Below the pieces are notes generated by a model that did not search any database, was not told the origin of the DNA, and saw only the letters and a list, made by a program, of their open reading frames with translations. A program made the translations under genes and the position numbers. A DNA stretch of 57,719 nucleotides, taken from positions 1 through 57,719 of the IMG/VR virus record IMGVR_UViG_3300042922_000732; one strand, 5' to 3'. The stretch is from a virus. How positions within the stretch are numbered: the stretch's first letter is position 1; each line of letters opens with the position of its first letter. This document shows, piece by piece, positions 1 through 57,719 of the stretch.

Positions 1-165
1 ATAAATTATCAACCCCAACAACTTTTAAATCATTAGTTCTTGGTGCTACTGATAAATATCTTATTGAATTTCCCTTACTTCCTGCATATGGATCTACATA
101 TTTTACATTTTCCAAGCCTTTAATTTTCCTTAATTTATGCAACGGGTAATAAGTCGTCATCAATT
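1..165 (-). pseudogene. Distal part of a host gene interrupted by the prophage (attL side)
   Basis: On the minus strand one frame is open across this whole end, reading roughly TTYYPLHKLRKIKGLENV and on through YVDPYAGSKGNS to the window edge. It has no start or stop of its own here. When the prophage is removed on paper at the 7-bp core, this frame continues without a shift from the open minus-strand frame at 57493-57719, giving a junction that reads LLDTGHAKLMTTYY. I take it as the downstream part of a host protein-coding gene split by integration. I do not recognise the family. The gene's real ends lie outside the window. Confidence 0.75.
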
Positions 166-172
166 TAGCATG
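166..172. other. attL core TAGCATG
   Basis: The 7-bp sequence TAGCATG is shared exactly with 57486-57492, and flanking bases differ on both sides. Left of it lies host coding sequence and right of it lies phage sequence. The right-hand half-site at 179-195 is the inverted partner of the half-site at 57468-57484, as expected when attP is divided between attL and attR. By symmetry of those arms the crossover dinucleotide should be TG at 171-172. Confidence 0.8.
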
Positions 173-445
173 TGCAATGTGAATAAAACTGCAACATTTA
201 AAAAAGTATTTGAAACTACAGAAGAAAGTGTTTCTACATTATATAAAGAACTTCCAGAATACACTACAGCACAAAAAGTTTATAAAGTTAGAATGTTAAA
301 TAATCTCACTCAAAAAGAATTCGCTAATAAGAGTGGGGTTGGATATTCCACAATATGCAAATATGAGACTGGTTATAATACAAGCAAAAATAATATTAAA
401 AAAATATGTAATACATTTAACTTGCCATACGATTATTTTTACTAA
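173..445 (+). pseudogene. Detached 3' end of the phage integrase gene: XRE-type HTH domain
   Basis: An open frame from 137 to 445 runs through attL. Its first 12 codons are host DNA or core and the rest encodes about 90 residues ending in an HTH of the XRE type (LTQKEFANKSGVGYSTICKY). In the excised circle the frame lies exactly in phase with the integrase at 55792: the AGC ATG codons of both cores coincide. It is followed at once by a terminator. I therefore read it as the C-terminal domain of the full-length integrase, cut off by integration, and not as a free-standing repressor. No convincing ribosome site lies before 137, so it is probably silent in the lysogen. The HTH assignment is from visible pattern only. 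Confidence 0.8.
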
Positions 446-446
446 T

Positions 447-484
447 AAAAAACTGGAAATTCTTTTTTGAATTCCAGTTTTTTA
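447..484 (+). terminator. Terminator of the circular-form integrase transcript
   Basis: A strong hairpin (AAAACTGGAA paired with TTCCAGTTTT around a T-rich loop) follows directly after the stop at 445 and runs into T residues. Its position supports the view that the 173-445 segment is the true 3' end of the integrase transcription unit in the phage circle. Confidence 0.75.
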
Positions 485-660
485 TTATCTTCTTTTTTTA
501 ATAATTAAAATTACGCGCTTAGTTTTTTTGTCACTCTCACCACTCATTTGTTATTCGCTCCCCTTATATCTTCCTTTAATTTCCCTTAGGAGGTTGATGC
601 ATAAACGTTTCTTTATGTAAATTATTATATAAAGTTATTCAATATTTGTAAAATAATAAA

Positions 661-696
661 AAGTTGCCAAAACTCTATTGAATTTTGGCAACTTTT
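661..696 (-). terminator. Terminator after the signal-peptide gene
   Basis: Perfect 12-bp inverted repeat AAGTTGCCAAAA (661-672) and its complement (683-694), followed on the minus strand by a T-run. It closes the leftward regulator-peptide unit and probably also insulates it from rightward integrase transcription. Confidence 0.75.
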
Positions 697-751
697 CTAG
701 TTTTTTTTGCAACATTTTTAACATTTTTTCTTTTAATTTGCTTTGATTATT

Positions 752-910
752 TTACCATCCGCCTGGATCATTAGATTGTAGATGAATTTGATTAGTGCTA
801 GACATTGTGCCATTTTTAGCATTGTTAGTACTTGTAGTTTGACTTGATGCAAATGCAACATTTGTTAATAACATTGATGTTGCAACCACTGCTAATATAA
901 TTTTTTTCAT
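752..910 (-). CDS. Small secreted pro-peptide, likely quorum-signal precursor
   Basis: A 52-residue protein with a textbook signal peptide: MKK, a hydrophobic core (IILAVVATSMLLTNV) and an AFA cleavage motif near residue 21. This leaves a polar mature part of about 31 residues ending in SNDPGGW. A GGAGGT ribosome site sits 8 nt before the ATG. It lies 112 bp downstream of the TPR regulator gene in the same direction and is closed by a terminator. This is the layout of RRNPP receptor-peptide pairs, where the C-terminal end is processed outside the cell and re-imported to bind the receptor. The mature signal (perhaps the last 5-8 residues) is inference. The open frame and signal peptide are seen directly. 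Confidence 0.75.
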   Translation of the reverse strand: MKKIILAVVATSMLLTNVAFASSQTTSTNNAKNGTMSSTNQIHLQSNDPGGW

Positions 911-1022
911 GAATAATACCTCCATATAAGTTTACTTTTTTTACATTTCTTCTGTAAACATTGTAACATATTAACAGAATAAGACGATTAAAAAATATAT
1001 ATTTCCTAATTTTTTAATTTTA

Positions 1023-2306
1023 TCAAAGATTTTCTATTAATTTATCATTAAATAGATTGCTTTTCTCCTCATTTCGATATTTATAATACTTTACAAGTTT
1101 GGCATAAATCTTATTGTAATCCACCATTAAGCTTTTCTCTTTTTTAATCAATGCTTCTATATTGGATTCATCTTCTCTTTCCATATAAATTTCTAATAAA
1201 TCATTAAGTGTTTTTTTCGTAACCTCTGTATCGTCTGCCTTATTTTTTTCACATACTTCTAATGCTCTTAGAAGATATGACTCGTAATCTCCATTTATAG
1301 ATTTATAAACCAACGATGCAAAATATAAATTTTCCGCTAAATACCAATTTCCAGGATTATGTTCTAAAGATTTATCAATTGATATTTGTGCATCTTTATA
1401 TTTCCTTTGTTTTAAATAAACTTCTGCTACATTCCTGTATGTCATTGCTATCAAACCTTTATCATTTATTCGAGCTACTGGTTCCATTATTTCAATAAAT
1501 CTATTGGCAGCTTCTTCTAATTCATTGTTATCAAGCAGGCAATTTGCATATAGCATCTTAATGTCAAGTTTCCTTCTATCATTCAACTCAAATTCATCTG
1601 TAAGTTTTTTTAAATATTTTTTTGCTTTATCATATTTTTCGGTTTTCTTATATATTAATGCTTTGTTAAAATAAATTCGCTGAGAAATTTCAGAATTATT
1701 TAAGTCTTTATTTATTTTAAGCGCATAATTAAGCTGTTCTAATGCTGGTTCATAATTTTTCCGTGCAACATCGTTCCGAGATTTGCTAATATATAAATTA
1801 GCTTCACCATGTATGTTATTTGAATTAAGACATATTTTTAATCCGCAGCTACACATTTGATCACTTCTTGTATATTTTTCCTTAAAGTAATAAATAGTTG
1901 CAGCTAATTTATACATTTCAATTTTCATATCATCTTTAATATTATATTTTTTTATTAAATTTTCTCCATAATTAAGTTTCCCCTCTAAATCACACAGTTC
2001 TTTAATATCATTTAAGGCATGTATAATACTTTTTGAAAATACATTGTTAGCTTGACTATCTTCATCTTCAGTTAATTGCTCAGCTGTAATGTGATCAATC
2101 TTAATCTCTTTCATATCTATAACTTTATTAATGTTCTTTGTAATTCCAATAGCCAATTTATAGCTTAAATGCTTCTTGCCATTTTCAATCCGACTAATTA
2201 AAAATTTTGAACATACTCTGTCGGCAACATCATCTTGAGTTGCTCCAATGAGTATTCTAAAATTCTTTAATTTTAAATTTGGAGACATAATTTCATTATC
2301 AAACAT
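1023..2306 (-). CDS. RRNPP-type transcriptional regulator (HTH plus TPR repeats)
   Basis: A 427-residue protein with an N-terminal XRE-type HTH (about residues 8-60: LKLKNFRILIGATQDDVADR, then a SRIENGK recognition region) followed by helical tetratricopeptide-like repeats across residues 120-420 (for example NKALIYKKTEKYDKAKKYL and YRNVAEVYLKQRKYKDAQ). Size and order match peptide-sensing cytoplasmic receptors of the PlcR/NprR/AimR group. The start is placed at the second ATG because AGGGA precedes it by about 9 nt; the ATG 18 nt upstream has no ribosome site. The secreted-peptide gene lies just downstream. Likely role: cell-density control of a phage decision. The regulated target is not visible from sequence. 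Confidence 0.8.
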   Translation of the reverse strand: MFDNEIMSPNLKLKNFRILIGATQDDVADRVCSKFLISRIENGKKHLSYKLAIGITKNINKVIDMKEIKIDHITAEQLTEDEDSQANNVFSKSIIHALNDIKELCDLEGKLNYGENLIKKYNIKDDMKIEMYKLAATIYYFKEKYTRSDQMCSCGLKICLNSNNIHGEANLYISKSRNDVARKNYEPALEQLNYALKINKDLNNSEISQRIYFNKALIYKKTEKYDKAKKYLKKLTDEFELNDRRKLDIKMLYANCLLDNNELEEAANRFIEIMEPVARINDKGLIAMTYRNVAEVYLKQRKYKDAQISIDKSLEHNPGNWYLAENLYFASLVYKSINGDYESYLLRALEVCEKNKADDTEVTKKTLNDLLEIYMEREDESNIEALIKKEKSLMVDYNKIYAKLVKYYKYRNEEKSNLFNDKLIENL

Positions 2307-2394
2307 TTTTTGCTTTCCCTTCATTCTGGAATTTAATATATACCTAACAAAAGAAAAGCTTGTATATGTAAATTGGTTCTATATTATATAAATA

Positions 2395-2508
2395 TAGACA
2401 AATATTCATAAATATAATATAATTACATTGCTAACATTCTTTTGTTAGTATTGGACGCTCTGCAATGCAAGATGGTCAAATCAGTGTATTGCAGAGTTAT
2501 TTTTTCTC
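2395..2508 (+). ncRNA. Predicted small RNA divergent from the TPR regulator
   Basis: A rightward promoter (TAGACA at 2395-2400, 17-bp spacer, TATAAT at 2418-2423) is followed by about 75 nt with no useful open frame. The transcript would start near 2430, form a small CTAACA/TGTTAG hairpin, and end at a strong terminator (CTCTGCAAT 2458-2466 paired with ATTGCAGAG 2488-2496, then a T-run). No gene upstream needs this terminator, so a short non-coding transcript explains it best. It sits back to back with the peptide-sensing regulator, so it could be that regulator's target. That link is speculation. Confidence 0.5.
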
Positions 2509-2643
2509 TAAGATTAATTTTACTAAAATATAGTAAAACATAAAACTGCTTTTTATTCCCCAAATTAGACTTTTAATTCTCATTTTACCAATTATTTCCC
2601 TTGTAAACATTTTCTTTTATAGAATTACATCTAAACCATTAGA

Positions 2644-3066
2644 TCACACCCATCCCAACAGTTTTCTTTCTAGCAAATCCCAATCATATTCTCTAGCCTC
2701 AAAATTATCAAACTTTGTTTTTGGATTCCACCCACCAGAGTCATTATCTACCACCTTAAAAGCATTCTTCACTTTACTTATGTTATTAATGGCCCAAAGA
2801 GTATATCCATACAAATTGTTTGCGCCCTTATCAGCTGCATAATTAAATGCCTCAATTATTTTATCAACTTTATCTTTAGCAACTTTTAAAAGACTCTTAG
2901 CCTGTTTCTGTGTAAATCCTAATTCTATTATTTTATTTTCCTCTTCTGTAATCTCTGTAAAATGTATTTGTCCGGCTACTGGAGGTTTTCCATCGCTATC
3001 TACTGGCTTATTTATAAACAAATACTTTAGTAATTTATAAGTGTTCTTCTTACCGACTTTAGTCAT
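2644..3066 (-). CDS. Replication-initiator-like protein fragment
   Basis: A 140-residue protein with a GGGGGTGG ribosome site. The C-terminal stretch NFEAREYDWDLLERKLLGWV resembles the conserved tail of plasmid and phage replication initiator/replisome-organiser proteins of Gram-positive bacteria. The preceding helix-rich part (GFTQKQAKSLLKVAKDKVDKIIEAFNYAADKG) fits the same group. It is much shorter than a full initiator and lacks an obvious DNA-binding N-terminal domain. I read it as a remnant or a stand-alone C-terminal module. Iteron-like repeats lie just upstream and an RHH gene follows on the other strand, a plasmid-type arrangement. Family call is moderate. Confidence 0.45.
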   Translation of the reverse strand: MTKVGKKNTYKLLKYLFINKPVDSDGKPPVAGQIHFTEITEEENKIIELGFTQKQAKSLLKVAKDKVDKIIEAFNYAADKGANNLYGYTLWAINNISKVKNAFKVVDNDSGGWNPKTKFDNFEAREYDWDLLERKLLGWV

Positions 3067-3085
3067 TATTATTCCACCCCCTTAA

Positions 3086-3150
3086 TTCATTTCACCGTAT
3101 AAATCATTTTATTGTATGAAACAATATTAAATCATTTTGCCGTATAAGTC
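3086..3150. repeat. Iteron-like repeats
   Basis: Three related 20-bp units start at 3086, 3103 and 3131, with a shared core close to TCATTTTRCCGTATAA; the middle copy is the most diverged. They lie between the leftward Rep-like gene and the rightward RHH gene, so they could be iterons or operators for either protein. Confidence 0.45.
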
Positions 3151-3223
3151 AACCATTATCATTATACTTTTTATTCACTTTGTGATATAATTAATTTATA
3201 AGATAAAAAACGGAGTTGATTGA

Positions 3224-3385
3224 ATGGATAAAAAAATATCTAAAAATGAAAACCGAGAAAAACTAACTGTTCTTGTAGATAAAGACATTAAAAAGGATAT
3301 GAAAAAAGAAATTGTAGATCTTGATTGCTCTATGGGAGAATTTATAGAAATGATTTTTAATATTTACAAGGATACTAAAAAATAA
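3224..3385 (+). CDS. Small ribbon-helix-helix (CopG/Arc-like) protein
   Basis: A 53-residue basic protein. The segment KLTVLVDKDIKKDMKKEI followed by LDCSMGEFIEMIFNIY has the strand-helix-helix pattern of Arc/CopG DNA-binding proteins. GGAG precedes the ATG by 8 nt, and a TATAAT at 3186-3191 is a plausible -10. It ends in its own terminator. Its place opposite the Rep-like fragment, with repeats between them, resembles plasmid copy-control modules. One of few rightward genes in the phage. Confidence 0.6.
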   Translation: MDKKISKNENREKLTVLVDKDIKKDMKKEIVDLDCSMGEFIEMIFNIYKDTKK

Positions 3386-3420
3386 GACATTAGAATTAAA
3401 TCTGATGTCTTATTTTTTTG
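3381..3420 (+). terminator. Terminator of the RHH gene
   Basis: AATAAGACAT pairs with ATGTCTTATT around a short loop and is followed by seven T residues, directly overlapping the stop codon of the RHH gene. Confidence 0.65.
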
Positions 3421-3488
3421 TTCTAATACTAAGTAGTATGTATAGATAATTAATATTTTTTAATTAATATAAGCTTAAGTAATATAGC

Positions 3489-3577
3489 GTTCTAAAAGTG
3501 TAACCTTTTTCGAGTTCCATTAATGAAACCTAATCTAGTTACTATTTTAGAACTTGATTAGGTTTCATTAATGGAAC
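3489..3577. repeat. Interleaved perfect inverted repeats
   Basis: Two inverted repeats interlock. GTTCTAAAA at 3489-3497 pairs with 3545-3553, and a perfect 22-bp arm at 3514-3535 pairs with 3556-3577. The order A-B-A'-B' allows either of two hairpins or a pseudoknot. Each 22-bp arm also holds the near-palindrome GTTCCATTAATGAAAC. No open reading frame of note covers the region. A terminator alone would not need the second pair. Confidence 0.6.
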
Positions 3578-3678
3578 TTTTGTAATATTTTAGTATTGTG
3601 AATTAAACACGCTTACATTTATCTCTATATTTGCCAAAATCCCTATAAGTTAATTCTGTGATTTTATACATATCACTT

Positions 3679-3970
3679 TATGGACATTCCTGAATAGTAT
3701 TTAAAACTATTTGCCTTACAGATAAATCATGTCTCGCTAATCCATAGCAGGATAATACATTATGAACTAACATCCAATCATGTCTTTGTTGTGTTATTAA
3801 CCTATCTATAAAATAATACTGATCGCCTTGATATACCTTATTTAATTTAACTGCACATATTTTATAAGGTATTATGCTATTCTCTTTTAAATAACTCCAA
3901 ATCTTTGATTATCAAATAAATCACCATAACCATCTGAAGGAGTAAATAAATAATAATGTTCTTCTTCCAT
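3679..3970 (-). pseudogene. Small phage gene broken by a frameshift
   Basis: A good ribosome site (GAGAGGATTT) and ATG at 3970 begin MEEEHYYLFTPSDGYGDLFD, which stops at a TAA after about 26 codons. A second frame continues at the same point with coherent protein-like sequence (YLKENSIIPYKICAVKLNKV and on to RQIVLNTIQECP). One base missing or extra near 3900-3906 would make a single protein of about 96 residues. I do not recognise the family. It could be a real pseudogene or a sequencing error. Confidence 0.55.
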
Positions 3971-4018
3971 AAATCCTCTCTTAATCTAATTTATGTAAAT
4001 TTCCAAACGGCAAATATC

Positions 4019-4150
4019 CTGCAAAATCCTTTATAAACAAAAAAAGCAAGGGAAACTTAAGGAAAAATACAACTAGTGTATTCCTCAAATCCTTGCAATT
4101 ACTTGCTGCGAGATAAGCCGTAAGCCGAGTTCTATATTATGATATGCCCG
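4019..4150 (-). other. Terminator preceded by a possible RNase P RNA 3'-end fragment
   Basis: On the minus strand the segment AGAACTCGGCTTA (about 4112-4124) resembles the conserved 3' region (AGAACYCGGCUUA) of bacterial type A RNase P RNA. It is followed by a long nested hairpin and a run of seven T residues at 4023-4029. The rest of an RNase P RNA is not present upstream. It may be a captured 3' end of the host rnpB gene or a chance match in a small transcript. No protein gene lies between 3971 and 4394. Confidence 0.3.
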
Positions 4151-4268
4151 TATTTTTTAATATCTATATGTATCTCAGAATATCTTACGTGCTTTGAAAA
4201 TACTAATTATAAAAGTACTTTTATATTTGTTTGTAACTTATTATATTTTAACACAAACAATCTTTCCT

Positions 4269-4337
4269 CTTGTTTATAATAACTTTAAAAGGCCAAGAAT
4301 TAAATAAGCATCTTGGTCTTTTAAAAGCATTTTCTAA
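4269..4337. repeat. Flanking repeat R1 of the kinase cassette, hairpin type
   Basis: This ~70-bp stretch, built around CTTTAAAAGGCCAAGA paired with TCTTGGTCTTTTAAAG, is repeated in the same orientation at 5856-5925 with a few changes and small gaps. It forms a strong hairpin that can end the kinase transcript. The two copies bracket the kinase gene. Confidence 0.65.
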
Positions 4338-4394
4338 TTTAAATTATCATAACATTCATTATTATAGAACATAAAAACAGAAAACTTTATTCAT

Positions 4395-5528
4395 TTAAAA
4401 TGGCATATCATCATCTTCTTCATATTCTATTTTTATTGTCTCCAATCTCGTTGTTATATTACTAATTAATATGTTTTGTCTAGTATTGCTTAACTTTTTA
4501 AAAAATGCATAAAACTCTCTAATTGTTTCAATCTTAATATCTTTTTTGGTAATATATGTATAACCACAATCAATGAAACAGGATATTAAATCATTATTAT
4601 TTTGAAGCACTTGTTCCAGTAAAGAATTTTTAATTACCGATTCCAGTGAATTAATTATTTTTTTAGGTTCATTTACAGTACTAAGTCCATTCTTTATAAA
4701 TTTTATATGCGAAATTAGTTCTTCTACAAAAGTTATATAAATAGATTTTTCATAATTAGTAAAATCTATTTCTACAAATGTATCTTCAGAAAGACATTGC
4801 ATAATTTCATAAAATGATTCAATTCGTTTCTTTGGATTGGCTACTATCATTTTATCAATTATATGTTGATATTTAAAATCAGAAACATCATAATCTTCTA
4901 ACAACTTATTAAATAACTTTCCAAGAAAATATATTTCGGTTTGATGATTATACTTTCTGTCATGTATTTCTTCTGGAAAATCACTCACTGGCCAATTAAG
5001 TAATATACTTGCTTCTTTCTCAGATTCAATTTCAATCTTTTTTCCAAATCCAAAATCTATTATTTTAACAACTCCATCATTGGTTATAAGTATATTTTCA
5101 TTTCTAATATCTCTATGTAATACTTTATTCTGCTCTAGATATTCAAACCCTTCGATTAACTGGATAAATATACTTTCAAAAACTTCATTACTTTGAAAAA
5201 ATAAATAGTTATCGATAGTTTCTCCTTCAATATTTTCCATAAGAATATATCCAGTAGTATGTTCGGGATATAAAAAATAATTATATATCCTCACAATATT
5301 TTTGTGTGATAATAAATACATTATTTTTATCTCATCTATAAATCTAGGAAAATACTCATTTTGCTTGTCAGCATTATAAGTAGAATATTTTTTACAAACA
5401 AAATTCATTCCTGTGATTTCATCTTTTACTAGAATAGCTTTCCCAGTGCCACCTCGTCCAACTTTCCTTTGATACGTGTACTCTTTTTGCCTTAAAAACT
5501 TTACTATATGACCTGGATTCATATCCAT
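4395..5528 (-). CDS. Serine/threonine protein kinase, Hanks type
   Basis: A 377-residue cytoplasmic kinase with no membrane segment. All core motifs are present: glycine loop GRGGTGKAILV (residues 24-34), ATP-binding Lys in FVCKKY (about 46), alpha-C Glu (about 66), catalytic loop HRDIRNEN (138-145) and DFG at 158-160. Residues 230-377 form a helical C-terminal region of unknown function. The catalytic loop is complete, so the enzyme should be active. GGCGGGTG precedes the ATG. It stands alone between two copies of a hairpin repeat, next to genes with defence-type domains. Kinases in such places can act in abortive infection (known in staphylococci), which would fit here as inference. Confidence 0.8.
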   Translation of the reverse strand: MDMNPGHIVKFLRQKEYTYQRKVGRGGTGKAILVKDEITGMNFVCKKYSTYNADKQNEYFPRFIDEIKIMYLLSHKNIVRIYNYFLYPEHTTGYILMENIEGETIDNYLFFQSNEVFESIFIQLIEGFEYLEQNKVLHRDIRNENILITNDGVVKIIDFGFGKKIEIESEKEASILLNWPVSDFPEEIHDRKYNHQTEIYFLGKLFNKLLEDYDVSDFKYQHIIDKMIVANPKKRIESFYEIMQCLSEDTFVEIDFTNYEKSIYITFVEELISHIKFIKNGLSTVNEPKKIINSLESVIKNSLLEQVLQNNNDLISCFIDCGYTYITKKDIKIETIREFYAFFKKLSNTRQNILISNITTRLETIKIEYEEDDDMPF

Positions 5529-6018
5529 TTATTTCACCCGCCTCAATAAAATAATATATATTAATATCTAAATAATAATTTACTTTGAGTATTTTTTCTG
5601 CATCTATTTCCTAATTGTAGCATACTCTACCAATAAAGTACTAGTGTAAATTAATTACTACTATTATTACAAATATCACTTTATGAGATTTAAACTCACG
5701 ATTTCTGGATTCTGTTTTATATCAAAAATTCTTTTATCAAATGCTCTTATACATTCTTATTACTAGGTTGTACATTCTTATAATATCTTGCACTTTCTTA
5801 ACTTTAATAAAACTTATGTGTTAAAAATATGTTAATATGTGTTATAGAATTTTACTTGTTTCTTATAACTTTAAAAGACCAAGAAAATAAATCTCGGTCT
5901 TTTAAAGTCATTTTCAAACAAATCCAAAATATCATTACCTACTTCGAATTATAAATCTATCTAAATTTTTTTCTAAATTAAAATAAGATATTATTTTAAA
6001 TAGATGTAGAACCGAAAC
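5529..6018. other. Non-coding stretch between kinase and HEPN operon
   Basis: 490 bp with no supported gene. It holds repeat R2 at 5856-5925 and AT-rich sequence that must include the kinase promoter. I see no tRNA, att-like core or further ordered repeat. Confidence 0.5.
5856..5925. repeat. Flanking repeat R2 of the kinase cassette, hairpin type
   Basis: Second copy of the repeat at 4269-4337: CTTTAAAAGACCAAGA paired with TCTCGGTCTTTTAAAG, with similar flanks (CTTGTTT before, CATTTTC after). It also lies just past the stop of the HEPN gene and can serve as its terminator. Confidence 0.65.
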
Positions 6019-7143
6019 TTATAATACAGTGTTTACCCATTCATAAATACTGTTTACAGTACCTAAACACAATCTGTAAGTATTCTCAAAATAATCCCTA
6101 TCTATTTTAGCTATTTCATTCTCACTTAGGCTATGAATATTAAATTTCTCCATATATTTTTTATCAACTTTCCCTTGATTATGGAGATGAATATTTCTTC
6201 TATTCAAACATTCCATCAAAGTACTAAAATTTTGAACAATGTAATCTACTCCCAAATCTTTTAATATCTCAACTAAATCTTTAATGTATTTTCCTTTTAA
6301 TCCCTCATTAACTATATTATCTTTAAATTCATTAAAGTTTTCATAGTTACTCAAATCCCTCATTTTCATGTTTTTATCTTTATTGTATAACTTATCTATA
6401 TATTCAAAAAACCTATTATTCATAAGTAACTTAACCATATCAAAAACCACTGCATCAAAACCTGCTACCAAAAGTATAAACCCCTGCCTATATATATTAA
6501 GAATATTTTTCTCATTATTCATGTTAAATAGTATTTCGGCTTGTCCTATTTCTTCTGAAACATATTCTAATGCATCAATTTCTTCAATTATTACTTTATA
6601 TAAAAAAGTATTTTTTATATATTTATCTTCTCCTCTAGATACTTTTTCATTATATTCATCAACGAAATCCATATTATGTATCTTTTGAAAATCTAATAGA
6701 GACTTTATTTCTTTATCAAAATACCTACCCAATTCCTCTAAAGTTTGAATTGGCTCTTCAATCTCTTCATAACCCATTGTTACATATGTTAATACAGATT
6801 CAATAGTATCATCTTTCTTTACATTCTCAATTATCCCATGCATCAATATCTCATTAGCTGTTCCTTTAATTTCTTCAATTTTACTAGGTAACATTAAATA
6901 ATACTTTTTTAACGTTTCTAATATTAGACTAGGTGTTGATAAATATATATTTTCATTTTCTTCTTCATCATAGGAATCAGTGTATATTTTAAACTTCAAT
7001 AATATTTTAAAAATATTATCTATATTCCTCCACTCTGGTAAACTTGTATTCTCTTCCATGAAGTCAATATACTTCTTGATACTTTCACTTTCTTTTTCAA
7101 ATCTATTCCTAATATCAACCAAACTTTCTTTATTATCAATCAT
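6019..7143 (-). CDS. HEPN-domain protein, probable RNase of a defence operon
   Basis: A 374-residue helical protein. Near the C-terminus it carries NRRNIHLHNQGKVDKKYM, the R-N-x-x-x-H pattern (about R316, N317, H321) of HEPN ribonucleases of the RiboL-PSP type, preceded by a FDAVVFDMVKLLM helix typical of the fold. HEPN proteins often cleave RNA in toxin or abortive-infection systems. The ATG at 7143 has GAGG 7 nt upstream; the TTG two codons earlier does not. It is the last gene of a three-gene leftward unit with the two unknown small proteins at 7193-7961. Function as an anti-phage effector is inference from motif and place. Confidence 0.6.
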   Translation of the reverse strand: MIDNKESLVDIRNRFEKESESIKKYIDFMEENTSLPEWRNIDNIFKILLKFKIYTDSYDEEENENIYLSTPSLILETLKKYYLMLPSKIEEIKGTANEILMHGIIENVKKDDTIESVLTYVTMGYEEIEEPIQTLEELGRYFDKEIKSLLDFQKIHNMDFVDEYNEKVSRGEDKYIKNTFLYKVIIEEIDALEYVSEEIGQAEILFNMNNEKNILNIYRQGFILLVAGFDAVVFDMVKLLMNNRFFEYIDKLYNKDKNMKMRDLSNYENFNEFKDNIVNEGLKGKYIKDLVEILKDLGVDYIVQNFSTLMECLNRRNIHLHNQGKVDKKYMEKFNIHSLSENEIAKIDRDYFENTYRLCLGTVNSIYEWVNTVL

Positions 7144-7192
7144 AAACAATCCTCATTCCATTTTATAAAGTCTCAAGTTATCTTTTTACATA

Positions 7193-7519
7193 TTAAATTA
7201 ATATTTCTTTAAATTCAGTTAATATTGATTCTACACACTCCTTTGATAGTTCTCCCAGTTCTTTATCTTCAATATAACAATACTTGTCTATAAAATTATC
7301 AATTGCAATCATTTTTTCCTTATCCTCATAACATCTAGCTAATGTTGATACTAGCGCAACATACAACCCACCTTTTGTTCTTATTGAATCTGCAAGAACT
7401 ATTCCACCATAGGTAAACATTTTGATGTCAGAATATCTATTATCCGCAAGTGAAGTGAATTTTGCTCTTATTATATGTTCACATCTTATAGATAGATTTA
7501 CTAAATCCGAATTTGTCAT
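7193..7519 (-). CDS. Unknown small protein, second gene of the HEPN operon
   Basis: A 108-residue mostly helical protein, not recognised. Start set at the ATG at 7519 because AGGAG lies 9 nt upstream; the earlier in-frame ATG falls against the ribosome site itself. It contains IRCEHIIRAKFTSLADNRYS and YGGIVLADSIRTKGGLYVAL, no signal peptide and no clear catalytic motif. It lies 16 bp after the 138-residue gene and 49 bp before the HEPN gene, so it is probably co-transcribed and may be the partner, regulator or antitoxin of the HEPN protein. Confidence 0.6.
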   Translation of the reverse strand: MTNSDLVNLSIRCEHIIRAKFTSLADNRYSDIKMFTYGGIVLADSIRTKGGLYVALVSTLARCYEDKEKMIAIDNFIDKYCYIEDKELGELSKECVESILTEFKEILI

Positions 7520-7544
7520 AATATCCATCTCCTTTTTTCATCTT

Positions 7545-7961
7545 CTAATCTTCTAACACAGTAATATTTACTTGTCTTAAATAATCATCGAAATCTCTGT
7601 AATGAGGAATACAAGCATTTATTAAATTCCCAATAGCATATTGCTTTCTTGTTATTGTCATATCAAATATTCTTGGATATGGAATAAAACTTCTAATACC
7701 ATCTATGTCTACTCCATAAAATGCCTCTACCATATTTCCATTATACATAAGAAGATATCTTTTCTTATATGGTCTATTGTTAAAAAAACTATGTGCCCAT
7801 TGTTCACCAAATTCCTCATCTCTTTCATCTGGCCAGCTTCTATCACTCAATATTGATATATTAATATTATTTCTATAAATACAAAGTCCAAAGTCATCAT
7901 CATAATTCCAATCACTGGGATAACTTTCCATTATCATTTGTATAAACTCATCATAATTCAT
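7545..7961 (-). CDS. Unknown protein, first gene of the HEPN operon
   Basis: A 138-residue acidic protein, rich in aromatic residues (SYPSDWNYDDDFGLCIYRNN, FGEQWAHSFFNNRPYKKRYL), with an alpha/beta pattern. The sequence from residue 65 (RYLLMYNGNMVEAFYGVDID) suggests a beta-sheet domain. No family recognised. A ribosome site AGGGGTG precedes the ATG. It opens a short leftward operon ending with the HEPN gene. It may be an immunity or sensor component; this is only suggested by position. Confidence 0.6.
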   Translation of the reverse strand: MNYDEFIQMIMESYPSDWNYDDDFGLCIYRNNINISILSDRSWPDERDEEFGEQWAHSFFNNRPYKKRYLLMYNGNMVEAFYGVDIDGIRSFIPYPRIFDMTITRKQYAIGNLINACIPHYRDFDDYLRQVNITVLED

Positions 7962-8097
7962 TATTTACACCCCTTTCTATATTATAATAATTATTCATAT
8001 AATAGCAAAATCCTCTTTTATTTAAAACTTTTTAACATAACTTTATCATGTCAAACTTCATTAAATAATTTATCTATAATGCTAATTAGCCTAAAAT

Positions 8098-8135
8098 AAA
8101 AAGAGATATTGCGCTTACACACAATATCTCTTTTT
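8098..8135 (-). terminator. Terminator of the ATPase/nuclease operon
   Basis: Perfect 14-bp inverted repeat AAAAAGAGATATTG (8098-8111) and its complement (8122-8135) with a 10-nt loop, 4 bp from the ATPase stop codon. A-run and T-run on the two sides make it effective in both directions. Confidence 0.8.
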
Positions 8136-8138
8136 ATT

Positions 8139-9836
8139 TTATTCTAACATTTTTGTATTCATGAAACTACGTACAAATTCTTTATTCTCATTATACTCGA
8201 ATTCATTAAGTAATTCATATTTGTTATTTTTAAGCTTAATTATATTATTAAATTTATACTTAGAATATTCTTTTTCTTCAAAGCCGATAGAAGATACAAT
8301 CAATTGTACTTCTTCACTAACTTCACTAAATAAATAATCAAATAGTTCTCTCTTCTTTTCTTTGTCTGTTTCAACATTATTAGGACTATCTAATACCAAT
8401 GGAAATCTTATTGCATTTGGATTAAATTCATCTCTAATTTTCAACAAATTAATATACCACATGATAGTTGCGATTGGCTTATTGCTACCTCCAGCTGTAA
8501 ATACATTACTTACATCTAATAAATTTTTGTTTTTTATTTCTTTTAATCCAAATCTTTCTTTATCTTTTATCATAAGCTCATAATATCTAGAATTTATTTT
8601 CTTTTTAGCTTCATCATAGTTCCTTTTCTCTTTATTTAACTCCTTCAATCTTTCATCTATGGTTAAAAGGTTTGATGTTATTGTTCCTAATTCCCGTATT
8701 ATAGTTTCCCTAAGTTCAATATATCCTTTATATTTTAAAATATCATTTATTTCTCTTGAGTTAATACTTATTTTTTCTTCGTATACATTTAATATTTCTA
8801 AAATATCTCTATACTTACTTTCTTCATTCTTAATCTTTTTCTCTATATTTATTAATATAAATTCTAAATCTTGTTTTAAAAATAATATGTCTTCTATCGT
8901 ATTGTATTTTTGGATACGAACTTCTAACTCATCCTCAATCCTTGATTTACAATATGGACAAATATGATTGATAATTTGTTTTACTTCTTTTTCTGTATCA
9001 TTGTTAAATACGTCTAATTCTTTAACATTGGAAATTAATTCTTCTTTTTGATTTCGAAGATTAATTAGGGATTTTTTTATTTTGTTTAAATTATCAATTA
9101 TCGTATTATATTCATCCTTGTATTGTTCTACTTCTATTTTCAGACTTTCTATATTCGTTGAATAATCAGTTCCTTTAATACTTTTATTAATTTTTTCGAG
9201 CATATTTTGATTAATAGTTCTCTCATCTTGATACTCTTTATGATTTCCTTTTAATTTTTCCAATTCTTTAATAAGTGTATAATATTCTCTAGTATACACA
9301 TTAAAATGATAATATAACACTTTGTCTTTATAATTAGAGTATTGTTGCAGATTCTTGAATGAACTAAAGTTTGTACCACGCATTTCATCTTGGTCTATAT
9401 AATTAAGTAAATAATTATATGCAGGTGGAGTTATTTCTAACTTATCATCTTTTTTATTTGGTAATTCTACTGCAAAATCAAATAATTCTTTTAAATATTC
9501 TGCAAGTTCTTCTCTAGTAATAGTTTTATATAATTCCTTAAAACCATCTTTTAAATATATCTTGAATAATCTTCCATGCCTAAATATATAGTATGATTTT
9601 TCTTTTACAATAAATTCTAAAATGAAAATTTTATTCTCCACATCCCATTGACCATCAAAAATACAATCTGCACCCAAAGAATGATAAATACTTTTTAGTA
9701 TAATAGATTTTCCTCTTTTAGTTCCATCTATTTCACTCGAAGTTATAATATTTCGTCCTTTAGTAAAGGGTATGACTTTAGCTTTCTTTTCATTTATTGA
9801 AAAAATATATAATTTAGTTATTATCAATCTATTCAT
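8139..9836 (-). CDS. SMC/Rad50-like ATPase with zinc hook (DUF2326/ABC-3C or Lamassu type)
   Basis: A 565-residue SMC-like protein. An N-terminal P-loop (GTKRGKSIIL, Lys at about 43) is followed by long coiled coils split by a CPYC zinc-hook motif (about 293-296). The C-terminal lobe has a signature-like TAGGSNKP (about 447) and Walker B FPLVLDSPNN (about 480), a wording typical of DUF2326-type ABC proteins in three-component defence systems. The start at 9836 uses GGAGAGG 5-11 nt upstream and overlaps the stop of the nuclease gene by 8 bp, so the two are translationally coupled. Such ATPases sense foreign DNA and license a partner nuclease in related systems. I cannot separate ABC-3C from Lamassu by eye. 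Confidence 0.75.
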   Translation of the reverse strand: MNRLIITKLYIFSINEKKAKVIPFTKGRNIITSSEIDGTKRGKSIILKSIYHSLGADCIFDGQWDVENKIFILEFIVKEKSYYIFRHGRLFKIYLKDGFKELYKTITREELAEYLKELFDFAVELPNKKDDKLEITPPAYNYLLNYIDQDEMRGTNFSSFKNLQQYSNYKDKVLYYHFNVYTREYYTLIKELEKLKGNHKEYQDERTINQNMLEKINKSIKGTDYSTNIESLKIEVEQYKDEYNTIIDNLNKIKKSLINLRNQKEELISNVKELDVFNNDTEKEVKQIINHICPYCKSRIEDELEVRIQKYNTIEDILFLKQDLEFILINIEKKIKNEESKYRDILEILNVYEEKISINSREINDILKYKGYIELRETIIRELGTITSNLLTIDERLKELNKEKRNYDEAKKKINSRYYELMIKDKERFGLKEIKNKNLLDVSNVFTAGGSNKPIATIMWYINLLKIRDEFNPNAIRFPLVLDSPNNVETDKEKKRELFDYLFSEVSEEVQLIVSSIGFEEKEYSKYKFNNIIKLKNNKYELLNEFEYNENKEFVRSFMNTKMLE

Positions 9837-10896
9837 AAACACCCTCTCCATATCTTACTAAAACTAATATGACTAATGCTTTCTTATCATCTGTAGTATA
9901 TTCTAATGTAAATTCATTCGAAAATATTTCTATTAATATTTCTGTAGTTTCTTCGAAAGTTTTATCTAATTCTTCCAAATGTTCATTAATATATTGGGCA
10001 ATCATCTCTTCAATTTTTTTTAATTGCTTATTTATAGTTAATTCTTTTACTATTTTACCAAGAGCTATATTCATCTTTGTATTATCTCTAAATCCATCAT
10101 ATATTTCATTAATTTTTGTCTTGGCTTTTTTAGTTGATTCATCTGCGACATTAATATATTTTTTTATGATTGTATTAAATTCTGATTTTGTTATACCTTT
10201 CTTACTAATAACTTCTGAATAATCATTACATTGTAATTCATAGTTTGCCTTCACAGCAATTGTATCTGATAATGCTCTATATAACGTCACTACCTTTTTA
10301 GGTTCTTCTCCTGTAATTTTCATAAAGAAATTAACTGTTTGTCCAATTAAACTGTTGGATGGTTCAAACAAATCCATAGAAGTAAAAATATAGTACGAAC
10401 TATTTAAATCTATATCTTCTTCTATATTTAATTCTTTTTTTAGGTTTTCATTAACCAATTCCATACTTTTTTCATCTAAATTTACTAGTTCAAATTCCTT
10501 TACAGATGATTTTATTTTCTTATCTGCTGTTTTTAAAGGTGTATTTACCACTATGGCTATTTTACTTTTTAAATCGCCTTCTTCATTATCAATAATATTT
10601 TTCAACACATATACTTTTCCTAATATAGAATTTCCTTGAGCATCAGGACCACTTATTTTTTTTATTGAATATGGAGAGCCCTTGCTACTTGTTTTAATTT
10701 GATAAAACTCCATAGACTCATTTAAATGCAATTCTATATCACATACATAATCAAATACCATTACAAAATCATTTTCCGACTCGTATATGTTATATATCTT
10801 CTCCAAACCCCATAACATTTCATTCCTAAATCTATTTTTAGAACGTGAACCAGATAAATCACAAGGTAATTTCATATACAAACTATCTTTATCCAA
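9829..10896 (-). CDS. DUF4297-like nuclease effector of the SMC-type defence pair
   Basis: A 355-residue protein. The N-terminus matches the Cap4/DUF4297 nuclease pattern: RFRNEMLWGLEKIY (about 22-35), FVMVFDYVCDIELHL (44-58) and EFYQIKTSSKG (63-73), a PD-(D/E)xK fold with the last catalytic pair as Q-x-K. The C-terminal two thirds are helical and may dock the ATPase. The start codon is TTG, 8 nt after GGGGGT. It is the first gene of a two-gene operon with the SMC-like ATPase. DUF4297 domains cut DNA in several anti-phage systems. The proposed role is defence of the lysogen against other phages. Confidence 0.65.
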   Translation of the reverse strand: MDKDSLYMKLPCDLSGSRSKNRFRNEMLWGLEKIYNIYESENDFVMVFDYVCDIELHLNESMEFYQIKTSSKGSPYSIKKISGPDAQGNSILGKVYVLKNIIDNEEGDLKSKIAIVVNTPLKTADKKIKSSVKEFELVNLDEKSMELVNENLKKELNIEEDIDLNSSYYIFTSMDLFEPSNSLIGQTVNFFMKITGEEPKKVVTLYRALSDTIAVKANYELQCNDYSEVISKKGITKSEFNTIIKKYINVADESTKKAKTKINEIYDGFRDNTKMNIALGKIVKELTINKQLKKIEEMIAQYINEHLEELDKTFEETTEILIEIFSNEFTLEYTTDDKKALVILVLVRYGEGVYE

Positions 10897-10948
10897 CTCA
10901 AATTACCCCCATATTTTATGTATTTTCATAGGCTATAATTTAATACTA

Positions 10949-10966
10949 TTTCTATTTAAATAGAAA
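10949..10966. promoter_or_regulatory. 18-bp palindrome upstream of the defence operon
   Basis: TTTCTATTTAAATAGAAA is a perfect palindrome about 53 bp before the nuclease start, with AT-rich sequence between them that could hold the -10. It is a candidate operator. The rest of 10897-11185 shows no gene. Confidence 0.4.
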
Positions 10967-11185
10967 CATCTACTACTTTATTAATTCAATCTCTTGAAAA
11001 CATTGTAAATCATTTTACCATTTTCTACAATATTCCCAAGAGAAAATTATTATTAAAATGCATTTATATCTTAAATTAGAGAAGCACCTTTTAATTATTC
11101 TAAAGGCTAATTTTCGTTCTTAATTTTTTAAAGTTTGTTATTAATACTACTTATTCATATCTATATATTCTTCTACCCTTAAAAT

Positions 11186-12064
11186 TCATTTTATCCAAGC
11201 TCCACTTGAATCTACTCTATATCCATCTGGTGTAATTGTATTACATGCCATAGAACCACTTGAAGAGAAATAGTAACACTCTCCATCTATCCAAAGCCAT
11301 TCATTTTTAGCCATCTTGCATGACTCTTTAAGATAATACCACTTTCCACCATCTTGTATCCATGTACTTTCTCTTGCATATCCTTGACTATCAAAAGAAT
11401 ACCATTCTCCATCTATACTTTCCCATGAATCTTTATAATAATATTTTTCCTCTAAATTGGTGCAATACCACCACCCAGTACTATTTTTATTCCACCCTAA
11501 TTTCCATTCATTCTTAGCTGATGTTGAATATTCAAAATCTCCTGCCACAAATGAAGTTCCAGTAATACCACTAACTACTGCATTTACTAAATTTTCTTTA
11601 TTAGCTTCATATCTAACCATATCTGAATAAGTATCAATAAAGCATAGCTCTACAAGCATACTTGCACAAGGTGAATTTCTAATTACATAAAGGCTAGAAC
11701 CATCTTTAATCCCTCTGTTAACAAAACCTAATGAAACTATATTATTTAGTATATTTCTTGAACTTGTTAGCTCTCTAGCTCCATAAGTATATACTTCCGT
11801 TCCAACTCCTCCTCCTGCATTCAAATGAATAGATACAAACAAATCTGCATCACTTGGGCAGTTATTAACCCTAGTGCTTAAACTAGAGCTTACACTATTC
11901 GAACTATCTGGAGCAACTGCAATTACTATATTCCCTAAAGCTTCTAACTTACTTTTAACCATTTTTCCTATCTCTCTTGTACATTGTTGTTCTTTATATC
12001 CGTTTCCATCTGCACCTGTATCTGCTCCACTAAGACAATGACCATAATCTAATGCTATTTTCAT
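11186..12064 (-). CDS. Endolysin: N-acetylmuramoyl-L-alanine amidase with choline-binding repeats
   Basis: A 292-residue endolysin with an Amidase_3 domain (residues 1-175). Zinc ligands and catalytic residues are visible: H9 (DYGHCL), E25, H80 (SIHLNAG) and E139 (LVELCF). The C-terminal part (180-292) has about five aromatic-rich choline-binding-type repeats (GWWYCTNLEEKYYYKDSW, GKWYYLKES, GECYYFSSSGSMA). No signal peptide, so release would depend on the holin. Such repeats on phage lysins are typical of solventogenic clostridia and close relatives, a clue to the host. It ends the lysis block, next to the lysogenic-conversion island. Confidence 0.9.
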   Translation of the reverse strand: MKIALDYGHCLSGADTGADGNGYKEQQCTREIGKMVKSKLEALGNIVIAVAPDSSNSVSSSLSTRVNNCPSDADLFVSIHLNAGGGVGTEVYTYGARELTSSRNILNNIVSLGFVNRGIKDGSSLYVIRNSPCASMLVELCFIDTYSDMVRYEANKENLVNAVVSGITGTSFVAGDFEYSTSAKNEWKLGWNKNSTGWWYCTNLEEKYYYKDSWESIDGEWYSFDSQGYARESTWIQDGGKWYYLKESCKMAKNEWLWIDGECYYFSSSGSMACNTITPDGYRVDSSGAWIK

Positions 12065-12130
12065 AAATATTTCCTTCTTTCTTTAAATAAATTTAATAAT
12101 AAAAGAGTAACATTTAGGCTACTCTAAAGC

Positions 12131-12577
12131 TTAAGCTTGTATTGTTTGTTGTTGCACATCTGAACTTGTATTTACTGCAACTGTTGATTGGATTTGAGCT
12201 ATTTTATTTTTAAGCTCTGCATTTTCTGTTTGTAATTGTGTTTTTTCATCTTGCAATTGTTTTAATAAGTCTGAATTACTTATAACAGCTTCTTTATCTT
12301 GGTTTACCTCACCTGCAATACTTTGCCTTAAATCATCAATATCTCTTTGTGAAAGCTCTGGAAATTTAACTAATAGAGCTTCATTAAATTGCTCTATTTT
12401 AGACTTTAATTTTTCCTCTACAGTTGTACTTATTCTAAAGTTTTCATCTACCATATCCCAAATTTTCTTTGCTTCTGTAAAATAATTTTGATTTTTTAAT
12501 ATTGTTGCTTCTAGTCCAGATTTGACTAATTTACTTTCTAATACCTTTGCGACTAATGTTAATATTGTTTTTATCAT
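12131..12577 (-). CDS. Lysis-cassette protein with coiled coil, possibly LLH-type holin
   Basis: A 148-residue protein with a short amphipathic or weakly hydrophobic N-terminus (MIKTILTLVAKVLESKLV), a helical middle (ATILKNQNYFTEAKKIWDMV), a charged region and a C-terminal coiled coil (LLKQLQDEKTQLQTENAELK). It lies between the holin and the endolysin, about 50-70 bp from each. The layout resembles LL-H-type holin or holin-associated proteins, but the N-terminal hydrophobic stretch is too weak to be sure. Confidence 0.45.
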   Translation of the reverse strand: MIKTILTLVAKVLESKLVKSGLEATILKNQNYFTEAKKIWDMVDENFRISTTVEEKLKSKIEQFNEALLVKFPELSQRDIDDLRQSIAGEVNQDKEAVISNSDLLKQLQDEKTQLQTENAELKNKIAQIQSTVAVNTSSDVQQQTIQA

Positions 12578-12624
12578 TTTATATTCCTCATTTCTAAATT
12601 TTTTATATTATAAAAAAGCAACCA

Positions 12625-13047
12625 TTAAGGCTGCTCTTTAATTTCTTTCTTTTCTCCATCCTTTAATTGTGCTAATGCATCCCTTAATTTATCTGGAACT
12701 GGTACACCTAAACTTATTGCATTTTCTAATAAACTTAGTGCTTCATTTGCTATATAGAAATATGCTACAAGTGTTCTAAATACCCATGTTTCAGAATTTA
12801 ATAATCTGTCCAATAAAACTGCCACAATTAGAACTTCAAATATTACTGCTTTTCTGGCAATACCTCTAAGTCCTACATCAGAACTTAGTTTCTTATTTAC
12901 ATACCCCCTTAATACCCCTGTAGCATAATCTAAAATCATGCATGTTATTAATACTTCTAATGGTATATCCCATGAACCAAATAACCATGTGAAGCCTGTT
13001 CCTAATATCGCTATTAATATTTTTGAATACTTTAATACATTTTCCAT
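12625..13047 (-). CDS. Phage holin, TcdE/Cph1 family
   Basis: A 140-residue membrane protein with three hydrophobic segments (about 9-25, 31-48 and 66-82) and the family-typical stretch LEVLITCMILDYATGVLRGYVNK, then GLRGIARKAVIF. The tail is charged (KDGEKKEIKEQP). It forms the pore that lets the cytosolic amidase at 11186 reach the wall. AGGAAGGTG precedes the ATG. This is the Phage_holin_4 family that includes the toxin-release holin TcdE. Confidence 0.9.
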   Translation of the reverse strand: MENVLKYSKILIAILGTGFTWLFGSWDIPLEVLITCMILDYATGVLRGYVNKKLSSDVGLRGIARKAVIFEVLIVAVLLDRLLNSETWVFRTLVAYFYIANEALSLLENAISLGVPVPDKLRDALAQLKDGEKKEIKEQP

Positions 13048-13243
13048 ATGTCACCTTCCTTAATTAAATTTCATAAAAACGGACAAAAAAAAAAGACTCC
13101 TAAAAGCCTTAAATTATACTTATTTTCTTATTTAACTTTTTCGCCCTTTTCTCCTATTGTGTATTAAATTTTATATAACAAAAAAGAGCTGATTTTCTCA
13201 ACTCTCTTGCTTTGTTTTAGTCATAAAATTTATAATCAAAATA

Positions 13244-13912
13244 TTAATTTTGATTATACCTTTCTTTTAATTGAATATAAAAGTTATCAATACATTCTTG
13301 ATGCTCATTAAACCCGCTTTGATAAATTTCTCTAATTCTTATATACAATTGATGTTTTTCAAGATATTTCTGAACTTCTGCATCAGTCACTTCTCCATTA
13401 GCTCGCTTCCATTCTGCTTTAAAATAAATTCTCAAAAAATCTTTTAATACATTTACTTCATCTTCTAACTTGACAATATGCTTTTTATCATACCAGCCAT
13501 CTTTATTTGTTATTTTAACAAGTAATAATTCAATTAGATACACAATAAAATCATTATTTTTATTGTTATCTTTATCTGGACCAAAATACAATATTAATAA
13601 AGTTGCATTTTTTTCAAGTGTACTTTTTAATTCTAATATCTTAGTTTCATCATATTTACTAGATTTAATATTTCCAATTAAATCATAACATATCGAAATG
13701 AAATCAACACATTTTTTTCTGACCTCTTGTATCCATTCAATTCTGGCAGTAGACACTATGTTACCTTTAAAATTTTGAATATTTAATTCTTTTTGTTGTT
13801 TTAAGCTCTTGTAGTTATTATAAAAAGACATTAATCCGACCAAAAATGCAATAAACGCTGCTATACTTGCCCATTGAAAATTACCATTATTATCAAAAAA
13901 TAAATACGACAA
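13244..13912 (-). CDS. Membrane-anchored protein of unknown function, accessory
   Basis: A 222-residue protein with one membrane segment near the N-terminus (SIAAFIAFLVGLMSFYNNY) and a helical cytoplasmic domain with a TARIEWIQEVRKKCVDFISI stretch often seen in phage and defence-related membrane proteins. Start codon TTG, 8 nt after GGGAGGTGAG. It sits between the holin and the tail-fibre operon with its own hairpin-rich flanks, so it looks like an inserted moron, perhaps for superinfection exclusion. No family is named with confidence. Confidence 0.6.
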   Translation of the reverse strand: MSYLFFDNNGNFQWASIAAFIAFLVGLMSFYNNYKSLKQQKELNIQNFKGNIVSTARIEWIQEVRKKCVDFISICYDLIGNIKSSKYDETKILELKSTLEKNATLLILYFGPDKDNNKNNDFIVYLIELLLVKITNKDGWYDKKHIVKLEDEVNVLKDFLRIYFKAEWKRANGEVTDAEVQKYLEKHQLYIRIREIYQSGFNEHQECIDNFYIQLKERYNQN

Positions 13913-14046
13913 TTTTGAAACTCACCTCCCACAACTTCAATAATTCTATCATTTATTTAATTTTTTATCAATTATCAACTGCAGCAAGTTTATATATATT
14001 TTAATCTTAGTTTAGTACAAAAATTAAGTGTACCAAACATTCTTTC

Positions 14047-14247
14047 TTATGATGTAGCATTTGTTGTATTATTATCTTTAGCAGTATCATCTGTTGTTTG
14101 ATATTTACTTTCTGATAGTTGCATCAACTTTGTATATTCATCTTGTGTAATTACATTAAATGCAAAGAATACCCCCAGCTTCTTTTCTATATCATCCTTA
14201 GTTGCATAAAATTTGTTGCTAATAAGATTTTCCATTATTGATCCCAT
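14047..14247 (-). CDS. XkdX-like small tail protein
   Basis: A 66-residue protein. NLISNKFYATKDDIEKKLGV followed by NVITQDEYTKLM matches the pattern of the XkdX family (short proteins coded after the tail fibre in PBSX-like phages). The start is the ATG at 14247, 8 nt after GGAGG. The earlier ATG at 14262 contains that ribosome site and is rejected. The last 15 residues are a low-complexity Asp/Thr/Asn tail. Confidence 0.6.
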   Translation of the reverse strand: MGSIMENLISNKFYATKDDIEKKLGVFFAFNVITQDEYTKLMQLSESKYQTTDDTAKDNNTTNATS

Positions 14248-14248
14248 T

Positions 14249-14530
14249 TTATTTTCCTCCATTTTCTTTTAATAATATTTGTTCTTGTAAATTTGCTAAT
14301 TGTGCCTGAGTCTCTAGCAATTGATCTTGTGTTTTTTCTAAATCTGTTTTTGGTATATCTTCAAGTATTGGTACGTTTGGTGTTTTACTTGTATCAATAC
14401 CTGTTAGAATTTTATTTTCTGGTAGTTCTATTTCTAAATACTTTAAATCTCCTTGTGGTTTTTTATAACTTCCTGTTATCGGTGAACTAAAAATAGTTCC
14501 TGTATTATCATAAATTATTAATGTGCTCAT
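14249..14530 (-). CDS. Small tail-fibre-associated protein, XkdW-like position
   Basis: A 93-residue protein: an N-terminal beta-rich part (TLIIYDNTGTIFSSPITGSY, KYLEIELPENKILTGID) and a C-terminal coiled coil (TDLEKTQDQLLETQAQLANL). It lies between the tail fibre and XkdX-like genes, where PBSX-like phages carry a fibre-assembly or chaperone-type gene. Its stop abuts the next start. Exact family not recognised. Confidence 0.55.
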   Translation of the reverse strand: MSTLIIYDNTGTIFSSPITGSYKKPQGDLKYLEIELPENKILTGIDTSKTPNVPILEDIPKTDLEKTQDQLLETQAQLANLQEQILLKENGGK

Positions 14531-14553
14531 ATTTATTTTACCCTCCTAATTAA

Positions 14554-15978
14554 TTAACTATATGCAAACCAAATTATACTCTCCCCACTACTAACCCCGT
14601 CAGAATTTAAAGGCATAACAAAACTTCCACCGTTTACTCCTAATGCTACTGTTGATTTTGTACTTGCTATACTTACATTAGCCCACGGTTGAGAATAACC
14701 ATAATCAATTATCAATGTAATATAATCTGGAAGAGAGCTATGCCAATAAAATCTATTAGTAGGCTTTGATTGTACATATCCAAATACAACTGATGGTGTG
14801 AAATTAAGACCAGATACAGATATTAATTTTGCATTAGTATTAACACCGTTAGGACTATAAACTTTGTATATTGTAGAACCTACTATAGCTGTATTAGATG
14901 CAAATTGTCTTCCTCCTATATTTGCTATTGTTGCTTGGCCATTAATTAGACTTCCATTAACCCATGCACTAAATCCTGATAATATTTGTGCTGATGATGC
15001 ATTAGCTGGTGTTTGACTTGCTAAATTATTTGCAATAATTGTCCCACCGCTAACATGACCAGATGGAACATTAAAGCTTTGCCCACAATTCAAATTAGCA
15101 TTTAATTGCCCATTTTCAGGCATTGAACCTGTTACCAGTCCATTGTTCCCAGTTGCTGTCTTATTTATCAATAGGTCCCCTGAAGTTAAATTTCCACCAC
15201 CCCCTTTACCCAGTAATTGAAAATTTCCATTAGTAGCATCATAGATAAGATTTGCTATTAAATCTTTTCTCACGTTATTAACTTTATTTCCAAAGTAATC
15301 CACCACATCTTTAGCTCCTAGGCTATTTGGATTAACTGTAATATTTCCTGTACTGGCAGCATTAAACTTCACTTTTAATGCATATCCATCTGAAAGTGAA
15401 GTTAAATTTGGAACAGTTAAAGCATAAGCATTTCCTGAATTTGTTGTTTGATATACTTTGGATTTGTTCGTCATGTCTGACAATTGCGCATTAATTAAAT
15501 TTATTGAACCAGTTAAAGTTTTAATATCTTTCTGAGTTGCAAGTATTACTGTTGGATCAACCTTTAAGCTTATAGTTGAAGTATTCGATACTTCTAGAAT
15601 AAGCCTTATTAACATTTCTTTAGTAGTTCCATCTTCAAAGACTGGTTTATAACTTTCAGAAAGTTTACTTATAGCTATAAGGTTATTATTTTCATCAAAT
15701 ATTCCAGCTTCTCTTATATAGAAACCTCCAATATCTGCAGGTAGTACAGTATCTACAACAATCCAATTAGGATTATCTTCATCTACATAAACACTTCCTA
15801 TAGGGCCTTCCCATTTTGTATTTACTAAATCCGTCTGAGATTCTGTAGGTTCATAATAAACTCCTTTACTATCGCCTACTTTAAACTTAGTAAAGTTTAC
15901 TTTAGTTCCCATAGGGATACTATTTGCTATTTTTGCTTTACCTATATCTGTTATAAGTGTATAACAATTTTCAGCCAT
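14554..15978 (-). CDS. Tail fibre, receptor-binding protein
   Basis: A 474-residue protein whose N-terminal 150 residues match the phage tail-collar/fibre domain (DUF3751 type: ITDIGKAKIANSIPMGTKVN, FYIREAGIFDENNNLIAISK, SYKPVFEDGTTKEMLIRLIL). A Ser/Asn/Thr-rich shaft follows, then a Gly-rich C-terminal domain with STVALGVNGGSFVMP, likely the receptor-binding tip. AAGGAG precedes the ATG. It overlaps the stop of the baseplate gene at 15978 by one base. The tip would set host range. Confidence 0.85.
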   Translation of the reverse strand: MAENCYTLITDIGKAKIANSIPMGTKVNFTKFKVGDSKGVYYEPTESQTDLVNTKWEGPIGSVYVDEDNPNWIVVDTVLPADIGGFYIREAGIFDENNNLIAISKLSESYKPVFEDGTTKEMLIRLILEVSNTSTISLKVDPTVILATQKDIKTLTGSINLINAQLSDMTNKSKVYQTTNSGNAYALTVPNLTSLSDGYALKVKFNAASTGNITVNPNSLGAKDVVDYFGNKVNNVRKDLIANLIYDATNGNFQLLGKGGGGNLTSGDLLINKTATGNNGLVTGSMPENGQLNANLNCGQSFNVPSGHVSGGTIIANNLASQTPANASSAQILSGFSAWVNGSLINGQATIANIGGRQFASNTAIVGSTIYKVYSPNGVNTNAKLISVSGLNFTPSVVFGYVQSKPTNRFYWHSSLPDYITLIIDYGYSQPWANVSIASTKSTVALGVNGGSFVMPLNSDGVSSGESIIWFAYS

Positions 15979-16619
15979 TAATTGATCTCCTTTCTTGGAT
16001 ATATAGTTATATTTTCAGCACCACTAGGTTGCAGAGAAACAATATCTATTTTTGCCTTAGTTTCAATACTTCTTGCCACATAAGGATAAACAATTATTTC
16101 TTCACTTAATATATTGACTGCACCAAAGTATAAATTGCTTTTAGTTAAAGGAACAATCTTATATTTAACTCCTAAATGTGAAGGCTTTACTTTCTTTACT
16201 GTTGCATATATGTCATTTAATTCATTTGGAAAACCTTCTTCACTTAATAAATCTATTTCAAATATATATGGTGCTACATTTTCTTTAATATTTATATCTG
16301 CATTAAGAAATTTTTTTATAATATTGGCCATTCTATCAGGATTTACAATATATTTGCTTTGAAGCTTAGTGATTATCTTAGCTCGTCTAATGCTTAGCTC
16401 TTCATTATGATTAGTAATAAGGCCAAGTCGCTGTTCCCAGATATCAAGTCCCCATGTAGCTGTTTGTGGGAAAAGTTGATTACTTATATCATCAATTTGT
16501 TTTTCAGATAAATCTGCTTCACTTCCTATAGCTTCAAAAATTGATTGCATTAACATATTTCTCTCATATATAGGTGAAACACTTTCATACATTTCTTTTG
16601 CTTTTGTTGATTCTATCAT
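15978..16619 (-). CDS. xkdU: Baseplate protein, YmfQ/XkdU (DUF2313) family
   Basis: A 213-residue protein with the typical helical start (AKEMYESVSPIYERNMLMQS), then TATWGLDIWEQRLGLITNHN and RRAKIITKLQSKYIVNPDRM, as in Mu gp48-type baseplate wedge proteins that join the wedge to the tail fibre. It lies between the GpJ-like gene (4-bp overlap) and the tail fibre gene. The C-terminal 30 residues form a beta domain often found in clostridial versions. Confidence 0.8.
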   Translation of the reverse strand: MIESTKAKEMYESVSPIYERNMLMQSIFEAIGSEADLSEKQIDDISNQLFPQTATWGLDIWEQRLGLITNHNEELSIRRAKIITKLQSKYIVNPDRMANIIKKFLNADINIKENVAPYIFEIDLLSEEGFPNELNDIYATVKKVKPSHLGVKYKIVPLTKSNLYFGAVNILSEEIIVYPYVARSIETKAKIDIVSLQPSGAENITIYPRKEIN

Positions 16620-17746
16620 GTTATATTAACCACCTCACCCATAACTGGAACTTGATCTGTAAGCTTTATATTAATTGTTCCATCATTTACAGTAAGACTA
16701 TTAAAATCTTCTATGCCTTCCTCTGACAGAATATAAGATCCTATAATTGTATAGATTGCATTATAATTTACGGTGCCATTAAGTTTAATTTTCTTAAGAT
16801 AAGTAGCAACTTTTTCTTTCAATCCACTTAATATTGATGTTGAATCAAATCCGGTTGTAAAGGTGTATTTAGCTTTAACATTAATTGCTAAAGTTGTAGG
16901 AGTAGAGATTGTAACAGTCGCACCTATTGGAGCTTTACCTCCACGATTTTGTCCTGGAAGTTTATCTGGATAGATATAATCTTTAACTGCTTTTGTCAAT
17001 TCCGCTGTCGCAGGTTGTCCGTTCTTATCTAAGATTAATAATTTAACTGTACCTGGACCATTCCATTCTGCTATTGAGTATGCAGAGCCAACACCATCAA
17101 TTTCTAAAGCCCATCTAACATAATCGCTATCTGCACCACTTAACTGTTCTTCTTGTTCAGCAGCAATGATCCTTTCTCTGTAATGTTCTTCATCTTCGAT
17201 ATCTGTTCCACCTTGAAATTTTTCTAAATTAGTTACAGACTTAACACCATTGATTGATGTTATTAATAATGTTATTGTATTGGGTTCTACATTTCCTATA
17301 CTCCCAGGAATTAAACATTTAGTAGGAACTGTAGCTATTCCTGTAGTATCAATAGTCATGTTCTCTAATACCTCAAATTGGACTGATTCTTTTTCATCTG
17401 TTGAAGGAGTACCAACTATTTTACCTTTCAAAATTGTTGTTCCAGGAACTCCTACTAATTGCACATTACCAATAGATTTTGTAGCTTTATTTTTATATAT
17501 CCCTTTCCATTCTCCTAAATATTCTAAATAGATTCCTGCAGCAGTTTGTGGATATGCTTGCTTTAATGTATTTTGCAATTGTATTTTTAACATTCTTTCT
17601 TTTTCTTCAGCGCTCGGCCTTGTTGTATCCCAAAAGATATCACCTTCAATTGTTGAAACATTATCAGGAGCCTTGGCTAACATTCTTGCATGAATGTCTT
17701 CAACACTTTCATTCAAAAAATCCGGAATAGGTAGCTCTATAGACAT
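16616..17746 (-). CDS. xkdT: Baseplate J-like protein (XkdT)
   Basis: A 376-residue protein of the Mu gp47/P2 J baseplate family. Hallmarks are TIEGDIFWDTTRPSAEEKER near residue 35, YLEYLGEWKGIYKNKAT near 95, and GGTDIEDEEHYRERIIAAEQ near 180, followed by the DYVRWALEIDGVGSAYSIAE motif. It forms the baseplate wedge that opens during sheath contraction. Ribosome site GGGGTG. The order XkdS-XkdT-XkdU is kept as in PBSX. Confidence 0.9.
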   Translation of the reverse strand: MSIELPIPDFLNESVEDIHARMLAKAPDNVSTIEGDIFWDTTRPSAEEKERMLKIQLQNTLKQAYPQTAAGIYLEYLGEWKGIYKNKATKSIGNVQLVGVPGTTILKGKIVGTPSTDEKESVQFEVLENMTIDTTGIATVPTKCLIPGSIGNVEPNTITLLITSINGVKSVTNLEKFQGGTDIEDEEHYRERIIAAEQEEQLSGADSDYVRWALEIDGVGSAYSIAEWNGPGTVKLLILDKNGQPATAELTKAVKDYIYPDKLPGQNRGGKAPIGATVTISTPTTLAINVKAKYTFTTGFDSTSILSGLKEKVATYLKKIKLNGTVNYNAIYTIIGSYILSEEGIEDFNSLTVNDGTINIKLTDQVPVMGEVVNIT

Positions 17747-17750
17747 TTAA

Positions 17751-18191
17751 TCACCCCATTCTATTTTTAGTCATAAGCACTTTCTTTTGTCCTTGTACAG
17801 TTGTTATTTCATACTCATAGTAAACTTCTCCGTTACCCCAATTAAAAGTAAAGTTATCTATATCTGCAGTCATTGGATGAACCATTAGCGCTTCTTTAGT
17901 AACTCGTTTTATTTCTAATTCCATTGCATTCTGATCTAAACTCGAACCTATAATATCTTTCCCATATCTATTTGAATAAGATTTATATTTATATCTAGCA
18001 GTTTGCATTGCTTTTTCACACCATTGAATATAACCATCAAATTCATCCAGTATTTTAATTGTTCCATCTGGATTTCTAATGAATTCTCCAGTCTCAAAAT
18101 CAATAGCATAGGAACCTTTGAAATCTGTAATCGAAGAGTTTTGTGCTAAATTAGTGCTTTCTAAGATTCCATTAGGAAATAAATTAGCCAT
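17751..18191 (-). CDS. xkdS: Baseplate protein XkdS (DUF2634)
   Basis: A 146-residue protein. SYAIDFETGEFIRNPDGTIK, then the helix AMQTARYKYKSYSNRYGKDI and C-terminal DIDNFTFNWGNGEVYYEYEI mark the DUF2634/gp25-like baseplate family. It overlaps the DUF2577 gene by 8 bp and precedes xkdT by 4 bp, so the unit is tightly coupled. Confidence 0.85.
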   Translation of the reverse strand: MANLFPNGILESTNLAQNSSITDFKGSYAIDFETGEFIRNPDGTIKILDEFDGYIQWCEKAMQTARYKYKSYSNRYGKDIIGSSLDQNAMELEIKRVTKEALMVHPMTADIDNFTFNWGNGEVYYEYEITTVQGQKKVLMTKNRMG

Positions 18192-18525
18192 TTGAAATCA
18201 CCCTCCCAATAACTACATTATCAGCACCAAATTGAGCCACAAGGACTTTATCTCCTAATTGTAATTTTTTTAAATTACCAGGAGTTTTAATTTCATGTGA
18301 ATGCTCACTTGATGATTCTGTATTATAGCTATCTTCTAACATTAGATAATCAAGAACCCTATATTCAGTAAATTCATGTTTAAAATTATCTAATTTAAGG
18401 CCAGTTTCTGTTATACTACCAAGAGCGAGTCCTGTTCCATCTATTGCACCTTTAATCGCTTTATATGTATTATTGTCCAACAATCTTTTGACTTCATTGA
18501 ATACGTCTCCCTCATGATCACTCAC
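18184..18525 (-). CDS. xkdR: Baseplate spike-region protein XkdR (DUF2577)
   Basis: A 113-residue protein. VFNEVKRLLDNNTYKAIKGA, then a beta-rich middle and LQLGDKVLVAQFGADNVVIG at the end match DUF2577, thought to act at the tail spike or hub. The start is set at GTG 18525 because GGAGG lies 10 nt upstream, overlapping the XkdQ stop. The TTG at 18552 would include that ribosome site in the coding sequence and has none of its own. Confidence 0.75.
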   Translation of the reverse strand: MSDHEGDVFNEVKRLLDNNTYKAIKGAIDGTGLALGSITETGLKLDNFKHEFTEYRVLDYLMLEDSYNTESSSEHSHEIKTPGNLKKLQLGDKVLVAQFGADNVVIGRVISNG

Positions 18526-19534
18526 TATAAAATTTCCTCCTAACATCCTCAATTTTCATAACTGTTAAGTTCATCTTTTCACCACTACCTAGATTATGAG
18601 TAATTTCAGTTATAATAAATGTTTCTCCATATACACTGACGTTATCTCCTGCTCTTAGGATATTTATATCTTTACAGCATTTTAGTGATTTACTAGTTTC
18701 TCCACTCGAAAAAAGACAATTAGCTTTAGCTTGTGCTTTAGCATAATCGTCTACTTTATCATCATCAATTATTTTTTGTAATGCTCCATAGGTCTCGGTA
18801 TCTTTTTTAAATATGCCTATAATTGGAGATAATACAAGCTCCTTCTCATCTGAACTACTAGAACTATCAGACTTACTTTTTCTACCCTTTTTCTTTGTAT
18901 CTTCTTTTCCAAGCACTTTAACTTGAGTTACTGCACCATCTAAGCTGTCTTTTTCTTCTAATTCTTCAATGATATTATCTAATTTATAAATAGTTTCATT
19001 TGATCCAAGCTTAATTATATCTAAACTTGTATTCATTCTTAGTTTATAAAGATTTCCACCTTTTTGAGCAGTCTCTTTTAAGTCTTTCTTTATCATCCCA
19101 TACAAAGACTCTTTTCTTTTGTCTTTAGCTAACCCAGTTCCGGTTTCTATAATATTACCTATAGGTATTCCCCAATCATTACAAATTATCTTAGTCCTTT
19201 GTGACGCTGTCTGTCCATCACTCCACAAGTATTCATCCTCAGACTCTTCAACAACAACAGTTCTTTCCTTACCTGTTATTGTTATTTTCTTTGATTTTTT
19301 ATTCTTACTTATATCCCAAATAACACCACTAAAAATTTGAATATACTGCCTATTATCATAAGCTTTATCAAAAAGCTCTATTGAATCGCCTTTTGCAATT
19401 CCTATATTTTTCAATTCATTAGTTTCAATAAGAGAAATGCTCAGTGTGTATGCTATTCCATCTATAGCCTCTTTAAGTGTTATAGATTCACTGAGAATTT
19501 GTATTTTATATTTATTCTTAAGTATTAAATCCAC
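18518..19534 (-). CDS. xkdQ: Baseplate hub protein XkdQ (gpD/gp27-like)
   Basis: A 338-residue protein with hub-type features: ISKNKKSKKITITGKERTVV, EYLWSDGQTASQRTKIICND and the C-terminal GDNVSVYGETFIITEITHNL. The Lys/Ser-rich insert KKKGRKSKSDSSSSSDEKEL near residue 220 is a linker. Start codon GTG, 9 nt after AAGGG. It follows the XkdP homologue by 4 bp. Confidence 0.85.
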   Translation of the reverse strand: MDLILKNKYKIQILSESITLKEAIDGIAYTLSISLIETNELKNIGIAKGDSIELFDKAYDNRQYIQIFSGVIWDISKNKKSKKITITGKERTVVVEESEDEYLWSDGQTASQRTKIICNDWGIPIGNIIETGTGLAKDKRKESLYGMIKKDLKETAQKGGNLYKLRMNTSLDIIKLGSNETIYKLDNIIEELEEKDSLDGAVTQVKVLGKEDTKKKGRKSKSDSSSSSDEKELVLSPIIGIFKKDTETYGALQKIIDDDKVDDYAKAQAKANCLFSSGETSKSLKCCKDINILRAGDNVSVYGETFIITEITHNLGSGEKMNLTVMKIEDVRRKFYSE

Positions 19535-19538
19535 TAAA

Positions 19539-20222
19539 TCACGCCCTTGTTACATAATCTAAGCATATACAGCCTCCATGATTTCCATAGTAGCAATCAG
19601 CCCAATTTCCTTGCTGTCTATAAATAGTCAATACAGTTTCTTTTGAAACGCATCCTATGACTTCATAAGATGTTCCACATCCTTTTCTTACATTTAGAGC
19701 ACTTGCTGTAACTTTAACTTTATCTCCATCCTTATATTCATTCGAATAAGTATTTGATCTATTATTTTGAAGTCCTCCTGAATAATTTGATGAATCATTC
19801 ACTGTTTCTATTTTTAGTTCTCTATAGGTTCTAAAGGTAATACTAAAATATATATCTCCAATTTCTCCACTTCTAACTTCTGGAGCAAACTTACTTATAT
19901 TAACTAATTCATTTATATTTAAATCTGTTATTATAAGCCTCACATGTGTGTCTGAATCCATCCAAAATTGAATTACATTTATATACTCTTGTGGTGTTGA
20001 AATAGCTGTATATTGACAATAGGTATCATATTCTTTAGGGAAAAATGAATCAAAGCTTATTTCTATTATTTTGCTGCCATTTTGTGAAATATCAACTTCT
20101 CCAAAATCAATAATATCGGCTGTTGTATATCTTTTCTCTTTAGGATTAGAAAGTTTATTAAGCGGATTAACTGGAAACTGAATAGTATAATTTTTTGATT
20201 CATCTATTAAATAAACATCCAA
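19539..20222 (-). CDS. xkdP: Tail protein XkdP-like with C-terminal SH3b domain
   Basis: A 227-residue protein. The N-terminal domain (residues 1-140: FPVNPLNKLSNPKEKRYTTA, DIIDFGEVDISQNGSKIIEI, RTYRELKIETVND) is that of XkdP, which links tape measure and hub. In B. subtilis the C-terminus carries LysM. Here residues 165-227 instead form a bacterial SH3 domain (TASALNVRKGCGTSYEVIGC, LTIYRQQGNWADCYYGNHGG), which may bind peptidoglycan during injection. Start codon TTG after GAGGAGG. Confidence 0.8.
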   Translation of the reverse strand: MDVYLIDESKNYTIQFPVNPLNKLSNPKEKRYTTADIIDFGEVDISQNGSKIIEISFDSFFPKEYDTYCQYTAISTPQEYINVIQFWMDSDTHVRLIITDLNINELVNISKFAPEVRSGEIGDIYFSITFRTYRELKIETVNDSSNYSGGLQNNRSNTYSNEYKDGDKVKVTASALNVRKGCGTSYEVIGCVSKETVLTIYRQQGNWADCYYGNHGGCICLDYVTRA

Positions 20223-20250
20223 TTAATCATCCTCCTCTGAAAATTTAGAC

Positions 20251-20292
20251 ATAATAAAAAGCACCTATAGTTTTATAAGTACTTTTTATTAT
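20251..20292 (-). terminator. Terminator hairpin after the moron inside the tail operon
   Basis: ATAATAAAAAG...CTTTTTATTAT arms with a central TATAG/TATAA stem lie between the moron at 20333 and the XkdP gene. It belongs to the AAAGCAC-type hairpins also seen at 32829, 33711 and 39422. Confidence 0.6.
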
Positions 20293-20332
20293 ACATTTTA
20301 GGAGACTATAATAATTCTTGCTATATTACATG

Positions 20333-20989
20333 TTAATTAATTGTATTAGCAAATGGCTTATATTCTCCTTGATTTAATTTAAATATTATCGAACCATGTG
20401 GCTTTTTATTGCTATCTTGTATAAAAAAGCATATATCATTTATACCAATTTCTTTCATTCTAGTTTCTTTCATTACAGTTAAAGAGCCAGCAACTCCTTC
20501 TGTTTCTTTTATATTTTTTAGTAGATTCATATATATTACTAATGATTTTTTATCATCTTTCCCATATATATTACTAACCTTCATATCTGGATAACTGCTT
20601 TCTATCTCTTTTGTTATATCTGTATATACCTGCTTATTTTGTTCAGATTGTTTTTTACATTCCTTATCATAAGTATCTTTTTCTTTTCTCAATCTCTCGA
20701 TATCAGTCTTTATGTTTTTTCTTTCTGATTCATTCATTGAATCATATTTTTCATCTAAGTCACTATATATTGTATAATCACTACCGCCAATTAAATCTTC
20801 ATATGATTTTTTTAAAACGGTCTTTTCTTCTGCAGTAGGATTATATAAATGTTGACTGATAGTTGTATTAGATGTTTGAATAGGTTTATTTTTATCATCA
20901 TAAATGTTCCAAGATATAAAACAAATGATACTAAAACCTAGGACTACAATAATTCCTAACGATAGCTTTCTGATTAATTTCTTATCCAT
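20333..20989 (-). CDS. Single-pass membrane protein inserted in the tail operon (moron)
   Basis: A 218-residue protein with a positively charged start and one membrane segment (SLGIIVVLGFSIICFISWNI), then an extracytoplasmic domain with coiled coil (MNESERKNIKTDIERLRKEK) and a beta-rich end (GSIIFKLNQGEYKPFANTIN). Start at 20989 follows AAGGGGG; the upstream frame to 21028 has no ribosome site. TGGTACAAT just upstream is an extended -10. Its own promoter and terminator between two tail genes are typical of a moron. Product unknown. Confidence 0.65.
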   Translation of the reverse strand: MDKKLIRKLSLGIIVVLGFSIICFISWNIYDDKNKPIQTSNTTISQHLYNPTAEEKTVLKKSYEDLIGGSDYTIYSDLDEKYDSMNESERKNIKTDIERLRKEKDTYDKECKKQSEQNKQVYTDITKEIESSYPDMKVSNIYGKDDKKSLVIYMNLLKNIKETEGVAGSLTVMKETRMKEIGINDICFFIQDSNKKPHGSIIFKLNQGEYKPFANTIN

Positions 20990-21031
20990 TAATGAATCCC
21001 CCTTATATACCATATTGTACCATAACATTAT

Positions 21032-24000
21032 TTATTTTTTAATATTTGTAAAAACATCTCTGAGTTTTCTTCCAACTTCTTGAGTTACTTCACAAATTAT
21101 TCCTTCAATATCTTGATTACCATTGTTAATTTGAACATCTACTTGCACATTATTCCCACCACCAGCGACTTGAACTTGCTGTGGCTGAATTAATTGGTAT
21201 TGTCTTTGCTTAACTTGGAAAGGTTCATCATTTTGATTATTATTAGATTTTAGCAGATTAGTGGTTTCTTTGTTATTTAAAACTTTTTCTCCACCTTTAA
21301 AATTATAAAATTTTCTTCCTAAAACTAGCTCCATTCCTCGTTCACCAACTGAATTTATTCCGGGTGGTGCATTGTCTGTTCCAGCATAATGTTGAGGTAC
21401 ACTTTTAACAATTTCTGATGCTGCATTAATCGCACTATTAACAGAATTTGTCCCTATAGAATTTGCTGCTCCTGAAAGCACTGTTGTTATTTGAATAGTT
21501 CTACCATCCATTTTATTTATACTGTCTTCAAGTTGGTGCATACTAGATATTGTTCCATCTACATTACTAACAATTTGAATTGGATGGTTATTTACATCAA
21601 CAATGCCAGTTACAGTTCCATCTGCTGCAGTTTTAATCTCTTTTAAGTCTCCAATTAAATTACCATTTGAGCCTATTAATTGGTTGTTTGGGTTCAACTT
21701 ACTACCATTTAGAATATCTAATGATTTATTATTATCAAATCTAGTGCTTTCACTAGATTCTGCCCTTGTTTTAACTTCTTGTTTCAATTCATTAGTATAT
21801 CCACCATACCATCCTTTTGTTTTACTAAAAACTCCAGCAATATCCCCAGTTTTTTTATCTATTGTTGCATAAATATCTTCCATTTCTCCACTGGAAGTAT
21901 TTTTGATTCGATACCAGCCTTCTTTAGTTATCTGATCAATGTTTTTAAAATTATTTTTTAAAAAACTAATCCCTTTTTGTGCTGTTTTGTCTTCAGCTGA
22001 TAATAGATCCCCAGTTCGTTCGTTTAATTCTCCTTTAGCACTTGAATAATTTTTATATAATGTTGCTAAATCTGAATCTTTGCTTTTATCAACTTCTCCT
22101 AATGCCTTATCACGTGCAGATGTAGTTTCATCTATTGTTTTTTGTAATACAGCTTTCTTTTTAGGATCCGTTTCATTTTGAAGAAAATATTTATTTTGAC
22201 CAATTGTACTGTCATAATCTTTTTGAATTTTTTCTTTCGTATCGTCATATTCTTTTATTCTCTCTTTTAGTACGTCACTTGCACCATTTAATCCACTTAC
22301 TTGTTCTGCACTTCGTTTGAATTTATTATCTGTATATTCCTTTTCTCCAGCATTCTGTGCATTAGCATATTCTAATTTAATTTTCTCTAGTTCTGCTGCT
22401 TTTTCTTTCAATAATTGTATATCACTATCCAATATTGTTCCATGATTTTTTATGGCATCATCACCGATTTTATACATTTCATCTCTTATTGTAAGCTCTT
22501 TGTTTACACCATCTTCAAAATAAGAATTTATATAATCTAAAGTGCCTTGCTCAGCTGTACTTGTAACGCCATCTAAACTAAATGTTTTTTGAAATTCGTT
22601 TTGAATCTCTGATTGCTTTTCTTTCATTGAGTTAATGCCTTCATAAGCCATATCATTAAACCAATTCTTTAGCTGATTATTTTTGGTTTCATTGAATACT
22701 CCATCACCTAATAATCTACCTAGATTCATGTCTAATTTTAACAAGCTTTTTGAAGAATCTTCTGCTGCTTTTTTAAAAGAATCAGATACAGTTTCTCCGA
22801 AATCATCATATATAAGACCATTATCAACCAATTCTTTCTTGGACTTTAATAGTCCCCCATTTAATGTATTCATTATTTTTTCCATAGGTCCTAATTCTTC
22901 TGTAGTAGTAGTAACGCTTTTCTGCATTAAATCATTATTCGCAACAACTGCAGCTCCAATAAGACCAATTGAAGCTGCTACAGCAACACCAGCTGGAGAG
23001 AATAGAAATGGTAATAGCTTTCCTGCAATTCCTATTTTTGAAATGCCATCCGCTACTTCAGCTGTTTCAGCCACAACTTTTGCACCCTTTAGGGTACTTA
23101 CCAAAGTTGATATGCCAGAGATAGTATTTCCTATATTTCCAACTGTACTTAATACAGTAAAAGCAGCGCCCAAACCTATTACAGTTTCAGCTAAAGATTT
23201 GATTTCATTAGTGTGTTTGCTAATGTAATCAACCATTTCAACTACCTTATCTGTAATAGTCGGCATCTTCCCAGTGAGCCAGGTTACAAATTCTTTTGCA
23301 TATGGTGCTAATTTTTCCCCTAAAGTAATTTGCATATGTTCAACTGCAGCTTTTAACTTAATCCATTGTCCATTTAGATTATCAAGTTTGATATCAGCCA
23401 TTTGTTGAGCTGCTCCATTAGCAGTCTTAAGTTGTTCACTTAAATCACTAACGCTTTTCCCACCTTGATTCATTAACGCCAAAACACCTGACATACTTTC
23501 AGTACCAAATATAGTACTTATAACGTCTGCTCTTTGTTGACTAGTTAACTTTTTCAATGAACTGTTTAAGTTATCTACAACACCACTAAGTGGCTTCATA
23601 TTTCCTTTTGTATCAAATGCATTAATACCATACTTTTGCATAACTTTTGCTGCTTCACTAGTTGGACTAGCTAGTCTTGCCATAGTTTGTCTTAATACGG
23701 TACCTGATTGTGATCCTTTAATATTCGCATTAGAAAGTAGCCCTACTGCTGAAGCTGTATCTTCAAGAGAAATTCCTAAAGATTGTGAAACTGGAGCGAC
23801 ATATTTCATTGACTCTCCAAGATCAGTAACATCACTATTAGTTGCACTGGCACTTAATGCTAGTACATCTGCTACATGGCTTGCATCGCTAGCTTTTAAA
23901 CTAAAAGCTTTTAAAGTACCACTTGCAATATCTGTTGCAGCTGCCAAGTCTAAATCACCAGCACTTGCAAGATTTAATAATCCTGGTAGTGCACTTATTG

Positions 24001-24649
24001 TTTCATCAACTGAAAAACCTGCTTGTCCAAGTAGTTCTTCTGCTTGTGTAACGTGTCTAGCCGACCATGCAGTTGTTGAGCCGAACTTTTTAGCGGATGC
24101 ATCTAATTGTTTCATTTGACTATCTGTTGCATTAGTTACAGCTTTAACATTCGATAGGCCTTTTTCGTATTCTGAATATGTTTTTATTGATGTGCCTATT
24201 CCTATTCCACCTGCAGCTATTACACCAGCTGTTCCTAGAGCTATTACTTTTTTAGCTCCAGCCTTAATCCATCCACTTATTTTCCCCTGAATTTTATCAA
24301 TTGTTCCACTGGCTTTATCTATTGCTTTAACATCAACCTTAGCTTCTTTTATTTTCTTTGTCTTGCTTTCTATTTTATCTACTTTAGCTGAAGCTTCATC
24401 TTTAAGTTTTGCAGTTATGGTCATATTGGCACTTTTAAATTTATCTATTTTAGAATTTATTTTATCCATTTTATTTGATGCTAGATCATTTAATTTTACT
24501 GTTGAACTTGCAGTTAATTTGCTTAATGCTTTTGTTTTCTTTTCGATTTGTTGTGTCATTTTATCCATTGCTGAAAGTTTACTTTTAGCCTGTGAATCTC
24601 CACTGACACCAACTTTAATATCAAGTCTATATATTTCTTTATTTGCCAG
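21032..24649 (-). CDS. Tape measure protein (TP901 type), probable CTG start
   Basis: About 1205 residues. The N-terminal 130 residues are coiled coil with repeated DKI/KINSK units, then hydrophobic helices (KVIALGTAGVIAAGGIGIGT) and the conserved TP901 core (AWSARHVTQAEELLGQAGFS, LSASATNSDVTDLGESMKYV, ADVISTIFGTESMSGVLALM). A second membrane-like block lies near 480-580. It sets tail length and takes part in DNA ejection. AGGAGG at 24658-24663 stands 8 nt before CTG at 24649, giving the usual family start (M)ANKEIYRLDIKVGV. The GTG at 24658 overlaps the ribosome site and cannot be used with it. Confidence 0.9.
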   Translation of the reverse strand: MANKEIYRLDIKVGVSGDSQAKSKLSAMDKMTQQIEKKTKALSKLTASSTVKLNDLASNKMDKINSKIDKFKSANMTITAKLKDEASAKVDKIESKTKKIKEAKVDVKAIDKASGTIDKIQGKISGWIKAGAKKVIALGTAGVIAAGGIGIGTSIKTYSEYEKGLSNVKAVTNATDSQMKQLDASAKKFGSTTAWSARHVTQAEELLGQAGFSVDETISALPGLLNLASAGDLDLAAATDIASGTLKAFSLKASDASHVADVLALSASATNSDVTDLGESMKYVAPVSQSLGISLEDTASAVGLLSNANIKGSQSGTVLRQTMARLASPTSEAAKVMQKYGINAFDTKGNMKPLSGVVDNLNSSLKKLTSQQRADVISTIFGTESMSGVLALMNQGGKSVSDLSEQLKTANGAAQQMADIKLDNLNGQWIKLKAAVEHMQITLGEKLAPYAKEFVTWLTGKMPTITDKVVEMVDYISKHTNEIKSLAETVIGLGAAFTVLSTVGNIGNTISGISTLVSTLKGAKVVAETAEVADGISKIGIAGKLLPFLFSPAGVAVAASIGLIGAAVVANNDLMQKSVTTTTEELGPMEKIMNTLNGGLLKSKKELVDNGLIYDDFGETVSDSFKKAAEDSSKSLLKLDMNLGRLLGDGVFNETKNNQLKNWFNDMAYEGINSMKEKQSEIQNEFQKTFSLDGVTSTAEQGTLDYINSYFEDGVNKELTIRDEMYKIGDDAIKNHGTILDSDIQLLKEKAAELEKIKLEYANAQNAGEKEYTDNKFKRSAEQVSGLNGASDVLKERIKEYDDTKEKIQKDYDSTIGQNKYFLQNETDPKKKAVLQKTIDETTSARDKALGEVDKSKDSDLATLYKNYSSAKGELNERTGDLLSAEDKTAQKGISFLKNNFKNIDQITKEGWYRIKNTSSGEMEDIYATIDKKTGDIAGVFSKTKGWYGGYTNELKQEVKTRAESSESTRFDNNKSLDILNGSKLNPNNQLIGSNGNLIGDLKEIKTAADGTVTGIVDVNNHPIQIVSNVDGTISSMHQLEDSINKMDGRTIQITTVLSGAANSIGTNSVNSAINAASEIVKSVPQHYAGTDNAPPGINSVGERGMELVLGRKFYNFKGGEKVLNNKETTNLLKSNNNQNDEPFQVKQRQYQLIQPQQVQVAGGGNNVQVDVQINNGNQDIEGIICEVTQEVGRKLRDVFTNIKK

Positions 24650-24654
24650 AACTA

Positions 24655-24837
24655 TCACCTCCTAGCCGGAGTATTTCTTTTATTATTTTCTTCGACTTCA
24701 TATGAAGAAAAAGCCAAGACTAATTTCCTGGCCATATTATTATTATCTACTCCATAAAAATCATGAGGCAGCACATTATGCATTGAAAACAAATTATATA
24801 ATGCAGTTATTGTGCCACCCCAGGTTATTAGTTTTTT
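24655..24837 (-). other. Programmed -1 frameshift extension of the tail chaperone gene
   Basis: The zero-frame stop TAA (24830-24828) follows directly on the slippery heptamer A-AAA-AAC (24837-24831). A slip of -1 continues through an open frame (KKLITWGGTITALYNLFSMH, then VLPHDFYG, ending PARR) to TGA at 24655. This gives a fusion of about 203 residues. Gp G/GT-type frameshifting here, just before the tape measure gene, is conserved among long-tailed phages (established knowledge). The extension lacks its own start codon and ribosome site. Confidence 0.8.
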
Positions 24838-25265
24838 ATATCTTCTTTCTCCTCTAACTCATCATTAAATCCTGATATTTCAAGAACTTTATTAACTAAA
24901 ATTGAAATTTCTCCAGCTAAAAGTTTTCTTCTTATATATGATTTACCATCACTAACCTTTAGTGAATCAACTAACTTAGGATTATTCCAATCAAAATTAG
25001 TTGTAGCACCTACAATAAGCCCTGCATCAAATTCTGCATTATTAACTTTTGTCTCAAATTTTCCACTTACTTTCTTCTTTGTTGTACACTCTTCTCTTAT
25101 TCTGCTAATTTCTTTTTCTGTTAATCCTTTTAATTCTATTTCAATTCCCAATCTTGGAATCTGTATAGTTGTAGTAGGAATTTCAAATGTTCCCATTAAT
25201 TTTGCTATTATATCCTCTTCCTTCATTGCTAATACTTTATCTTGATCTTCTTTTTTAATACTCAT
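24828..25265 (-). CDS. xkdN: Tail assembly chaperone XkdN
   Basis: A 145-residue protein: KVLAMKEEDIIAKLMGTFEI, a beta-strand region GIEIELKGLTEKEISRIREE, then AGLIVGATTNFDWNNPKLVD and YIRRKLLAGEISILVNKVLE. This is the XkdN/TAC family that coats the tape measure protein during tail assembly. Start at 25265 has GGAGG upstream; the earlier in-frame ATGs do not. A slippery heptamer at the very end allows a longer -1 product. A shorter paralogue lies at 32405-32800. Confidence 0.85.
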   Translation of the reverse strand: MSIKKEDQDKVLAMKEEDIIAKLMGTFEIPTTTIQIPRLGIEIELKGLTEKEISRIREECTTKKKVSGKFETKVNNAEFDAGLIVGATTNFDWNNPKLVDSLKVSDGKSYIRRKLLAGEISILVNKVLEISGFNDELEEKEDIKN

Positions 25266-25338
25266 AATAAAAGTCCTCCTCAAATTCATAATAAATGCAA
25301 GGTACAATGCCCCTTGCTTGGCTTATTTTTAATTATTT

Positions 25339-25752
25339 CTAGTCAGCTTCTATTGGATCAACCAATTCATAATCATCATAGGTAAAAGGAGTTTCCTCCT
25401 CTACCAAATCTCCGCCTTTGAAATTTACCAAACTTATCTTATCTGCCATACAACCAATAAGCCTTATTCTTTCGAATCCATAAGCTTCTGGATCTTCTAA
25501 ACTCGTTAATACTTCAAACTTTTTAAACCCTTGTTGAATCATTTTTGAAGTTATATGATATCCTTTTATAGTTCCTGAACCTTTTGTAGCGCCTCTTTTA
25601 TACTTTGTTCTTGTGCTGCCACATGTAACTACATCCTTTTTCTCCATTTCTTCAGTTGCAGTACATTCATTTACATTACTTTGCCATTCTCCATCGATAA
25701 AAACTTTACCATATGAACCATTACAAATTCTACTCGCATCTAATACATCCAT
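25339..25752 (-). CDS. xkdM: Tail tube protein XkdM (DUF2001)
   Basis: A 137-residue protein. NGSYGKVFIDGEWQSNVNEC, EKKDVVTCGSTRTKYKRGAT and KGSGTIKGYHITSKMIQQGF are the family pattern of the PBSX core tail tube. It polymerises into the inner tube inside the sheath. It lies just after the sheath gene, as usual. Ribosome site AAGGTG. Confidence 0.9.
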   Translation of the reverse strand: MDVLDASRICNGSYGKVFIDGEWQSNVNECTATEEMEKKDVVTCGSTRTKYKRGATKGSGTIKGYHITSKMIQQGFKKFEVLTSLEDPEAYGFERIRLIGCMADKISLVNFKGGDLVEEETPFTYDDYELVDPIEAD

Positions 25753-25774
25753 TTATATCACCTTACCTTCCTTA

Positions 25775-27208
25775 TTATTTAGTAACATTACCTGTTCCAT
25801 AAACTCTTTTAATAACATCAACGTACTTAGCACTCCATTTCCAAAAGAATTCATCACTTTCAGCAGTTGCTTGTAGCTCCTTATCAACTTCTACTGTAAA
25901 GTCTGCAGCTATTACACCTGCTTTATAAAGAGTTTCAAAATATTGTTTTAAGGAACACAATATTAATGTTCTTCCAGTATCATCATTAGGTGTTTTACCA
26001 TTGAAATCTTTCCTTTTAAGGGCTGTGTCACCATCAACTGCATTCATAAACTTGATTGCTCTTATAGTTCCAAATACATCGGTTTTCTCATCTGTATAAT
26101 TTTTAAATGTATTAACATCATCAACAACTATTACATCATCAGCATCTTTTGCTAAAACTAACGTTCCTGCCTTTAATGTTGCTGCAATATCAGTTTTTGA
26201 AAGTCTTGGCTGTATATCATCGAAAATAGTAACTGCATTACATATACTATCTTTTAATCCTGCACCTGTTGCTAATGCTGCTATATATACTGCCACTTCT
26301 GCACTAGAATATGAAATACCATCATAAGTAGCATTTGGAGCAAATACATTAACTACATCTTCATGATTAAGTTCTTTACTTTTTGAATTTGCTTGATCCA
26401 ATGTATCATTACTTTGTCCACCCACAAATGCAATTATATTAATTCCTTCATTCTTATTTTTAATTACCCAAGCTTTTATACTAGCTTGAAGCGATTGGTC
26501 TGTTACTCCATCTAATACGAAGCCATCCATACCATATCCCTCAAATACACTCATTGCATCTAAGTAATGTTGATTAGTTATGCCAGCTGTTCCATCATTT
26601 CCTCCAGATAATTTTTGATTTGTTATAGTAGTTAATGTACCTGAAGCCGTTCCTACTTTACTAGCAATCAAATATTCATTTTCTACATTAGAATTGATTG
26701 CAGCAATAACATCATCAACTGATCCACTCAATGCACTCATAGAAAATAACTGAACAGTCCCCTCAAATAACATAAAATCTATCTTGCTTGAATCTGCTAA
26801 ATTAGTTCTAATTGTTACATTAAAATCTCTTACTGTTGGATATTTAGTTTCTAATTTTATTGCATCTGCAGCTGCAGTATTTTTAAGAATTGTAGTAGCA
26901 GTCTTTTGTGTACCATCAGCTAATCTATAAAATAGCACTGCTTTAGGTTGTCCAAGTAAAGCTAATCTTCCCAATTTATATGCTGTATAGTTTGGATCTT
27001 CACCAAATGTCTTTTTCAGTGTATTTTCTGAGGTTGAAGTTACTGTTATTCTAGTAACAGTATTAACTGGCCCCCAATTAGCTTTAACTGGCATAGCTAA
27101 AATACCGTGAATACCTGTTCCTATTCTTTCTTGAGCTATATTTTTAAATCTGTTATACCATCCTGGTATCGTTGGCCTGTTTTTTTCATCCCAATTGCCT
27201 GTAGCCAT
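25775..27208 (-). CDS. xkdK: Contractile tail sheath protein XkdK
   Basis: A 477-residue protein. The start MATGNWDEKNRPTIPGWYNR followed by FKNIAQERIGTGIHGILAMP, the central TSSTAEV-like domain and the C-terminal TLILCSLKQYFETLYKAGVI and FFWKWSAKYVDVIKRVYGTG match PBSX-type sheath proteins. Its presence shows that the phage has a contractile tail. Confidence 0.92.
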   Translation of the reverse strand: MATGNWDEKNRPTIPGWYNRFKNIAQERIGTGIHGILAMPVKANWGPVNTVTRITVTSTSENTLKKTFGEDPNYTAYKLGRLALLGQPKAVLFYRLADGTQKTATTILKNTAAADAIKLETKYPTVRDFNVTIRTNLADSSKIDFMLFEGTVQLFSMSALSGSVDDVIAAINSNVENEYLIASKVGTASGTLTTITNQKLSGGNDGTAGITNQHYLDAMSVFEGYGMDGFVLDGVTDQSLQASIKAWVIKNKNEGINIIAFVGGQSNDTLDQANSKSKELNHEDVVNVFAPNATYDGISYSSAEVAVYIAALATGAGLKDSICNAVTIFDDIQPRLSKTDIAATLKAGTLVLAKDADDVIVVDDVNTFKNYTDEKTDVFGTIRAIKFMNAVDGDTALKRKDFNGKTPNDDTGRTLILCSLKQYFETLYKAGVIAADFTVEVDKELQATAESDEFFWKWSAKYVDVIKRVYGTGNVTK

Positions 27209-27525
27209 TATTTAACCCTCTTTTCTAAAAAATTTTTAACTATCTCTTGAAATTCTTCCTTTGTGAGTTCAGTTTTTTCACAATTAAATAAAGCACCTGC
27301 AACTACTTCTTTTCTGTAGCCAAGTGCCTCTGCGCTTTCTATAAAATCATTAATTGGATAAGTTATTTCTTCAATTGATTTATTTGGTTCAGCCACTATA
27401 TTTTCCTCCTGTTTTGCATTATTATCCTCAATGTTTGCTGAATCAGCAGTATTATTATCTTTTTCATTAGCTGCTATTGCCTCATTTACGATGTTTTTAG
27501 TAGTTTGTTCATCAACATCATCCAT
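27208..27525 (-). CDS. Small acidic protein between tail terminator and sheath
   Basis: A 105-residue protein with a disordered Asn/Glu/Asp-rich N-terminal half and a helical C-terminal domain (INDFIESAEALGYRKEVVAG, ALFNCEKTELTKEEFQEIVK). It overlaps the sheath start by one base. Small proteins of this kind occupy the same place in related clostridial phages. Function unknown, possibly a sheath-assembly factor. Confidence 0.6.
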   Translation of the reverse strand: MDDVDEQTTKNIVNEAIAANEKDNNTADSANIEDNNAKQEENIVAEPNKSIEEITYPINDFIESAEALGYRKEVVAGALFNCEKTELTKEEFQEIVKNFLEKRVK

Positions 27526-27531
27526 CTTTTA

Positions 27532-28362
27532 TCACTCCTCATTTAATGTTCCTCTGCTATGAATTTTTTCAATAGCAGGACCATTATTAATTTGAATCAT
27601 CTTTCTTCTAGAGAATTTAACTGTTAACTGCCCTTTAGAGAGCATATCAGCTTCTCTATCTTCATCTATACTTTCTATAGTAAGATAACGCTTATCTGCT
27701 AAATTTAAAGGGATTTTTAGATCAGAAATAAGCCTATTTTCTATATCATCTAACAAATTATTTATTTCATTTTTACTATTACTAGCAATATGACATATTA
27801 TAGTTTTACTTTCTTTTATTAGAGCATTATTTTCTCTATCTTTACTTTGACTTTTCACTCTCCATAGAATACTTGGAACTTCAAAATTCTTTTTCCAGGT
27901 ATTAAGATATACTTTGGAACTAGCAATAGTTTTAGTATATTCACTTAAAGCTTCAAGCCATGTATCAGTATTAACTTCCTCTTCTTCATGTAATGCAATA
28001 ACAGTAAATTTTAAACCTCTAGCTATAGCTTGCCAATCTTCATCAACAATATCTTGACCAATAGCTCCACCAAATACACAGGTAAATGTTTCGTTTGTTT
28101 TTGAATCTGTTAAAACCTGCATATCTAATGCTTTAATAACATTCTCAGCTAATAAATCTAAGTTTTTGAAAGTAAATCTATTTTCATATAACCATACTTC
28201 TATAGTTCTTTTAAATCCAATTACTTCTCCATTATCAGTATCATCCCCTTGAACAATTACTGCATAAGGCTTAGGAGTATCTTTATCAGGTGCATTAGGT
28301 TCATAACAGTTTCCTATTCCTGTTACCGTATTTATTATTTTTTCTCTTATACCAGATCTCAT
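27532..28362 (-). CDS. Tail terminator/completion protein, apparent two-domain fusion
   Basis: A 276-residue protein. Residues 1-130 (REKIINTVTGIGNCYEPNAP, PYAVIVQGDDTDNGEVIGFK, RTIEVWLYENRFTFKNLDLL) look like a DUF3168-type tail terminator. Residues 130-250 (DTWLEALSEYTKTIASSKVY, VPSILWRVKSQSKDRENNAL, KRYLTIESIDEDREADMLSK) resemble a second tail-completion domain of the YqbJ kind. In many phages these would be two genes. The stop of the preceding gene overlaps its start by 4 bp. Confidence 0.65.
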   Translation of the reverse strand: MRSGIREKIINTVTGIGNCYEPNAPDKDTPKPYAVIVQGDDTDNGEVIGFKRTIEVWLYENRFTFKNLDLLAENVIKALDMQVLTDSKTNETFTCVFGGAIGQDIVDEDWQAIARGLKFTVIALHEEEEVNTDTWLEALSEYTKTIASSKVYLNTWKKNFEVPSILWRVKSQSKDRENNALIKESKTIICHIASNSKNEINNLLDDIENRLISDLKIPLNLADKRYLTIESIDEDREADMLSKGQLTVKFSRRKMIQINNGPAIEKIHSRGTLNEE

Positions 28363-28790
28363 AATTTATCCTCCCAATATTGAATTAATTTATTTACAAT
28401 AACACTCTTATTATTATTTAAAGTATCATGTAAAATTGGCATAGGTTTTATACCTTTTACACTTCTAGCAAAGTGCCTATTGCCTTCAGTATCAACCCAA
28501 CTTAATATCTTTTTATTAACTGGAAGTATAATCTTATGAGCTGGACCATAAATACCAGTACCATTTTCTAACCATTCTCCATATTCAACACCATGAGCTA
28601 GATACAAATTATATTCATGGCTACCACCATCAACACCACCATTTATAAGATTTCTTGCATGTGAGCTTCTATCTTTCCAATATGCTTTAGTCTTAGCTTC
28701 ATTTACTAATGGTGGCATTATTCCAAATTGAATTATCATAGGCATTCCAGCTATTTTTATATCAATAAAATCCATAACTTTAAAACCCAT
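28359..28790 (-). CDS. Head-tail joining protein, HK97 gp10/XkdI-like
   Basis: A 143-residue protein with the gp10-family patterns: KAYWKDRSSHARNLINGGVD, LYLAHGVEYGEWLENGTGIY and KGIKPMPILHDTLNNNKSVI. Start at 28790 is used because AAAGGA lies 9 nt upstream and because the coding homology begins there. The longer frame to 28886 overlaps the gene before it and has no homology. It is part of the tail completion set. Confidence 0.75.
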   Translation of the reverse strand: MGFKVMDFIDIKIAGMPMIIQFGIMPPLVNEAKTKAYWKDRSSHARNLINGGVDGGSHEYNLYLAHGVEYGEWLENGTGIYGPAHKIILPVNKKILSWVDTEGNRHFARSVKGIKPMPILHDTLNNNKSVIVNKLIQYWEDKL

Positions 28791-28791
28791 A

Positions 28792-29178
28792 TTAATCAAT
28801 CCTTTCAAGATCGCAAAGATACCCACAAATAATTCCTTCAACTTTTTGTGGGTATACTGCTTTAATCTCAAATTTTTCTTTATCATTTTTAAACTTAATT
28901 GATTCCTTTGGACTTACTTCTAATTTAGCATCTTTATCTGCTAGCATTTTATATCTATTGGTTACATATGATGTCCCTTTGGTATCTGAATTGACATTAA
29001 TCTGTGTACTATCATCATTCAAATAAATTAGAACTGTAATTGTTCTATTATCAGTACTTGGTTCAAATGCTCCATCAACTTCTTCCAAAGTAATCTGAGT
29101 AAATGATATTTCTGTTGGATTTACTGATATAGCCTTATTAATAGTTCTTATAACCTTTTGAGAACTTAATCTACTCAT
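28792..29178 (-). CDS. Head-tail connector, XkdH/YqbH-like (DUF3599)
   Basis: A 128-residue beta-rich protein: KAISVNPTEISFTQITLEEV, TVLIYLNDDSTQINVNSDTK, GTSYVTNRYKMLADKDAKLE. The pattern agrees with DUF3599 neck proteins. It overlaps the gene on each side by a few bases, so it is translated from the same polycistronic message. Confidence 0.65.
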   Translation of the reverse strand: MSRLSSQKVIRTINKAISVNPTEISFTQITLEEVDGAFEPSTDNRTITVLIYLNDDSTQINVNSDTKGTSYVTNRYKMLADKDAKLEVSPKESIKFKNDKEKFEIKAVYPQKVEGIICGYLCDLERID

Positions 29179-29492
29179 ATTTCATCAGCTCTTCCCATCA
29201 TACTTTTATATCCTGTTGTTAGTTTTGTAGGATTCAATGCTGCCTGTTCTGCATCATAATCAGCTTTATATATAGCAGCTAAGTTATTCCAATAGTCTTT
29301 ATTACTCGACTTTACTTCGATAGAACCAACTTTTATCTGATCATCTGAGGCTGCTTTAAGTAAGCAACCTCTCCAGCTGGCTTTGCTAACACTATTACCA
29401 TTAACTAAAAGTAAATTATGAAGATCTGCATCATCAAAATATGGATATTCTTTTTCCTGAAGATTAAGTTTTAATTGTTCTATTGGGTCCAT
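29175..29492 (-). CDS. Head-tail adaptor protein (gp6/YqbG-like)
   Basis: A 105-residue helical protein: DPIEQLKLNLQEKEYPYFDD, ADLHNLLLVNGNSVSKASWR, then NKDYWNNLAAIYKADYDAEQ. This helical-bundle pattern is that of phage head-tail adaptors. The ATG at 29492 follows GGAGG by 9 nt and lies just after the preceding stop; the longer frame is rejected. Confidence 0.65.
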   Translation of the reverse strand: MDPIEQLKLNLQEKEYPYFDDADLHNLLLVNGNSVSKASWRGCLLKAASDDQIKVGSIEVKSSNKDYWNNLAAIYKADYDAEQAALNPTKLTTGYKSMMGRADEI

Positions 29493-29493
29493 A

Positions 29494-29766
29494 TTATTGA
29501 CCTCCATTTCCTCCATCACCTTCGCCTTCTTTTTGGCCTGTTCCTGGATCAACTGGTGGCTGACTATCTTCTGTATTTTCTTTTGGAATATCTATCTTAG
29601 CAAACGCTTTTAATTCATCAACATCAGATTTTTTTACCTGAAATTCATCTCCATTATTTAAAAATTTTCCACCATATTTTATGAATTGTTTAGCTGTTGC
29701 ATTGTAAGTTGTTTCTTCAACTTTCTCTATATTTTCAGTATTTGTTGTATTATTCTTACCTGCCAT
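29494..29766 (-). CDS. Small structural-region protein with a Gly-rich tail
   Basis: A 90-residue protein. The middle (TAKQFIKYGGKFLNNGDEFQ, VKKSDVDELKAFAKID) resembles short domains near phage head genes, while the end is low-complexity (PGTGQKEGEGDGGNGGQ). It lies between the major capsid gene and the adaptor. Function unknown; possibly a capsid decoration or head-completion protein. Confidence 0.55.
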   Translation of the reverse strand: MAGKNNTTNTENIEKVEETTYNATAKQFIKYGGKFLNNGDEFQVKKSDVDELKAFAKIDIPKENTEDSQPPVDPGTGQKEGEGDGGNGGQ

Positions 29767-29801
29767 AATTTAATTCATCCTCCATATCTAATATAAAATT
29801 A

Positions 29802-29828
29802 AAAGAGCAGCTTAAAAGACTGCTCTTT
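29802..29828 (-). terminator. Terminator-like hairpin after the capsid gene
   Basis: AAAGAGCAG pairs with CTGCTCTTT around a 9-nt loop, 1 bp from the capsid stop codon. A T-run follows on the minus strand. It would lower expression of genes after the capsid unless read through. Confidence 0.6.
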
Positions 29829-29829
29829 A

Positions 29830-30885
29830 TTAACCTACTGTAGCAAAAAAGACTTCATCAGCTCTATCAAAACTTACGATAGGCATTACAGAAACCTTAG
29901 TATCAACTGTAACTGGGTCCCATTTAGTATTGGTTGTAACTGCAATACCAGGTTCAATAACTGTAGTATCTAATTTGCTACTTCCATGCGTTAAATCAAA
30001 TTCTTCTGGTGTAGTACCATATACAGTTTCTCCTAATGTTGCTCCACTCATTAATGTAACTTTACAATCATCATAGTAAGCAACAGGATCTGCACCTTCG
30101 TATGGATAATAAGTTGTGTCTTCTAGGAATATAACAGTTAAATTCATTCTTTCTTTAGCAAATTGTAGAAAATCAGATTGAGAAACTATTCTCAAAGTAT
30201 TAACATTACTATTTCTAATGTCATCTTTAATTGCTGTGTTAACTAAAAATGTTTCATCAAATGTTTTTTCTGTCATTAACATAATATTAGGTTTAGGGCA
30301 ATTATCATCTGTCATTATCTTTTGAAACTTTTTTACATCTCCTACGATATCTGCAGTTGGATCAGTCCATTTGTCTGAACCTGTTAATATAACTTTATGG
30401 TTAGCTGGTACACCGTAATCAACAACAACATTTCCATCTGTAGGATCACTTGAATAAATAATTCTACCTGTTTGAATTACTTGTGCTCTCATTTTCTTAG
30501 CAATTATTGCTGCACCTTTTATAAGATTTGCTTGACCATCATACACTTGATCAAGAACAGCATTAACAATATTTTCATTGTTACTATTCATAGCATTTAT
30601 TACTTCTCTTCTTGTTGTTTCATCAATTCCAACTGATTCTTTAAAGAATGGAATTTCTGTTGTTTTAACTTCAACTTTTGCATTTAATGATCTCATTTTA
30701 GCAGCCACATCAAATGTTGATTGCCTTAATGCAACAGCTTTCTTTTTAGCACCTTTTGCATTCTCTAATTTAGTTCCAAGAACTTTTCTATTAGGGAAAA
30801 GCGTTTGATCTATTGTATCTTCATCAGGTAATTCTTTAACATATAAAGCAATATTTTTTGAATTGATATAATCTTGTAATTTCAT
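29830..30885 (-). CDS. Major capsid protein (phage capsid E family)
   Basis: A 351-residue protein: MKLQDYINSKNIALYVKELP, QTLFPNRKVLGTKLENAKGA, KTTEIPFFKESVGIDETTRR and the end MPIVSFDRADEVFFATVG fit the Phage_cap_E family (lambda gpE-like). The start at 30885 has GGAGG 6 nt upstream. The family usually works with a decoration protein and a scaffold, both of which are found next to it here. Confidence 0.85.
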   Translation of the reverse strand: MKLQDYINSKNIALYVKELPDEDTIDQTLFPNRKVLGTKLENAKGAKKKAVALRQSTFDVAAKMRSLNAKVEVKTTEIPFFKESVGIDETTRREVINAMNSNNENIVNAVLDQVYDGQANLIKGAAIIAKKMRAQVIQTGRIIYSSDPTDGNVVVDYGVPANHKVILTGSDKWTDPTADIVGDVKKFQKIMTDDNCPKPNIMLMTEKTFDETFLVNTAIKDDIRNSNVNTLRIVSQSDFLQFAKERMNLTVIFLEDTTYYPYEGADPVAYYDDCKVTLMSGATLGETVYGTTPEEFDLTHGSSKLDTTVIEPGIAVTTNTKWDPVTVDTKVSVMPIVSFDRADEVFFATVG

Positions 30886-30895
30886 AATTATCCTC

Positions 30896-31282
30896 CTAAG
30901 CTCCAAATATTATTTGTTTTAATGCTGTTTTTTCTATTGCAGCATTTGTTTTGTCGAATTTAATTTGTGACTCATAAAGCACTCCATGCACAATTGTTGG
31001 TACAATTTCAGTAGCATTACCTGGAATTGAATCTGCTGACATAGAATTTTTAAAACTTATATCCTGATATACAACTCCATATGCATCACTTGAAGTGGAT
31101 GTTGTTGTTACTGGTTTACCAGCAATAGTTAATAAATTTCCTGCTTCTAATACCTCATCACTGTTTAATAGACTAGCTACATCTGACTTTTTTACATTGA
31201 TAGGCAATGAAATAAAATGATCTCCTGCTATTAATCTTAATTTCTTTTGCCCACCTATAATTTCATATGAACTTTGATGCAT
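30896..31282 (-). CDS. Head decoration protein-like
   Basis: A 128-residue protein: LRLIAGDHFISLPINVKKSD, EAGNLLTIAGKPVTTTSTSS, AYGVVYQDISFKNSMSADSI, and VPTIVHGVLYESQIKFDKTN. A beta-rich pattern like capsid decoration proteins (lambda gpD analogues) paired with capsid E. It lies directly upstream of the capsid gene with a strong AAGGAGG site. Confidence 0.6.
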   Translation of the reverse strand: MHQSSYEIIGGQKKLRLIAGDHFISLPINVKKSDVASLLNSDEVLEAGNLLTIAGKPVTTTSTSSDAYGVVYQDISFKNSMSADSIPGNATEIVPTIVHGVLYESQIKFDKTNAAIEKTALKQIIFGA

Positions 31283-31303
31283 TCTGCATTCCTCCTTAAT
31301 TTA

Positions 31304-31918
31304 TTATTTAGCAAAATCTAAGATATTCTTAGTTTTACTTGCTTCTGCACGTTGTTTCCCAAGTTTACTAGCTATATTTTCATTATTACTTGTATTTTTT
31401 GTGTTATCACCTCCTCCAGTATCAAACCCTGATGTTCCATTAATAACTTTTTCAAATAGATAATCATGTGATTTTTGTAATGGTTCTATCTGCTCTTTTA
31501 GTCCAATGATATTTTCACCATCAACTTTAATATTTTCTAAATTTAATTTAGCAAGAATTAAATCCTTATCTTTAACATTGTAATATCCTAAAGCTTTTCC
31601 TAAAGCATTATTAAATGCAATCTCATTAAGTTTCTTCTCAAAATTCTCTCTATCAGTTTTATTAGCTTTCGTTAAAGTATCAATTTCTTTCGTAAGAGTT
31701 TCATTATCTTTAACTTTAGATTGAATGTCTATTATATCCTTATCTCTTTTGTCTATGTCTTTCTTTTGCTGATCAATTGTAGCCTGAGCTGTTTCATAAT
31801 CTTTCTTAGGCACATGCTCAGCACTATTTACTAAATTTATACTTTCATATTCCTTCTTTTTGTCATCTGGCAAAGCATTGTAAGCCTGTTCACCTATGAT
31901 TTCTTTTAATTTTGGCAT
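31304..31918 (-). CDS. Capsid scaffolding protein (GP20/DUF4355 type)
   Basis: A 204-residue protein with a long coiled coil (about 30-115: AQATIDQQKKDIDKRDKDII, KEIDTLTKANKTDRENFEKK), the small conserved NNALGKALGYYNVKDKDLIL, and a disordered C-terminal tail rich in Asn/Thr. This is the usual build of scaffolds that shape the prohead and are removed later. It begins with PKLKEIIGEQAYNALPDDKK, a typical start for GP20. Confidence 0.8.
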   Translation of the reverse strand: MPKLKEIIGEQAYNALPDDKKKEYESINLVNSAEHVPKKDYETAQATIDQQKKDIDKRDKDIIDIQSKVKDNETLTKEIDTLTKANKTDRENFEKKLNEIAFNNALGKALGYYNVKDKDLILAKLNLENIKVDGENIIGLKEQIEPLQKSHDYLFEKVINGTSGFDTGGGDNTKNTSNNENIASKLGKQRAEASKTKNILDFAK

Positions 31919-32115
31919 TTTTTATTACCTTCCCTCCTATTTTTTTGTATAATAAAAAGCCTTAATTTCTTAAGACTCCTATTTACTGAAATATTATATA
32001 AAAATAAGTCTTATAGTAGCTACTGAACATCCACACCTCTTACGATATTCCTATTCACTTTAGATTTATAAGGCTTACTTTAAACAAATTTTTATATTTC
32101 TTATATGATTAATCT

Positions 32116-32433
32116 TTACTTTACCTGGTATCTCCATGAATATTCTCCCTTCATTAACAATTGCATAGCCTTCTTATGAAGTTCAATATCTTCATCTAAT
32201 GCTTTATCTAATGTGGATCTGATACCATAAGTTAATTTATTTGATGATAATGCTAATTTTAAACTTTTGATATTCCTCTCCAGTTTCCTGGTTAAATTAT
32301 TATCTAATCTAACAATATATTTTGTTTTACAGTGAGGACATTTAAAATAGGTTTCTGTAATCATAGCTCCTAAATATTCAGTTTTATGTTTTAATTCAAA
32401 TCCTTTACTGCATTCTTCGCATATTACATCCAT
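32116..32433 (-). CDS. Zinc-finger protein of the head region
   Basis: A 105-residue protein with a C-x2-C ... C-x2-C zinc ribbon (CEECSKGFELKH, then YFKCPHCKTKYIV, residues 4-38) and a helical C-terminal part (LERNIKSLKLALSSNKLTYG). Related small proteins accompany the scaffold genes of other clostridial phages. It overlaps the XkdN paralogue upstream by 29 bp in another frame. Function unknown. Confidence 0.6.
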   Translation of the reverse strand: MDVICEECSKGFELKHKTEYLGAMITETYFKCPHCKTKYIVRLDNNLTRKLERNIKSLKLALSSNKLTYGIRSTLDKALDEDIELHKKAMQLLMKGEYSWRYQVK

Positions 32434-32800
32434 TCATACCCCTCCAATTTGCAAAACTAAACATGTTTCTTAATGTTAGTTCTAATATTTTATTTGCCAA
32501 TAATGACATCTCTCCAGCAAGTAGCACCATAGATACTATTTTTCTAGCATCGTTTATATTATAATTTTCCAACAATTTCTTATCATCCCACTTAAAGTTT
32601 ATTGTTGATGAAATTATTAGTTCAGCTCCAAAGTCAGAAATATTAATATTTTTATATATTAAATTTAATGTTATGATCATTAATTCTTTATAACTGAGAG
32701 CTTTCAACTTAATAGGTATGTTTAATCTATGAATTATTACTGTAGTTGTTGAATCTCTAGTTTTAAATAGAAATTTCATTCTATTTAATATATTAATCAT
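32405..32800 (-). CDS. Second XkdN-like tail chaperone (paralogue)
   Basis: A 131-residue protein with the same pattern as the TAC at 24828: IHRLNIPIKLKALSYKELMI (compare IPRLGIEIELKGLTEKEISR), AELIISSTINFKWDDKKLLE and MVLLAGEMSLLANKILELTL. It stands about 7 kb away from the tail-chaperone position, amid the head genes next to a resolvase. It may be a duplicated copy with a new role or a decaying remnant; the last 20 residues (NMFSFANWRGMNGCNMRRMQ) differ and overlap the zinc-finger gene. GGAGG precedes the ATG. Confidence 0.65.
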   Translation of the reverse strand: MINILNRMKFLFKTRDSTTTVIIHRLNIPIKLKALSYKELMIITLNLIYKNINISDFGAELIISSTINFKWDDKKLLENYNINDARKIVSMVLLAGEMSLLANKILELTLRNMFSFANWRGMNGCNMRRMQ

Positions 32801-32828
32801 AAATAGACCTCCTGTTTTTCTCTATAAT

Positions 32829-32858
32829 AAAAGCACCTACTTTAAAGTAAGTGCTTTT
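32829..32858 (-). terminator. Hairpin after the head-region resolvase gene
   Basis: AAAAGCAC(C)TACTTTAAAGTA(A)GTGCTTTT, nearly perfect, 3 bp from the resolvase stop. With the hairpin at 33711 it encloses the resolvase gene and its upstream repeats. Confidence 0.65.
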
Positions 32859-32860
32859 CA

Positions 32861-33514
32861 TCATTTAGAATTTTCATATCTTTTAACTAAATTATAAAAA
32901 CTATTTCTTTTTAATCCCATGAACTCCATGGCTTTTACTCCAGTTATTTCTCCACTTTTCCATTTTGAATATCCTTCTTCCCAATTAACCGGATATTCAA
33001 TTGATGGCCTACCAATATAGTTTTCTGTCTTAGATGATATTTTTTTCCCATTCTCTCCAACTTTCATAGCTGCTATTCCTTCAGCTTGTCTTTGCCTTAT
33101 TTTAATTCTTTCTTTTTCTGCCATATATGATAATAATTCAAAAACAATATTTGCTATTAAAGTTTTCTCTAAATCAGTTTTACCAACAGTATTTAGAATA
33201 GGTGTATCAATCACTACAATTTCTATTCCTCTTTTTTGAAGGTCTTGCCATTCTTCTTTTATCATTAGCATATCTCTTCCAAGTCTATCAAGTTCCTTAA
33301 TTATTAAGGTATCGCCTTCTCTGAGGAAAGTTTCTTTCAATGCTATGTATACCTCTCTATTGAAGTTCTTTCCTGATTTTTTCTCTTGAAAGATATCTCT
33401 TTCTTTATCTATATTTATATTATTTTCTTTACAATATGATGAAATGGCTTCTAATTGTCGCTCTAAACTTTGATCTCTTGTTGATACTCTGGCATAAGCA
33501 TAAGTTTTTTTCAT
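32861..33514 (-). CDS. Serine resolvase/invertase inserted in the head module
   Basis: A 217-residue small serine recombinase. The catalytic Ser is in YAYARVSTRDQ (residue 11), with KELDRLGRDM (about residue 70) and the E-helix (LIANIVFELLSYMAEKERIK). The C-terminal HTH is short (GEITGVKAMEFMGLKRNSFY). Start at 33514. Repeats of TTTTATAAACA lie just upstream and again at 37193-37308. These are good candidates for its binding sites. A resolvase between capsid and minor-head genes is unusual. Confidence 0.8.
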   Translation of the reverse strand: MKKTYAYARVSTRDQSLERQLEAISSYCKENNINIDKERDIFQEKKSGKNFNREVYIALKETFLREGDTLIIKELDRLGRDMLMIKEEWQDLQKRGIEIVVIDTPILNTVGKTDLEKTLIANIVFELLSYMAEKERIKIRQRQAEGIAAMKVGENGKKISSKTENYIGRPSIEYPVNWEEGYSKWKSGEITGVKAMEFMGLKRNSFYNLVKRYENSK

Positions 33515-33563
33515 TATAAACACCTCTAAAATTAAAATTTACTCTTAACTATAACTAAATTAT

Positions 33564-33704
33564 AACTTTAGTGTTTATAATTGTCAATGATATTTTATAA
33601 ACATTTATAAAACATTTTTTATAGTTTTATAAACACATTATCATTTTAATTTTAATAGATTTTTATATATTTATAATCCTATACTTTTATAAACAGAGAT
33701 TTTA
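33564..33704. repeat. Cluster A of TTTTATAAACA repeats (possible resolvase sites)
   Basis: Between the resolvase gene and the next gene the motif TTTTATAAACA occurs three times on the plus strand, with a diverged copy ATTTATAAAACA and an inverted copy TGTTTATAA near 33572. A similar cluster lies at 37193-37308. Their place upstream of the recombinase fits a res/inversion site or autoregulatory operator. Confidence 0.5.
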
Positions 33705-33710
33705 GGCATA

Positions 33711-33754
33711 ATAAAAGCACTTACTTAAATTTTAGCCAAGTAAATGCTTTTATT
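33711..33754 (-). terminator. Hairpin between the 47-residue gene and resolvase cassette
   Basis: ATAAAAGCA..TTACTT pairs with AAGTAA..TGCTTTTAT around a loop of about 11 nt. It overlaps the stop of the 47-residue gene. Confidence 0.6.
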
Positions 33755-33893
33755 CTAACACTTCATGTGTCGCTGACATAAATGCCTCATATTCTTCTTT
33801 AGCCCATTGAGGTGCATCTTCCTTTATATTTAATCCATCATCAGTATAATATCCATATCCTTCAATCAAAAACTTTGGTTCAACTTGATCCAT
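33750..33893 (-). CDS. Small conserved phage head-region protein
   Basis: A 47-residue acidic protein: MDQVEPKFLIEGYGYYTDDG, then a helix DAPQWAKEEYEAFMSATHEV. It starts 5 bp after the minor head gene stop, so it is probably translated with it. Short proteins of this form follow minor-head genes in other Firmicutes phages. Function unknown. Confidence 0.6.
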   Translation of the reverse strand: MDQVEPKFLIEGYGYYTDDGLNIKEDAPQWAKEEYEAFMSATHEVLE

Positions 33894-33898
33894 ACTTA

Positions 33899-35599
33899 TC
33901 ATCTCTTTCCTTGTATAAATTCTTTCAATTTTTTCTCTACGATTTCACCAAATACTTGTGCAAATTCTCTTGGATTATCTCCACCAAAATACTCTGCAAA
34001 TGTTTCAGCAAAAGCTTCTACTGGATTTGTTCCTCCATATCTACTTACTAATTCAGGAACATCTTTAAAACTGTATGTTTTATCGTATCTTTTATTATAC
34101 TCTAATAATACATCATTTATTAAGTTTTTGCACCATTTATCGCTATCCAACTCCTTATTTTCTAGCCATTTAAGTGAATCTGCTATATGGTGACCATATT
34201 CATGTACAAATGTTTTATAACTTTCGGCATTAGCAACTGTCCACTTACTTTCAATACATTGTTTGATATATTGGCTATTATAATCTTTATCATAAAAATA
34301 TTTTCCATTTAACACAAGTTCAACTGCTTCTGGACGTTTAGAATAATAACTATAATATCCTACAGGGTTAATGTTAGCTTTCACCTTTATACTAGGCAGA
34401 TTTACTGGATTTACTTCTTTAAACCCATCAAAATGATTATGGAATCTATCTAACCAATTAATTGAATCTTGTAATATATCTTTATTAATAGGATATTTCC
34501 TGCTATCTGAGAATTCTATATTATAATTTTCTTTTAAATAATCACTAATTTCTTTCTTATTTTTATATTGCTTGTCAGCAGGTTGTGTTTCGCTCCATTT
34601 AATTTCTTTTGGCGCTTCTTTCTTTGTATTATCGGCAAATTTAGTTTGTATTTCCGTAGGAGTAGTAATTTTAATAGATGTTTTATCATCACCTGCTTTA
34701 ATCCATTTATCAATATCAGGAATAGTCTCCCCATTGCTCCAATTATTCATCATTTTGATACATTTATCAAAATCCTCTAAAACCTCTGTAAAATAGCACA
34801 AGCAATTAGGATGCTGCAAAGGCACTTCATCTGGCTTAAATACTCTGCCTTCATAATCATCACATATATCTTTTTTCCCATGCATTCTAGATGAATGACT
34901 AGCACTTAAATTCCATTTAAGACCTTTACTAAAAGGATTTTTCTTAGAATTTTGTATTATTGTTTCTGTTTGAGCATGAGTTATTGATGTTCTTGCTAGC
35001 CTTCTTGCCTGGTAGGATATATTCTCTCCACCTATTCCGTCTTTGAATGTCTTAGGGGTAATACGATTCTTTGGATTTACGTATTTCTCTAACTCTTTTG
35101 CTAGATCTCTAACATTAGCACCTTTAGCAATATTATCTTTAATTATTGTATCAATTTTATTACAATTATCACCAGTAATATTCCAAATTCTTTTACTTAA
35201 AGTTTTTCCATCTTTATAATATTCACCTGCTATTAGCTGTTTCACAGAATCATTTGATATTTTAGTTATAGTTCTCTTTAAAGCTTCTTTTGTTTTTACA
35301 TTTGGTGCAATTGTATCAACAAAACTAAGTTGAACACCATTCTGAATATTAGAGCTCTTTGAAATATTACTCTCAATTGTTCTATTAAGATTATTATATA
35401 ATTCATTTCTATATTCATTAATAACCTTATAAGTCTCTATTTTATGAACTTTTGTCCTAGAATCAGTCATATTTAAAATATCGCCGATAAGTTTATCCCC
35501 TGCATCATTGTAAATTTTAAATAATTCTTTTTCCTGTTCAAAATTTAAATTTATAAATTCATTTCTTGCCTGAAGTATTCTCTTTTGATACTCATTCAT
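33899..35599 (-). CDS. Minor head protein (SPP1 gp7/Mu gpF type) fused to a zinc metallopeptidase
   Basis: A 566-residue protein. The first 300 residues are the head-morphogenesis domain (ENISYQARRLARTSITHAQT, then the Cys/His-rich SRMHGKKDICDDYEGRVFKP and QHPNCLCYFTEVL). The C-terminal 200 residues carry a HEYGHH zinc-binding motif (FVHEYGHHIADSLKWLENKE) and downstream EAFAETFAEYFGG, which could give the third ligand. This makes a gluzincin/anthrax-factor-like peptidase. The peptidase may mature the prohead or be injected with DNA; the role is not known. A 2-bp gap separates it from the portal gene. Confidence 0.8.
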   Translation of the reverse strand: MNEYQKRILQARNEFINLNFEQEKELFKIYNDAGDKLIGDILNMTDSRTKVHKIETYKVINEYRNELYNNLNRTIESNISKSSNIQNGVQLSFVDTIAPNVKTKEALKRTITKISNDSVKQLIAGEYYKDGKTLSKRIWNITGDNCNKIDTIIKDNIAKGANVRDLAKELEKYVNPKNRITPKTFKDGIGGENISYQARRLARTSITHAQTETIIQNSKKNPFSKGLKWNLSASHSSRMHGKKDICDDYEGRVFKPDEVPLQHPNCLCYFTEVLEDFDKCIKMMNNWSNGETIPDIDKWIKAGDDKTSIKITTPTEIQTKFADNTKKEAPKEIKWSETQPADKQYKNKKEISDYLKENYNIEFSDSRKYPINKDILQDSINWLDRFHNHFDGFKEVNPVNLPSIKVKANINPVGYYSYYSKRPEAVELVLNGKYFYDKDYNSQYIKQCIESKWTVANAESYKTFVHEYGHHIADSLKWLENKELDSDKWCKNLINDVLLEYNKRYDKTYSFKDVPELVSRYGGTNPVEAFAETFAEYFGGDNPREFAQVFGEIVEKKLKEFIQGKR

Positions 35600-35601
35600 G
35601 G

Positions 35602-37158
35602 CTATTCACCACTACTAGTATTATCTAAATTATTATCCAAATTGTTATCATCATTCAAATCAATATTATTTAATTCACTTTGCAGTCCTCCTGGAATAGA
35701 ATCTTGTGCATTAATTAATTGATATTTTTCATTAAGTATTTCATTCCATTCGTCTTCTGCGTTCTCAGTATCTGTAAAATCTTTGATGTAAGATTGATGT
35801 GATCTTACTCCTTCATCTACTTCTTTCATTGCTAATTCTTTTTTACTTTCTTCATCACTTGGCAATGGATAATTATGTTCAAATAACGTAGTGTATTTCA
35901 AATCATTCCATTTCTGATTGTAAAGTTTCGAATAACATACCATTGAAGCTTCTTTAATGAATTTAAATAGACCAAGAAAAGCCGGAATCCAATCAGTCCA
36001 CTTTTCTTCACATCTTGCTATTAAATCATTATATAAATATTCCATAGCTTTACCACTTGGAATATTGCTCATATCCTTTAATCTTGGCATATCCATTAAG
36101 AAATTCATGTCTGCCTCTGCTCTATCCAAATATAATTCAACTGCAGCACTGTTTCCCATATTATATTCTAACCGCTGAATTTGTGCTTGCTTTCCTGAAC
36201 CTATTACATCTTCTCTTGTTTTAACTGCGTGTAGAGCTCCAGGTGCTATCTTGAATTTATTAACATCCTCTTCATGGCCATCAATTACAGATTCAGCTCC
36301 AAACATTTGAAACTTTAATGCATCTCTAAAATCTGATATTGTCTTATTATATTGTATTTGAGTATCTACTAATTCCTCAACATCAGATTCTCCAAAAGTA
36401 TCATTTAATTCTCCACCATTCTTAATAAGCCAACATGGTATAGTAGAAAAACCTGTATCAAAATCTTCTGTTAAATTTTCCTGCAGATCTGCATCAAAAT
36501 AGATTTCTTTTTTATACCACGCTTGTCGTTCTTTATTTTCTGTAAAATTATAATAATAGGTGTGAAGATAATATATTTTTTCTGAGTCACTATCTTTTAA
36601 TGCATTTTCATCATCTTCTTCAAAGAACTTAACATAAAGTAATTTTCCATTTTTCTCTTTATAATAAAGATCCTCTATGGATTCATACTTTATAACCATT
36701 GGTGAATTAGGATTCGCCTCTACTCTAAGCAAAACCCTCTTTTTAATTGTTGCTTCAAGAAAAGCTTTTTTAGTCATTGACCAAAAATTATTATTATCCA
36801 GTATATCTTCTATAAATTTTCTAAGTTCTTCACAAGAATCTTTATCTTTTTTATTATCCGGCTTAATTTTAACTGTTGGTTCAACTCCAAACATCCATCT
36901 AGCTTGTTTCTTTAAAAGTGGCTTTACTTTATTTCTTATTTCTTGTGTGGGATTATAGTCACAATTATCATTAACTTCCCAATTCTGACCTAATAAAGCC
37001 TTATCTTCTGCAATATCTTTTAAAGGTATCTTACACTTACCATCATAGAAAATATAATTTTTCCTTATTATTTCTCTCTCTATTCTTTCTTTTAATGGCA
37101 ACTGCAATAATGTATTTTTTATTGTATTTACCATATTCTCGTTAAAATCGTAATACAT
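35602..37158 (-). CDS. Portal protein (SPP1 gp6/Gp6 family)
   Basis: A 518-residue protein: QARWMFGVEPTVKIKPDNKK, IKYESIEDLYYKEKNGKLLY, DTQIQYNKTISDFRDALKFQ, and PRLKDMSNIPSGKAMEYLYN are typical of SPP1-type portals. It forms the ring through which DNA is packed. The end is low-complexity (NDDNNLDNNLDNTSSGE). Ribosome site GGGAGG. Cluster B of the resolvase-type repeats lies between it and the terminase gene. Confidence 0.9.
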   Translation of the reverse strand: MYYDFNENMVNTIKNTLLQLPLKERIEREIIRKNYIFYDGKCKIPLKDIAEDKALLGQNWEVNDNCDYNPTQEIRNKVKPLLKKQARWMFGVEPTVKIKPDNKKDKDSCEELRKFIEDILDNNNFWSMTKKAFLEATIKKRVLLRVEANPNSPMVIKYESIEDLYYKEKNGKLLYVKFFEEDDENALKDSDSEKIYYLHTYYYNFTENKERQAWYKKEIYFDADLQENLTEDFDTGFSTIPCWLIKNGGELNDTFGESDVEELVDTQIQYNKTISDFRDALKFQMFGAESVIDGHEEDVNKFKIAPGALHAVKTREDVIGSGKQAQIQRLEYNMGNSAAVELYLDRAEADMNFLMDMPRLKDMSNIPSGKAMEYLYNDLIARCEEKWTDWIPAFLGLFKFIKEASMVCYSKLYNQKWNDLKYTTLFEHNYPLPSDEESKKELAMKEVDEGVRSHQSYIKDFTDTENAEDEWNEILNEKYQLINAQDSIPGGLQSELNNIDLNDDNNLDNNLDNTSSGE

Positions 37159-37192
37159 CAGATTTCATCCTCCCTTCTAAGTAATTAATTTA

Positions 37193-37308
37193 TGTTTATA
37201 AAAGTACACTTTTTTAAACATAGATTCTATTTAAATCGAATCCCTTAAAATCATAAGTAATTTTCTAATTTATAAACACTATTTTTTCACAGACTTTTAT
37301 AAACACTT
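37193..37308. repeat. Cluster B of TTTTATAAACA repeats
   Basis: The 152-bp gap between terminase and portal genes holds CTTTTATAAACA at about 37294, ATTTATAAACA near 37269, a diverged TTTTTTAAACA near 37210 and the inverted TGTTTATAAAAG at 37193-37204. These are the same motifs as at 33564-33704, so the minor head and portal genes are bracketed by the two clusters. Confidence 0.5.
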
Positions 37309-37310
37309 TT

Positions 37311-38630
37311 CTAAAATACTGTTTTTGTTCTGTTGTAAGGATCTTTTGTTGCATTAGAAACTCCCTTACCTTTTTGAAATACAGAATCATCATAATTTTC
37401 TTCATTCCCAATTTTAAGCTTATCATTTATTGAATATCTCAAAGCTGCCATAGCATCATCCATAAATTCTACTGGTTCATCTAAATACAATCCTGTCTTT
37501 TCATCCTTCTTCCATTTCCACTGTCCAATTTCTTTTGTAGTATCAATACATGCAGGATGAATGTGTATTTTAGTTTGCTTTAAATAATCTATTTGAGCCT
37601 TAACACTTCCAGGAACCTTTTTAACACCAGCAGCATTATATCCTGCTTTTCTCCACATCTTTATCCTATCGGGTTCAGCGCTATCGCAATACATTCTTAA
37701 ATTCTTTTCAAATTGTCTTCTATTTGCTATTTCAATAATTTCAGACGTATCCATTTCATGTACATATATTTCATTACATACATATAATTCTCCATCTTTA
37801 AAACCAATTCTTAAAATAGCATTAGCATGATTAAATCCAAAGTCTTGAGCTAGTCTCATATTGTCAAACATTTCAAATTCTGTTGGGAATTCATGTATTG
37901 TATAGTTATGAAGAATAATTCCTCCAGTTTCTCCCCATTCACCTAATCCATATACTTTATATCCTTCTGGATCTTGTTCTTTTCTCATCATCATTCTTCG
38001 ATGATAAGCTGCATCAATAAATCTATTTGTTACATATGTTGAATGATGAGTGAAAATATCTTCACTCTTATAATCAAAATACTTTCTCTTTATCCAATGT
38101 GAAGCCGAAACTGGATTGAAAGTATACGTTATTTGATAGTATAAATTAGGATTATCTAAAATACCTCTTAAACGGTCATCTAATATATCTACATCACTTT
38201 CCATAAGCTCTGTAGCTTCTTCACACCATATCCAAATCAATTTACCATTAGGAAAATTAATAGATTTTAATTTTTCTCTCTGTTTTGCATCATTAACACC
38301 TCTAAAAATAATAGAATTTCCTGTAACTCTGCTAGTTATCTCCAAAGGACTTAGCTTCATGATCCAATACCTATCAGCATATTCACCATATATTCTATTA
38401 ATAGCTCCTGTTAATTCTGCATAAGTGGAATATTTATGGGTAGCTTCTGATTTTCTTACAGCTAAAAGATTAGCACCTTTATATCTCATGTCACCAAGCT
38501 TTAATATGTAATCTTGAGCCACATCAACAGATTTTCCACTACCTGCAGATCCTTTCATTGCTCTATATCTTTTTCTAGTAAGATTGGCTTCCCTGAAAAT
38601 AGGATTAAATTGTGCTTTAACTACTTCCAT
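37311..38630 (-). CDS. xtmB: Terminase large subunit (PBSX type)
   Basis: About 439 residues. The ATPase has Walker A GSAGSGKSVDVAQDY and Walker B LIWIWCEEATEL, and the nuclease domain has LAQDFGFNHANAILRIGFKD, RMYCDSAEPDRIKMWRKAGY and EPVEFMDDAMAALRYSI with the expected acidic residues. It cuts concatemers and drives DNA into the prohead. The start is taken at the ATG at 38630 after GGTGAT; 38642 is possible. It overlaps the small-subunit gene. Confidence 0.92.
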   Translation of the reverse strand: MEVVKAQFNPIFREANLTRKRYRAMKGSAGSGKSVDVAQDYILKLGDMRYKGANLLAVRKSEATHKYSTYAELTGAINRIYGEYADRYWIMKLSPLEITSRVTGNSIIFRGVNDAKQREKLKSINFPNGKLIWIWCEEATELMESDVDILDDRLRGILDNPNLYYQITYTFNPVSASHWIKRKYFDYKSEDIFTHHSTYVTNRFIDAAYHRRMMMRKEQDPEGYKVYGLGEWGETGGIILHNYTIHEFPTEFEMFDNMRLAQDFGFNHANAILRIGFKDGELYVCNEIYVHEMDTSEIIEIANRRQFEKNLRMYCDSAEPDRIKMWRKAGYNAAGVKKVPGSVKAQIDYLKQTKIHIHPACIDTTKEIGQWKWKKDEKTGLYLDEPVEFMDDAMAALRYSINDKLKIGNEENYDDSVFQKGKGVSNATKDPYNRTKTVF

Positions 38631-39405
38631 TCGCATCACCATAGTCTATTACTATTTTCAGCTCATTATCTAAACCTTTATCTGCATTAGATATCTCTGC
38701 CTTTAGTTTTTCAACTCTTAATCTTTGCTCTTCAGTTGCTAAATCCCAACTCTTATGAAGTAATTCTTCATATTTACTAATCATATTTTGTAGCGTAGTC
38801 ATAGCTTTACTTTGAGCAGTTAAAAAAGTTGCTTGTCTCTCCCATGCAAATTGAAATTCGTATTCTTCTTCTCTATAAATCTCAACCGATGTTTTCTTTC
38901 CTGTCTTTTTATCAGTTTCAACATCATTTTGAGTTTTAATTTTCTTAAGCTCTTTTATCATTTCCTCTTTATTTTTTACATGCATTATTTTTTGGCTTCT
39001 AATGACTAATGCAAATTGTAATTGAATATTGTTCCAGAGTATATCTAATGAGTTTAAGCCTGACTCAGCTGTTTCCTGTATTATCTTTTTGGTAGCTGCC
39101 GGAAGATACTTTCTTAAAAAACCTTTTTCTAAATGTTTTGTAGGATTATAATAATCTCCATGCTGTAAATTGTTCAAATTTCCCTTAGGTGCTCCACCTT
39201 TGTTCCCTACTGCATTCTTGTTTCCAAATGGAGCTCCTACCTTACCATTTAATTTTATATCCCATTCATCATTCTTCTTCCAAGAATAAATATTAACTGG
39301 TTTTTCTCCTAGTATTTCAGCTATTTCTTTAGGAGTAATCTTTCCATCATGCTCTTTATAAATTTCAAATGCGTTATCTCTGTTTGGGCTTCTTGTCTTT
39401 CCCAT
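38617..39405 (-). CDS. xtmA: Terminase small subunit (PBSX XtmA/YqaS type)
   Basis: A 262-residue protein with N-terminal HTH (DNAFEIYKEHDGKITPKEIA, VNIYSWKKNDEWDIKLNGKV), the family-typical linker GAPFGNKNAVGNKGGAPKGN, then helices and coiled coil. It recognises the packaging site. Start at 39405 because GGAGG lies 5 nt upstream. It opens the packaging and head gene set, just after a hairpin at 39422. Confidence 0.88.
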   Translation of the reverse strand: MGKTRSPNRDNAFEIYKEHDGKITPKEIAEILGEKPVNIYSWKKNDEWDIKLNGKVGAPFGNKNAVGNKGGAPKGNLNNLQHGDYYNPTKHLEKGFLRKYLPAATKKIIQETAESGLNSLDILWNNIQLQFALVIRSQKIMHVKNKEEMIKELKKIKTQNDVETDKKTGKKTSVEIYREEEYEFQFAWERQATFLTAQSKAMTTLQNMISKYEELLHKSWDLATEEQRLRVEKLKAEISNADKGLDNELKIVIDYGDANGSS

Positions 39406-39421
39406 AGTTACCTCCATAACA

Positions 39422-39448
39422 AAAGCACCTGGTTAAACCAAGTGCTTT
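39422..39448 (-). terminator. Hairpin between moron and terminase
   Basis: AAAGCAC(C)TGGTTAAACCA(A)GTGCTTT, another of the AAAGCAC-type hairpins that mark edges of inserted genes in this phage. It would end transcription of the moron at 39473 and leave terminase to a promoter or read-through. Confidence 0.65.
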
Positions 39449-39472
39449 ATTTCTTTACGATTTATTTAATTT

Positions 39473-40321
39473 CTAGTCATTTTCAAGCTCAGTAATTAAT
39501 TCTTTTGTTTTTTTATCAAATCGTCCAATTTTATACTTTTGAGGACTCATATTAACATGCCAATTATCTTCCACACTTAGATTATTGAGAATATATAATT
39601 CAAATGATTCTTGATATCGATCTCCAAACCTATTTTCCAAGATCAATTCAATATTTATCTTCTTTTGTAATATATCTTTAATTTTATCTTTTGAGAAATA
39701 AAAAAATACTTCTTTTGAATCGCCTACATTCAGATATAACTTATTGTTTGATTTATTAGTTGTGTTATTTGTCCAGTGGACAATATTTGAACCATCATCT
39801 TTAGTTGAATTTCCATTTTTAAAATTAACTAGAGTATATGTATTACTTGTATTAATAAGCTTTAATTTTAAACAGGCTACAGCCGAATCGAACTGATTAA
39901 GTCGTCCAATTTCGATGCATACTCCTTGATTAAATCTTTCCATATCTATTAAAGAATATTCTCCTAAATCCCAATCAGCTACAAGAATAAATGGTTGAAA
40001 ATCAAATATTAATCTTCTGTTTTCAATAGAACTAATGCGCTTGTTTATATAATTTGATTTTATATTTTGCCATAATGCTAATACTCCTAAAGAAATTGTT
40101 CCTATAAATGTAAGAACTGAACCATAAAAGGATAGAAATTCTCCAGCCTTGATATAGTCAGGTAAAAGTGGAAACCAGTGACCTATAAAATATATACACC
40201 ATATAATAATAGGAATCAAAAAGCTTATAGATATAGCAATTTTTATTTTTAAATAGAAAGTTGGATAATCTGATTTTAATTGGCTAATTAATAGTTTAAT
40301 TTCTTTTTCTTTATCAGTCAT
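39473..40321 (-). CDS. Two-pass membrane protein, accessory (moron)
   Basis: A 282-residue protein with two membrane segments (IAISISFLIPIIIWCIYFIG and FYGSVLTFIGTISLGVLALW) and a cytoplasmic C-terminal domain of beta type (residues 105-282: IFDFQPFILVADWDLGEYSL, VACLKLKLINTSNTYTLVNF). Ribosome site GAGGTG. It is flanked by hairpins and lies between recombinase and terminase genes. Likely a lysogenic-conversion or exclusion protein. Family not recognised. Confidence 0.6.
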   Translation of the reverse strand: MTDKEKEIKLLISQLKSDYPTFYLKIKIAISISFLIPIIIWCIYFIGHWFPLLPDYIKAGEFLSFYGSVLTFIGTISLGVLALWQNIKSNYINKRISSIENRRLIFDFQPFILVADWDLGEYSLIDMERFNQGVCIEIGRLNQFDSAVACLKLKLINTSNTYTLVNFKNGNSTKDDGSNIVHWTNNTTNKSNNKLYLNVGDSKEVFFYFSKDKIKDILQKKINIELILENRFGDRYQESFELYILNNLSVEDNWHVNMSPQKYKIGRFDKKTKELITELEND

Positions 40322-40508
40322 ATAAAAGCACCTCTATATTTTTATATAGTTTTCTTCCAAGAATTTCTAACTACTCCTTGAATCTCCTATTTTCATCTTG
40401 CAATTCTTTAATCCTCTTATCATTAGACTACTACAAAGTGTATCTGCTTATTTACTACATAACCTATAAATTATTCAATAAAAAAATCTACTAGTTTAAA
40501 AATTATTA

Positions 40509-41210
40509 TCATTTAACTTCACTTTCTAATTTCTGAAATAACTCTTTTTTATATTTATAATATGTGTTTCTTGCTAGTCCTGCCAGCTTCATAGTTTCAA
40601 CATCATTCAATGATCCCTGAAAATCTTTACTATATTTTAATATTTGTTCTTTCGCTTCAATACTTTTTTTTGTAGTTAATTTAATTCCTTTTTTCTGTCC
40701 AATCTGTCTTCCATTTAATCTAGCTGTTTCTATTCCTTCTTTTGTTCTCTGATGTAGATCCGCTACTTCTTTTTCTGATTGTATGAAAGCTAGTTTTATT
40801 TGTTCTTTTGCCAGAGCTAACAAATACTTATTTATACCATCTAATATAAAATCAACATTAGTACCTGTCATTTCAACATTATTTGTAAGTGCCTTTTTAT
40901 AGGTGCTTGTGTTTATGTGCTGTTCTCTTAAGAATATCAATTCTATACCTTTATTAAATAATTCCTCATATAGCTTATATCCTTCTTCAGCATTTCTGCT
41001 CATACGTGATACAGAGTCAAATACTATTGTATCGCCTTCTGAAATCTTACTTAACAATTTATTAAACTCTTTTCTACCTTCTATTTTAGTTCCAGTAAAT
41101 GCTTCATCAATTATTATTACATTAGGATATTCTGCTAATATATTTCTATGTTGTCGCTCTATTGATTGTTTATTAGTTGATATTCTGCAATAACCATATA
41201 TTTTATTCAT
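40509..41210 (-). CDS. Second serine resolvase/invertase
   Basis: A 233-residue small serine recombinase: catalytic Ser in YGYCRISTNKQ (residue 11), FDSVSRMSRNAEEGYKLYEE, an E-helix region and a C-terminal HTH (GSLNDVETMKLAGLARNTYY). It is related to, but clearly different from, the resolvase at 32861. Start at 41210 follows GGGGTGAG. Repeats TTTTGATACT lie in its upstream region and are probable sites. It forms part of a set of five site-specific recombinases in this prophage. Confidence 0.8.
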   Translation of the reverse strand: MNKIYGYCRISTNKQSIERQHRNILAEYPNVIIIDEAFTGTKIEGRKEFNKLLSKISEGDTIVFDSVSRMSRNAEEGYKLYEELFNKGIELIFLREQHINTSTYKKALTNNVEMTGTNVDFILDGINKYLLALAKEQIKLAFIQSEKEVADLHQRTKEGIETARLNGRQIGQKKGIKLTTKKSIEAKEQILKYSKDFQGSLNDVETMKLAGLARNTYYKYKKELFQKLESEVK

Positions 41211-41256
41211 TGCTCTCACCCCGTATATTTGTAATATCATTTTTAACGTTCGTCTA

Positions 41257-41339
41257 TTTTGATACTATCACTATATCAGATTTAAAATAGAATATCAATA
41301 AATTTTAATACATTTTAAGCGCACGTTAGTTTTGATACT
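41257..41339. promoter_or_regulatory. TTTTGATACT repeats and inverted repeat upstream of resolvase 2
   Basis: TTTTGATACT occurs at 41257-41266 and 41330-41339. CTATTTT/AAAATAG arms lie between, forming an inverted repeat around ATACTATCACTATATC. Likely res-type binding sites and autoregulation. Confidence 0.45.
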
Positions 41340-41436
41340 TTTTTTATACACTCATTTAGCTATACCCTAAATGTACATAATAATATTATAATTTACGATT
41401 GTTTTTTAAATCTCAGTTTTTCAAAAAATTAACTGT

Positions 41437-42015
41437 CTAATCTCGAACATTAAAATAGGCAACAATAGTAGCAAATGTTTGTGATATAGCATTCGCTATA
41501 AGCACCATACCAAGTATGCAAAATGTTTTTATAATATTCTGCGGAAAACTTACAGCTATATTAAAAATAGGAATTTCCATACTCCATTCTGGTATAATTC
41601 CAACTATATATGATAAAACATAGCAAAATATTGCTGCAGATATAAGAATGCCAATGTCACCAATAAATCTAAGTATTATTTCTTTTTTATTAATATTACT
41701 ATTTGTTACATTATTATTAAATGGAATTGCGAAAATAGCTATTCCCATAGCTCCAATTACTATTACAATATTTAATGCAAATTGTGATATTTCTTTTAAA
41801 TCTTTAGCCTCAAAATTTACTTTCCATCCAAATATCCCAATAAGAAGTGCTGATAAAAGAGATATACTTACAACTATTTTTTTACTTACCTTGAATGGAG
41901 TAAATACTAACCCAGGCACACTATTATATTTAGTATCATTATCATTTTGAAGTACTTTTTTATTACTAGAATTGTTCATTTTTTTAGGTATTTGTTTTTT
42001 ACTATTACGACTCAT
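41437..42015 (-). CDS. Four-pass membrane protein of unknown function
   Basis: A 192-residue protein: a charged N-terminus (about 45 residues), then four membrane segments (KIVVSISLLSALLIGIFGW, FALNIVIVIGAMGIAIFAIP, FIGDIGILISAAIFCYVLSY, IIKTFCILGMVLIANAISQT). Start at 42015 with GGAGG 11 nt upstream. No family recognised. A membrane-located accessory protein, perhaps for superinfection exclusion, as others in this region. Confidence 0.6.
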   Translation of the reverse strand: MSRNSKKQIPKKMNNSSNKKVLQNDNDTKYNSVPGLVFTPFKVSKKIVVSISLLSALLIGIFGWKVNFEAKDLKEISQFALNIVIVIGAMGIAIFAIPFNNNVTNSNINKKEIILRFIGDIGILISAAIFCYVLSYIVGIIPEWSMEIPIFNIAVSFPQNIIKTFCILGMVLIANAISQTFATIVAYFNVRD

Positions 42016-42112
42016 AACTATACTTGCCTCCATTATCAAATAATTATTATAAGTCCATTATATCATGTTTACTAAATGTTATATTTTTATGCTTTACTTC
42101 ACACCTACTTTC

Positions 42113-42379
42113 CTATATCAAAATATATCTTAATTTTTTATATAACGAAGTCCAAGTAAACCCTGTTATTCCAATACATAATGAAAATAACAATTGAGTT
42201 GTACCTGGGTTATTTTTTATATAATCCAATTTCTTTGCAAGATTTGATAATGATCCTTCATGGTCCATTTTCACTACTTCAATTTTTTCTGATTTATGAG
42301 TGTATATAAACTCACTTACTGAAAGAGTAAGTCATTTCCAATTTTCTTTTTCTACAATATATGCATTAATTTTTTTCAC
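42113..42379 (-). pseudogene. Small membrane-type phage gene with an internal TGA
   Basis: From GTG at 42379 a frame reads KKINAYIVEKENWK, meets TGA at 42334-42332, and continues open in the same frame (LSVSEFIYTHKSEKIEVVKM, DHEGSLSNLAKKLDYIKNNP) to a membrane segment (TQLLFSLCIGITGFTW) and TAG at 42113. Without the TGA it would be an 88-residue protein with a C-terminal anchor. The part from the ATG at 42268 (51 residues) might still be made. Family unknown. Confidence 0.45.
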
Positions 42380-42427
42380 CTTTTAAACTCGTCTATAGAA
42401 AAGTGAGTTTTTAATGGTAAAAAAATA

Positions 42428-43054
42428 TTAAAAAATGTAGTCATTCATAGTTTTAGCTGAATCTTCTCCAATATCATCATCCACTCCAATATAAGCTAAT
42501 GTCGTTTCTCTTTTAGCATGTCCAAATAATCTTTGAACAAAATTTATATCTTTTTCATGTTTGATATATTGTCTATATCCATATGATTTTCTAGGTGTAT
42601 GGGTACCGATAGTCTCAGATTCTTTACATATCCCTAACTCAACAGCTACATTTTTATATATCTTTCCTAATCGATCACGTCTTACATGCTGTTTCAATCC
42701 TCCTCTTCCACTAGATCTTGGAGCAGGATAAATATAGGCCGCATCACTTTTTCCATAGACATAATCTTTTAACACATTTAGTAACTTACTTGGAATAATC
42801 TCTTCACGTTCAAACTTCTTCTTTCTTGAATGTTCTGTTTTTTCTTCTAGTATACTTATTCTTCCTGTTTCTATGGATTTTTTTATATCAGAAACGGTTA
42901 ACTTTACTAAGTCTCCACCTCTAAATCCAGTTCCTATAGCTATTGTCCATAGTATATAAGCTGGATAATCAACTTCTTTTAACCTTAATGCAATTCTTTT
43001 TAAGTCTTCAGGTTTTTTTATTGTCATTGATGTATTTTTGCCCTTCTTCTTCAC
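42428..43054 (-). CDS. Short tyrosine recombinase (catalytic domain only)
   Basis: A 208-residue protein with all catalytic residues: R45 (GTGFRGGDL), Lys in the beta-hairpin region (about 79), H152-x-x-R155 (HTPRKSYGY), H179 (LFGHAKRETT) and Y188 (LAYIG). The usual N-terminal SAM-like arm/core-binding domain is missing. GTG start overlaps the stop of the zinc-finger gene by 4 bp. Such short forms occur in phage early/late junctions and may be RitA- or Xer-like helpers, perhaps for dimer resolution. The integrase proper is the serine protein at 55792. Confidence 0.8.
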   Translation of the reverse strand: MKKKGKNTSMTIKKPEDLKRIALRLKEVDYPAYILWTIAIGTGFRGGDLVKLTVSDIKKSIETGRISILEEKTEHSRKKKFEREEIIPSKLLNVLKDYVYGKSDAAYIYPAPRSSGRGGLKQHVRRDRLGKIYKNVAVELGICKESETIGTHTPRKSYGYRQYIKHEKDINFVQRLFGHAKRETTLAYIGVDDDIGEDSAKTMNDYIF

Positions 43055-43284
43055 CCTGAACGCACCTGCCTAAGTGCACCATGTTTCCTCTTATATGCAG
43101 CATGATCCATGCACTTTCTAAAATCATCTGCTTCACCTATAGGCGTTACATTTTTGCAACCACAATGAGAGCATGAAATAAAACCACCATTCCTTAGTGT
43201 ATCTTGTACCTCTTCTGTTACTAAAATAGTCTCTTTCTTGCATTTTGACCTTTCACATAAAAAAGTTGTATAAATTGATTCCAT
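43051..43284 (-). CDS. Small zinc-finger protein
   Basis: A 77-residue protein with four cysteines in two pairs (LCERSKCKKE and GGFISCSHCGCKNVTPIGEA) as in zinc ribbons, then a basic tail (RKCMDHAAYKRKHGALRQVR). It is translationally coupled with the tyrosine recombinase gene. Likely a DNA- or RNA-binding accessory factor; no function known. Confidence 0.6.
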   Translation of the reverse strand: MESIYTTFLCERSKCKKETILVTEEVQDTLRNGGFISCSHCGCKNVTPIGEADDFRKCMDHAAYKRKHGALRQVRSG

Positions 43285-43321
43285 GCTCTCACCATCCTTT
43301 CAATAAAAAATGAGCTACCTA

Positions 43322-43732
43322 TTAATTTAGTAGCTCATTACTTGTATCTTTATATTTTTTTGTAACTCTTTTTTCATACAATTCTTTACTATCAATATTT
43401 TTTAATCTTTTAGGGACATCCCAAGTCAAAGTTTCTTCGGGAGCATATACAACTATATCTCCATTTTCTTTCGTTCTATAAATGCTTGGGTTTATCTTTA
43501 TAAATGTTCCATCAGACATACACCTTGTAGCTTCATAATTTATAGCCTTTTCAGCTTCTTTCTTTTGAAGTCTAACCTTTTTATGCTGTAACTTACTTTG
43601 ACTAAAATTTCTTTGTATACACTTTTCAACTGACTTAACATTAAGTTTCATTTTTTTTGCTATTTCGTTAGCATTAAGTCCTTCTTCAAGATATAATCTC
43701 TTAACTAGTTCCTTATCTACTATTACCTTCAA
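43322..43732 (-). CDS. HTH protein, probable late-region transcription factor
   Basis: A 136-residue protein: the N-terminal part carries an HTH (KELVKRLYLEEGLNANEIAK, KMKLNVKSVEKCIQRNF), then a basic stretch and a beta-rich end (SIYRTKENGDIVVYAPEETL). The start is TTG at 43732, 8 nt after GGAGG; the ATG at 43771 would include that site. It follows the tandem-repeat promoter region, so it may be the first gene under that control. Confidence 0.55.
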   Translation of the reverse strand: MKVIVDKELVKRLYLEEGLNANEIAKKMKLNVKSVEKCIQRNFSQSKLQHKKVRLQKKEAEKAINYEATRCMSDGTFIKINPSIYRTKENGDIVVYAPEETLTWDVPKRLKNIDSKELYEKRVTKKYKDTSNELLN

Positions 43733-43820
43733 AACCAGTCCCTCCTCTAAAAAAGCGTATAATTCACCCAAACCAAAAAAGGAGACATCATTAACTTTTC
43801 ACAATTTATTGTTTAAATAT

Positions 43821-43905
43821 ATTATATTTTATAAGTCTCTTTTTGCCTAGATGACATTTTTGCGACATAAAAGCGACATTAACGTGACATTAGTGCGACA
43901 TTTTT
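43821..43905 (-). promoter_or_regulatory. Five tandem 11-bp operator repeats and an activator-type promoter
   Basis: Five units of 11 bp start at 43851, 43862, 43873, 43884 and 43895, each with RYGACAT at the same place. On the minus strand they end about 24 bp before a TATAAT at 43826-43821, where the -35 region (around CTAGGC) is poor. An 11-bp period puts the units on one face of the helix. This is what an activator-dependent promoter looks like, for the leftward genes from 43732. The array overlaps the 3' end of the small HTH gene, a candidate binder. Confidence 0.65.
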
Positions 43906-44103
43906 CAAAGTCTTTTCTAGCCTCTGAACTTGTCTCCTACTTATTCCTATAATCATTGCCGAATCCACTTGTGTGTATCCTTTGACAAATCTTAGATATT
44001 TTACTTTATCTTTTGTTCTTTTAAGTTTATTTATATATGCCTTATCCTTCTCTTGATCTGAGATAGATATGTCTATCTCCCTTTTGATTGTCTCTCTACT
44101 CAT
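43879..44103 (-). CDS. Small sigma-region-4/ArpU-like HTH regulator
   Basis: A 74-residue protein with an N-terminal helical part (REIDISISDQEKDKAYINKL) and an HTH typical of sigma factor region 4 and late-gene activators (KVKYLRFVKGYTQVDSAMII, GISRRQVQRLEKTLKNV). GGAGG precedes the ATG. The tandem array begins in its last codons, and the late genes lie downstream. It is a good candidate for the activator of phage late transcription, like ArpU/RinA proteins; not proven. Confidence 0.55.
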   Translation of the reverse strand: MSRETIKREIDISISDQEKDKAYINKLKRTKDKVKYLRFVKGYTQVDSAMIIGISRRQVQRLEKTLKNVALMSR

Positions 44104-44271
44104 AATCTCCTCCTATTTCTCTAAAAGTTAACTATTCTTTAACATCTATTTCTATTCCTCTTGTTACAGAAAGACTTATAATTGGACTCTTTACACATTT
44201 TCAATTCAAATTTCATTTTATCCCCCCAGAAATTCTCCAAATATAAGTATTACGCAGTATTTATATATAAA

Positions 44272-44310
44272 AAATACCGCAAATTCATTTTTGTGAATAA
44301 TGCGGTATTT
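44272..44310 (-). terminator. Cassette-boundary hairpin 1 (AAATACCGCA)
   Basis: AAATACCGCA (44272-44281) pairs with TGCGGTATTT (44301-44310). GAATAATGCGGTA at 44295-44307 is the inverted copy of TACCGCATTATTC at 45200-45212 on the other side of the gene. The same pair flanks the moron at 46057. Confidence 0.7.
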
Positions 44311-44347
44311 TCCCAATATTTTTAATTAATCTATAAAAGCACTGTTT

Positions 44348-45124
44348 TTAATTTGTTTTATTTAGTAAAATGCTTTGCTCTAATTCGGCACTTGCTTGTA
44401 CATATAAATTCTTATATTCTATGTCAGGAATACTAAATATATATCCATTCCCTGTATCAATAACCTTAATAAAGAAAAACATAGTCTTAATGTTTGTTAT
44501 TACTCTGTTTCTACTCTCTCCAGATTCAATCGATTCTTTTGTTTTTGGGGATGAATTAAGAAATGAAGAAGACATCTCATTAAACATATCTTTAATAACT
44601 TCATCGATTTCCGAGTAAGATATATGTGTATCAAGTCTACCATTAAGAACAAATATAAGAACTTTTCTTGGTCCATTTGCTAATGTTGTAATTGATAATA
44701 AAGCTATTTTTTTTTCCTGTAGCTTACTCCTAGTAATATATTGCTCGTATATTTTAGTATCTTCATCCAATTTTTTTTTCAATATTTTATAGCTGTTTTC
44801 CAGTTGATTTATCTTTCTACTATCAACTGCATTTATAATTCCTAAAGCAGCCCAAACAGCAACTGCAATAGCAATTATAGCTAAAACAATAGTTGTATAT
44901 GTTGTAAATGTAGACTTTTCTTTCTCAATTTCGGTAATTGTACCAGTTTTTAATGATTGCATTTGCTTATTTACTTCTGTTTCAATTTGCTTATTTATAT
45001 CTTCCACTGACAATTGGCTATTATTCTCCAATTTGTTATCTGATGTCGCATACGTATAATTACAAAAACACAACAATAAAATTATAGTCATAAATAAACA
45101 TTTATATAAATTCCTTATTTTCAT
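44348..45124 (-). CDS. Exported, membrane-anchored accessory protein (moron 1)
   Basis: A 258-residue protein with a signal sequence (CLFMTIILLLCFCNYTYATS), a short extracellular helical part, a membrane segment (TTIVLAIIAIAVAVWAALGI) and a long C-terminal cytoplasmic domain with coiled coil (INQLENSYKILKKKLDEDTK) and a beta-rich end. No family recognised. It is bracketed by the TACCGCATTATTC inverted repeats, forming a cassette like that of the SLATT gene at 46057. Probably a membrane function in the lysogen. Confidence 0.6.
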   Translation of the reverse strand: MKIRNLYKCLFMTIILLLCFCNYTYATSDNKLENNSQLSVEDINKQIETEVNKQMQSLKTGTITEIEKEKSTFTTYTTIVLAIIAIAVAVWAALGIINAVDSRKINQLENSYKILKKKLDEDTKIYEQYITRSKLQEKKIALLSITTLANGPRKVLIFVLNGRLDTHISYSEIDEVIKDMFNEMSSSFLNSSPKTKESIESGESRNRVITNIKTMFFFIKVIDTGNGYIFSIPDIEYKNLYVQASAELEQSILLNKTN

Positions 45125-45199
45125 TAGTTCACCACCAATTATAGTTTCTATATATATTGAAAATTATACCACATATTATTTAGATATACATCATTTTAC

Positions 45200-45231
45200 T
45201 ACCGCATTATTCAATTTTCAAAGATCAATTT
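45200..45231. repeat. Cassette-boundary repeat upstream of moron 1
   Basis: A 32-bp sequence starting TACCGCATTATTC and ending CAAAGATCAATTT. It is identical to 46627-46658. Its first 13 bp are the inverse complement of 44295-44307. Confidence 0.7.
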
Positions 45232-45295
45232 AAATTTATTACATATCCTCTAAAATTTTATTTTCTGCTGTTTCACACCATAACGGAATGACGCA

Positions 45296-45604
45296 CTAAA
45301 TCTGTTCCCATTTGATCTCTTTAAGTTCACCATATTTTTCTGTATATCTATCCATTAGAACTTCATTTATTTGTCCATCTGTGTAATGACTAGGAAAATC
45401 ATCTGTTTCCTCAATTTCTTCATTATTGGCTTTTATTATAGTAACCTCAATTAATATATACTCCTCTTGTTTAGATGCATCTGGACCTTCTCCATACATT
45501 TCCCAGCACGCTTTACTATTTGGAATCATAAACACACATCTATCTCCCGTCACACTACATTTATAACCTTCATCCATATCCCATTTTGAACATTTACAAC
45601 TCAT
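45296..45604 (-). CDS. Cys-rich small protein
   Basis: A 102-residue protein with an N-terminal cysteine cluster (SCKCSKWDMDEGYKCSVTGD, CVFMIPNSKACWEMYGEGPD) likely to bind metal, and a C-terminal beta/helix part (EEYILIEVTIIKANNEEIEE). It overlaps the upstream gene by 4 bp, so the two form a unit. Similar cysteine clusters occur in the gene at 46692. Function unknown. Confidence 0.6.
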   Translation of the reverse strand: MSCKCSKWDMDEGYKCSVTGDRCVFMIPNSKACWEMYGEGPDASKQEEYILIEVTIIKANNEEIEETDDFPSHYTDGQINEVLMDRYTEKYGELKEIKWEQI

Positions 45605-45978
45605 TTTTCTTCCCCACTTTCTATTTGCAATATGTCTGCAACATCTTTTAATGTTATTCCTTTTTCAAACCTATCAATTTGCATAAATTCTTCAAAAATA
45701 TCCTCTGCATATTCTTTTAAGATTTCCTCTTTTTTCTCTTCTGGAATATCTTTACTCTGCTCTTCGATTTCTTTTCTACATAGGTAATACGGTAATAGAA
45801 ATTTTATTAATTCTGATCTATTTTCAATTAATGCCCTGGCACAATTTATCAAAGGCTTTGCAATATCTTTATTATTGTTGTTTACATATTCATTATCCAT
45901 AGCTTCAAAATCATTTCGGATATTTATATCAACAATAAGTAACCCATCAATATTAATTTTCTTTCCTTCTTCACTCAT
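45601..45978 (-). CDS. Unknown early-region protein
   Basis: A 125-residue acidic, helical protein: INIDGLLIVDINIRNDFEAM, KPLINCARALIENRSELIKF, LCRKEIEEQSKDIPEEKKEE. No motif recognised. It lies between the two moron cassettes and pairs with the Cys-rich gene by a 4-bp overlap. Confidence 0.55.
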   Translation of the reverse strand: MSEEGKKINIDGLLIVDINIRNDFEAMDNEYVNNNNKDIAKPLINCARALIENRSELIKFLLPYYLCRKEIEEQSKDIPEEKKEEILKEYAEDIFEEFMQIDRFEKGITLKDVADILQIESGEEK

Positions 45979-46014
45979 TGTTCTACCTCGCTTTCTTACT
46001 AAAATTGCGTAAAA

Positions 46015-46050
46015 AAATACCGCAAATTCTTTCTGAATAATGCGGTATTT
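46015..46050 (-). terminator. Cassette-boundary hairpin 2 (AAATACCGCA)
   Basis: AAATACCGCA (46015-46024) pairs with TGCGGTATTT (46041-46050). GAATAATGCGGTA at 46035-46047 is inverted with respect to TACCGCATTATTC at 46627-46639. Nearly the same hairpin as at 44272-44310. Confidence 0.7.
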
Positions 46051-46056
46051 AAACTC

Positions 46057-46533
46057 TTATAGTGCTTTAATATTTTTAGTAGTTTCTTGCGATTTTTTTA
46101 GCGATTCATTAATTAAACTAATACTATCATTGTCAAATTCATTTTTGAGAGCAAAAAATTTTTCAGAATACTCTAGAAATTTTTCCTCTTCCAGCGTGTT
46201 TGTACATTTTCTATAAAATAGTATTTCTCTCGATAAGCCTGTTAATTTTATACAGTATTTTGATATATTAGAACATAATTCAGTGCTACCTTTCAAATTG
46301 TAGAAGATCGTAACTGCTGAAGCTAATGTGCTTAAAACAAAAGCAATAGAAGTTGATATCTCTCCCAATTTTAGACCTAACAAAATAGTTGTGAGAGTTG
46401 TGAATATTATTTGAATACGTCTTATACGCTGATTTCGCTTTTGCATTTTACTTACAAATGGAGCATTGTTTTCAACAGTAGTAACAATAGTATCTAACAA
46501 ATAATCAAATTTTTCTTCAATTTTAACAGACAT
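46057..46533 (-). CDS. SLATT-like two-pass membrane protein (moron 2)
   Basis: A 158-residue protein. An N-terminal helix with many charged residues (FVSKMQKRNQRIRRIQIIFT) leads into two close membrane segments (IIFTTLTTILLGLKLGEIST, IAFVLSTLASAVTIFYNL) and a helical C-terminal domain (ISKYCIKLTGLSREILFYRK, LEYSEKFFALKNEFDNDS). This layout is that of SLATT/DUF4231 proteins, which act as membrane effectors in nucleotide-signal defence systems. Here no cyclase is next to it. Ribosome site GGGGGA. It is enclosed by the same boundary repeats as the gene at 44348. Confidence 0.6.
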   Translation of the reverse strand: MSVKIEEKFDYLLDTIVTTVENNAPFVSKMQKRNQRIRRIQIIFTTLTTILLGLKLGEISTSIAFVLSTLASAVTIFYNLKGSTELCSNISKYCIKLTGLSREILFYRKCTNTLEEEKFLEYSEKFFALKNEFDNDSISLINESLKKSQETTKNIKAL

Positions 46534-46626
46534 AATTCTTTCCCCCTAATCATAAATCTAGTAAAAATTATAGCATGTATTCTATGACTTTTCACTAAAT
46601 TTAGTAGTTAGTGAGCCTTGTTCCAT

Positions 46627-46658
46627 TACCGCATTATTCAATTTTCAAAGATCAATTT
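46627..46658. repeat. Cassette-boundary repeat upstream of moron 2
   Basis: 32 bp identical to 45200-45231, beginning with TACCGCATTATTC. It lies about 95 bp before the SLATT gene start and 34 bp past the stop of the next gene. Confidence 0.7.
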
Positions 46659-46691
46659 TTTATTTTTAATTTACTACACAATATCTACATC

Positions 46692-47051
46692 TTACGAATT
46701 TATTATTTTAAAATTTTTCCTTTGTTTGTTAGCGTATAAATCAATATAATATTTGCTCATCTTAAACTCGCTACATTCAAATTTCACAATGTTTTTACTT
46801 AATGTTTCATCATCCATTCCATAAAAATAACATTCATCACAGTTCCAACATGGTTCATCTAATGTTCTTGCTTCTTCTATTGTTGTATTAGATACATGCA
46901 ATTCACAATTTTTCATGCATTTACTACACTTACATACACTATCGCATATTGTTGCATCCCATTGCATTTCTAATTTATCTACTGGCTTTCCTTCATTTTC
47001 AAAAAAACTTAGTTGATTGACTTCTTTACTATATTCATTTTCATAGTCCAT
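46692..47051 (-). CDS. Cys-rich early protein
   Basis: A 119-residue protein with a dense cysteine cluster (DATICDSVCKCSKCMKNCEL, then CWNCDECYFYGMDDETLSKN), probably zinc-binding, and basic C-terminal end (LYANKQRKNFKIINS). It lies just after the 334-residue tyrosine recombinase. Cys-rich proteins with this pattern are common in clostridial phage early regions. Function unknown. Confidence 0.6.
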   Translation of the reverse strand: MDYENEYSKEVNQLSFFENEGKPVDKLEMQWDATICDSVCKCSKCMKNCELHVSNTTIEEARTLDEPCWNCDECYFYGMDDETLSKNIVKFECSEFKMSKYYIDLYANKQRKNFKIINS

Positions 47052-47077
47052 TTAACCAACTTCCTCTACTTGTATTC

Positions 47078-48082
47078 TTAAACTACTAACTTTCTATATT
47101 CATGTTTAAGATTTTCCTGACTTAATCGAGCATAATTTTGATGTGTAGTGGTTGGTGTAGTATGTCCTAATATTTCTTGAACTCCTACAATTGACATTCC
47201 ACTATTTAATAATGTAGTTGCCTGAGTCCTTCTAAACTTATGAGCATGGACTCTTTCAGTTACATCTGTTCTTTTCCTTATTCTAGTTAACATTAACTGT
47301 AATGCTCTTACTTTGATATGATTGTGTGGAGCTTTCTCAGATAAAAATAAATATTCTGATATACCTTCTCTAGTTTCAATATACTTTTTCATATGAATCT
47401 TTGCTTTAGTTGAGAAGAAAACAACTCTCTGCTTACTACCCTTGCCAGTTACAATAATGCTTTTTTCATTCCAGTTTATATCATCTAGTTTTATATTCTT
47501 TAATTCACTAATTCTACAGGCTGTACTTGTAAGTAATTCAAAGAAAGTTTTTTCACGTTCTGTATTACATGCATCTCTTAAACTTTCAAGACTTTCTTGT
47601 TTATAGCATTTTTGAATTATTTTAGGAACTTTAGTTTGTTTTAATTTACTTGCTGGATTAGCAAATATATACTCCTCATTTTGTAGCCATCCAAAAAAAC
47701 CTTTTAGGCATGTTATATATCCATTTATTGTTGATGGCTGCTTATTTGTACTCATAAGTTGTAAAAACATTCTCAAATCCATTGTTGTTATAGTTGAAAC
47801 TGGCTTTGTAAAAAATAGATCTAATTTGTTAAGAAATAATCTGTAATTGGTTAAAGTCTTTTCACTTAGTCCTTCTAATCTCTTACATGCAATAAATATT
47901 TGTGCTTTCACTTCAATATCACTTGCAACTAGATCCTTACATTTTGTATTAATTTCATAATCATATAAAGTTTCATCTATTTTATTCTTCACTTCTAATT
48001 GAAAAGATAAATCCTGTTCCAATACCGGCATTAATAAAGTTAATTTTCCTAGTAGTCTTATGCTCAATTCATCATTTAACAT
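47078..48082 (-). CDS. Full-length tyrosine recombinase (XerC/D-like)
   Basis: A 334-residue protein with core-binding domain (about 50-145: KRLEGLSEKTLTNYRLFLNK, FGW) and catalytic domain: R190 (TACRISEL), Lys (GKGSKQR, about 217), H281-x-x-R284 (HKFRRTQAT), H307 (LGHTTPTT) and Y317. All key residues are present. It lies in the early replication region, far from the att site, so it is probably not the integrase. It may resolve multimers of the replicating circle or act at dif-like sites. It is one of five recombinases here. Confidence 0.85.
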   Translation of the reverse strand: MLNDELSIRLLGKLTLLMPVLEQDLSFQLEVKNKIDETLYDYEINTKCKDLVASDIEVKAQIFIACKRLEGLSEKTLTNYRLFLNKLDLFFTKPVSTITTMDLRMFLQLMSTNKQPSTINGYITCLKGFFGWLQNEEYIFANPASKLKQTKVPKIIQKCYKQESLESLRDACNTEREKTFFELLTSTACRISELKNIKLDDINWNEKSIIVTGKGSKQRVVFFSTKAKIHMKKYIETREGISEYLFLSEKAPHNHIKVRALQLMLTRIRKRTDVTERVHAHKFRRTQATTLLNSGMSIVGVQEILGHTTPTTTHQNYARLSQENLKHEYRKLVV

Positions 48083-48115
48083 TCCCTAATTCTCCTATAC
48101 ATTTTTTGTAAGATT

Positions 48116-48340
48116 TTAAAGTCTACTATCATCAAATAAAAATTTTTCTCTTTTTAGCGCTTCTCCACTATTACTTTCAATATCACATTCTCTAACTTCA
48201 TATAGACTTCTATATTTTTTATATGTTATTGCTGTAGTTTCCTTTATTTTAAATGTATCAACTAAGCCTTTTAATATTTTCTCCCTTGGAGCATCCTTAT
48301 TTTTATTCAAGAAATCACGTATCTTTTTAGGTATAGCCAC
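48116..48340 (-). CDS. Small DNA-binding-like early protein
   Basis: A 74-residue basic helical protein: IPKKIRDFLNKNKDAPREKI, LKGLVDTFKIKETTAITYKK. The spacing suggests an HTH. It lies between the recombinase and an unknown gene. Not recognised. Confidence 0.5.
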   Translation of the reverse strand: MAIPKKIRDFLNKNKDAPREKILKGLVDTFKIKETTAITYKKYRSLYEVRECDIESNSGEALKREKFLFDDSRL

Positions 48341-48356
48341 ATCTCTTCCCTCTTTT

Positions 48357-48599
48357 CTAATTTACAATTTGGGTAATATACCACATATCAAATATTTCAT
48401 CTGGCAATATGTATGTACACTTTTGCCAATTTGTTATTGTTGAATTATAAAACTTCAAATTCTTCTCTTTTGAAAATTTTTCTATTATATAACTATCACC
48501 ACTGCTTTTGCTTGTAATAATTACATTCCCATCTAGACCACTTACCCAGGCTTCAATAAACGTATATTCTTTTGACTTATCGATTTTATTAATATCCAT
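48357..48599 (-). CDS. Unknown small early protein
   Basis: An 80-residue protein with beta pattern (YTFIEAWVSGLDGNVIITSK, DSYIIEKFSKEKNLKFYNST). AAGGTGG precedes the ATG. It follows parB by 113 bp. No family recognised. Confidence 0.5.
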   Translation of the reverse strand: MDINKIDKSKEYTFIEAWVSGLDGNVIITSKSSGDSYIIEKFSKEKNLKFYNSTITNWQKCTYILPDEIFDMWYITQIVN

Positions 48600-48712
48600 A
48601 TTTCCACCTTTCTTATATTTTTATAAAGAGAGCTTTACGCCCTCTTATTTTTCTGCAGTAACTTTAACATTAACTTGTAACCCCTAATGCTCCGTATAGT
48701 CCTGCAGGTTAA

Positions 48713-49756
48713 TTATGTTTGTGTATTTAACCAATTTACACATGTTTGATGTTTATTATCGTTTCTACATATAAGTGCAAGATCACATATGCCTGTACAT
48801 CCATTTCCACCATTACACCTACTACATATGAAATTGGCTAATTCTTCTATATTCATTTCTTTTATTCTGTCAATTACTTTCTTAGCCATATATTCTGGTA
48901 CTATCTGCTGTACTACTTCACCAGATTTTATATCCACAACATCATTTCCAATAATGGTCAAATTAATATTTTTAACTTCTGTTTCGCTTTCCGAAACGGG
49001 CACTGTTTCTTTTATGGTTTCTTTTACTATAGTTGTTATATCCTTTGGCTTTACTTCTTCTCCAATAACTATCTTATTTACTATTTCTTTCTGTTTATCT
49101 TGCGGTAATTTACTTGTTTCATATGCTGCTGTAATTCCCAAATTACCTTTTTTAAATTCTTCCTTCGCTTCTTCTGTAAGATTATTATTAATGCTCTCCA
49201 TCCTTGCTACTTGTGTAGATGAAGTACTTAATATGTCTGCTATTATTTCTCTAACTCTACCAGGCAATTTTTCCTTTTTCTTATATTCAAGTAAAAGAGT
49301 TTTTAACTTTTCGGCTTGCTTAGTTTTCTCCCAATCTGTAAGCTGTCTAGCTGTCGAATTTGTTATTAATAATAATAGTTTATCTTTAATTGAATCCTCT
49401 TCATTCTCTACCTTACATGGAGCATATTTAAATTGTGTTTTACCTTCTTCAAACAATTTTTTTAAAGCTAAATACCTTCTATGTCCTGCTATAATTTCAT
49501 ATTTTGTGTCCGAATCGGACACATTTTTATTATCTACTTTCTTAACAACCAAGTTTTGTTGAACACCAAATATCTCAATTGAATCCTTAAGCTCTTTAAG
49601 TTCATCTTCATCTATTGAATAAAAGTTTTCTTCTTCCCATGGAATTAAATCATTAATATCTATTGGAATAGTCTTGAATTTTGTAACTTTTTCTCTATTA
49701 ACTTCATTATTTTCTGAACTACTGCCAATTAGTTCAAACATATTAAACTTACCCAT
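48713..49756 (-). CDS. parB: ParB-like partition protein with a C-terminal Cys cluster
   Basis: A 347-residue protein. The ParB/Spo0J nuclease-like domain spans about residues 28-120 (IPIDINDLIPWEEENFYSID, FGVQQNLVVKK, YEIIAGHRRYLALKKL). An HTH region (ADILSTSSTQVARMESINNN) follows. The C-terminal 45 residues contain eight cysteines (FICSRCNGGNGCTGICDLAL), not usual for ParB and probably a zinc site. It follows parA by 27 bp. ParB uses CTP to spread from parS sites; no parS was found by eye. Confidence 0.85.
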   Translation of the reverse strand: MGKFNMFELIGSSSENNEVNREKVTKFKTIPIDINDLIPWEEENFYSIDEDELKELKDSIEIFGVQQNLVVKKVDNKNVSDSDTKYEIIAGHRRYLALKKLFEEGKTQFKYAPCKVENEEDSIKDKLLLLITNSTARQLTDWEKTKQAEKLKTLLLEYKKKEKLPGRVREIIADILSTSSTQVARMESINNNLTEEAKEEFKKGNLGITAAYETSKLPQDKQKEIVNKIVIGEEVKPKDITTIVKETIKETVPVSESETEVKNINLTIIGNDVVDIKSGEVVQQIVPEYMAKKVIDRIKEMNIEELANFICSRCNGGNGCTGICDLALICRNDNKHQTCVNWLNTQT

Positions 49757-49783
49757 TCTCTTTTCCTCACATAATCAATTCTT

Positions 49784-50548
49784 TTAAGAATTTAAAAATT
49801 CTTCAACTAAATCCATATAATCTTTAGCTGCATTACATCTTTTTGAACATTCTAAAATTGGCTTATTCTCAAAAGAACTTTCATCAATCTTTACTGTTCT
49901 CCTAATATGTGTCTTAAACATTGGATAACCTGTATTATTATTTAAATAATCCTCTCCCTGAATGTTCACTTGATTTTTAGCAAATTGAGTAATAAAACAG
50001 CCTTTTAACTTAAGATCTGGATTCATTTCTTTGGCATAATCTATTTGCTCTATTAATTCCTTCATCCCATCAAACGTAAATTGATCTATCTTTAATGGTA
50101 TTAATATTTCATTACTTGCTACCATCGCATTTATAACTGAAACATTAATATCTGGTGGATTATCTATCACAGCATAATCATAATTATCTTTTACATTGTC
50201 TAAAGCTTTTCTAAGTATATATTGTTGTGGTCTGCTAGAATCCATAATTACGCTAAGATTTGCTTTAGCTAGTCCCATATTTGCAGGAATTACATCTAAA
50301 TTTTTATATCTTGTCTCAGCAATAACATCTTCTATATCAATATTTCTATTAATCATAATATCTGCAATGCTTAATTCATCTTCATTATGCAATCCAAATA
50401 ATTTAGTTGTATTTCCTTGTTTATCATTATCTATAAGTAGCACTTTTTTGCCATATACTGTGGACAAAATGTGAGCAATGTTAATACTACTCATTGTTTT
50501 TGCAACTCCACCCTTAAGATTAATAATACTTATAACTTTCATACTCAT
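49784..50548 (-). CDS. parA: ParA-family partition ATPase
   Basis: A 254-residue protein with the deviant Walker A LKGGVAKTMSSIN (residues 10-22), Walker A' LLIDNDKQGNTTKLFGL and Walker B YAVIDNPPDIN. No N-terminal HTH, so it is a Soj-like (type Ib) ParA. With ParB it could place the phage circle in the cell or, in the lysogen, act on a host process. Such a pair is a plasmid hallmark and suggests that the phage has or had an extrachromosomal stage. Confidence 0.85.
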   Translation of the reverse strand: MSMKVISIINLKGGVAKTMSSINIAHILSTVYGKKVLLIDNDKQGNTTKLFGLHNEDELSIADIMINRNIDIEDVIAETRYKNLDVIPANMGLAKANLSVIMDSSRPQQYILRKALDNVKDNYDYAVIDNPPDINVSVINAMVASNEILIPLKIDQFTFDGMKELIEQIDYAKEMNPDLKLKGCFITQFAKNQVNIQGEDYLNNNTGYPMFKTHIRRTVKIDESSFENKPILECSKRCNAAKDYMDLVEEFLNS

Positions 50549-50576
50549 AATTTCAAACCTCTTCTCTCATTATTTT

Positions 50577-50735
50577 TTACTTACAATGTAAAATTCTTCT
50601 CTTTATTCTGTTTATATTGTCCATACTGTTCATAAAAGCTTGTTTCTTACCTTCATTCTCCAATTGTCTCTTTTTAGCTATGTCTCTAATCGTTCTTTGT
50701 GCTAATTCATGTGGTGTCATTTTTCTACATTCCAT
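50577..50735 (-). CDS. Small basic helical protein
   Basis: A 52-residue protein (MTPHELAQRTIRDIAKKRQL, ENEGKKQAFMNSMDNINRIK) whose ATG overlaps the end of the VRR-NUC gene by 11 bp. The helix pattern is clear, the function is not. It precedes parA and probably shares its transcript. Confidence 0.55.
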   Translation of the reverse strand: MECRKMTPHELAQRTIRDIAKKRQLENEGKKQAFMNSMDNINRIKRRILHCK

Positions 50736-51123
50736 CAAACACACCTTCTTTAACAATTGTTTTAGACTTTTCTAAATACTTAGTTAATTTTTCTGATGCT
50801 TCTTGCCATCCATAGCAAACCTCAACATAATACCCTTGTTCAATTAAATCCTTGATCCATTTTTTCTGCTTATTAGTGGGTTTATTATCTCCAACTTTCA
50901 TTTCTATATAAGCACCATGATAACCACCCCTAGGTACTGGCAATGCTAAATCCGGTACTCCTGCTTTAACTCCTTGTCTCTTAAGTGAAACAGCTTCTTT
51001 TTTATCACGCCTTCCACCGTTTGGCACATGATATAACAAATCTAATTCTGGAAACTCTTGAGCAGCCCACATTGCCCACTGAAATAAACATATCTGTTCT
51101 TGAGATTCTTTTGCTGAAAACAT
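50725..51123 (-). CDS. VRR-NUC domain nuclease
   Basis: A 132-residue PD-(D/E)xK nuclease of the virus-type replication-repair family: SQEQICLFQWAMWAAQEFPE, HVPNGGRRDKKEAVSLKRQG, KAGVPDLALPVPRGGYHGAY, IEMKVGDNKPTNKQKKWIKD. The catalytic D in GVPDL and E-x-K in IEMK are present. Phage versions process replication or recombination structures. Start at 51123 after GGAGG. The adjacent HUH gene fits a replication block. Confidence 0.85.
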   Translation of the reverse strand: MFSAKESQEQICLFQWAMWAAQEFPELDLLYHVPNGGRRDKKEAVSLKRQGVKAGVPDLALPVPRGGYHGAYIEMKVGDNKPTNKQKKWIKDLIEQGYYVEVCYGWQEASEKLTKYLEKSKTIVKEGVFDGM

Positions 51124-51133
51124 ATAATTCCTC

Positions 51134-51865
51134 CTATTCTCTTTTGACTTCATTTGCAATTTTTATCATTGTATATTTTAAATATCCATAACCAGTAAAT
51201 TTATTTACACCTTTAAATATGGAATTTTTATCTATGTAATAGCCTTTCTTTGCTTTTGGAACTGATTTATACCATTCTCTTGTGCTAATAATTATTTTAT
51301 TTGGTTCAGGTATTAATAGATTTTTGCTGCAGTTCCATCTCTTACTTTGCAGTTCTTTGCTTTTACATGTTTGTTTTATTAAATAAGATGCTAATTCTGC
51401 ATACTGTCCGGTCTCATCTAAAGGGAAAACTTTAACTCTTCCCTTCGTCCAACATTTTTGAAGTATCTTGGTGTCTATATGATTTATAACCAGATGATGA
51501 TGCCTGGCACCTTTACTCCCAACTTCCATTACATGTATATACTTTAATTCCTTGCCTTGTTTTTTATATTCTTTTCTAAGTTCTCTAAGAGCTTTATCTA
51601 TATCTTCTCTCATTTGCTCTTTTGTATCTGGTCTTTCATCTTTTCTATAATCAAATACTGTATGAAAATCTCCTTCTCCATAATTTGCATTTATTCTCTG
51701 TCTTAATTTTTTCTCTGCTAATTTTAAATTTATCTCTTGTTGATCTTCTGTAGTTTTATTTACAACTTCTCCTCTTTTTACCCCTTTAGCTTTATATCTA
51801 AGGGTATAGTATTTTTCCACCTCTACTGTTTTACCAGCATTAGTTATACTCATAATGTATGGCAT
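51134..51865 (-). CDS. HUH replication-associated endonuclease (REP type)
   Basis: A 243-residue protein. Motif II is ARHHHLVINH (HUH at about 122-124), motif III is ELASYLIKQTCK (catalytic Tyr at about 161, Lys at about 164), and ELKYIHVMEVGSKG fits motif I. This is the pattern of rolling-circle Rep proteins found in many clostridial and bacillus phages. It would nick an origin for replication. Start at 51865 after GAGG. No nick-site hairpin was identified by eye with confidence. Confidence 0.7.
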   Translation of the reverse strand: MPYIMSITNAGKTVEVEKYYTLRYKAKGVKRGEVVNKTTEDQQEINLKLAEKKLRQRINANYGEGDFHTVFDYRKDERPDTKEQMREDIDKALRELRKEYKKQGKELKYIHVMEVGSKGARHHHLVINHIDTKILQKCWTKGRVKVFPLDETGQYAELASYLIKQTCKSKELQSKRWNCSKNLLIPEPNKIIISTREWYKSVPKAKKGYYIDKNSIFKGVNKFTGYGYLKYTMIKIANEVKRE

Positions 51866-51986
51866 ATCTATAACCTCACTTGTCATCTTCTGTAAATGTT
51901 AAATATCTTTTATATTTGTCCTAAAGTTAATAGATTTATCAAGTCTCAAAGCCTTGATTTCATTTGATTTTTCGCCATACATTTGG

Positions 51987-52066
51987 TATAATATTTTTAA
52001 AGATTTTTTAAGCAAATGTATAGCTTAGGTGAGTATGATTAGGCAAAATCATACTCACTCTTTTTT
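51987..52066 (+). ncRNA. Predicted small RNA opposite the replication genes
   Basis: An extended -10 (TGGTATAAT, TATAAT at 51987-51992) is followed by about 65 nt ending in a perfect 12-bp hairpin (GTGAGTATGATT at 52029-52040, complement at 52047-52058) and a T-run. ATACATTTG (ends 51985) and CAAATGTAT (about 52013-52021) form an inverted repeat around the promoter. No rightward gene precedes it. A short antisense-side transcript is the simplest reading; the hairpin could instead serve as a two-way terminator. Confidence 0.45.
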
Positions 52067-52069
52067 ACA

Positions 52070-52219
52070 TTAATGTAAAAAAATGCTGTACTTTTCATTT
52101 GTAAACTTGTCCTCTTTCATTTTTGAGCAACACCATGGGCATTTATAGCCATCTTTAGGTATGCTTTTCTTTATACTTACATTCCAATGCAATCTGCATT
52201 TTATGCACTTGATAGTCAT
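52070..52219 (-). CDS. Small zinc-ribbon protein
   Basis: A 49-residue protein with two CxxC pairs (IKCIKCRLHWNVS and YKCPWCCSKMKED). It starts 4 bp past the AbrB stop, so it is probably co-translated. Basic, likely nucleic-acid binding. Confidence 0.6.
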   Translation of the reverse strand: MTIKCIKCRLHWNVSIKKSIPKDGYKCPWCCSKMKEDKFTNEKYSIFLH

Positions 52220-52223
52220 AGCA

Positions 52224-52463
52224 TTACTTCTTCATTTCATCTAAGCATCTTGTACAAATATTCTTGCCTTTATAATTTATTACATCCTTCCCTTCGTTGC
52301 AGAATATACAAGTCGGCTCATATTTTTTTAATATTATTTGATCTCCATCTGTATATATTTCCATTGGATCACATTCATTTATATCCATTGTTTTTCTTAG
52401 TTCCTTTGGAATTACTATCCTTCCTAACTCGTCGACCTTCCTTACTATTCCTGTTGCTTTCAT
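52224..52463 (-). CDS. AbrB/SpoVT-like transition-state regulator with Cys cluster
   Basis: A 79-residue protein. The N-terminal SpoVT_AbrB swapped-hairpin domain is plain: MKATGIVRKVDELGRIVIPK, ELRKTMDINECDPMEIYTDG. The C-terminal part (CIFCNEGKDVINYKGKNICT) has a four-cysteine cluster found in clostridial AbrB paralogues. It is a DNA-binding dimer that may repress host or phage genes in growth-phase control. GGAG ribosome site. Confidence 0.85.
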   Translation of the reverse strand: MKATGIVRKVDELGRIVIPKELRKTMDINECDPMEIYTDGDQIILKKYEPTCIFCNEGKDVINYKGKNICTRCLDEMKK

Positions 52464-52551
52464 TTTTTATTTCTCCTCTCAATTTTTAAATTATTTTTTA
52501 TATTAATTTCAACATATGGTAAAATTATGTTGAAAGGGGGGGACTCTATTT

Positions 52552-52980
52552 ATGAAATTAAATCCTGATTGTATTCGAGATATTTTACTTACTGTTGAAG
52601 AAGAAACTTCACCTTCATCTCAATTTGTATATAAGCCTTCTGAAAAATACACTAATAGATTTCTTCTAGATGATGAATCAGAAGACGAACATCAAATAAT
52701 ACATGAAAGATTGAAATCTTATACAGATGAAGAAATCTTATATCATATCAATCAATGTGAACTATCTGGCTTTTTTACTAACGTTAATCCATGTACTGGA
52801 TATTTATATTTCATTCAAGATTTGTCACCACTTGGTCATCAGTTTCTAGCTGATATTCGTTCTGATACCAATTGGAATAAAACTAAAGATATTGCAAAAA
52901 AAGTCGGTTCGTTTTCTCTAAACACTTTAAAGGATATTTCTGTAAAAGTTATATCTGATGTTATTTCCAAATCTTTTTAA
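52552..52980 (+). CDS. DUF2513-family protein
   Basis: A 142-residue rightward gene: MKLNPDCIRDILLTVEEETS, ERLKSYTDEEILYHINQCEL, SGFFTN, and LSPLGHQFLADIRSDTNWNK, the standard pattern of DUF2513 (a small winged-helix-like protein found in mobile elements). AGGGGGGG precedes the ATG. Its 3' end overlaps the end of the convergent gene at 52961 by 20 bp. It may be a moron with its own promoter. Function unknown. Confidence 0.8.
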   Translation: MKLNPDCIRDILLTVEEETSPSSQFVYKPSEKYTNRFLLDDESEDEHQIIHERLKSYTDEEILYHINQCELSGFFTNVNPCTGYLYFIQDLSPLGHQFLADIRSDTNWNKTKDIAKKVGSFSLNTLKDISVKVISDVISKSF

Positions 52981-53170
52981 ATTTATTTAAAATGCTGCTG
53001 ATTGAATTTTTCACTGCCCAATCAGTGGCATTTTTAAGTTCTTCTTCTGTTGGCTTAATATTATTCATTTCCATATAATGAATTGCTCCACATAATCCAT
53101 GAAAATAAGCAAACCATTTTACTATTGCCAATGCAGCTAATCCTGATACTATTAAAAGTAATATCATCAT
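52961..53170 (-). CDS. Small single-pass membrane protein
   Basis: A 69-residue protein: one N-terminal membrane segment (MILLLIVSGLAALAIVKWFA) and a helical tail (IKPTEEELKNATDWAVKNSI). It overlaps the DUF2513 stop convergently. Not recognised. Confidence 0.55.
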   Translation of the reverse strand: MMILLLIVSGLAALAIVKWFAYFHGLCGAIHYMEMNNIKPTEEELKNATDWAVKNSISSILNKFKKIWK

Positions 53171-53201
53171 TTCTTGCCTCCCAATTTATTAAGGCTTATT
53201 A

Positions 53202-53399
53202 TTAAGCTTTTCTTTTAATGAAATAAAACTTATTTTCATCTGTTTTAAAGATGAATTTCAAATTGTAATTTTTTAAATCTAATACTCCAACCGCTTCTCC
53301 CTTTGGAGATATAAGAATATAATTATTTATATCTTCCATGGCTTGTACTTTTTTAATTTGCTTAACGCTAATTTGTATTGCTCCATTATCGCTTATCAA
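53202..53399 (-). CDS. Unknown small protein
   Basis: A 65-residue beta-rich protein (DNGAIQISVKQIKKVQAMED, INNYILISPKGEAVGVLDLK). It lies in the compact string of tiny early genes between 53202 and 53848. No family recognised. Confidence 0.5.
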   Translation of the reverse strand: MISDNGAIQISVKQIKKVQAMEDINNYILISPKGEAVGVLDLKNYNLKFIFKTDENKFYFIKRKA

Positions 53400-53414
53400 T
53401 ATTATTATTTTTTA

Positions 53415-53540
53415 TCATCTCCTTTCATCTTCAATTTCAGATTCAACTGGATCAAACCCCTGTTCTATTAATGATGAAAATTCAATTTCCATTTCATTAC
53501 CTTCTACATTTCCAAATTTAAATTCATATCCTGTTTCCAT
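53415..53540 (-). CDS. Tiny acidic protein
   Basis: A 41-residue acidic protein (YEFKFGNVEGNEMEIEFSSL, IEQGFDPVESEIEDERR) with a good GAGGGAG ribosome site. It may mimic nucleic acid or be an inhibitor peptide; only charge supports that. Confidence 0.5.
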   Translation of the reverse strand: METGYEFKFGNVEGNEMEIEFSSLIEQGFDPVESEIEDERR

Positions 53541-53558
53541 AACTTTTCTCCCTCTCAT

Positions 53559-53693
53559 TTATTTTTTATTAAAATATCTATTCATATAATCATCTAAATT
53601 CTGACTAGCTATTAATGCTTCAATAGAAGCATGTCCATATTTATTAATTGCTTCATGCATCAGTTCTCTTAGCTCCTCTCCCTTTATATCCAT
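53559..53693 (-). CDS. Spo0E-like small protein
   Basis: A 44-residue protein: EELRELMHEAINKYGHASIE, then ALIASQNLDDYMNRYF. Two helices joined by a short turn and the SQxLD signature (S30, L33, D34) match the Spo0E family of aspartyl-phosphate phosphatases, which act on Spo0A-P and delay sporulation. The ATG overlaps the TGA of the gene before it (ATGA), so the two are coupled, with GGTAAG in place of a strong ribosome site. A phage copy could hold the host in the growth state. The match is by motif and length only. Confidence 0.55.
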   Translation of the reverse strand: MDIKGEELRELMHEAINKYGHASIEALIASQNLDDYMNRYFNKK

Positions 53694-53848
53694 CACTTAC
53701 CCCTTTCTTTAATTTGTTTCACCACTTCTTTCATAGTTGCTTCTCCAAATTTAGCAATTAAACTTTCAGCCATGCTCTTATGAAATTCATTTATTAGTTC
53801 TTCGCTTGGTGGATTTTTCTCATAAAATTCAAACTCTCTATTCACCAT
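53693..53848 (-). CDS. Small protein coupled to the Spo0E-like gene
   Basis: A 51-residue protein: EFEFYEKNPPSEELINEFHK, SMAESLIAKFGEATMKEVVK. The second half weakly resembles the helix-turn-helix layout of the next gene (compare IAKFGEATMKEV with INKYGHASIEAL), hinting at an old duplication. GGAG ribosome site. Function unknown. Confidence 0.5.
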   Translation of the reverse strand: MVNREFEFYEKNPPSEELINEFHKSMAESLIAKFGEATMKEVVKQIKERGK

Positions 53849-53959
53849 TTACACTTCTCCTTAAAATAAATTTATTTTGATATTGTATGTATTTTTAAAA
53901 ATTTCAACCTTATCTTAAGCTGTTTTTATAATTTGAGCTTTTCAAAAATTCTAACTAAA

Positions 53960-54199
53960 TCATAATATCCTGTGTTCTTCTGTTACCTTTTCTATCCATC
54001 TATCCAAAGCTCTTCTATCTATAGATGTTCTAGCTCCAACTTTGAAGAAAGGAAAGTCTGTTTTTGGTTTCTCAACAAGCTCTCTTAACTTTTCATGTCC
54101 AATGCCCAGGTAATTGGCTGCTTCTTGGATTGAAAAAGTTATCTTTTCAGGTTTTTCAGTTTTTAGCGCTGCCAATATTTCTTTCAATAATTCTTCCAT
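53960..54199 (-). CDS. Excisionase-family (MerR-like HTH_17) DNA-binding protein
   Basis: A 79-residue protein: ITFSIQEAANYLGIGHEKLR, ELVEKPKTDFPFFKVGARTS and IDRRALDRWIEKV form the winged-helix excisionase pattern. It may be the recombination directionality factor for the serine integrase or a plain regulator; serine integrase RDFs vary widely, so this is a candidate only. AAGGAG ribosome site. Its upstream region is one copy of a duplicated element. Confidence 0.75.
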   Translation of the reverse strand: MEELLKEILAALKTEKPEKITFSIQEAANYLGIGHEKLRELVEKPKTDFPFFKVGARTSIDRRALDRWIEKVTEEHRIL

Positions 54200-54215
54200 G
54201 AAATCAATCTCCTTA

Positions 54216-54282
54216 AAATAAATTTATTGTATTAGTATGTGCATATTGTAAAATTCTAAACTTATTTTAAGTTATGTATTGG
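54216..54282. repeat. Duplicated regulatory segment, copy 1
   Basis: About 65 bp upstream of the excisionase-like gene, nearly the same as 54477-54540. Common blocks are AAATAAATTTATT, TATTAGTATGTGCA and AATTCTAAACTTATTTTAAG. A more diverged version lies at about 53862-53935. Each precedes a leftward small gene, so the element probably holds promoter and operator. Confidence 0.65.
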
Positions 54283-54287
54283 TCTTA

Positions 54288-54462
54288 TCATTTAATATAA
54301 TGATGAGATCTAATTCTTAATTCAAAGTACCTTTTCATCGCTTCGGTTCTCTTTTCTGGATTTAATTCTCTAACTCCACCTTTAAATATTTGTTGAATAT
54401 TAATTATTACTTCTTTAGCTTCTTCTGTTAATTCTTGAGTTTCATTCAATAGTTCTTTCATG
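54288..54462 (-). pseudogene. Small early gene with a frameshift
   Basis: A strong GGAGG site and ATG at 54462 start MKELLNETQELTEE, which hits TAA after about 15 codons. If one base near 54420 is skipped (GAAGAAAGCTAAAG), the frame goes on as AKEVIINIQQIFKGGVRELN, PEKRTEAMKRYFELRIRSHH and ends at 54288, 57 residues in all. Either a mutation, a sequencing error or a +1 shift site; the stop directly at the shift point leaves the last open. Confidence 0.5.
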
Positions 54463-54476
54463 GAATCAACCTCCTT

Positions 54477-54540
54477 AAAATAAATTTATTATATTAGTAT
54501 GTGCACATTGTGGAATTCTAAACTTATTTTAAGTTACTGT
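54477..54540. repeat. Duplicated regulatory segment, copy 2
   Basis: Second copy of the element at 54216-54282, upstream of the frameshifted gene at 54462. The central TGTGCACA is palindromic in this copy. Confidence 0.65.
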
Positions 54541-54684
54541 TTTATATATTATTTGTTACGTCAAAAATTGCAGCAAGGCTATTTTTCTATAGTTAAACTG
54601 AATATAATCGCTTCGAGCTATAAAACGTGATATATAAGTTTTGTTATGTTAATGATTTGATTAAGGCTCTTTAGCCCATTTATC

Positions 54685-54834
54685 CTATTTTTGTTTTTCC
54701 AAAGAGTTAATTAATTCTTTTAATTCTTCCAGATTTAATTTTTTTAAAGTTATCTTTGCAAGTACTCTTGCATAAGCACTTTCTAAAATATCTTTTCCTT
54801 CTTTTGTTCCCGGTAATACCAAAGATACTTTCAT
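54685..54834 (-). CDS. Small early protein
   Basis: A 49-residue protein: MKVSLVLPGTKEGKDILESA, YARVLAKITLKKLNLEELKE. A strong AGGGGGGAG site precedes the ATG. A longer open frame on the same strand (54707-54922) gives an implausible, very basic translation and is taken as its shadow. Function unknown. Confidence 0.6.
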   Translation of the reverse strand: MKVSLVLPGTKEGKDILESAYARVLAKITLKKLNLEELKELINSLEKQK

Positions 54835-54912
54835 TGTGCTCCCCCCTATTCATATATCCATAATATGTTTTACCCTTCGCTTGTGTTACTTTGAATTTTC
54901 TTCTTTTTAATT

Positions 54913-55131
54913 TTAAGAACAACTCTTTTCATCATTAACCTCCTCGATCATTTCGTTAATTGAAATACCTAAACCTTTTGCAATTTTTACTGCAGTATCA
55001 AAACGAGGATTTGGATTATTCCCTTCTACAATGTCGTACAATGTCGCATACCCAACTTTGCATTTTTTTGCTGCAGAATTAATTGTCATGTTCCTTTTTT
55101 TAATAGCTTGTACAATTACTGTTATATTCAC
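54913..55131 (-). CDS. Cro-like XRE repressor, first leftward early gene
   Basis: A 72-residue HTH protein: VIVQAIKKRNMTINSAAKKC, KVGYATLYDIVEGNNPNPRF, DTAVKIAKGLGISINEMIEE. GTG start after GGGGGG. It is transcribed away from the main repressor gene, from the promoter at 55170-55198, with two operators on and near it. By position it is the Cro counterpart in the lysis-lysogeny switch. Confidence 0.8.
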   Translation of the reverse strand: MNITVIVQAIKKRNMTINSAAKKCKVGYATLYDIVEGNNPNPRFDTAVKIAKGLGISINEMIEEVNDEKSCS

Positions 55132-55143
55132 TTCGCACCCCCC

Positions 55144-55191
55144 TATCGGTTTACCGTGATTATGTTTAAATTATATATCGGTAATTTGATA
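55144..55191 (-). promoter_or_regulatory. Leftward early promoter with operators O1 and O2
   Basis: On the minus strand TTGTCA (55198-55193), a 17-bp spacer and TATAAT (55175-55170) form a strong promoter for the Cro-like and early genes. O2, TATCGGTAATTTGATA (55176-55191), fills the spacer; O1, TATCGGTTTACCGTGA (55144-55159), lies after the start point. Both fit the 16-bp pattern TATCGG-N4-CYGATA. Confidence 0.75.
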
Positions 55192-55281
55192 GTGACAAAG
55201 TCTATATTTTGCCTTTACAACTTGTTTTTTAATTAAAATCATACTTTTTCTTAAAAAATCTAAAAATTGCTTTTATTGTCT

Positions 55282-55365
55282 TATCACTTAACCGATATTA
55301 TTTTTAATATTTGTCGATATACCGATAATTGTTTTTCTTGAAAGTTATCGGAAAACTGATATAAT
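55282..55365 (+). promoter_or_regulatory. Repressor-integrase promoter with operators O3, O4, O5
   Basis: On the plus strand TTGAAA (55338-55343), a 16-bp spacer and TATAAT (55360-55365) precede the repressor gene. O5, TATCGGAAAACTGATA (55346-55361), lies in the spacer. O4 (55312-55327) and O3 (55282-55297) have the reverse orientation of the same pattern. The repressor should thus control its own gene and the integrase. Confidence 0.75.
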
Positions 55366-55414
55366 TATATTTAAATAAAAATAAATTATAATTTATTAAA
55401 GGATGGTTAATATA

Positions 55415-55792
55415 ATGGAAATTAGTACATTAGGTATGAATATTAAGACTTTAAGAGAGAAAAAGGGATGGAGCGTAAACAAATTAAAAGAAATTAGTTC
55501 TGTTGGATATGCAACTCTACATGACATAGAAAGTGGCAAAAGTCAAACAATGAATTCTAAAAGCCTAGAAAAAGTTGCTAGAGCACTTAATACTACAAGT
55601 GATGATCTATTAAATATAGAATCTATAGAGTTTGTAGTTGAAGATATCGCAGAAACTATAGATGCTATTTTTGAATCAGAGGAATTAAAATTAGATGGAA
55701 TAAATTTAAGTGAATACGAAACTGAATTTTTGAAAGACTTCTTCGCCGCAGGAGTAGAGAAAATAAGAAAGAAAAGAGTTGAACAAAAATAA
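55415..55792 (+). CDS. CI-like XRE repressor
   Basis: A 125-residue protein: N-terminal HTH (LGMNIKTLREKKGWSVNKLK, SSVGYATLHDIESGKSQTMN) and a short helical C-terminal part without a LexA-type peptidase, so induction is probably not by self-cleavage. Start at 55415 with AAAGGA about 9 nt upstream; the ATG at 55403 has none. Its stop shares one base with the integrase ATG (TAATG), so repressor and integrase are translated together, an unusual link of immunity and recombination. Confidence 0.85.
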   Translation: MEISTLGMNIKTLREKKGWSVNKLKEISSVGYATLHDIESGKSQTMNSKSLEKVARALNTTSDDLLNIESIEFVVEDIAETIDAIFESEELKLDGINLSEYETEFLKDFFAAGVEKIRKKRVEQK

Positions 55793-57600
55793 TGAACAAA
55801 AGAATTGCGATATATAGTAGAAAATCAAAGTTTACTGGAAAAGGCGATTCGATAGAAAACCAAATTGAAATGTGTAAGGATTACATAGAAAAAAATATAG
55901 GCACAAATACTGAAATAACTGTATATGAGGATGAAGGTTTTAGTGGCGGAAATCTTGATAGACCTAAGTTTAAAAAATTAATGTCTGATATTAAAAATAA
56001 AAAAAACGATATCTTAATATGTTATAGATTAGATCGTATTTCTAGAAATGTTGCAGATTTCTCTTCAACATTAGAATTGCTACAAGCTAATAATTGTGAT
56101 TTTATATCAATAAAAGAACAATTTGACACTAGTACGCCTATGGGAAGAGCAATGATATATATTGCTAGTGTATTTGCTCAATTAGAGCGTGAGACAATAG
56201 CAGAGCGCGTTAAAGATAATATGCTTGAAATGGCAAAAAACGGTCGATGGACTGGCGGAAAAATCCCACTCGGTTTTCATTCTGAAAAAATAAAAGTAAT
56301 CGACGAACAAGGATTAACAAGAGAAACTCCACAATTAATTGTTAATGATGAAGAAATACAATTTGTTAAGTTTCTATATGAAAAATATCTAGAATTAGGA
56401 AGTTTGCATAAATTAGAGGTATATATAACTCAAAATCAAATTAAATCTAGAAATGGCATTCTATATGAAAAATCTTCACTTAAAATAATTTTGCAGAACC
56501 CTATATACGTAAAGGCTAATGAGAATGTTGTAGAATATCTAAAAAATAATAATTGGTCCATTTACGGTGTTGCTGATAATATACATTCTTTATTGACTTA
56601 CAATAAGACAGAACAAACCAAGAAAAATGGAAAGTATACTAAACAAAATAAGCCTCTAGACGAAAGATTCGCAGCTGTAAGCAACATAAAAGGTTTTATT
56701 GATCCACAATTATGGTTAAATGTTCAATATCAGTTTGATAAAAACAGAGATAAATTCCCACGCCTAGGGAAAACACATAATGCTCTTTTGGTTGGAAAGC
56801 TAAAGTGTGGAAAATGTAAAGAATATATGTTAATTCAACACGGCAAAGTATCTGCTGTTACTGGGAAAAAATTATTTTATTATACATGTTCACTTAAAAG
56901 AAAATCTCACAGATCATTATGCAATAATGATAACGCTAAAGCTGATAAAATTGAAAATCTAGTTTTATTATCTCTAAAAAGTTTAGCCTATAAACAAGAT
57001 GAATATTTAAATAATATAAAAAAAGGTTACAAAGAAATGACAAGCCAAAAAGGAATTAAAATAGAATTTCTTTCTCTTAAGCAATCATTAAACGAGAAAA
57101 AAAATCAAATTGATAATTTAGTAAATAAACTTTCCTTTGCTCCCGAAATATCAGATATATTATTAGAAAAAATAAAAACCTTAAAATCAGAATGTATTGA
57201 TATAGAAAGCAAAATACATTCATTAAAATCTAATGAAGACAAAGCAAAATTAGAGTTATTAAATATAGAAATTATTAAACAATTATTAGATAAATGCGCA
57301 AATATAGAACATCTTACTAGAGACGAGCAAAAAGAAATTATTGACACTTTAATTGATGTTGTTTATTGGTATGGCAATGGAGATGATGAAGGCATAAAAA
57401 TTAAATTCATAGGCACAAATGAGGAAGATAGCACTATTGAATATACTGAAGCTGAACTGCAATCGATGTTGCAGTTCAGTTCACCTAGCATGGCCCGTAT
57501 CGAGAAGAATGATATTTTCCGCAAATTCTTTCAAGGCATATTGCTGGCAAACCTTTGTATTAAGCTTGTCATAATTTATATCTTCCTTTGGGACCTTTAA
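55792..57600 (+). CDS. int: Large serine integrase, C-terminus replaced on integration
   Basis: A large serine recombinase of 602 residues as it stands. Catalytic Ser9 lies in YSRKSKFTGKGDSIENQ, with YRLDRISRNVADFSSTLELL and RERVK-type features in the resolvase domain. The recombinase domain follows (TGGKIPLGFHSEK to about 330), then a zinc ribbon (LKCGKCKEYM and YYTCSLKRKSHRSLCNN, about 337-375) and the coiled-coil motif (about 400-490). Codons after the core at 57486-57492 are antisense host DNA and encode a chance tail (RIEKNDIFRKFF...). In the phage circle the frame would pass through the core into the HTH at 173-445, giving 657 residues. Confidence 0.9.
   Translation: MNKRIAIYSRKSKFTGKGDSIENQIEMCKDYIEKNIGTNTEITVYEDEGFSGGNLDRPKFKKLMSDIKNKKNDILICYRLDRISRNVADFSSTLELLQANNCDFISIKEQFDTSTPMGRAMIYIASVFAQLERETIAERVKDNMLEMAKNGRWTGGKIPLGFHSEKIKVIDEQGLTRETPQLIVNDEEIQFVKFLYEKYLELGSLHKLEVYITQNQIKSRNGILYEKSSLKIILQNPIYVKANENVVEYLKNNNWSIYGVADNIHSLLTYNKTEQTKKNGKYTKQNKPLDERFAAVSNIKGFIDPQLWLNVQYQFDKNRDKFPRLGKTHNALLVGKLKCGKCKEYMLIQHGKVSAVTGKKLFYYTCSLKRKSHRSLCNNDNAKADKIENLVLLSLKSLAYKQDEYLNNIKKGYKEMTSQKGIKIEFLSLKQSLNEKKNQIDNLVNKLSFAPEISDILLEKIKTLKSECIDIESKIHSLKSNEDKAKLELLNIEIIKQLLDKCANIEHLTRDEQKEIIDTLIDVVYWYGNGDDEGIKIKFIGTNEEDSTIEYTEAELQSMLQFSSPSMARIEKNDIFRKFFQGILLANLCIKLVIIYIFLWDL
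57452..57492. other. attR: attP left arm and core TAGCATG
   Basis: Core TAGCATG at 57486-57492. The arm GTTGCAGTTCAGTTCAC (57468-57484) is inverted relative to GTGAATAAAACTGCAAC (179-195), 14 of 17 matched, so the joined circle has a dyad attP centred on TG. CTGAACTGCAA at 57452-57462 and TTGCAGTTCAG at 57469-57479 form a further perfect inverted repeat within the integrase gene, so a third copy of the half-site motif lies beside attP. Confidence 0.75.
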
Positions 57601-57719
57601 CACAACAACACCTTTAGTATCTAATTCGTTTCTAATTTCTTCTGACAAACTTTCCTTTGCTAATTTACATGATCCTGAAAATGCTCCTAATATATCATCA
57701 CCTCTTTCACCTTGAATAT
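57493..57719 (-). pseudogene. Proximal part of the host gene interrupted by the prophage (attR side)
   Basis: On the minus strand one frame is open from the window edge: IQGERGDDILGAFSGSCKLA, KESLSEEIRNELDTKGVVVL, KVPKEDINYDKLNTKVCQQY, ALKEFAENIILLDTGHA, then the core. Past the core the prophage adds AGG TGA, so the host protein ends early in the lysogen. Joined to 1-165 the frame is unbroken. The family is not recognised; the sequence looks like a cytoplasmic enzyme with alpha/beta pattern. Confidence 0.75.

What the first reader, a model, noticed from the sequence alone, without database searches (positions are those of the whole stretch)
752..2306. Phage-encoded peptide quorum-sensing pair (HTH-TPR receptor and secreted pro-peptide)
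A 427-residue HTH-TPR receptor is followed by a 52-residue protein with a signal peptide and the C-terminal end SNDPGGW, closed by a terminator. This is the RRNPP/arbitrium layout. A phage of clostridia with such a system, close to the attachment site and the conversion island, may tune lysogeny or host behaviour to density.
Basis: partly seen in the sequence, partly recalled or inferred. Interest (0 to 1): 0.85.

Follow-up and report, generated by a model that had tools for sequence, protein, structure and literature searches.

The report
Prophage-carried peptide quorum-sensing pair
A virus integrated in a solvent-producing Clostridium carries its own copy of a known bacterial cell-to-cell signalling pair (a secreted peptide and its sensor protein), so the virus may be able to gauge how many infected neighbours there are and adjust the host's sporulation or metabolism.

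Summary
On the minus strand lie a 427-aa HTH-TPR receptor (1023-2306) and a 52-aa Sec-type propeptide ending SNDPGGW (752-910), closed by a terminator (658-697), about 0.6 kb from attL of a complete ~57.3 kb prophage. The host is a close relative of Clostridium saccharoperbutylacetonicum.

All 19 homologous receptor loci found (15 in Clostridium genomes, 4 in viral contigs; three carry one near-identical system) have a downstream propeptide with a signal sequence and a variable C-terminus. Receptor phylogeny splits exactly by pheromone class: P-x-G-W endings, which include every clearly phage-borne copy, against short endings (DPH/DPN/DAQ) in the chromosomal copies, which mostly sit beside spo0E.

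The pair belongs to the clostridial QssR-QssP branch of the RRNPP superfamily, not demonstrably to arbitrium. By gene order and strand, a genome consistent with C. saccharoperbutylacetonicum carries QSS3, an experimentally studied system of the same class, at the end of a prophage. Published qssR3 deletion lowers sporulation and sol-operon expression, so tuning of host behaviour is the likeliest role. Lysis-lysogeny control is possible but unproven.

New member of a known kind. A conserved inverted repeat found only upstream of qssR genes, and the class-matched pheromones, are useful extras.

The parts
752..910 (-). Propeptide (QssP-like), 52 aa: Sec-type signal sequence MKKIILAVVATSMLLTNVAFA, linker, predicted pheromone at the C-terminus (IHLQSNDPGGW)
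   Evidence: ORF and ribosome-binding site; 19 of 19 homologous loci have one; signal sequence conserved (70% mean pairwise identity over residues 1-21) while the three residues before D/N-P/A average 23%
755..775 (-). Codons of the last seven residues, SNDPGGW, the predicted core of the pheromone
   Evidence: Variable end of the propeptide family; one relative (L064) repeats this unit in tandem, VYHLNTQDPN-SVYQLNTQDPN
960..968 (-). Conserved TGTTACAAT, an extended -10-like promoter element of the propeptide gene
   Evidence: Conserved in the receptor-propeptide gap of most of the 15 loci aligned; promoter function inferred
1023..2306 (-). Receptor (QssR-like), 427 aa: N-terminal Xre-type HTH and a C-terminal TPR superhelix
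   Evidence: Pfam TPR_12 E 1.9e-13, HTH_3 E 0.003; 40-61% identity to 15 Clostridium receptors; AlphaFold2 pLDDT 89; NprR Z 24.4 over 330 residues
2458..2496 (.). Inverted repeat CTCTGCAATR...CATTGCAGAG upstream of the receptor gene: operator or 5' leader hairpin
   Evidence: Same element upstream of qssR in about 13 of 20 loci; exact pattern occurs only upstream of qssR in 7 Clostridium genomes; paired changes
2518..2538 (.). Perfect palindrome TTTTACTAAAATATAGTAAAA upstream of the receptor gene, candidate operator
   Evidence: Near-identical in L074, L078 and L079; function inferred
658..697 (-). Intrinsic terminator after the propeptide gene
166..172 (.). attL core TAGCATG; bases 1 to about 172 are host DNA (FAD-dependent oxidoreductase gene)
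   Evidence: 95% identity to a chromosomal empty site in G028
57486..57492 (.). attR core TAGCATG; 57486-57719 is the other part of the same host gene
   Evidence: 95.7% identity over 234 bases to the same empty site
53559..53693 (-). Spo0E-like small protein of the same prophage; possible effector, not adjacent to the pair
   Evidence: PF09388 match at 53574-53678, 32.7 bits, over the curated cut-off

Best explanation
A prophage-encoded quorum-sensing system of the clostridial QssR-QssP type. Shown here: the gene pair, the signal sequence, the phylogenetic match between receptor clade and pheromone class, the prophage location and the family membership. Inferred: the propeptide is exported by the host Sec system, cleaved after AFA and trimmed to a C-terminal peptide of about 7-11 residues (within IHLQSNDPGGW), and re-imported by the host oligopeptide permease. 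It then binds the TPR superhelix of the receptor and changes how the HTH domain acts on DNA. Because only lysogens make this peptide, its level reports the density of lysogens. The likeliest output is tuning of host stationary-phase behaviour (solvent formation, sporulation), as published for QssR3 of C. saccharoperbutylacetonicum, which I find to be prophage-borne, plus regulation of its own locus through the upstream inverted repeats. Confidence: about 0.93 that it is a working-type receptor/pheromone pair, about 0.5 that host sporulation/metabolism is the main target.
For: Pair and signals. 15 homologous receptors (40-61% identity) in 7 of 68 Clostridium genomes and 4 in viral contigs, all with a propeptide gene downstream. 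Receptor tree: P-x-G-W and short classes each need a single change, 0 of 500 shuffles as low, support 100/99; residue 210 is Arg in 7/7 against Met in 12/12. Tandem pheromone units in L064. Structure pLDDT 89, NprR Z 24.4. G028 positions and strands agree with qssR1, R2, R3 and R5 of strain N1-4. The R3-like locus lies beyond phage tail and endolysin genes and is identical in viral contig L078. Deleting qssR3 lowered sporulation, spo0A and sol-operon expression (PMC7206700). The prophage also encodes Spo0E-like and AbrB-like proteins.
Against: No peptide binding, secretion or phenotype could be tested. In the phage-borne loci spo0E is not adjacent to the pair, unlike in the chromosomal ones, so the target may differ. 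In N1-4, deletion of several qssR genes gave similar fermentation phenotypes, so QssR3 effects may be indirect. LGN and other unrelated TPR proteins score as high as NprR in the structural comparison. Naming G028 as N1-4 is an inference from gene order, strand and genome size.
Confidence: 0.62

Rival explanations
1. Arbitrium-like: the pair controls the lysis-lysogeny decision or prophage induction, the pheromone favouring lysogeny when lysogens are dense.
For: Phage-borne HTH-TPR receptor plus secreted peptide. In viral contig L077 the homologous pair sits beside a divergently transcribed Xre-type repressor and early genes, a layout that PMC10075063 cites as indicative of operon control. In the circular form of the window phage the pair would lie only about 2.3 kb from the repressor-like gene 55403-55792 (distance across att).
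Against: In the prophage the pair is at the attL end, beyond lysis and cargo genes, and in L078, L079 and L080 it also follows the endolysin gene. No AimR-like match was found in the phage collection even at E 10. No AimX-like element was identified. Half of the tree is chromosomal, with no phage around it.
Confidence: 0.22
2. The pair regulates the neighbouring cargo island (kinase 4395-5528 and Lamassu-like LmuAB 8139-10896), switching phage-encoded anti-phage defence with lysogen density.
For: HTH RRNPP receptors often regulate adjacent genes; the genes between the pair and the lysis cassette include strong LmuA (E 1.4e-117), LmuB (E 1.6e-201) and PD-T4-6-type kinase matches.
Against: Only adjacency. 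The island is not seen next to the pair in L078, L079 or L080, and no copy of the qssR-specific inverted repeat lies in the island at the stringency used.
Confidence: 0.12
3. Decayed or silent cargo: a host QssR-QssP copy picked up by the phage and no longer used.
For: L061 in a chromosomal setting is the closest receptor by identity (61%), and the window receptor has a longer branch (0.48).
Against: Both genes are intact, with ribosome-binding site, terminator and leader; class-specific residues and pheromone form are kept; independent phages carry the class.
Confidence: 0.04

Closest known systems
QssR-QssP systems of Clostridium saccharoperbutylacetonicum (PMC7206700), above all QSS3
   Same: HTH-TPR receptor (40-45% identity to the four G028 loci), propeptide downstream with a near-identical signal sequence; the QSS3-like pheromone SRDPDGW is of the same P-x-G-W class; its locus too is at the end of a prophage and shares the upstream leader
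   Different: Different pheromone (SNDPGGW), only 41-42% receptor identity to QSS3, and no adjacent spo0E, in contrast to QSS1, QSS2 and QSS5
Qsr-Qsp systems of C. acetobutylicum (PMC7376267)
   Same: Same gene order; pheromones with conserved Leu, Pro and C-terminal Trp (QspB active peptide AEPTWGW), as in L-x-x-x-x-P-x-x-W here
   Different: About 22-26% identity; a separate clade; Pro at -5 there, -4 here
Phage/prophage RRNPP systems catalogued by RRNPP_detector (PMC10075063)
   Same: Prophage-borne receptor/propeptide pairs, some next to Spo0E/AbrB homologues, including one in C. acetobutylicum ATCC 824
   Different: Here spo0E and abrB homologues are in the same prophage but about 50 kb away in the integrated order
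Arbitrium (AimR-AimP-AimX) of Bacillus phages
   Same: Phage-encoded HTH-TPR receptor with a secreted short peptide
   Different: No detectable sequence kinship, no AimX found, and a different place in the prophage

Membership tests
RRNPP superfamily | N-terminal Xre-type HTH (except Rap) | tested here: met
   HTH_3 E 0.003, below the curated cut-off, but PlcR HTH is the top PDB sequence match, helices 9-66 in the model, and the HTH is conserved in the family
RRNPP superfamily | C-terminal TPR superhelix | tested here: met
   TPR_12 E 1.9e-13; model pLDDT 89; NprR, Rap and PlcR among the structural matches, though unrelated TPR proteins score alike
RRNPP superfamily | Adjacent gene for a secreted propeptide with a variable C-terminal pheromone | tested here: met
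   Window and 19 of 19 homologous loci
RRNPP superfamily | Direct binding of the mature peptide by the receptor | not testable with these tools
   No complex prediction or assay available
QssR-QssP branch of Clostridium | Full-length sequence homology to QssR receptors with syntenic QssP | tested here: met
   40-61% identity over the full length; tree support 100/99 for the branch; strain identity of G028 inferred from positions and strands
QssR-QssP branch of Clostridium | spo0E-like gene immediately downstream (several chromosomal members) | tested here: not met
   None near the pair; a spo0E-like gene is at 53559-53693. Not universal in the branch either: also absent near L072, L074, L078-L080
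Arbitrium (AimR-AimP-AimX) | Receptor homologous to AimR | tested here: inconclusive
   No AimR among phage-collection matches at E up to 10 and none in the structural lists; remote kinship not excluded
Arbitrium (AimR-AimP-AimX) | Control of aimX and of lysis-lysogeny | not testable with these tools
   No AimX-like element identified; needs experiment

The most novel reading that the evidence does not exclude
Clostridial prophages share a private communication channel: a receptor clade with P-x-G-W pheromones, distinct from the short pheromones of the host's own QssR systems, through which lysogen density resets host sporulation and solvent formation (or switches the adjacent phage defence island). 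QSS3, studied as a host system, would then be phage-to-phage signalling.
Probability: 0.3. Interest if true: 0.75.

Novelty: new member of a known kind. Interest (0 to 1): 0.48.

Why it matters
If the pair works as inferred, a temperate phage of solvent-producing clostridia listens to the density of its own lysogens. It would also mean that one of the QssR systems already shown to affect sporulation and butanol formation in C. saccharoperbutylacetonicum (QSS3) is a phage gene pair rather than a host one. Deletion strains and peptide assays for that species are published, so the question can be tested directly. The exact match between receptor clade and pheromone class gives a ready set for mapping specificity (for example Arg/Met at residue 210).

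Tried and rejected
Close-relative searches with the single receptor gave nothing in phages, plasmids, viral contigs or genome contigs; relatives appeared only after the host genus was found through the terminase and through an alignment query. The first scan of propeptides missed minus-strand loci because those loci are not turned; corrected. Rfam gave no match in the window. The qssR-specific inverted repeat was tested as a general regulon operator: no other genomic site at exact pattern and none beyond the shuffled level in the window, so a wide regulon through this element was rejected; operator versus RNA hairpin stays open, since paired changes fit both. BFVD fold search gave only generic TPR proteins. 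Idea 'P-x-G-W is strictly phage-borne' rejected: L061 is chromosomal with an adjacent spo0E, and L072 is of uncertain setting. A first base-pair count used a mis-set structure, replaced. AimR is absent from the lists, which does not exclude kinship.

Full report
Observation. The minus strand carries, in order of transcription, a receptor gene (2306 to 1023, 427 aa), a 112-base gap, a propeptide gene (910 to 752, 52 aa) and a terminator (697-658). The propeptide has a positively charged start, a hydrophobic core, an AFA cleavage-like site and ends IHLQSNDPGGW.

Element. The record is a virus record of 57,719 bases. Bases 1-172 and 57486-57719 match two abutting parts of one FAD-dependent oxidoreductase gene in G028 at 95-96%. 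They share a 7-base core, TAGCATG, so the window is a complete prophage of about 57.3 kb with a short host flank on each side. The structural genes resemble a Clostridium puniceum prophage contig (terminase 89% identity). The large serine integrase (55792-57600) lies at the other end. The pair is about 0.6 kb from attL.

Relatives. A protein search of 68 genomes of the genus gave 15 receptors in 7 genomes at 40-60% identity. An alignment query gave four more in viral contigs; L074, L078 and L079 carry one near-identical system. Every one of the 19 loci has a propeptide gene downstream. The signal sequence is conserved (70% mean pairwise identity over the first 21 residues), while the three residues before the conserved [DN][PA] average 23%. 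L064 repeats the pheromone unit in tandem, as expected if the C-terminus is the signal.

Matching of receptor and pheromone. Propeptides end either in P-x-G-W (SNDPGGW, INNPGGW, VNDPDGW, SENPTGW, SRDPDGW, TQDPKGW) or are cut short (DPH, DPN, DPY, DAN, DAH, DAQ). On the receptor tree each class is one side of a single branch, support 100/99, with 0 of 500 label shuffles as low. Residue 210 in the TPR region is Arg in 7 of 7 and Met in 12 of 12. Near-copies make the clustering somewhat less striking than the counts suggest. C. acetobutylicum Qsp peptides also end in Trp (PMC7376267) and their receptors fall outside both classes, so the long form is probably ancestral (inference).

Setting. Phage-borne: the window, L077 (beside a divergent repressor and early genes), L078, L079 and L080 (directly after the endolysin), and the G028 locus L074, which follows baseplate and endolysin genes and is followed, in the next 20-kb stretch, by chromosomal genes. 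Chromosomal short-class copies usually have a spo0E-like gene within about 1.5 kb; phage-borne copies do not. The window prophage has its own Spo0E-like gene at 53559-53693 and an AbrB-like gene at 52224-52463.

Link to experiment. In PMC7206700 qssR1, R2, R3 and R5 are Cspa_c00280, c21720, c27220 and c56960. The G028 loci at 0.03, 2.39, 2.96 and 6.38 Mb have matching order and strand, so L074 is taken to be QSS3. Its deletion lowered sporulation efficiency, spo0A (by 37%) and the sol operon (by more than half), and complementation restored solvents. That the QSS3-like locus is prophage-borne follows; I did not find this stated in the papers read.

Leader. An inverted repeat (window 2458-2496) lies upstream of the receptor in about 13 of 20 loci and nowhere else in 7 genomes at exact pattern. 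Three of its ten pairs show changes on both sides. It is absent, with a block of about 140 bases, in L061, L066, L070, L071 and L080. It may be an operator for autoregulation or a 5' hairpin.

Structure. AlphaFold2 with five sequences gave pLDDT 89. The TPR part matches NprR at Z 24.4 over 330 residues and Rap at about 20, but LGN also reaches Z 25, so the fold alone is not diagnostic. Asn292 is invariant even in an alignment with C. acetobutylicum-type receptors, in keeping with the conserved Asn of RRNPP peptide grooves (own knowledge; inference).

Mechanism and rivals. The best reading is a lysogen-density sensor of QssR-QssP type acting mainly on host stationary-phase behaviour. Arbitrium-like control and control of the adjacent Lamassu/kinase island are the main rivals. 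None of the functional steps has been shown for this pair.

Novelty. RRNPP pairs in prophages, including clostridial ones with Spo0E neighbours, were catalogued before (PMC10075063), and QssR-QssP is a described subfamily. This is a new member of a known kind, with two observations of use: the prophage origin of the QSS3-like system and the receptor-class match to pheromone class.

Noticed in passing
window 8139-10896 (-): Lamassu-like defence genes LmuB (8139-9851, E 1.6e-201) and LmuA (9829-10896, E 1.4e-117; Cap4 nuclease domain) between the lysis cassette and the quorum-sensing pair.
   Followed up: partly
window 4395-5528 (-): Ser/Thr kinase resembling PD-T4-6 and MADS kinase defence proteins.
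   Followed up: no
window 53857-53930, 54209-54282, 54471-54544: Three copies of a 74-base leader with an imperfect palindrome, each just upstream of a small early gene, one of them the transcript that includes the Spo0E-like gene; looks like a repeated phage operator.
   Followed up: no
window 55792-57600 (+): The large serine integrase ORF runs across attR (57486-57492), so its last ~36 codons are host DNA; the C-terminus should change on excision.
   Followed up: no
L137 (G014:C9:47455-47987): A 71% match to window 5-529 spanning the left att site suggests a related element integrated at the same site in another Clostridium genome.
   Followed up: no
window 45200-45231 and 46627-46658: Perfect 32-base direct repeat flanking a 1.4 kb segment.
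   Followed up: no
window 47078-51886 (-): Tyrosine recombinase, ParB, ParA, and a G2P-type Rep protein in a prophage that also has a serine integrase; possible phage-plasmid ancestry.
   Followed up: no
L064 (G038:C8): Propeptide with two tandem near-identical pheromone units.
   Followed up: partly
L079 around locus position 10001-10031: The receptor gene seems to have lost one base near its start relative to L078, shifting the frame.
   Followed up: no

What the first reader, a model, noticed from the sequence alone, without database searches (positions are those of the whole stretch)
53559..53848. Phage-encoded Spo0E-like protein
A 44-residue protein with two helices and SQNLD resembles Spo0E phosphatases that remove phosphate from Spo0A. 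In a sporulating host the phage would profit from blocking or timing sporulation. Together with the peptide receptor and AbrB-like protein it suggests control over the host life cycle. The upstream coupled gene may be a diverged duplicate.
Basis: partly seen in the sequence, partly recalled or inferred. Interest (0 to 1): 0.7.

Follow-up and report, generated by a model that had tools for sequence, protein, structure and literature searches.

The report
Phage copy of Spo0E sporulation brake
A Clostridium phage carries a very small gene of the Spo0E family, proteins that bacteria use to hold back spore formation, placed among the genes the phage probably switches on early when it multiplies; such genes had been reported in phages before, so this is a real but largely expected find.

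Summary
Window 53559-53693 (-) encodes a 44-aa protein with SQNLD at residues 30-34. It belongs to PF09388 (Spo0E-like: 34.4 bits, cut-off 23, E 2e-8). It is modelled confidently as a two-helix hairpin (pLDDT 94) and overlays the Bacillus anthracis Spo0E-like phosphatase 2c0s without gaps, SQNLD on SQELD. Related phages carry orthologues in the same early region, and dN/dS of about 0.28-0.44 (0.14 for one pair) indicates a selected gene. The 51-aa gene upstream is coupled but is not a supported duplicate.

The gene lies downstream of a cI/Cro-type switch. Best reading: repressed in lysogens, expressed early in lytic growth, to dephosphorylate Spo0A~P and keep the host from sporulating. The phosphatase step is inferred from the family, not shown.

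The phage also carries an RRNPP receptor with its peptide and an AbrB/SpoVT-like protein. In related bacterial genomes 12 of 15 homologous receptors have a Spo0E gene close behind; in the phage the two are about 4.8 kb apart across the record's ends, in different transcription units.

Phage Spo0E genes, and phage quorum sensing next to spo0E or abrB, are already published. This is a new member of a known kind.

The parts
53559..53693 (-). Spo0E-like protein, 44 aa, SQNLD at residues 30-34
   Evidence: PF09388 34.4 bits (cut-off 23); model; 2c0s; dN/dS
53693..53848 (-). 51-aa coupled upstream ORF of unknown function; not a supported Spo0E duplicate
53849..53910 (-). leader of the two-gene unit: third, diverged copy of a repeated leader ending AATAAATTTATTTTAAGGAG
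53415..53558 (-). 47-aa downstream ORF, same strand, no family match
53960..54199 (-). HTH_17/excisionase-family protein; all 4 of its viral relatives found also carry a PF09388 ORF
54913..55131 (-). Cro-like HTH protein, first gene of the early operon
   Evidence: PF01381
55132..55402 (.). divergent control region: five TATCGG/CCGATA half-sites, early promoter TTGTCA-17-TATAAT (55198-55170, -), opposite promoter (55338-55365, +)
55403..55792 (+). cI-like HTH repressor
55792..57600 (+). large serine recombinase (integrase)
52224..52463 (-). AbrB/SpoVT-N-like DNA-binding protein with CxxC...CxxC tail; in the Clostridium sp. LS phage it directly follows spo0E
51134..51886 (-). G2P-like replication protein used to find related phages
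1023..2324 (-). RRNPP-type receptor (HTH + TPR), 40-60% identical to receptors in related genomes that are usually followed by spo0E-like genes
752..910 (-). propeptide with signal peptide MKKIILAVVATSMLLTNVAFA, C-terminus SNDPGGW
658..697 (-). intrinsic terminator behind the peptide gene, ending the receptor-peptide unit

Best explanation
The gene encodes a Spo0E-family two-helix protein acquired by a temperate Clostridium phage. It is transcribed from the early lytic promoter, which lies in a cluster of operator half-sites between a cI-like and a Cro-like gene, so it should be silent in the lysogen and made early after infection or induction. The protein would bind the receiver domain of host Spo0A~P, place the aspartate of SQNLD (D34) in the acid pocket and speed loss of the phosphate, so that the cell stays vegetative while the phage replicates. 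Shown here: the gene, family membership, predicted fold, motif register, purifying selection, conserved early position in several phages, and Spo0A in the host of the closest named relative. Inferred: expression timing, binding to Spo0A, phosphatase activity, and the benefit to the phage.
For: PF09388 above cut-off. Predicted hairpin, pLDDT 94; gapless 44/44 superposition on 2c0s, rmsd 1.4, which puts S30 on S35 and D34 on D39. The best viral structural match is the annotated Spo0E protein of Geobacillus phage TP-84 (annotation in PMC10969951). S and D of the motif are invariant in every phage and host relative aligned. dN/dS is 0.27/0.97, 0.38/0.87 and 0.34/0.78 against L083, L084 and L085. 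All four phages whose replication protein is at least 76% identical carry a PF09388 gene upstream of it; none of 20 more distant ones does. A syntenic prophage (G076:C17) has integrase, early module with Spo0E and AbrB, receptor and peptide in the same order. Clostridium sp. LS, host of the closest named relative, has two full-length Spo0A. Operator cluster: 5 half-sites in 273 bp against 0.06 expected. C. difficile Spo0E represses sporulation and is modelled with its SxxxD aspartate at the Spo0A phosphorylation site (PMC11115286).
Against: No biochemical or expression data. C. difficile and B. subtilis Spo0E do not cross-complement and have Spo0A-independent roles (motility in both, toxin in C. 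difficile; PMC11115286), so family membership does not fix the target. The hairpin fold is common: CP12 hairpins score higher than 2c0s. The host of this exact phage is unknown. The operator reading rests on short half-sites. One comparison (L088) shows no excess of silent change.
Confidence: 0.6

Rival explanations
1. The protein is a Spo0E relative that acts on another partner: another response regulator, or an RRNPP receptor of the phage or host (as C. difficile Spo0E is proposed to contact RstA), thereby tuning lysogeny, motility or quorum sensing rather than sporulation.
For: C. difficile Spo0E is modelled on the TPR domain of RstA and controls motility and toxin independently of Spo0A (PMC11115286). 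This phage carries an RRNPP receptor, and the nearest relatives of its Spo0E outside phage early regions include ones encoded next to such receptors.
Against: The Clostridium sp. LS genome, with a phage that has an orthologous Spo0E, lacks any receptor of this family at E 1e-30, so the phage protein is kept without it. The SxxxD motif needed for action on Spo0A is intact.
Confidence: 0.2
2. The gene acts in the lysogen under quorum-sensing control: the phage receptor and peptide set Spo0E level with prophage density, so lysogens delay or time sporulation together.
For: Homologous receptor-peptide pairs in related genomes have a spo0E-like gene close downstream in 12 of 15 cases. Such pairs control spo0E in Paenibacillus (PMC7425212), and phage QSS plus spo0E/abrB is a proposed sporulation-hijacking signature (PMC10075063).
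Against: In this phage the receptor-peptide unit ends in its own terminator, spo0E is about 4.8 kb away across the record's ends behind the cI/Cro switch, and no long sequence is shared between the two control regions.
Confidence: 0.15
3. A neutral passenger picked up from the host, or a two-helix protein whose likeness to Spo0E is superficial.
For: The protein is very small, and two-helix hairpins are common.
Against: Curated family score, motif register, dN below dS and conserved phage position.
Confidence: 0.05

Closest known systems
Spo0E family of protein aspartic acid phosphatases (PF09388; B. anthracis 2c0s; B. subtilis and C. difficile Spo0E)
   Same: Profile match, size range, helix-loop-helix hairpin, SQxLD motif in the same register
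   Different: At the short end of the family (44 aa), phage-borne, in an early phage operon; activity untested
Spo0E-like genes of phages (Geobacillus TP-84 TP84_51; Brevibacillus SecTim467 gp70)
   Same: Phage-encoded Spo0E family protein, likewise annotated by similarity (PMC10969951, PMC4909266)
   Different: Different phages and hosts; 28% identity to TP-84 in the structural alignment; SecTim467 gp70 was not aligned here
Phage RRNPP quorum sensing with adjacent spo0E or abrB, the proposed sporulation-hijacking signature (PMC10075063)
   Same: One phage carries receptor, peptide, Spo0E-like and AbrB-like genes
   Different: Here spo0E and abrB are not adjacent to the receptor-peptide pair and are in another transcription unit
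Chromosomal QssR-QssP-spo0E units of Clostridium saccharoperbutylacetonicum and AloR-AloP-spo0E of Paenibacillus (PMC7206700, PMC7425212)
   Same: RRNPP receptor, secreted propeptide and a spo0E-like gene; in the Clostridium relatives examined here receptor and peptide are homologous to the phage's
   Different: Genes in a row there; split in the phage

Membership tests
Spo0E-like (PF09388) | Curated profile score above cut-off | tested here: met
   34.4 bits against 23, E 2.2e-8
Spo0E-like (PF09388) | SxxxD / SQxLD signature in helix 2 | tested here: met
   SQNLD, residues 30-34; aligned to S35-D39 of 2c0s
Spo0E-like (PF09388) | Small protein (40-100 aa) folding as two helices joined by a loop | tested here: met
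   44 aa, helices 3-19 and 24-43, pLDDT 94
Spo0E-like (PF09388) | Dephosphorylates Spo0A~P | not testable with these tools
   Needs phosphatase assay
Spo0E-like (PF09388) | Reduces sporulation when expressed | not testable with these tools
   Needs spore counts
Spo0E-like (PF09388), for the upstream 51-aa ORF | Profile score above cut-off and SxxxD | tested here: not met
   No PF09388 hit, no SxxxD; 5-6 bits to a custom profile
Phage quorum-sensing / sporulation-hijacking signature (PMC10075063) | Receptor with DNA-binding domain plus secreted propeptide gene next to it | tested here: met
   HTH + TPR receptor 1023-2324 (the HTH match itself is weak, 18 bits) and MKKIILAVVATS... peptide 752-910
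Phage quorum-sensing / sporulation-hijacking signature (PMC10075063) | spo0E or abrB homologue adjacent to the receptor-peptide pair | tested here: not met
   About 4.8 kb apart across the record's ends, with a terminator behind the peptide gene

The most novel reading that the evidence does not exclude
The phage took apart a host quorum-sensing unit (receptor, peptide, spo0E). It kept receptor and peptide at one end and moved the Spo0E brake under its own lytic switch, so that sporulation is blocked in cells that produce phage, while the receptor-peptide pair reads prophage density or neutralises the host unit.
Probability: 0.2. Interest if true: 0.65.

Novelty: new member of a known kind. 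Interest (0 to 1): 0.4.

Why it matters
Spores resist phage, so phages of spore-formers should gain from holding the host out of sporulation. Phage sigma factors and truncated Spo0A are known candidates for this; a phage Spo0E would act one step upstream, at the phosphorylation of Spo0A. This phage and its syntenic relative G076:C17 give a small, testable case (one 44-aa gene, one aspartate), with the receptor-peptide pair in the same genome.

Tried and rejected
Upstream ORF as a Spo0E duplicate: rejected as unsupported. tblastn of the 44-aa protein in annotated phages and plasmids, and of two relatives in phages: no match; such short divergent proteins are hard to reach by tblastn in collections of this size, so this does not show absence. 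The search for related loci with the upstream 51-aa protein gave one locus (L002) that looks like chance. Single-sequence phmmer against the PDB found nothing; the profile did. PHROGs and NCBIfam had no clear Spo0E family match. A tree of 23 Spo0E proteins is too poorly resolved to tell from which lineage the phage gene came. A search for sequence shared between the quorum-sensing and early control regions found only AT-rich 11-12-mers. Rfam: nothing in 52000-55800.

Full report
Observation. The stretch 53559-53848 holds two overlapping minus-strand genes. The second, 53559-53693, encodes MDIKGEELRELMHEAINKYGHASIEALIASQNLDDYMNRYFNKK. The stop of the first and the start of the second share a base (TGATG), with AGGGG just upstream.

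Family. Pfam PF09388 (Spo0E-like) matches residues 6-40 with 34.4 bits against a curated cut-off of 23, E 2.2e-8. A profile built from the window protein and seven viral relatives finds PDB 2c0s, a B. anthracis protein aspartic acid phosphatase of this family, at E 1e-6. AlphaFold2 gives two helices, 3-19 and 24-43, with mean pLDDT 94. The model aligns to 2c0s over all 44 residues without gaps (1..44 to 6..49, Z 6.0, rmsd 1.4), so S30 and D34 fall on S35 and D39 of its SQELD. Other helical hairpins, CP12 for instance, score higher, so the fold alone proves little; the sequence profile and the motif register carry the claim. The best viral structural match is the annotated Spo0E protein of Geobacillus phage TP-84.

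Relatives. The record is an IMG/VR virus. Related genes were reached through its neighbours. All four viral contigs with a close HTH_17 neighbour protein also carry a PF09388 ORF. Of 24 viral contigs with a related G2P-like replication protein, the four at 76% identity or more all carry a PF09388 ORF a short way upstream of it, and the 20 at 61% or less do not (several of these are fragments). Nearest relatives of the protein are L083 (58-59%), L012/L084 from Clostridium sp. LS (52%) and L085 (50-54%); L012/L084 and L085 lie in phage early regions, and L083 is on a short contig that is probably one too. Nei-Gojobori dN/dS of the window against these is 0.27/0.97, 0.38/0.87 and 0.34/0.78, and 0.15/1.09 between L084 and L085: the protein sequence is under selection. 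S and D of the motif are invariant throughout.

Upstream gene. The 51-aa neighbour has no PF09388 match, no SxxxD, a Smith-Waterman score reached by 1.7% of shuffles, and 5-6 bits to a Spo0E profile. It is modelled with three helices and Foldseek finds no match in the PDB. Duplication is not supported.

Expression setting. The gene lies in a minus-strand run that starts with a Cro-like protein (54913-55131), divergent from a cI-like repressor (55403) and the integrase (55792). The 273 bp between them hold five TATCGG/CCGATA half-sites against 0.06 expected, next to an 11-of-12 promoter on each strand. This is the layout of a lysis-lysogeny switch, so I infer that spo0E is repressed in the lysogen and made early in lytic growth. 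A leader of about 60 nt ending AATAAATTTATTTTAAGGAG is repeated in front of three early genes, the spo0E unit included.

Companions. At the other end of the record is an RRNPP-type receptor (1023-2324; HTH and TPR) followed by a secreted propeptide (752-910) and a terminator. Among 15 receptor homologues in 7 of 98 related genomes, 12 have a Spo0E-like gene close behind. In the window, and in the syntenic prophage G076:C17, the receptor and peptide stand alone and Spo0E is in the early operon. The phage also carries an AbrB/SpoVT-N-like protein (52224-52463), which in the Clostridium sp. LS phage follows spo0E directly. That host has two full-length Spo0A and eight PF09388 genes over the cut-off, its phage's included, but no receptor of this family at E 1e-30, so the phage Spo0E does not depend on the receptor.

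Mechanism. By family knowledge Spo0E proteins inhibit sporulation by removing phosphate from Spo0A~P; the aspartate of SxxxD is critical, and in C. difficile Spo0E represses sporulation and is modelled at the Spo0A phosphorylation site (PMC11115286). I take the phage protein to do the same to host Spo0A during the lytic cycle (0.6). Target specificity is the weak point: Spo0E of C. difficile and B. subtilis do not cross-complement and have Spo0A-independent effects.

Known or new. Spo0E-like genes in phages are annotated (Brevibacillus SecTim467, PMC4909266; TP-84, PMC10969951). Phage quorum-sensing systems next to spo0E or abrB were proposed as a sporulation-hijacking signature in 2023 (PMC10075063), and receptor-peptide control of spo0E was shown in Paenibacillus (PMC7425212) and studied in Clostridium (PMC7206700). 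The gene is thus a new member of a known kind. What is slightly different is that the parts are split, with Spo0E placed under the lytic switch.

Noticed in passing
53849-53920, 54205-54270, 54467-54530 (-): Three copies of a leader (CTTAAAATAAG...AATAAATTTATTTTAAGGAG) before three early genes; in two copies the ends pair in a 15-bp stem that runs into the ribosome-binding site (fold z -2.3 and -2.8), the third copy, before the spo0E unit, folds poorly.
   Followed up: partly
57719 to 1 (record ends): A minus-strand ORF reads in frame across the record's ends and matches the C-terminal part of GIDA (PF01134, E 1e-4, just under its cut-off), so the record is probably a circular molecule cut inside this gene; ParA/ParB and a G2P-like replication protein would fit a plasmid-like phage, while the syntenic relative G076:C17 sits in a larger contig.
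   Followed up: partly
L003:5326-5799: A phage protein of 157 aa with a Spo0E-like domain at its C-terminus (43 bits), that is a Spo0E domain fused to another domain.
   Followed up: no
L079 (G031:C80): A GGDEF protein of Clostridium sp. LS ends in a Spo0E-like stretch with SQYLD (21 bits, just under the cut-off).
   Followed up: no
genomes G032, G034, G035, G038, G040, G041: In these hosts of distantly related, Spo0E-free phages the Spo0A match covers only the effector domain (about residues 130-260); it could be a diverged or missing receiver, and may simply follow phylogeny.
   Followed up: no
4395-5528 (-): Protein kinase-like ORF by eye (HRDIRNENILI...IDFGFGKK) near the receptor end of the phage.
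   Followed up: no
8139-10896 (-): Two adjacent genes (570 and 355 aa), the first resembling an SMC-like coiled-coil ATPase by eye; looks like a defence-type pair.
   Followed up: no
32861-33523, 40509-41240, 42428-43054, 47078-48082 (-): Two small serine recombinases and two tyrosine recombinases (by eye, the last confirmed by Pfam) besides the large serine integrase.
   Followed up: no

What the first reader, a model, noticed from the sequence alone, without database searches (positions are those of the whole stretch)
55792..57600. attP lies inside the integrase gene: integration swaps its C-terminal HTH domain
The integrase AGC codon at 57487 and the AGC codon at 167 of the left-end open frame are both in frame across the common core TAGCATG. 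In the excised circle the integrase reads straight into an XRE-type HTH (173-445), followed at once by a strong terminator, making 657 residues. In the lysogen the domain is lost and replaced by antisense host codons (602 residues). A reversible domain swap of a serine integrase by its own reaction could make integration and excision forms differ in DNA binding, control or stability. It recalls integration-dependent immunity in some mycobacteriophages, where attP splits the repressor gene, but here the recombinase itself is split.
Basis: partly seen in the sequence, partly recalled or inferred. Interest (0 to 1): 0.95.

Follow-up and report, generated by a model that had tools for sequence, protein, structure and literature searches.

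The report
Integrase tail swapped by its integration
A clostridial phage carries its integration site inside its own integrase gene, so inserting into the bacterial chromosome cuts a DNA-binding tail off the enzyme and excision puts it back; relatives keep this layout across a wide family, some apparently by a deliberate 'stutter' in the gene, which suggests the tail tells the enzyme whether the phage is inserted or free.

Summary
The core TAGCATG (166-172; 57486-57492) joins the host flanks into an unbroken GidA-family gene seen uninterrupted in about 100 clostridial genomes. It joins the phage ends into a symmetric serine-integrase attP and an in-frame 657-residue Int-XRE fusion. In the prophage the HTH tail is replaced by antisense host codons (602 residues).

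Relatives show this is not chance. Three relatives carry the fusion as one natural open frame (two close ones, L003 and G073, and the distant L130). The other eight close relatives I could reconstruct are also in frame. More distant relatives have the same int-attP-HTH order with the HTH usually in the -1 frame behind an A8/A9 run at the end of int (14 cases, plus one +1). A>=9 runs occur in the last 45 nt of 22 of 94 integrase clusters against 0.2 expected. Lys-Lys-Lys there is always AAA-AAA-AAA (20/20), against 3/55 in gene bodies. Independent routes thus lead to the same Int-HTH protein, made only from unintegrated DNA.

What the tail does is inferred: probably state-dependent binding that biases integration or represses re-integration. 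Mx8 and archaeal SSV integrases also have attP inside int, but are tyrosine recombinases. A serine integrase gaining and losing an HTH tail appears undescribed.

The parts
55792..57492 (+). Serine integrase up to the attP crossover (residues 1-567): catalytic, recombinase, zinc-ribbon and coiled-coil regions
   Evidence: PF00239 7.4e-42, PF07508 8.2e-10, PF13408 1.6e-10
57493..57600 (+). Antisense host codons that end the 602-residue integrase ORF in the lysogen
   Evidence: Host ORF on the minus strand; joined host frame continuous
57486..57492 (+). attR copy of the common core TAGCATG; inferred crossover dinucleotide TG at 57491-57492
166..172 (+). attL copy of the common core TAGCATG; TG at 171-172
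57460..57492 (+). attP left half (P arm), inside the integrase coding sequence; includes ATGTTGCAGTTCAGTTCA
   Evidence: Symmetry with the right half, 16/20 positions
171..203 (+). attP right half (P' arm), inside the HTH coding sequence; includes TGAATAAAACTGCAACAT
173..445 (+). C-terminal tail (90 residues plus stop): ~30-residue linker and an XRE/HTH_3 domain; part of the integrase only in the circle
   Evidence: HTH_3 1.6e-11; ten homologous tails
443..487 (+). Hairpin with U-run, terminator-like, directly after the HTH stop
   Evidence: RNA fold -19.7 kcal/mol, z -8.2; not listed by the consensus scan
55403..55792 (+). CI/XRE-like gene whose stop codon overlaps the integrase start (TAATG), suggesting co-expression
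57481..57719 (-). Host gene, upstream part of the disrupted reading frame (GidA-family FAD protein)
   Evidence: PF01134 5e-40 for the intact relative; uninterrupted in relatives
1..172 (-). Host gene, downstream part

Best explanation
attP sits inside the integrase gene between the catalytic part and a Cro/C1-type HTH tail. From unintegrated DNA the phage makes Int-HTH (657 residues); integration through attP removes the tail and leaves a tail-less Int (602 residues) in the lysogen; excision restores the tail. This part is shown at sequence level and is conserved. Inferred: the core is catalytically sufficient, and the tail is a state-dependent accessory DNA-binding domain that acts only after infection or excision. 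I think it most likely targets Int to a phage operator or att-flanking DNA, so that Int-HTH favours establishment of integration, or shuts off int or re-integration once the phage is circular, while the tail-less form in the lysogen waits for a directionality factor. The more distant relatives reach the same protein by slippage on an A8/A9 run, which would set a ratio of short to tailed integrase. The confidence given is for the architecture and its conservation as a functional fusion; the specific role of the tail alone I would put near 0.35-0.45.
For: Rebuilt attP and attB. Natural unsplit fusions: L003/G137 (667-codon open frame), G073 (616), L130 (703 aa). Eight further close relatives rebuilt from attL and attR, all in frame: C. 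magnum, C. gallinarum, C. cibarium, L095, G063, G047, G136, G145. A second clade, L106/L004, is also in frame. L002 and L003 are nearly the same integrase, seen split and unsplit. The tail is under purifying selection; the L095 tail has no start codon before codon 41, inside the HTH. Slippage layout: intact attP in L161, L264, L014, L123, L055, HTH in the -1 frame behind A8/A9; nine rebuilt cases; one +1 case. In L161 the HTH frame has no ATG, GTG or TTG for 83 codons. A>=9 runs: 22 tails of 94 clusters, 0.22 expected. KKK all-AAA 20/20 in tails, 3/55 in bodies, Fisher p 2e-15. The tail folds as an XRE domain (closest include SinR, 434 Cro, P22 c2) on a low-confidence linker.
Against: No experiment shows either protein, slippage, or any difference in activity. 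Some distant relatives have a single stop between int and HTH in the same frame (L036 TGA, L063 TAG), and some could start the HTH separately (L014 has an ATG at the core; L025/G016 has GAGGAGG before an ATG), so fusion is not universal. Close relatives are not phylogenetically independent. In L044, L041/L218 and G068 the attP join is less certain. The HTH target is unknown. The structure model is modest (mean pLDDT 69, pTM 0.37).
Confidence: 0.72

Rival explanations
1. The HTH is an independent lytic-phase or regulatory gene that is merely downstream of int and overlaps it; what matters is that integration cuts it off from the int promoter, not that it is fused to the recombinase.
For: TPELB_ph1 (L014) is annotated with a separate HTH ORF starting at an ATG in attP; L025/G016 has a plausible ribosome site and ATG; L036 and L063 have a stop between; no + strand promoter was found before the HTH in the prophage.
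Against: L161 and L095 lack usable starts before the HTH; in-frame fusion in all 11 testable close relatives including the window; nucleotide-level selection for A9 at the int end has no role if the HTH is translated independently.
Confidence: 0.13
2. The domain swap is a passive by-product: attP happens to overlap the int end to keep the module compact, and both protein forms behave alike.
For: Tail-less Int must work in the lysogen, and the A9 relatives make it by default, so the tail is probably dispensable for catalysis. Its dN/dS (0.15-0.58) is higher than that of the core (0.02-0.28).
Against: A dispensable tail would not be expected to stay an intact HTH across 30 phages, nor to be maintained by an A9 slippage site.
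Confidence: 0.1
3. The tail is mainly a transcriptional regulator (Cro-like or autorepressor) that uses Int as a dimerisation platform; its role is lysis-lysogeny control rather than recombination.
For: XRE fold with best structural matches to phage and bacterial repressors; int overlaps a CI-like gene; the fusion exists only when the phage is not integrated.
Against: No operator for it was identified; this overlaps with the best explanation and is not separable by sequence.
Confidence: 0.3
4. The ends are misassigned and attP lies elsewhere.
For: The core is only 7 bp.
Against: Host frame restored and matched in about 100 genomes; attP palindrome; same geometry in natural intact relatives.
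Confidence: 0.02

Closest known systems
Myxococcus phage Mx8 (and Mx9) integrase
   Same: attP lies within the integrase coding sequence; integration gives int a new 3' end and changes its behaviour (PMC6070905; original papers Tojo 1996 and Magrini 1999 cited there)
   Different: Mx8 Int is a tyrosine recombinase (own knowledge); nothing read there describes a HTH tail or slippage. Here it is a large serine integrase that loses a DNA-binding domain.
Archaeal SSV-type 'suicidal' integrases
   Same: attP inside the integrase gene; integration splits the gene (PMC8371274)
   Different: Tyrosine enzymes whose catalytic domain is separated so the gene dies; here the catalytic enzyme stays whole and only an accessory tail is exchanged.
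Mycobacteriophage BPs integration-dependent immunity
   Same: attP lies inside a gene and integration changes the C-terminus of its product, coupling gene state to integration (PMC4557955 abstract; details own knowledge)
   Different: There the repressor is changed, by a tyrosine integrase (own knowledge); here the recombinase itself is changed.
Large serine integrases (A118, phiC31, SPbeta, TP901-1)
   Same: Domain order, symmetric attP, single crossover at a central dinucleotide
   Different: No HTH tail or attP inside the gene was seen in the solved members found by fold search.
Poly-A programmed slippage genes (transposase- or dnaX-type recoding, own knowledge)
   Same: A8/A9 run giving a short and an extended protein in the more distant relatives
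   Different: The window itself uses a straight in-frame fusion. In the relatives the extended frame crosses attP and so exists only in the circle.

Membership tests
Large serine integrase | Resolvase + Recombinase + zinc ribbon domains | tested here: met
Large serine integrase | Short attP with symmetric arms and a shared central dinucleotide | tested here: met
Large serine integrase | Catalyses attP x attB | not testable with these tools
   no assay
XRE/HTH_3 family (tail) | Pfam HTH_3 above cutoff and XRE fold | tested here: met
   44.5 bits against cutoff 23; fold match SinR/434 Cro for the L003 tail
Mx8-type attP-in-integrase switch | attP within integrase coding sequence, new C-terminus on integration | tested here: met
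Mx8-type attP-in-integrase switch | Tyrosine recombinase | tested here: not met
   serine resolvase domain
Mx8-type attP-in-integrase switch | The two forms differ in activity | not testable with these tools
   needs assay
Archaeal suicidal integrase | Integration separates the catalytic domain | tested here: not met
   catalytic, recombinase and zinc domains all upstream of attP
Integration-dependent immunity | attP inside the repressor gene | tested here: not met
   attP is in int; the CI-like gene at 55403-55792 is whole
Programmed slippage gene | Slippery A8/A9 run before the frame change | tested here: not met
   absent near the window junction (in-frame fusion); present in 14 relatives at -1 and one at +1

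The most novel reading that the evidence does not exclude
The HTH tail is a built-in state sensor: integrase made from free phage DNA carries a DNA-binding domain that sets recombination direction or lysis-lysogeny choice, and the integrase's own reaction switches it off. A whole family of serine integrases keeps this by in-frame fusion or by programmed A9 slippage across attP.
Probability: 0.45. Interest if true: 0.92.

Novelty: new variant of a known kind. Interest (0 to 1): 0.82.

Why it matters
Serine integrases are textbook one-way switches whose direction is set by a separate factor. Here the enzyme's own product changes its domain make-up, so protein form reports DNA state without any regulator. 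It offers a natural, testable feedback switch, explains why these integrase genes end in A9, and suggests that annotated C-termini of such integrases taken from prophages are host artefacts, which matters when they are used as genome-engineering tools.

Tried and rejected
tRNA attB: no tRNA in the window. Host gene as true TrmFO: rejected, scores far below the NCBIfam cutoff, GidA superfamily only. HTH of TPELB_ph1 as a simple separate gene: first accepted from one reading frame, then corrected when the -1 frame from the A9 run was seen to run into it. L152 looked fused by coverage but the HTH is 400 nt away behind unrelated sequence. L004, L252 and L041 HTHs just downstream of int belong to a neighbouring prophage in the same host gene; the L106 and C. 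magnum cases were resolved from this. Automatic attP joins for L015, L044, G016 and G068 were wrong or ambiguous and were set by hand with the known arm spacing; L245/L225, L251/L228, L252/L229, L258/L235 and L260/L238 stayed unresolved. Most of the other prophage contig ends fetched held no HTH. Scans with L014 and L123 found no useful new relatives, and the L161 scan gave distant ones without a downstream HTH. Literature searches found no description of a HTH tail or slippage in serine integrases; two queries were malformed, and subscription papers are not held.

Full report
Observation. The window is a virus (prophage) record of 57719 bases. The 7-bp core TAGCATG occurs at 166-172 and 57486-57492. 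Joining host flanks across it yields a continuous reading frame on the minus strand. That 132-residue segment is found uninterrupted in about 100 Clostridiaceae genomes (93% identity over its full length in the best), while in genomes with a related prophage the match breaks off near residue 80-90. The gene is a GidA-superfamily FAD protein (PF01134, 5e-40). Joining phage ends yields an attP with long inverted arms centred on TG and one 657-codon frame: a large serine integrase followed by a linker and an HTH_3 domain. A hairpin with a U-run follows the stop, though the consensus terminator scan did not list it. In the lysogen the ORF ends after 35 antisense host codons at 602 residues.

Natural unsplit relatives. 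L003 (IMG/VR 2718218017_000006; the same integrase as in G137) has a single open frame of int plus HTH at 62% identity with an intact attP whose arms are perfect 15-bp inverted repeats; L002 is nearly the same integrase caught at attR, its last codons replaced by host sequence after SPST. G073 is a second unsplit fusion. L130, at about 38% identity, is a third (703 aa). In L003 the attP is probably intact because the surrounding 112-kb element ends in another integrase (L010); that is inference.

Reconstructed relatives. For C. magnum (L016/L177), C. gallinarum (L021/L178), C. cibarium (L015/L179), L095/L176, G063, G047, G136 and G145 I rebuilt attP from attL and attR of the same genome; in every case int runs in frame into a homologous tail. 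The join was chosen by arm symmetry and shared core, not by frame, except L015, which was set by hand. The tail is alignable from the first residue after the core, dN/dS 0.15-0.58 against 0.02-0.28 for the catalytic part. In L095 no start codon precedes codon 41 of the tail, within the HTH, so it needs the integrase start. A separate clade (L106 with the attL in L004) is also in frame and still carries an A9 relic.

Slippage relatives. In more distant integrases (about 40-57% identity) int ends in or near ...KKK-stop on an A9 run just before attP, and the HTH lies in the -1 frame, open from the run through attP. Intact attP cases: L161, L264, L014 (free phage TPELB_ph1, particle-protected DNA), L123 (A8) and L055. 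Rebuilt cases: G159, C. gasigenes L022, G031, L025/G016, G068, L029, L033, L044 and the second C. magnum phage L041/L218. A C. beijerinckii-type group has the HTH at +1 behind A9 (L132/L277). In L161 there is no ATG, GTG or TTG in 83 codons. Among 94 clusters (70% identity), A>=9 runs occur 22 times in the last 45 nt against 0.22 expected from the same genes. Lys-Lys-Lys is all-AAA 20/20 in the tail but 3/55 in bodies, although 26% of lysine codons are AAG (p = 2e-15). The clusters are not phylogenetically independent and were found by similarity to the window, so these numbers overstate independence, but the contrast within the same genes stands. Two relatives (L036, L063) have one in-frame stop between int and HTH.

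Tally. 30 phages: 13 straight fusions (including the window), 14 at -1 with A8/A9, 1 at +1 with A9, 2 with a single stop. Different routes to the same Int-HTH product are the strongest argument that the fusion, and its loss on integration, matter.

Mechanism. Shown at sequence level: attP divides the gene; integration must replace the tail; the catalytic, recombinase and zinc domains stay whole. Supported: the tail is an XRE domain (fold matches SinR, 434 Cro and P22 c2, rmsd 1.2-1.9 A) on a flexible attP-encoded linker (pLDDT below 50 at 542-595, 76-91 in the HTH). Inferred: tail-less Int is catalytically competent (it is the only form in lysogens and the default form in the A9 group); tailed Int marks free phage DNA and adds a second DNA contact that biases the reaction toward integration or represses int or re-integration. 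int overlaps a CI-like gene, which would make it part of the lysogeny operon.

Known systems. Mx8 has attP inside int with a changed C-terminus and changed specificity (PMC6070905); SSV-type integrases split themselves (PMC8371274); BPs-type phages put attP in the repressor (PMC4557955, abstract). None combines a serine integrase, an HTH tail and slippage. A large serine integrase survey has no mention of frameshifts or truncated C-termini in its main text (PMC10083194). I therefore rate it a new variant of a known kind.

Noticed in passing
L296 and L297 (G157:C37 and C21): Five copies of an att half-site plus HTH ORF, each preceded by a similar short fragment (host-gene-like) and separated by 3.5-6 kb of unrelated cargo (radical SAM/bacteriocin genes, ABC transporters, reductases) without an integrase: looks like an array of integrase-less cassettes at one site.
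   Followed up: partly
window 57491-57492 against L003/L004: Related phages with central dinucleotide TG or CA insert into the same host site in opposite orientations, as expected for a nearly symmetric attP.
   Followed up: partly
L004 3800-4020; C. magnum L016/L041: Two attB sites in the same GidA-family host gene (...GHAKLM... and ...GHTEA...) are used by different phages, giving neighbouring prophages in one gene.
   Followed up: partly
L184 (C. gasigenes) and L182: attL carries a 70-bp duplicate of the integrase end and left attP arm next to the host gene, an odd junction perhaps left by a deleted tandem prophage.
   Followed up: no
L071 3001-4992: A related integrase reads in frame into a C-terminus that looks like the end of a sporulation sigma factor, suggesting a skin-like element whose integrase is fused to a host sigK remnant.
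   Followed up: no
window 53857-54544: Three repeats of about 74 nt upstream of small minus-strand genes (repeat family D1).
   Followed up: no
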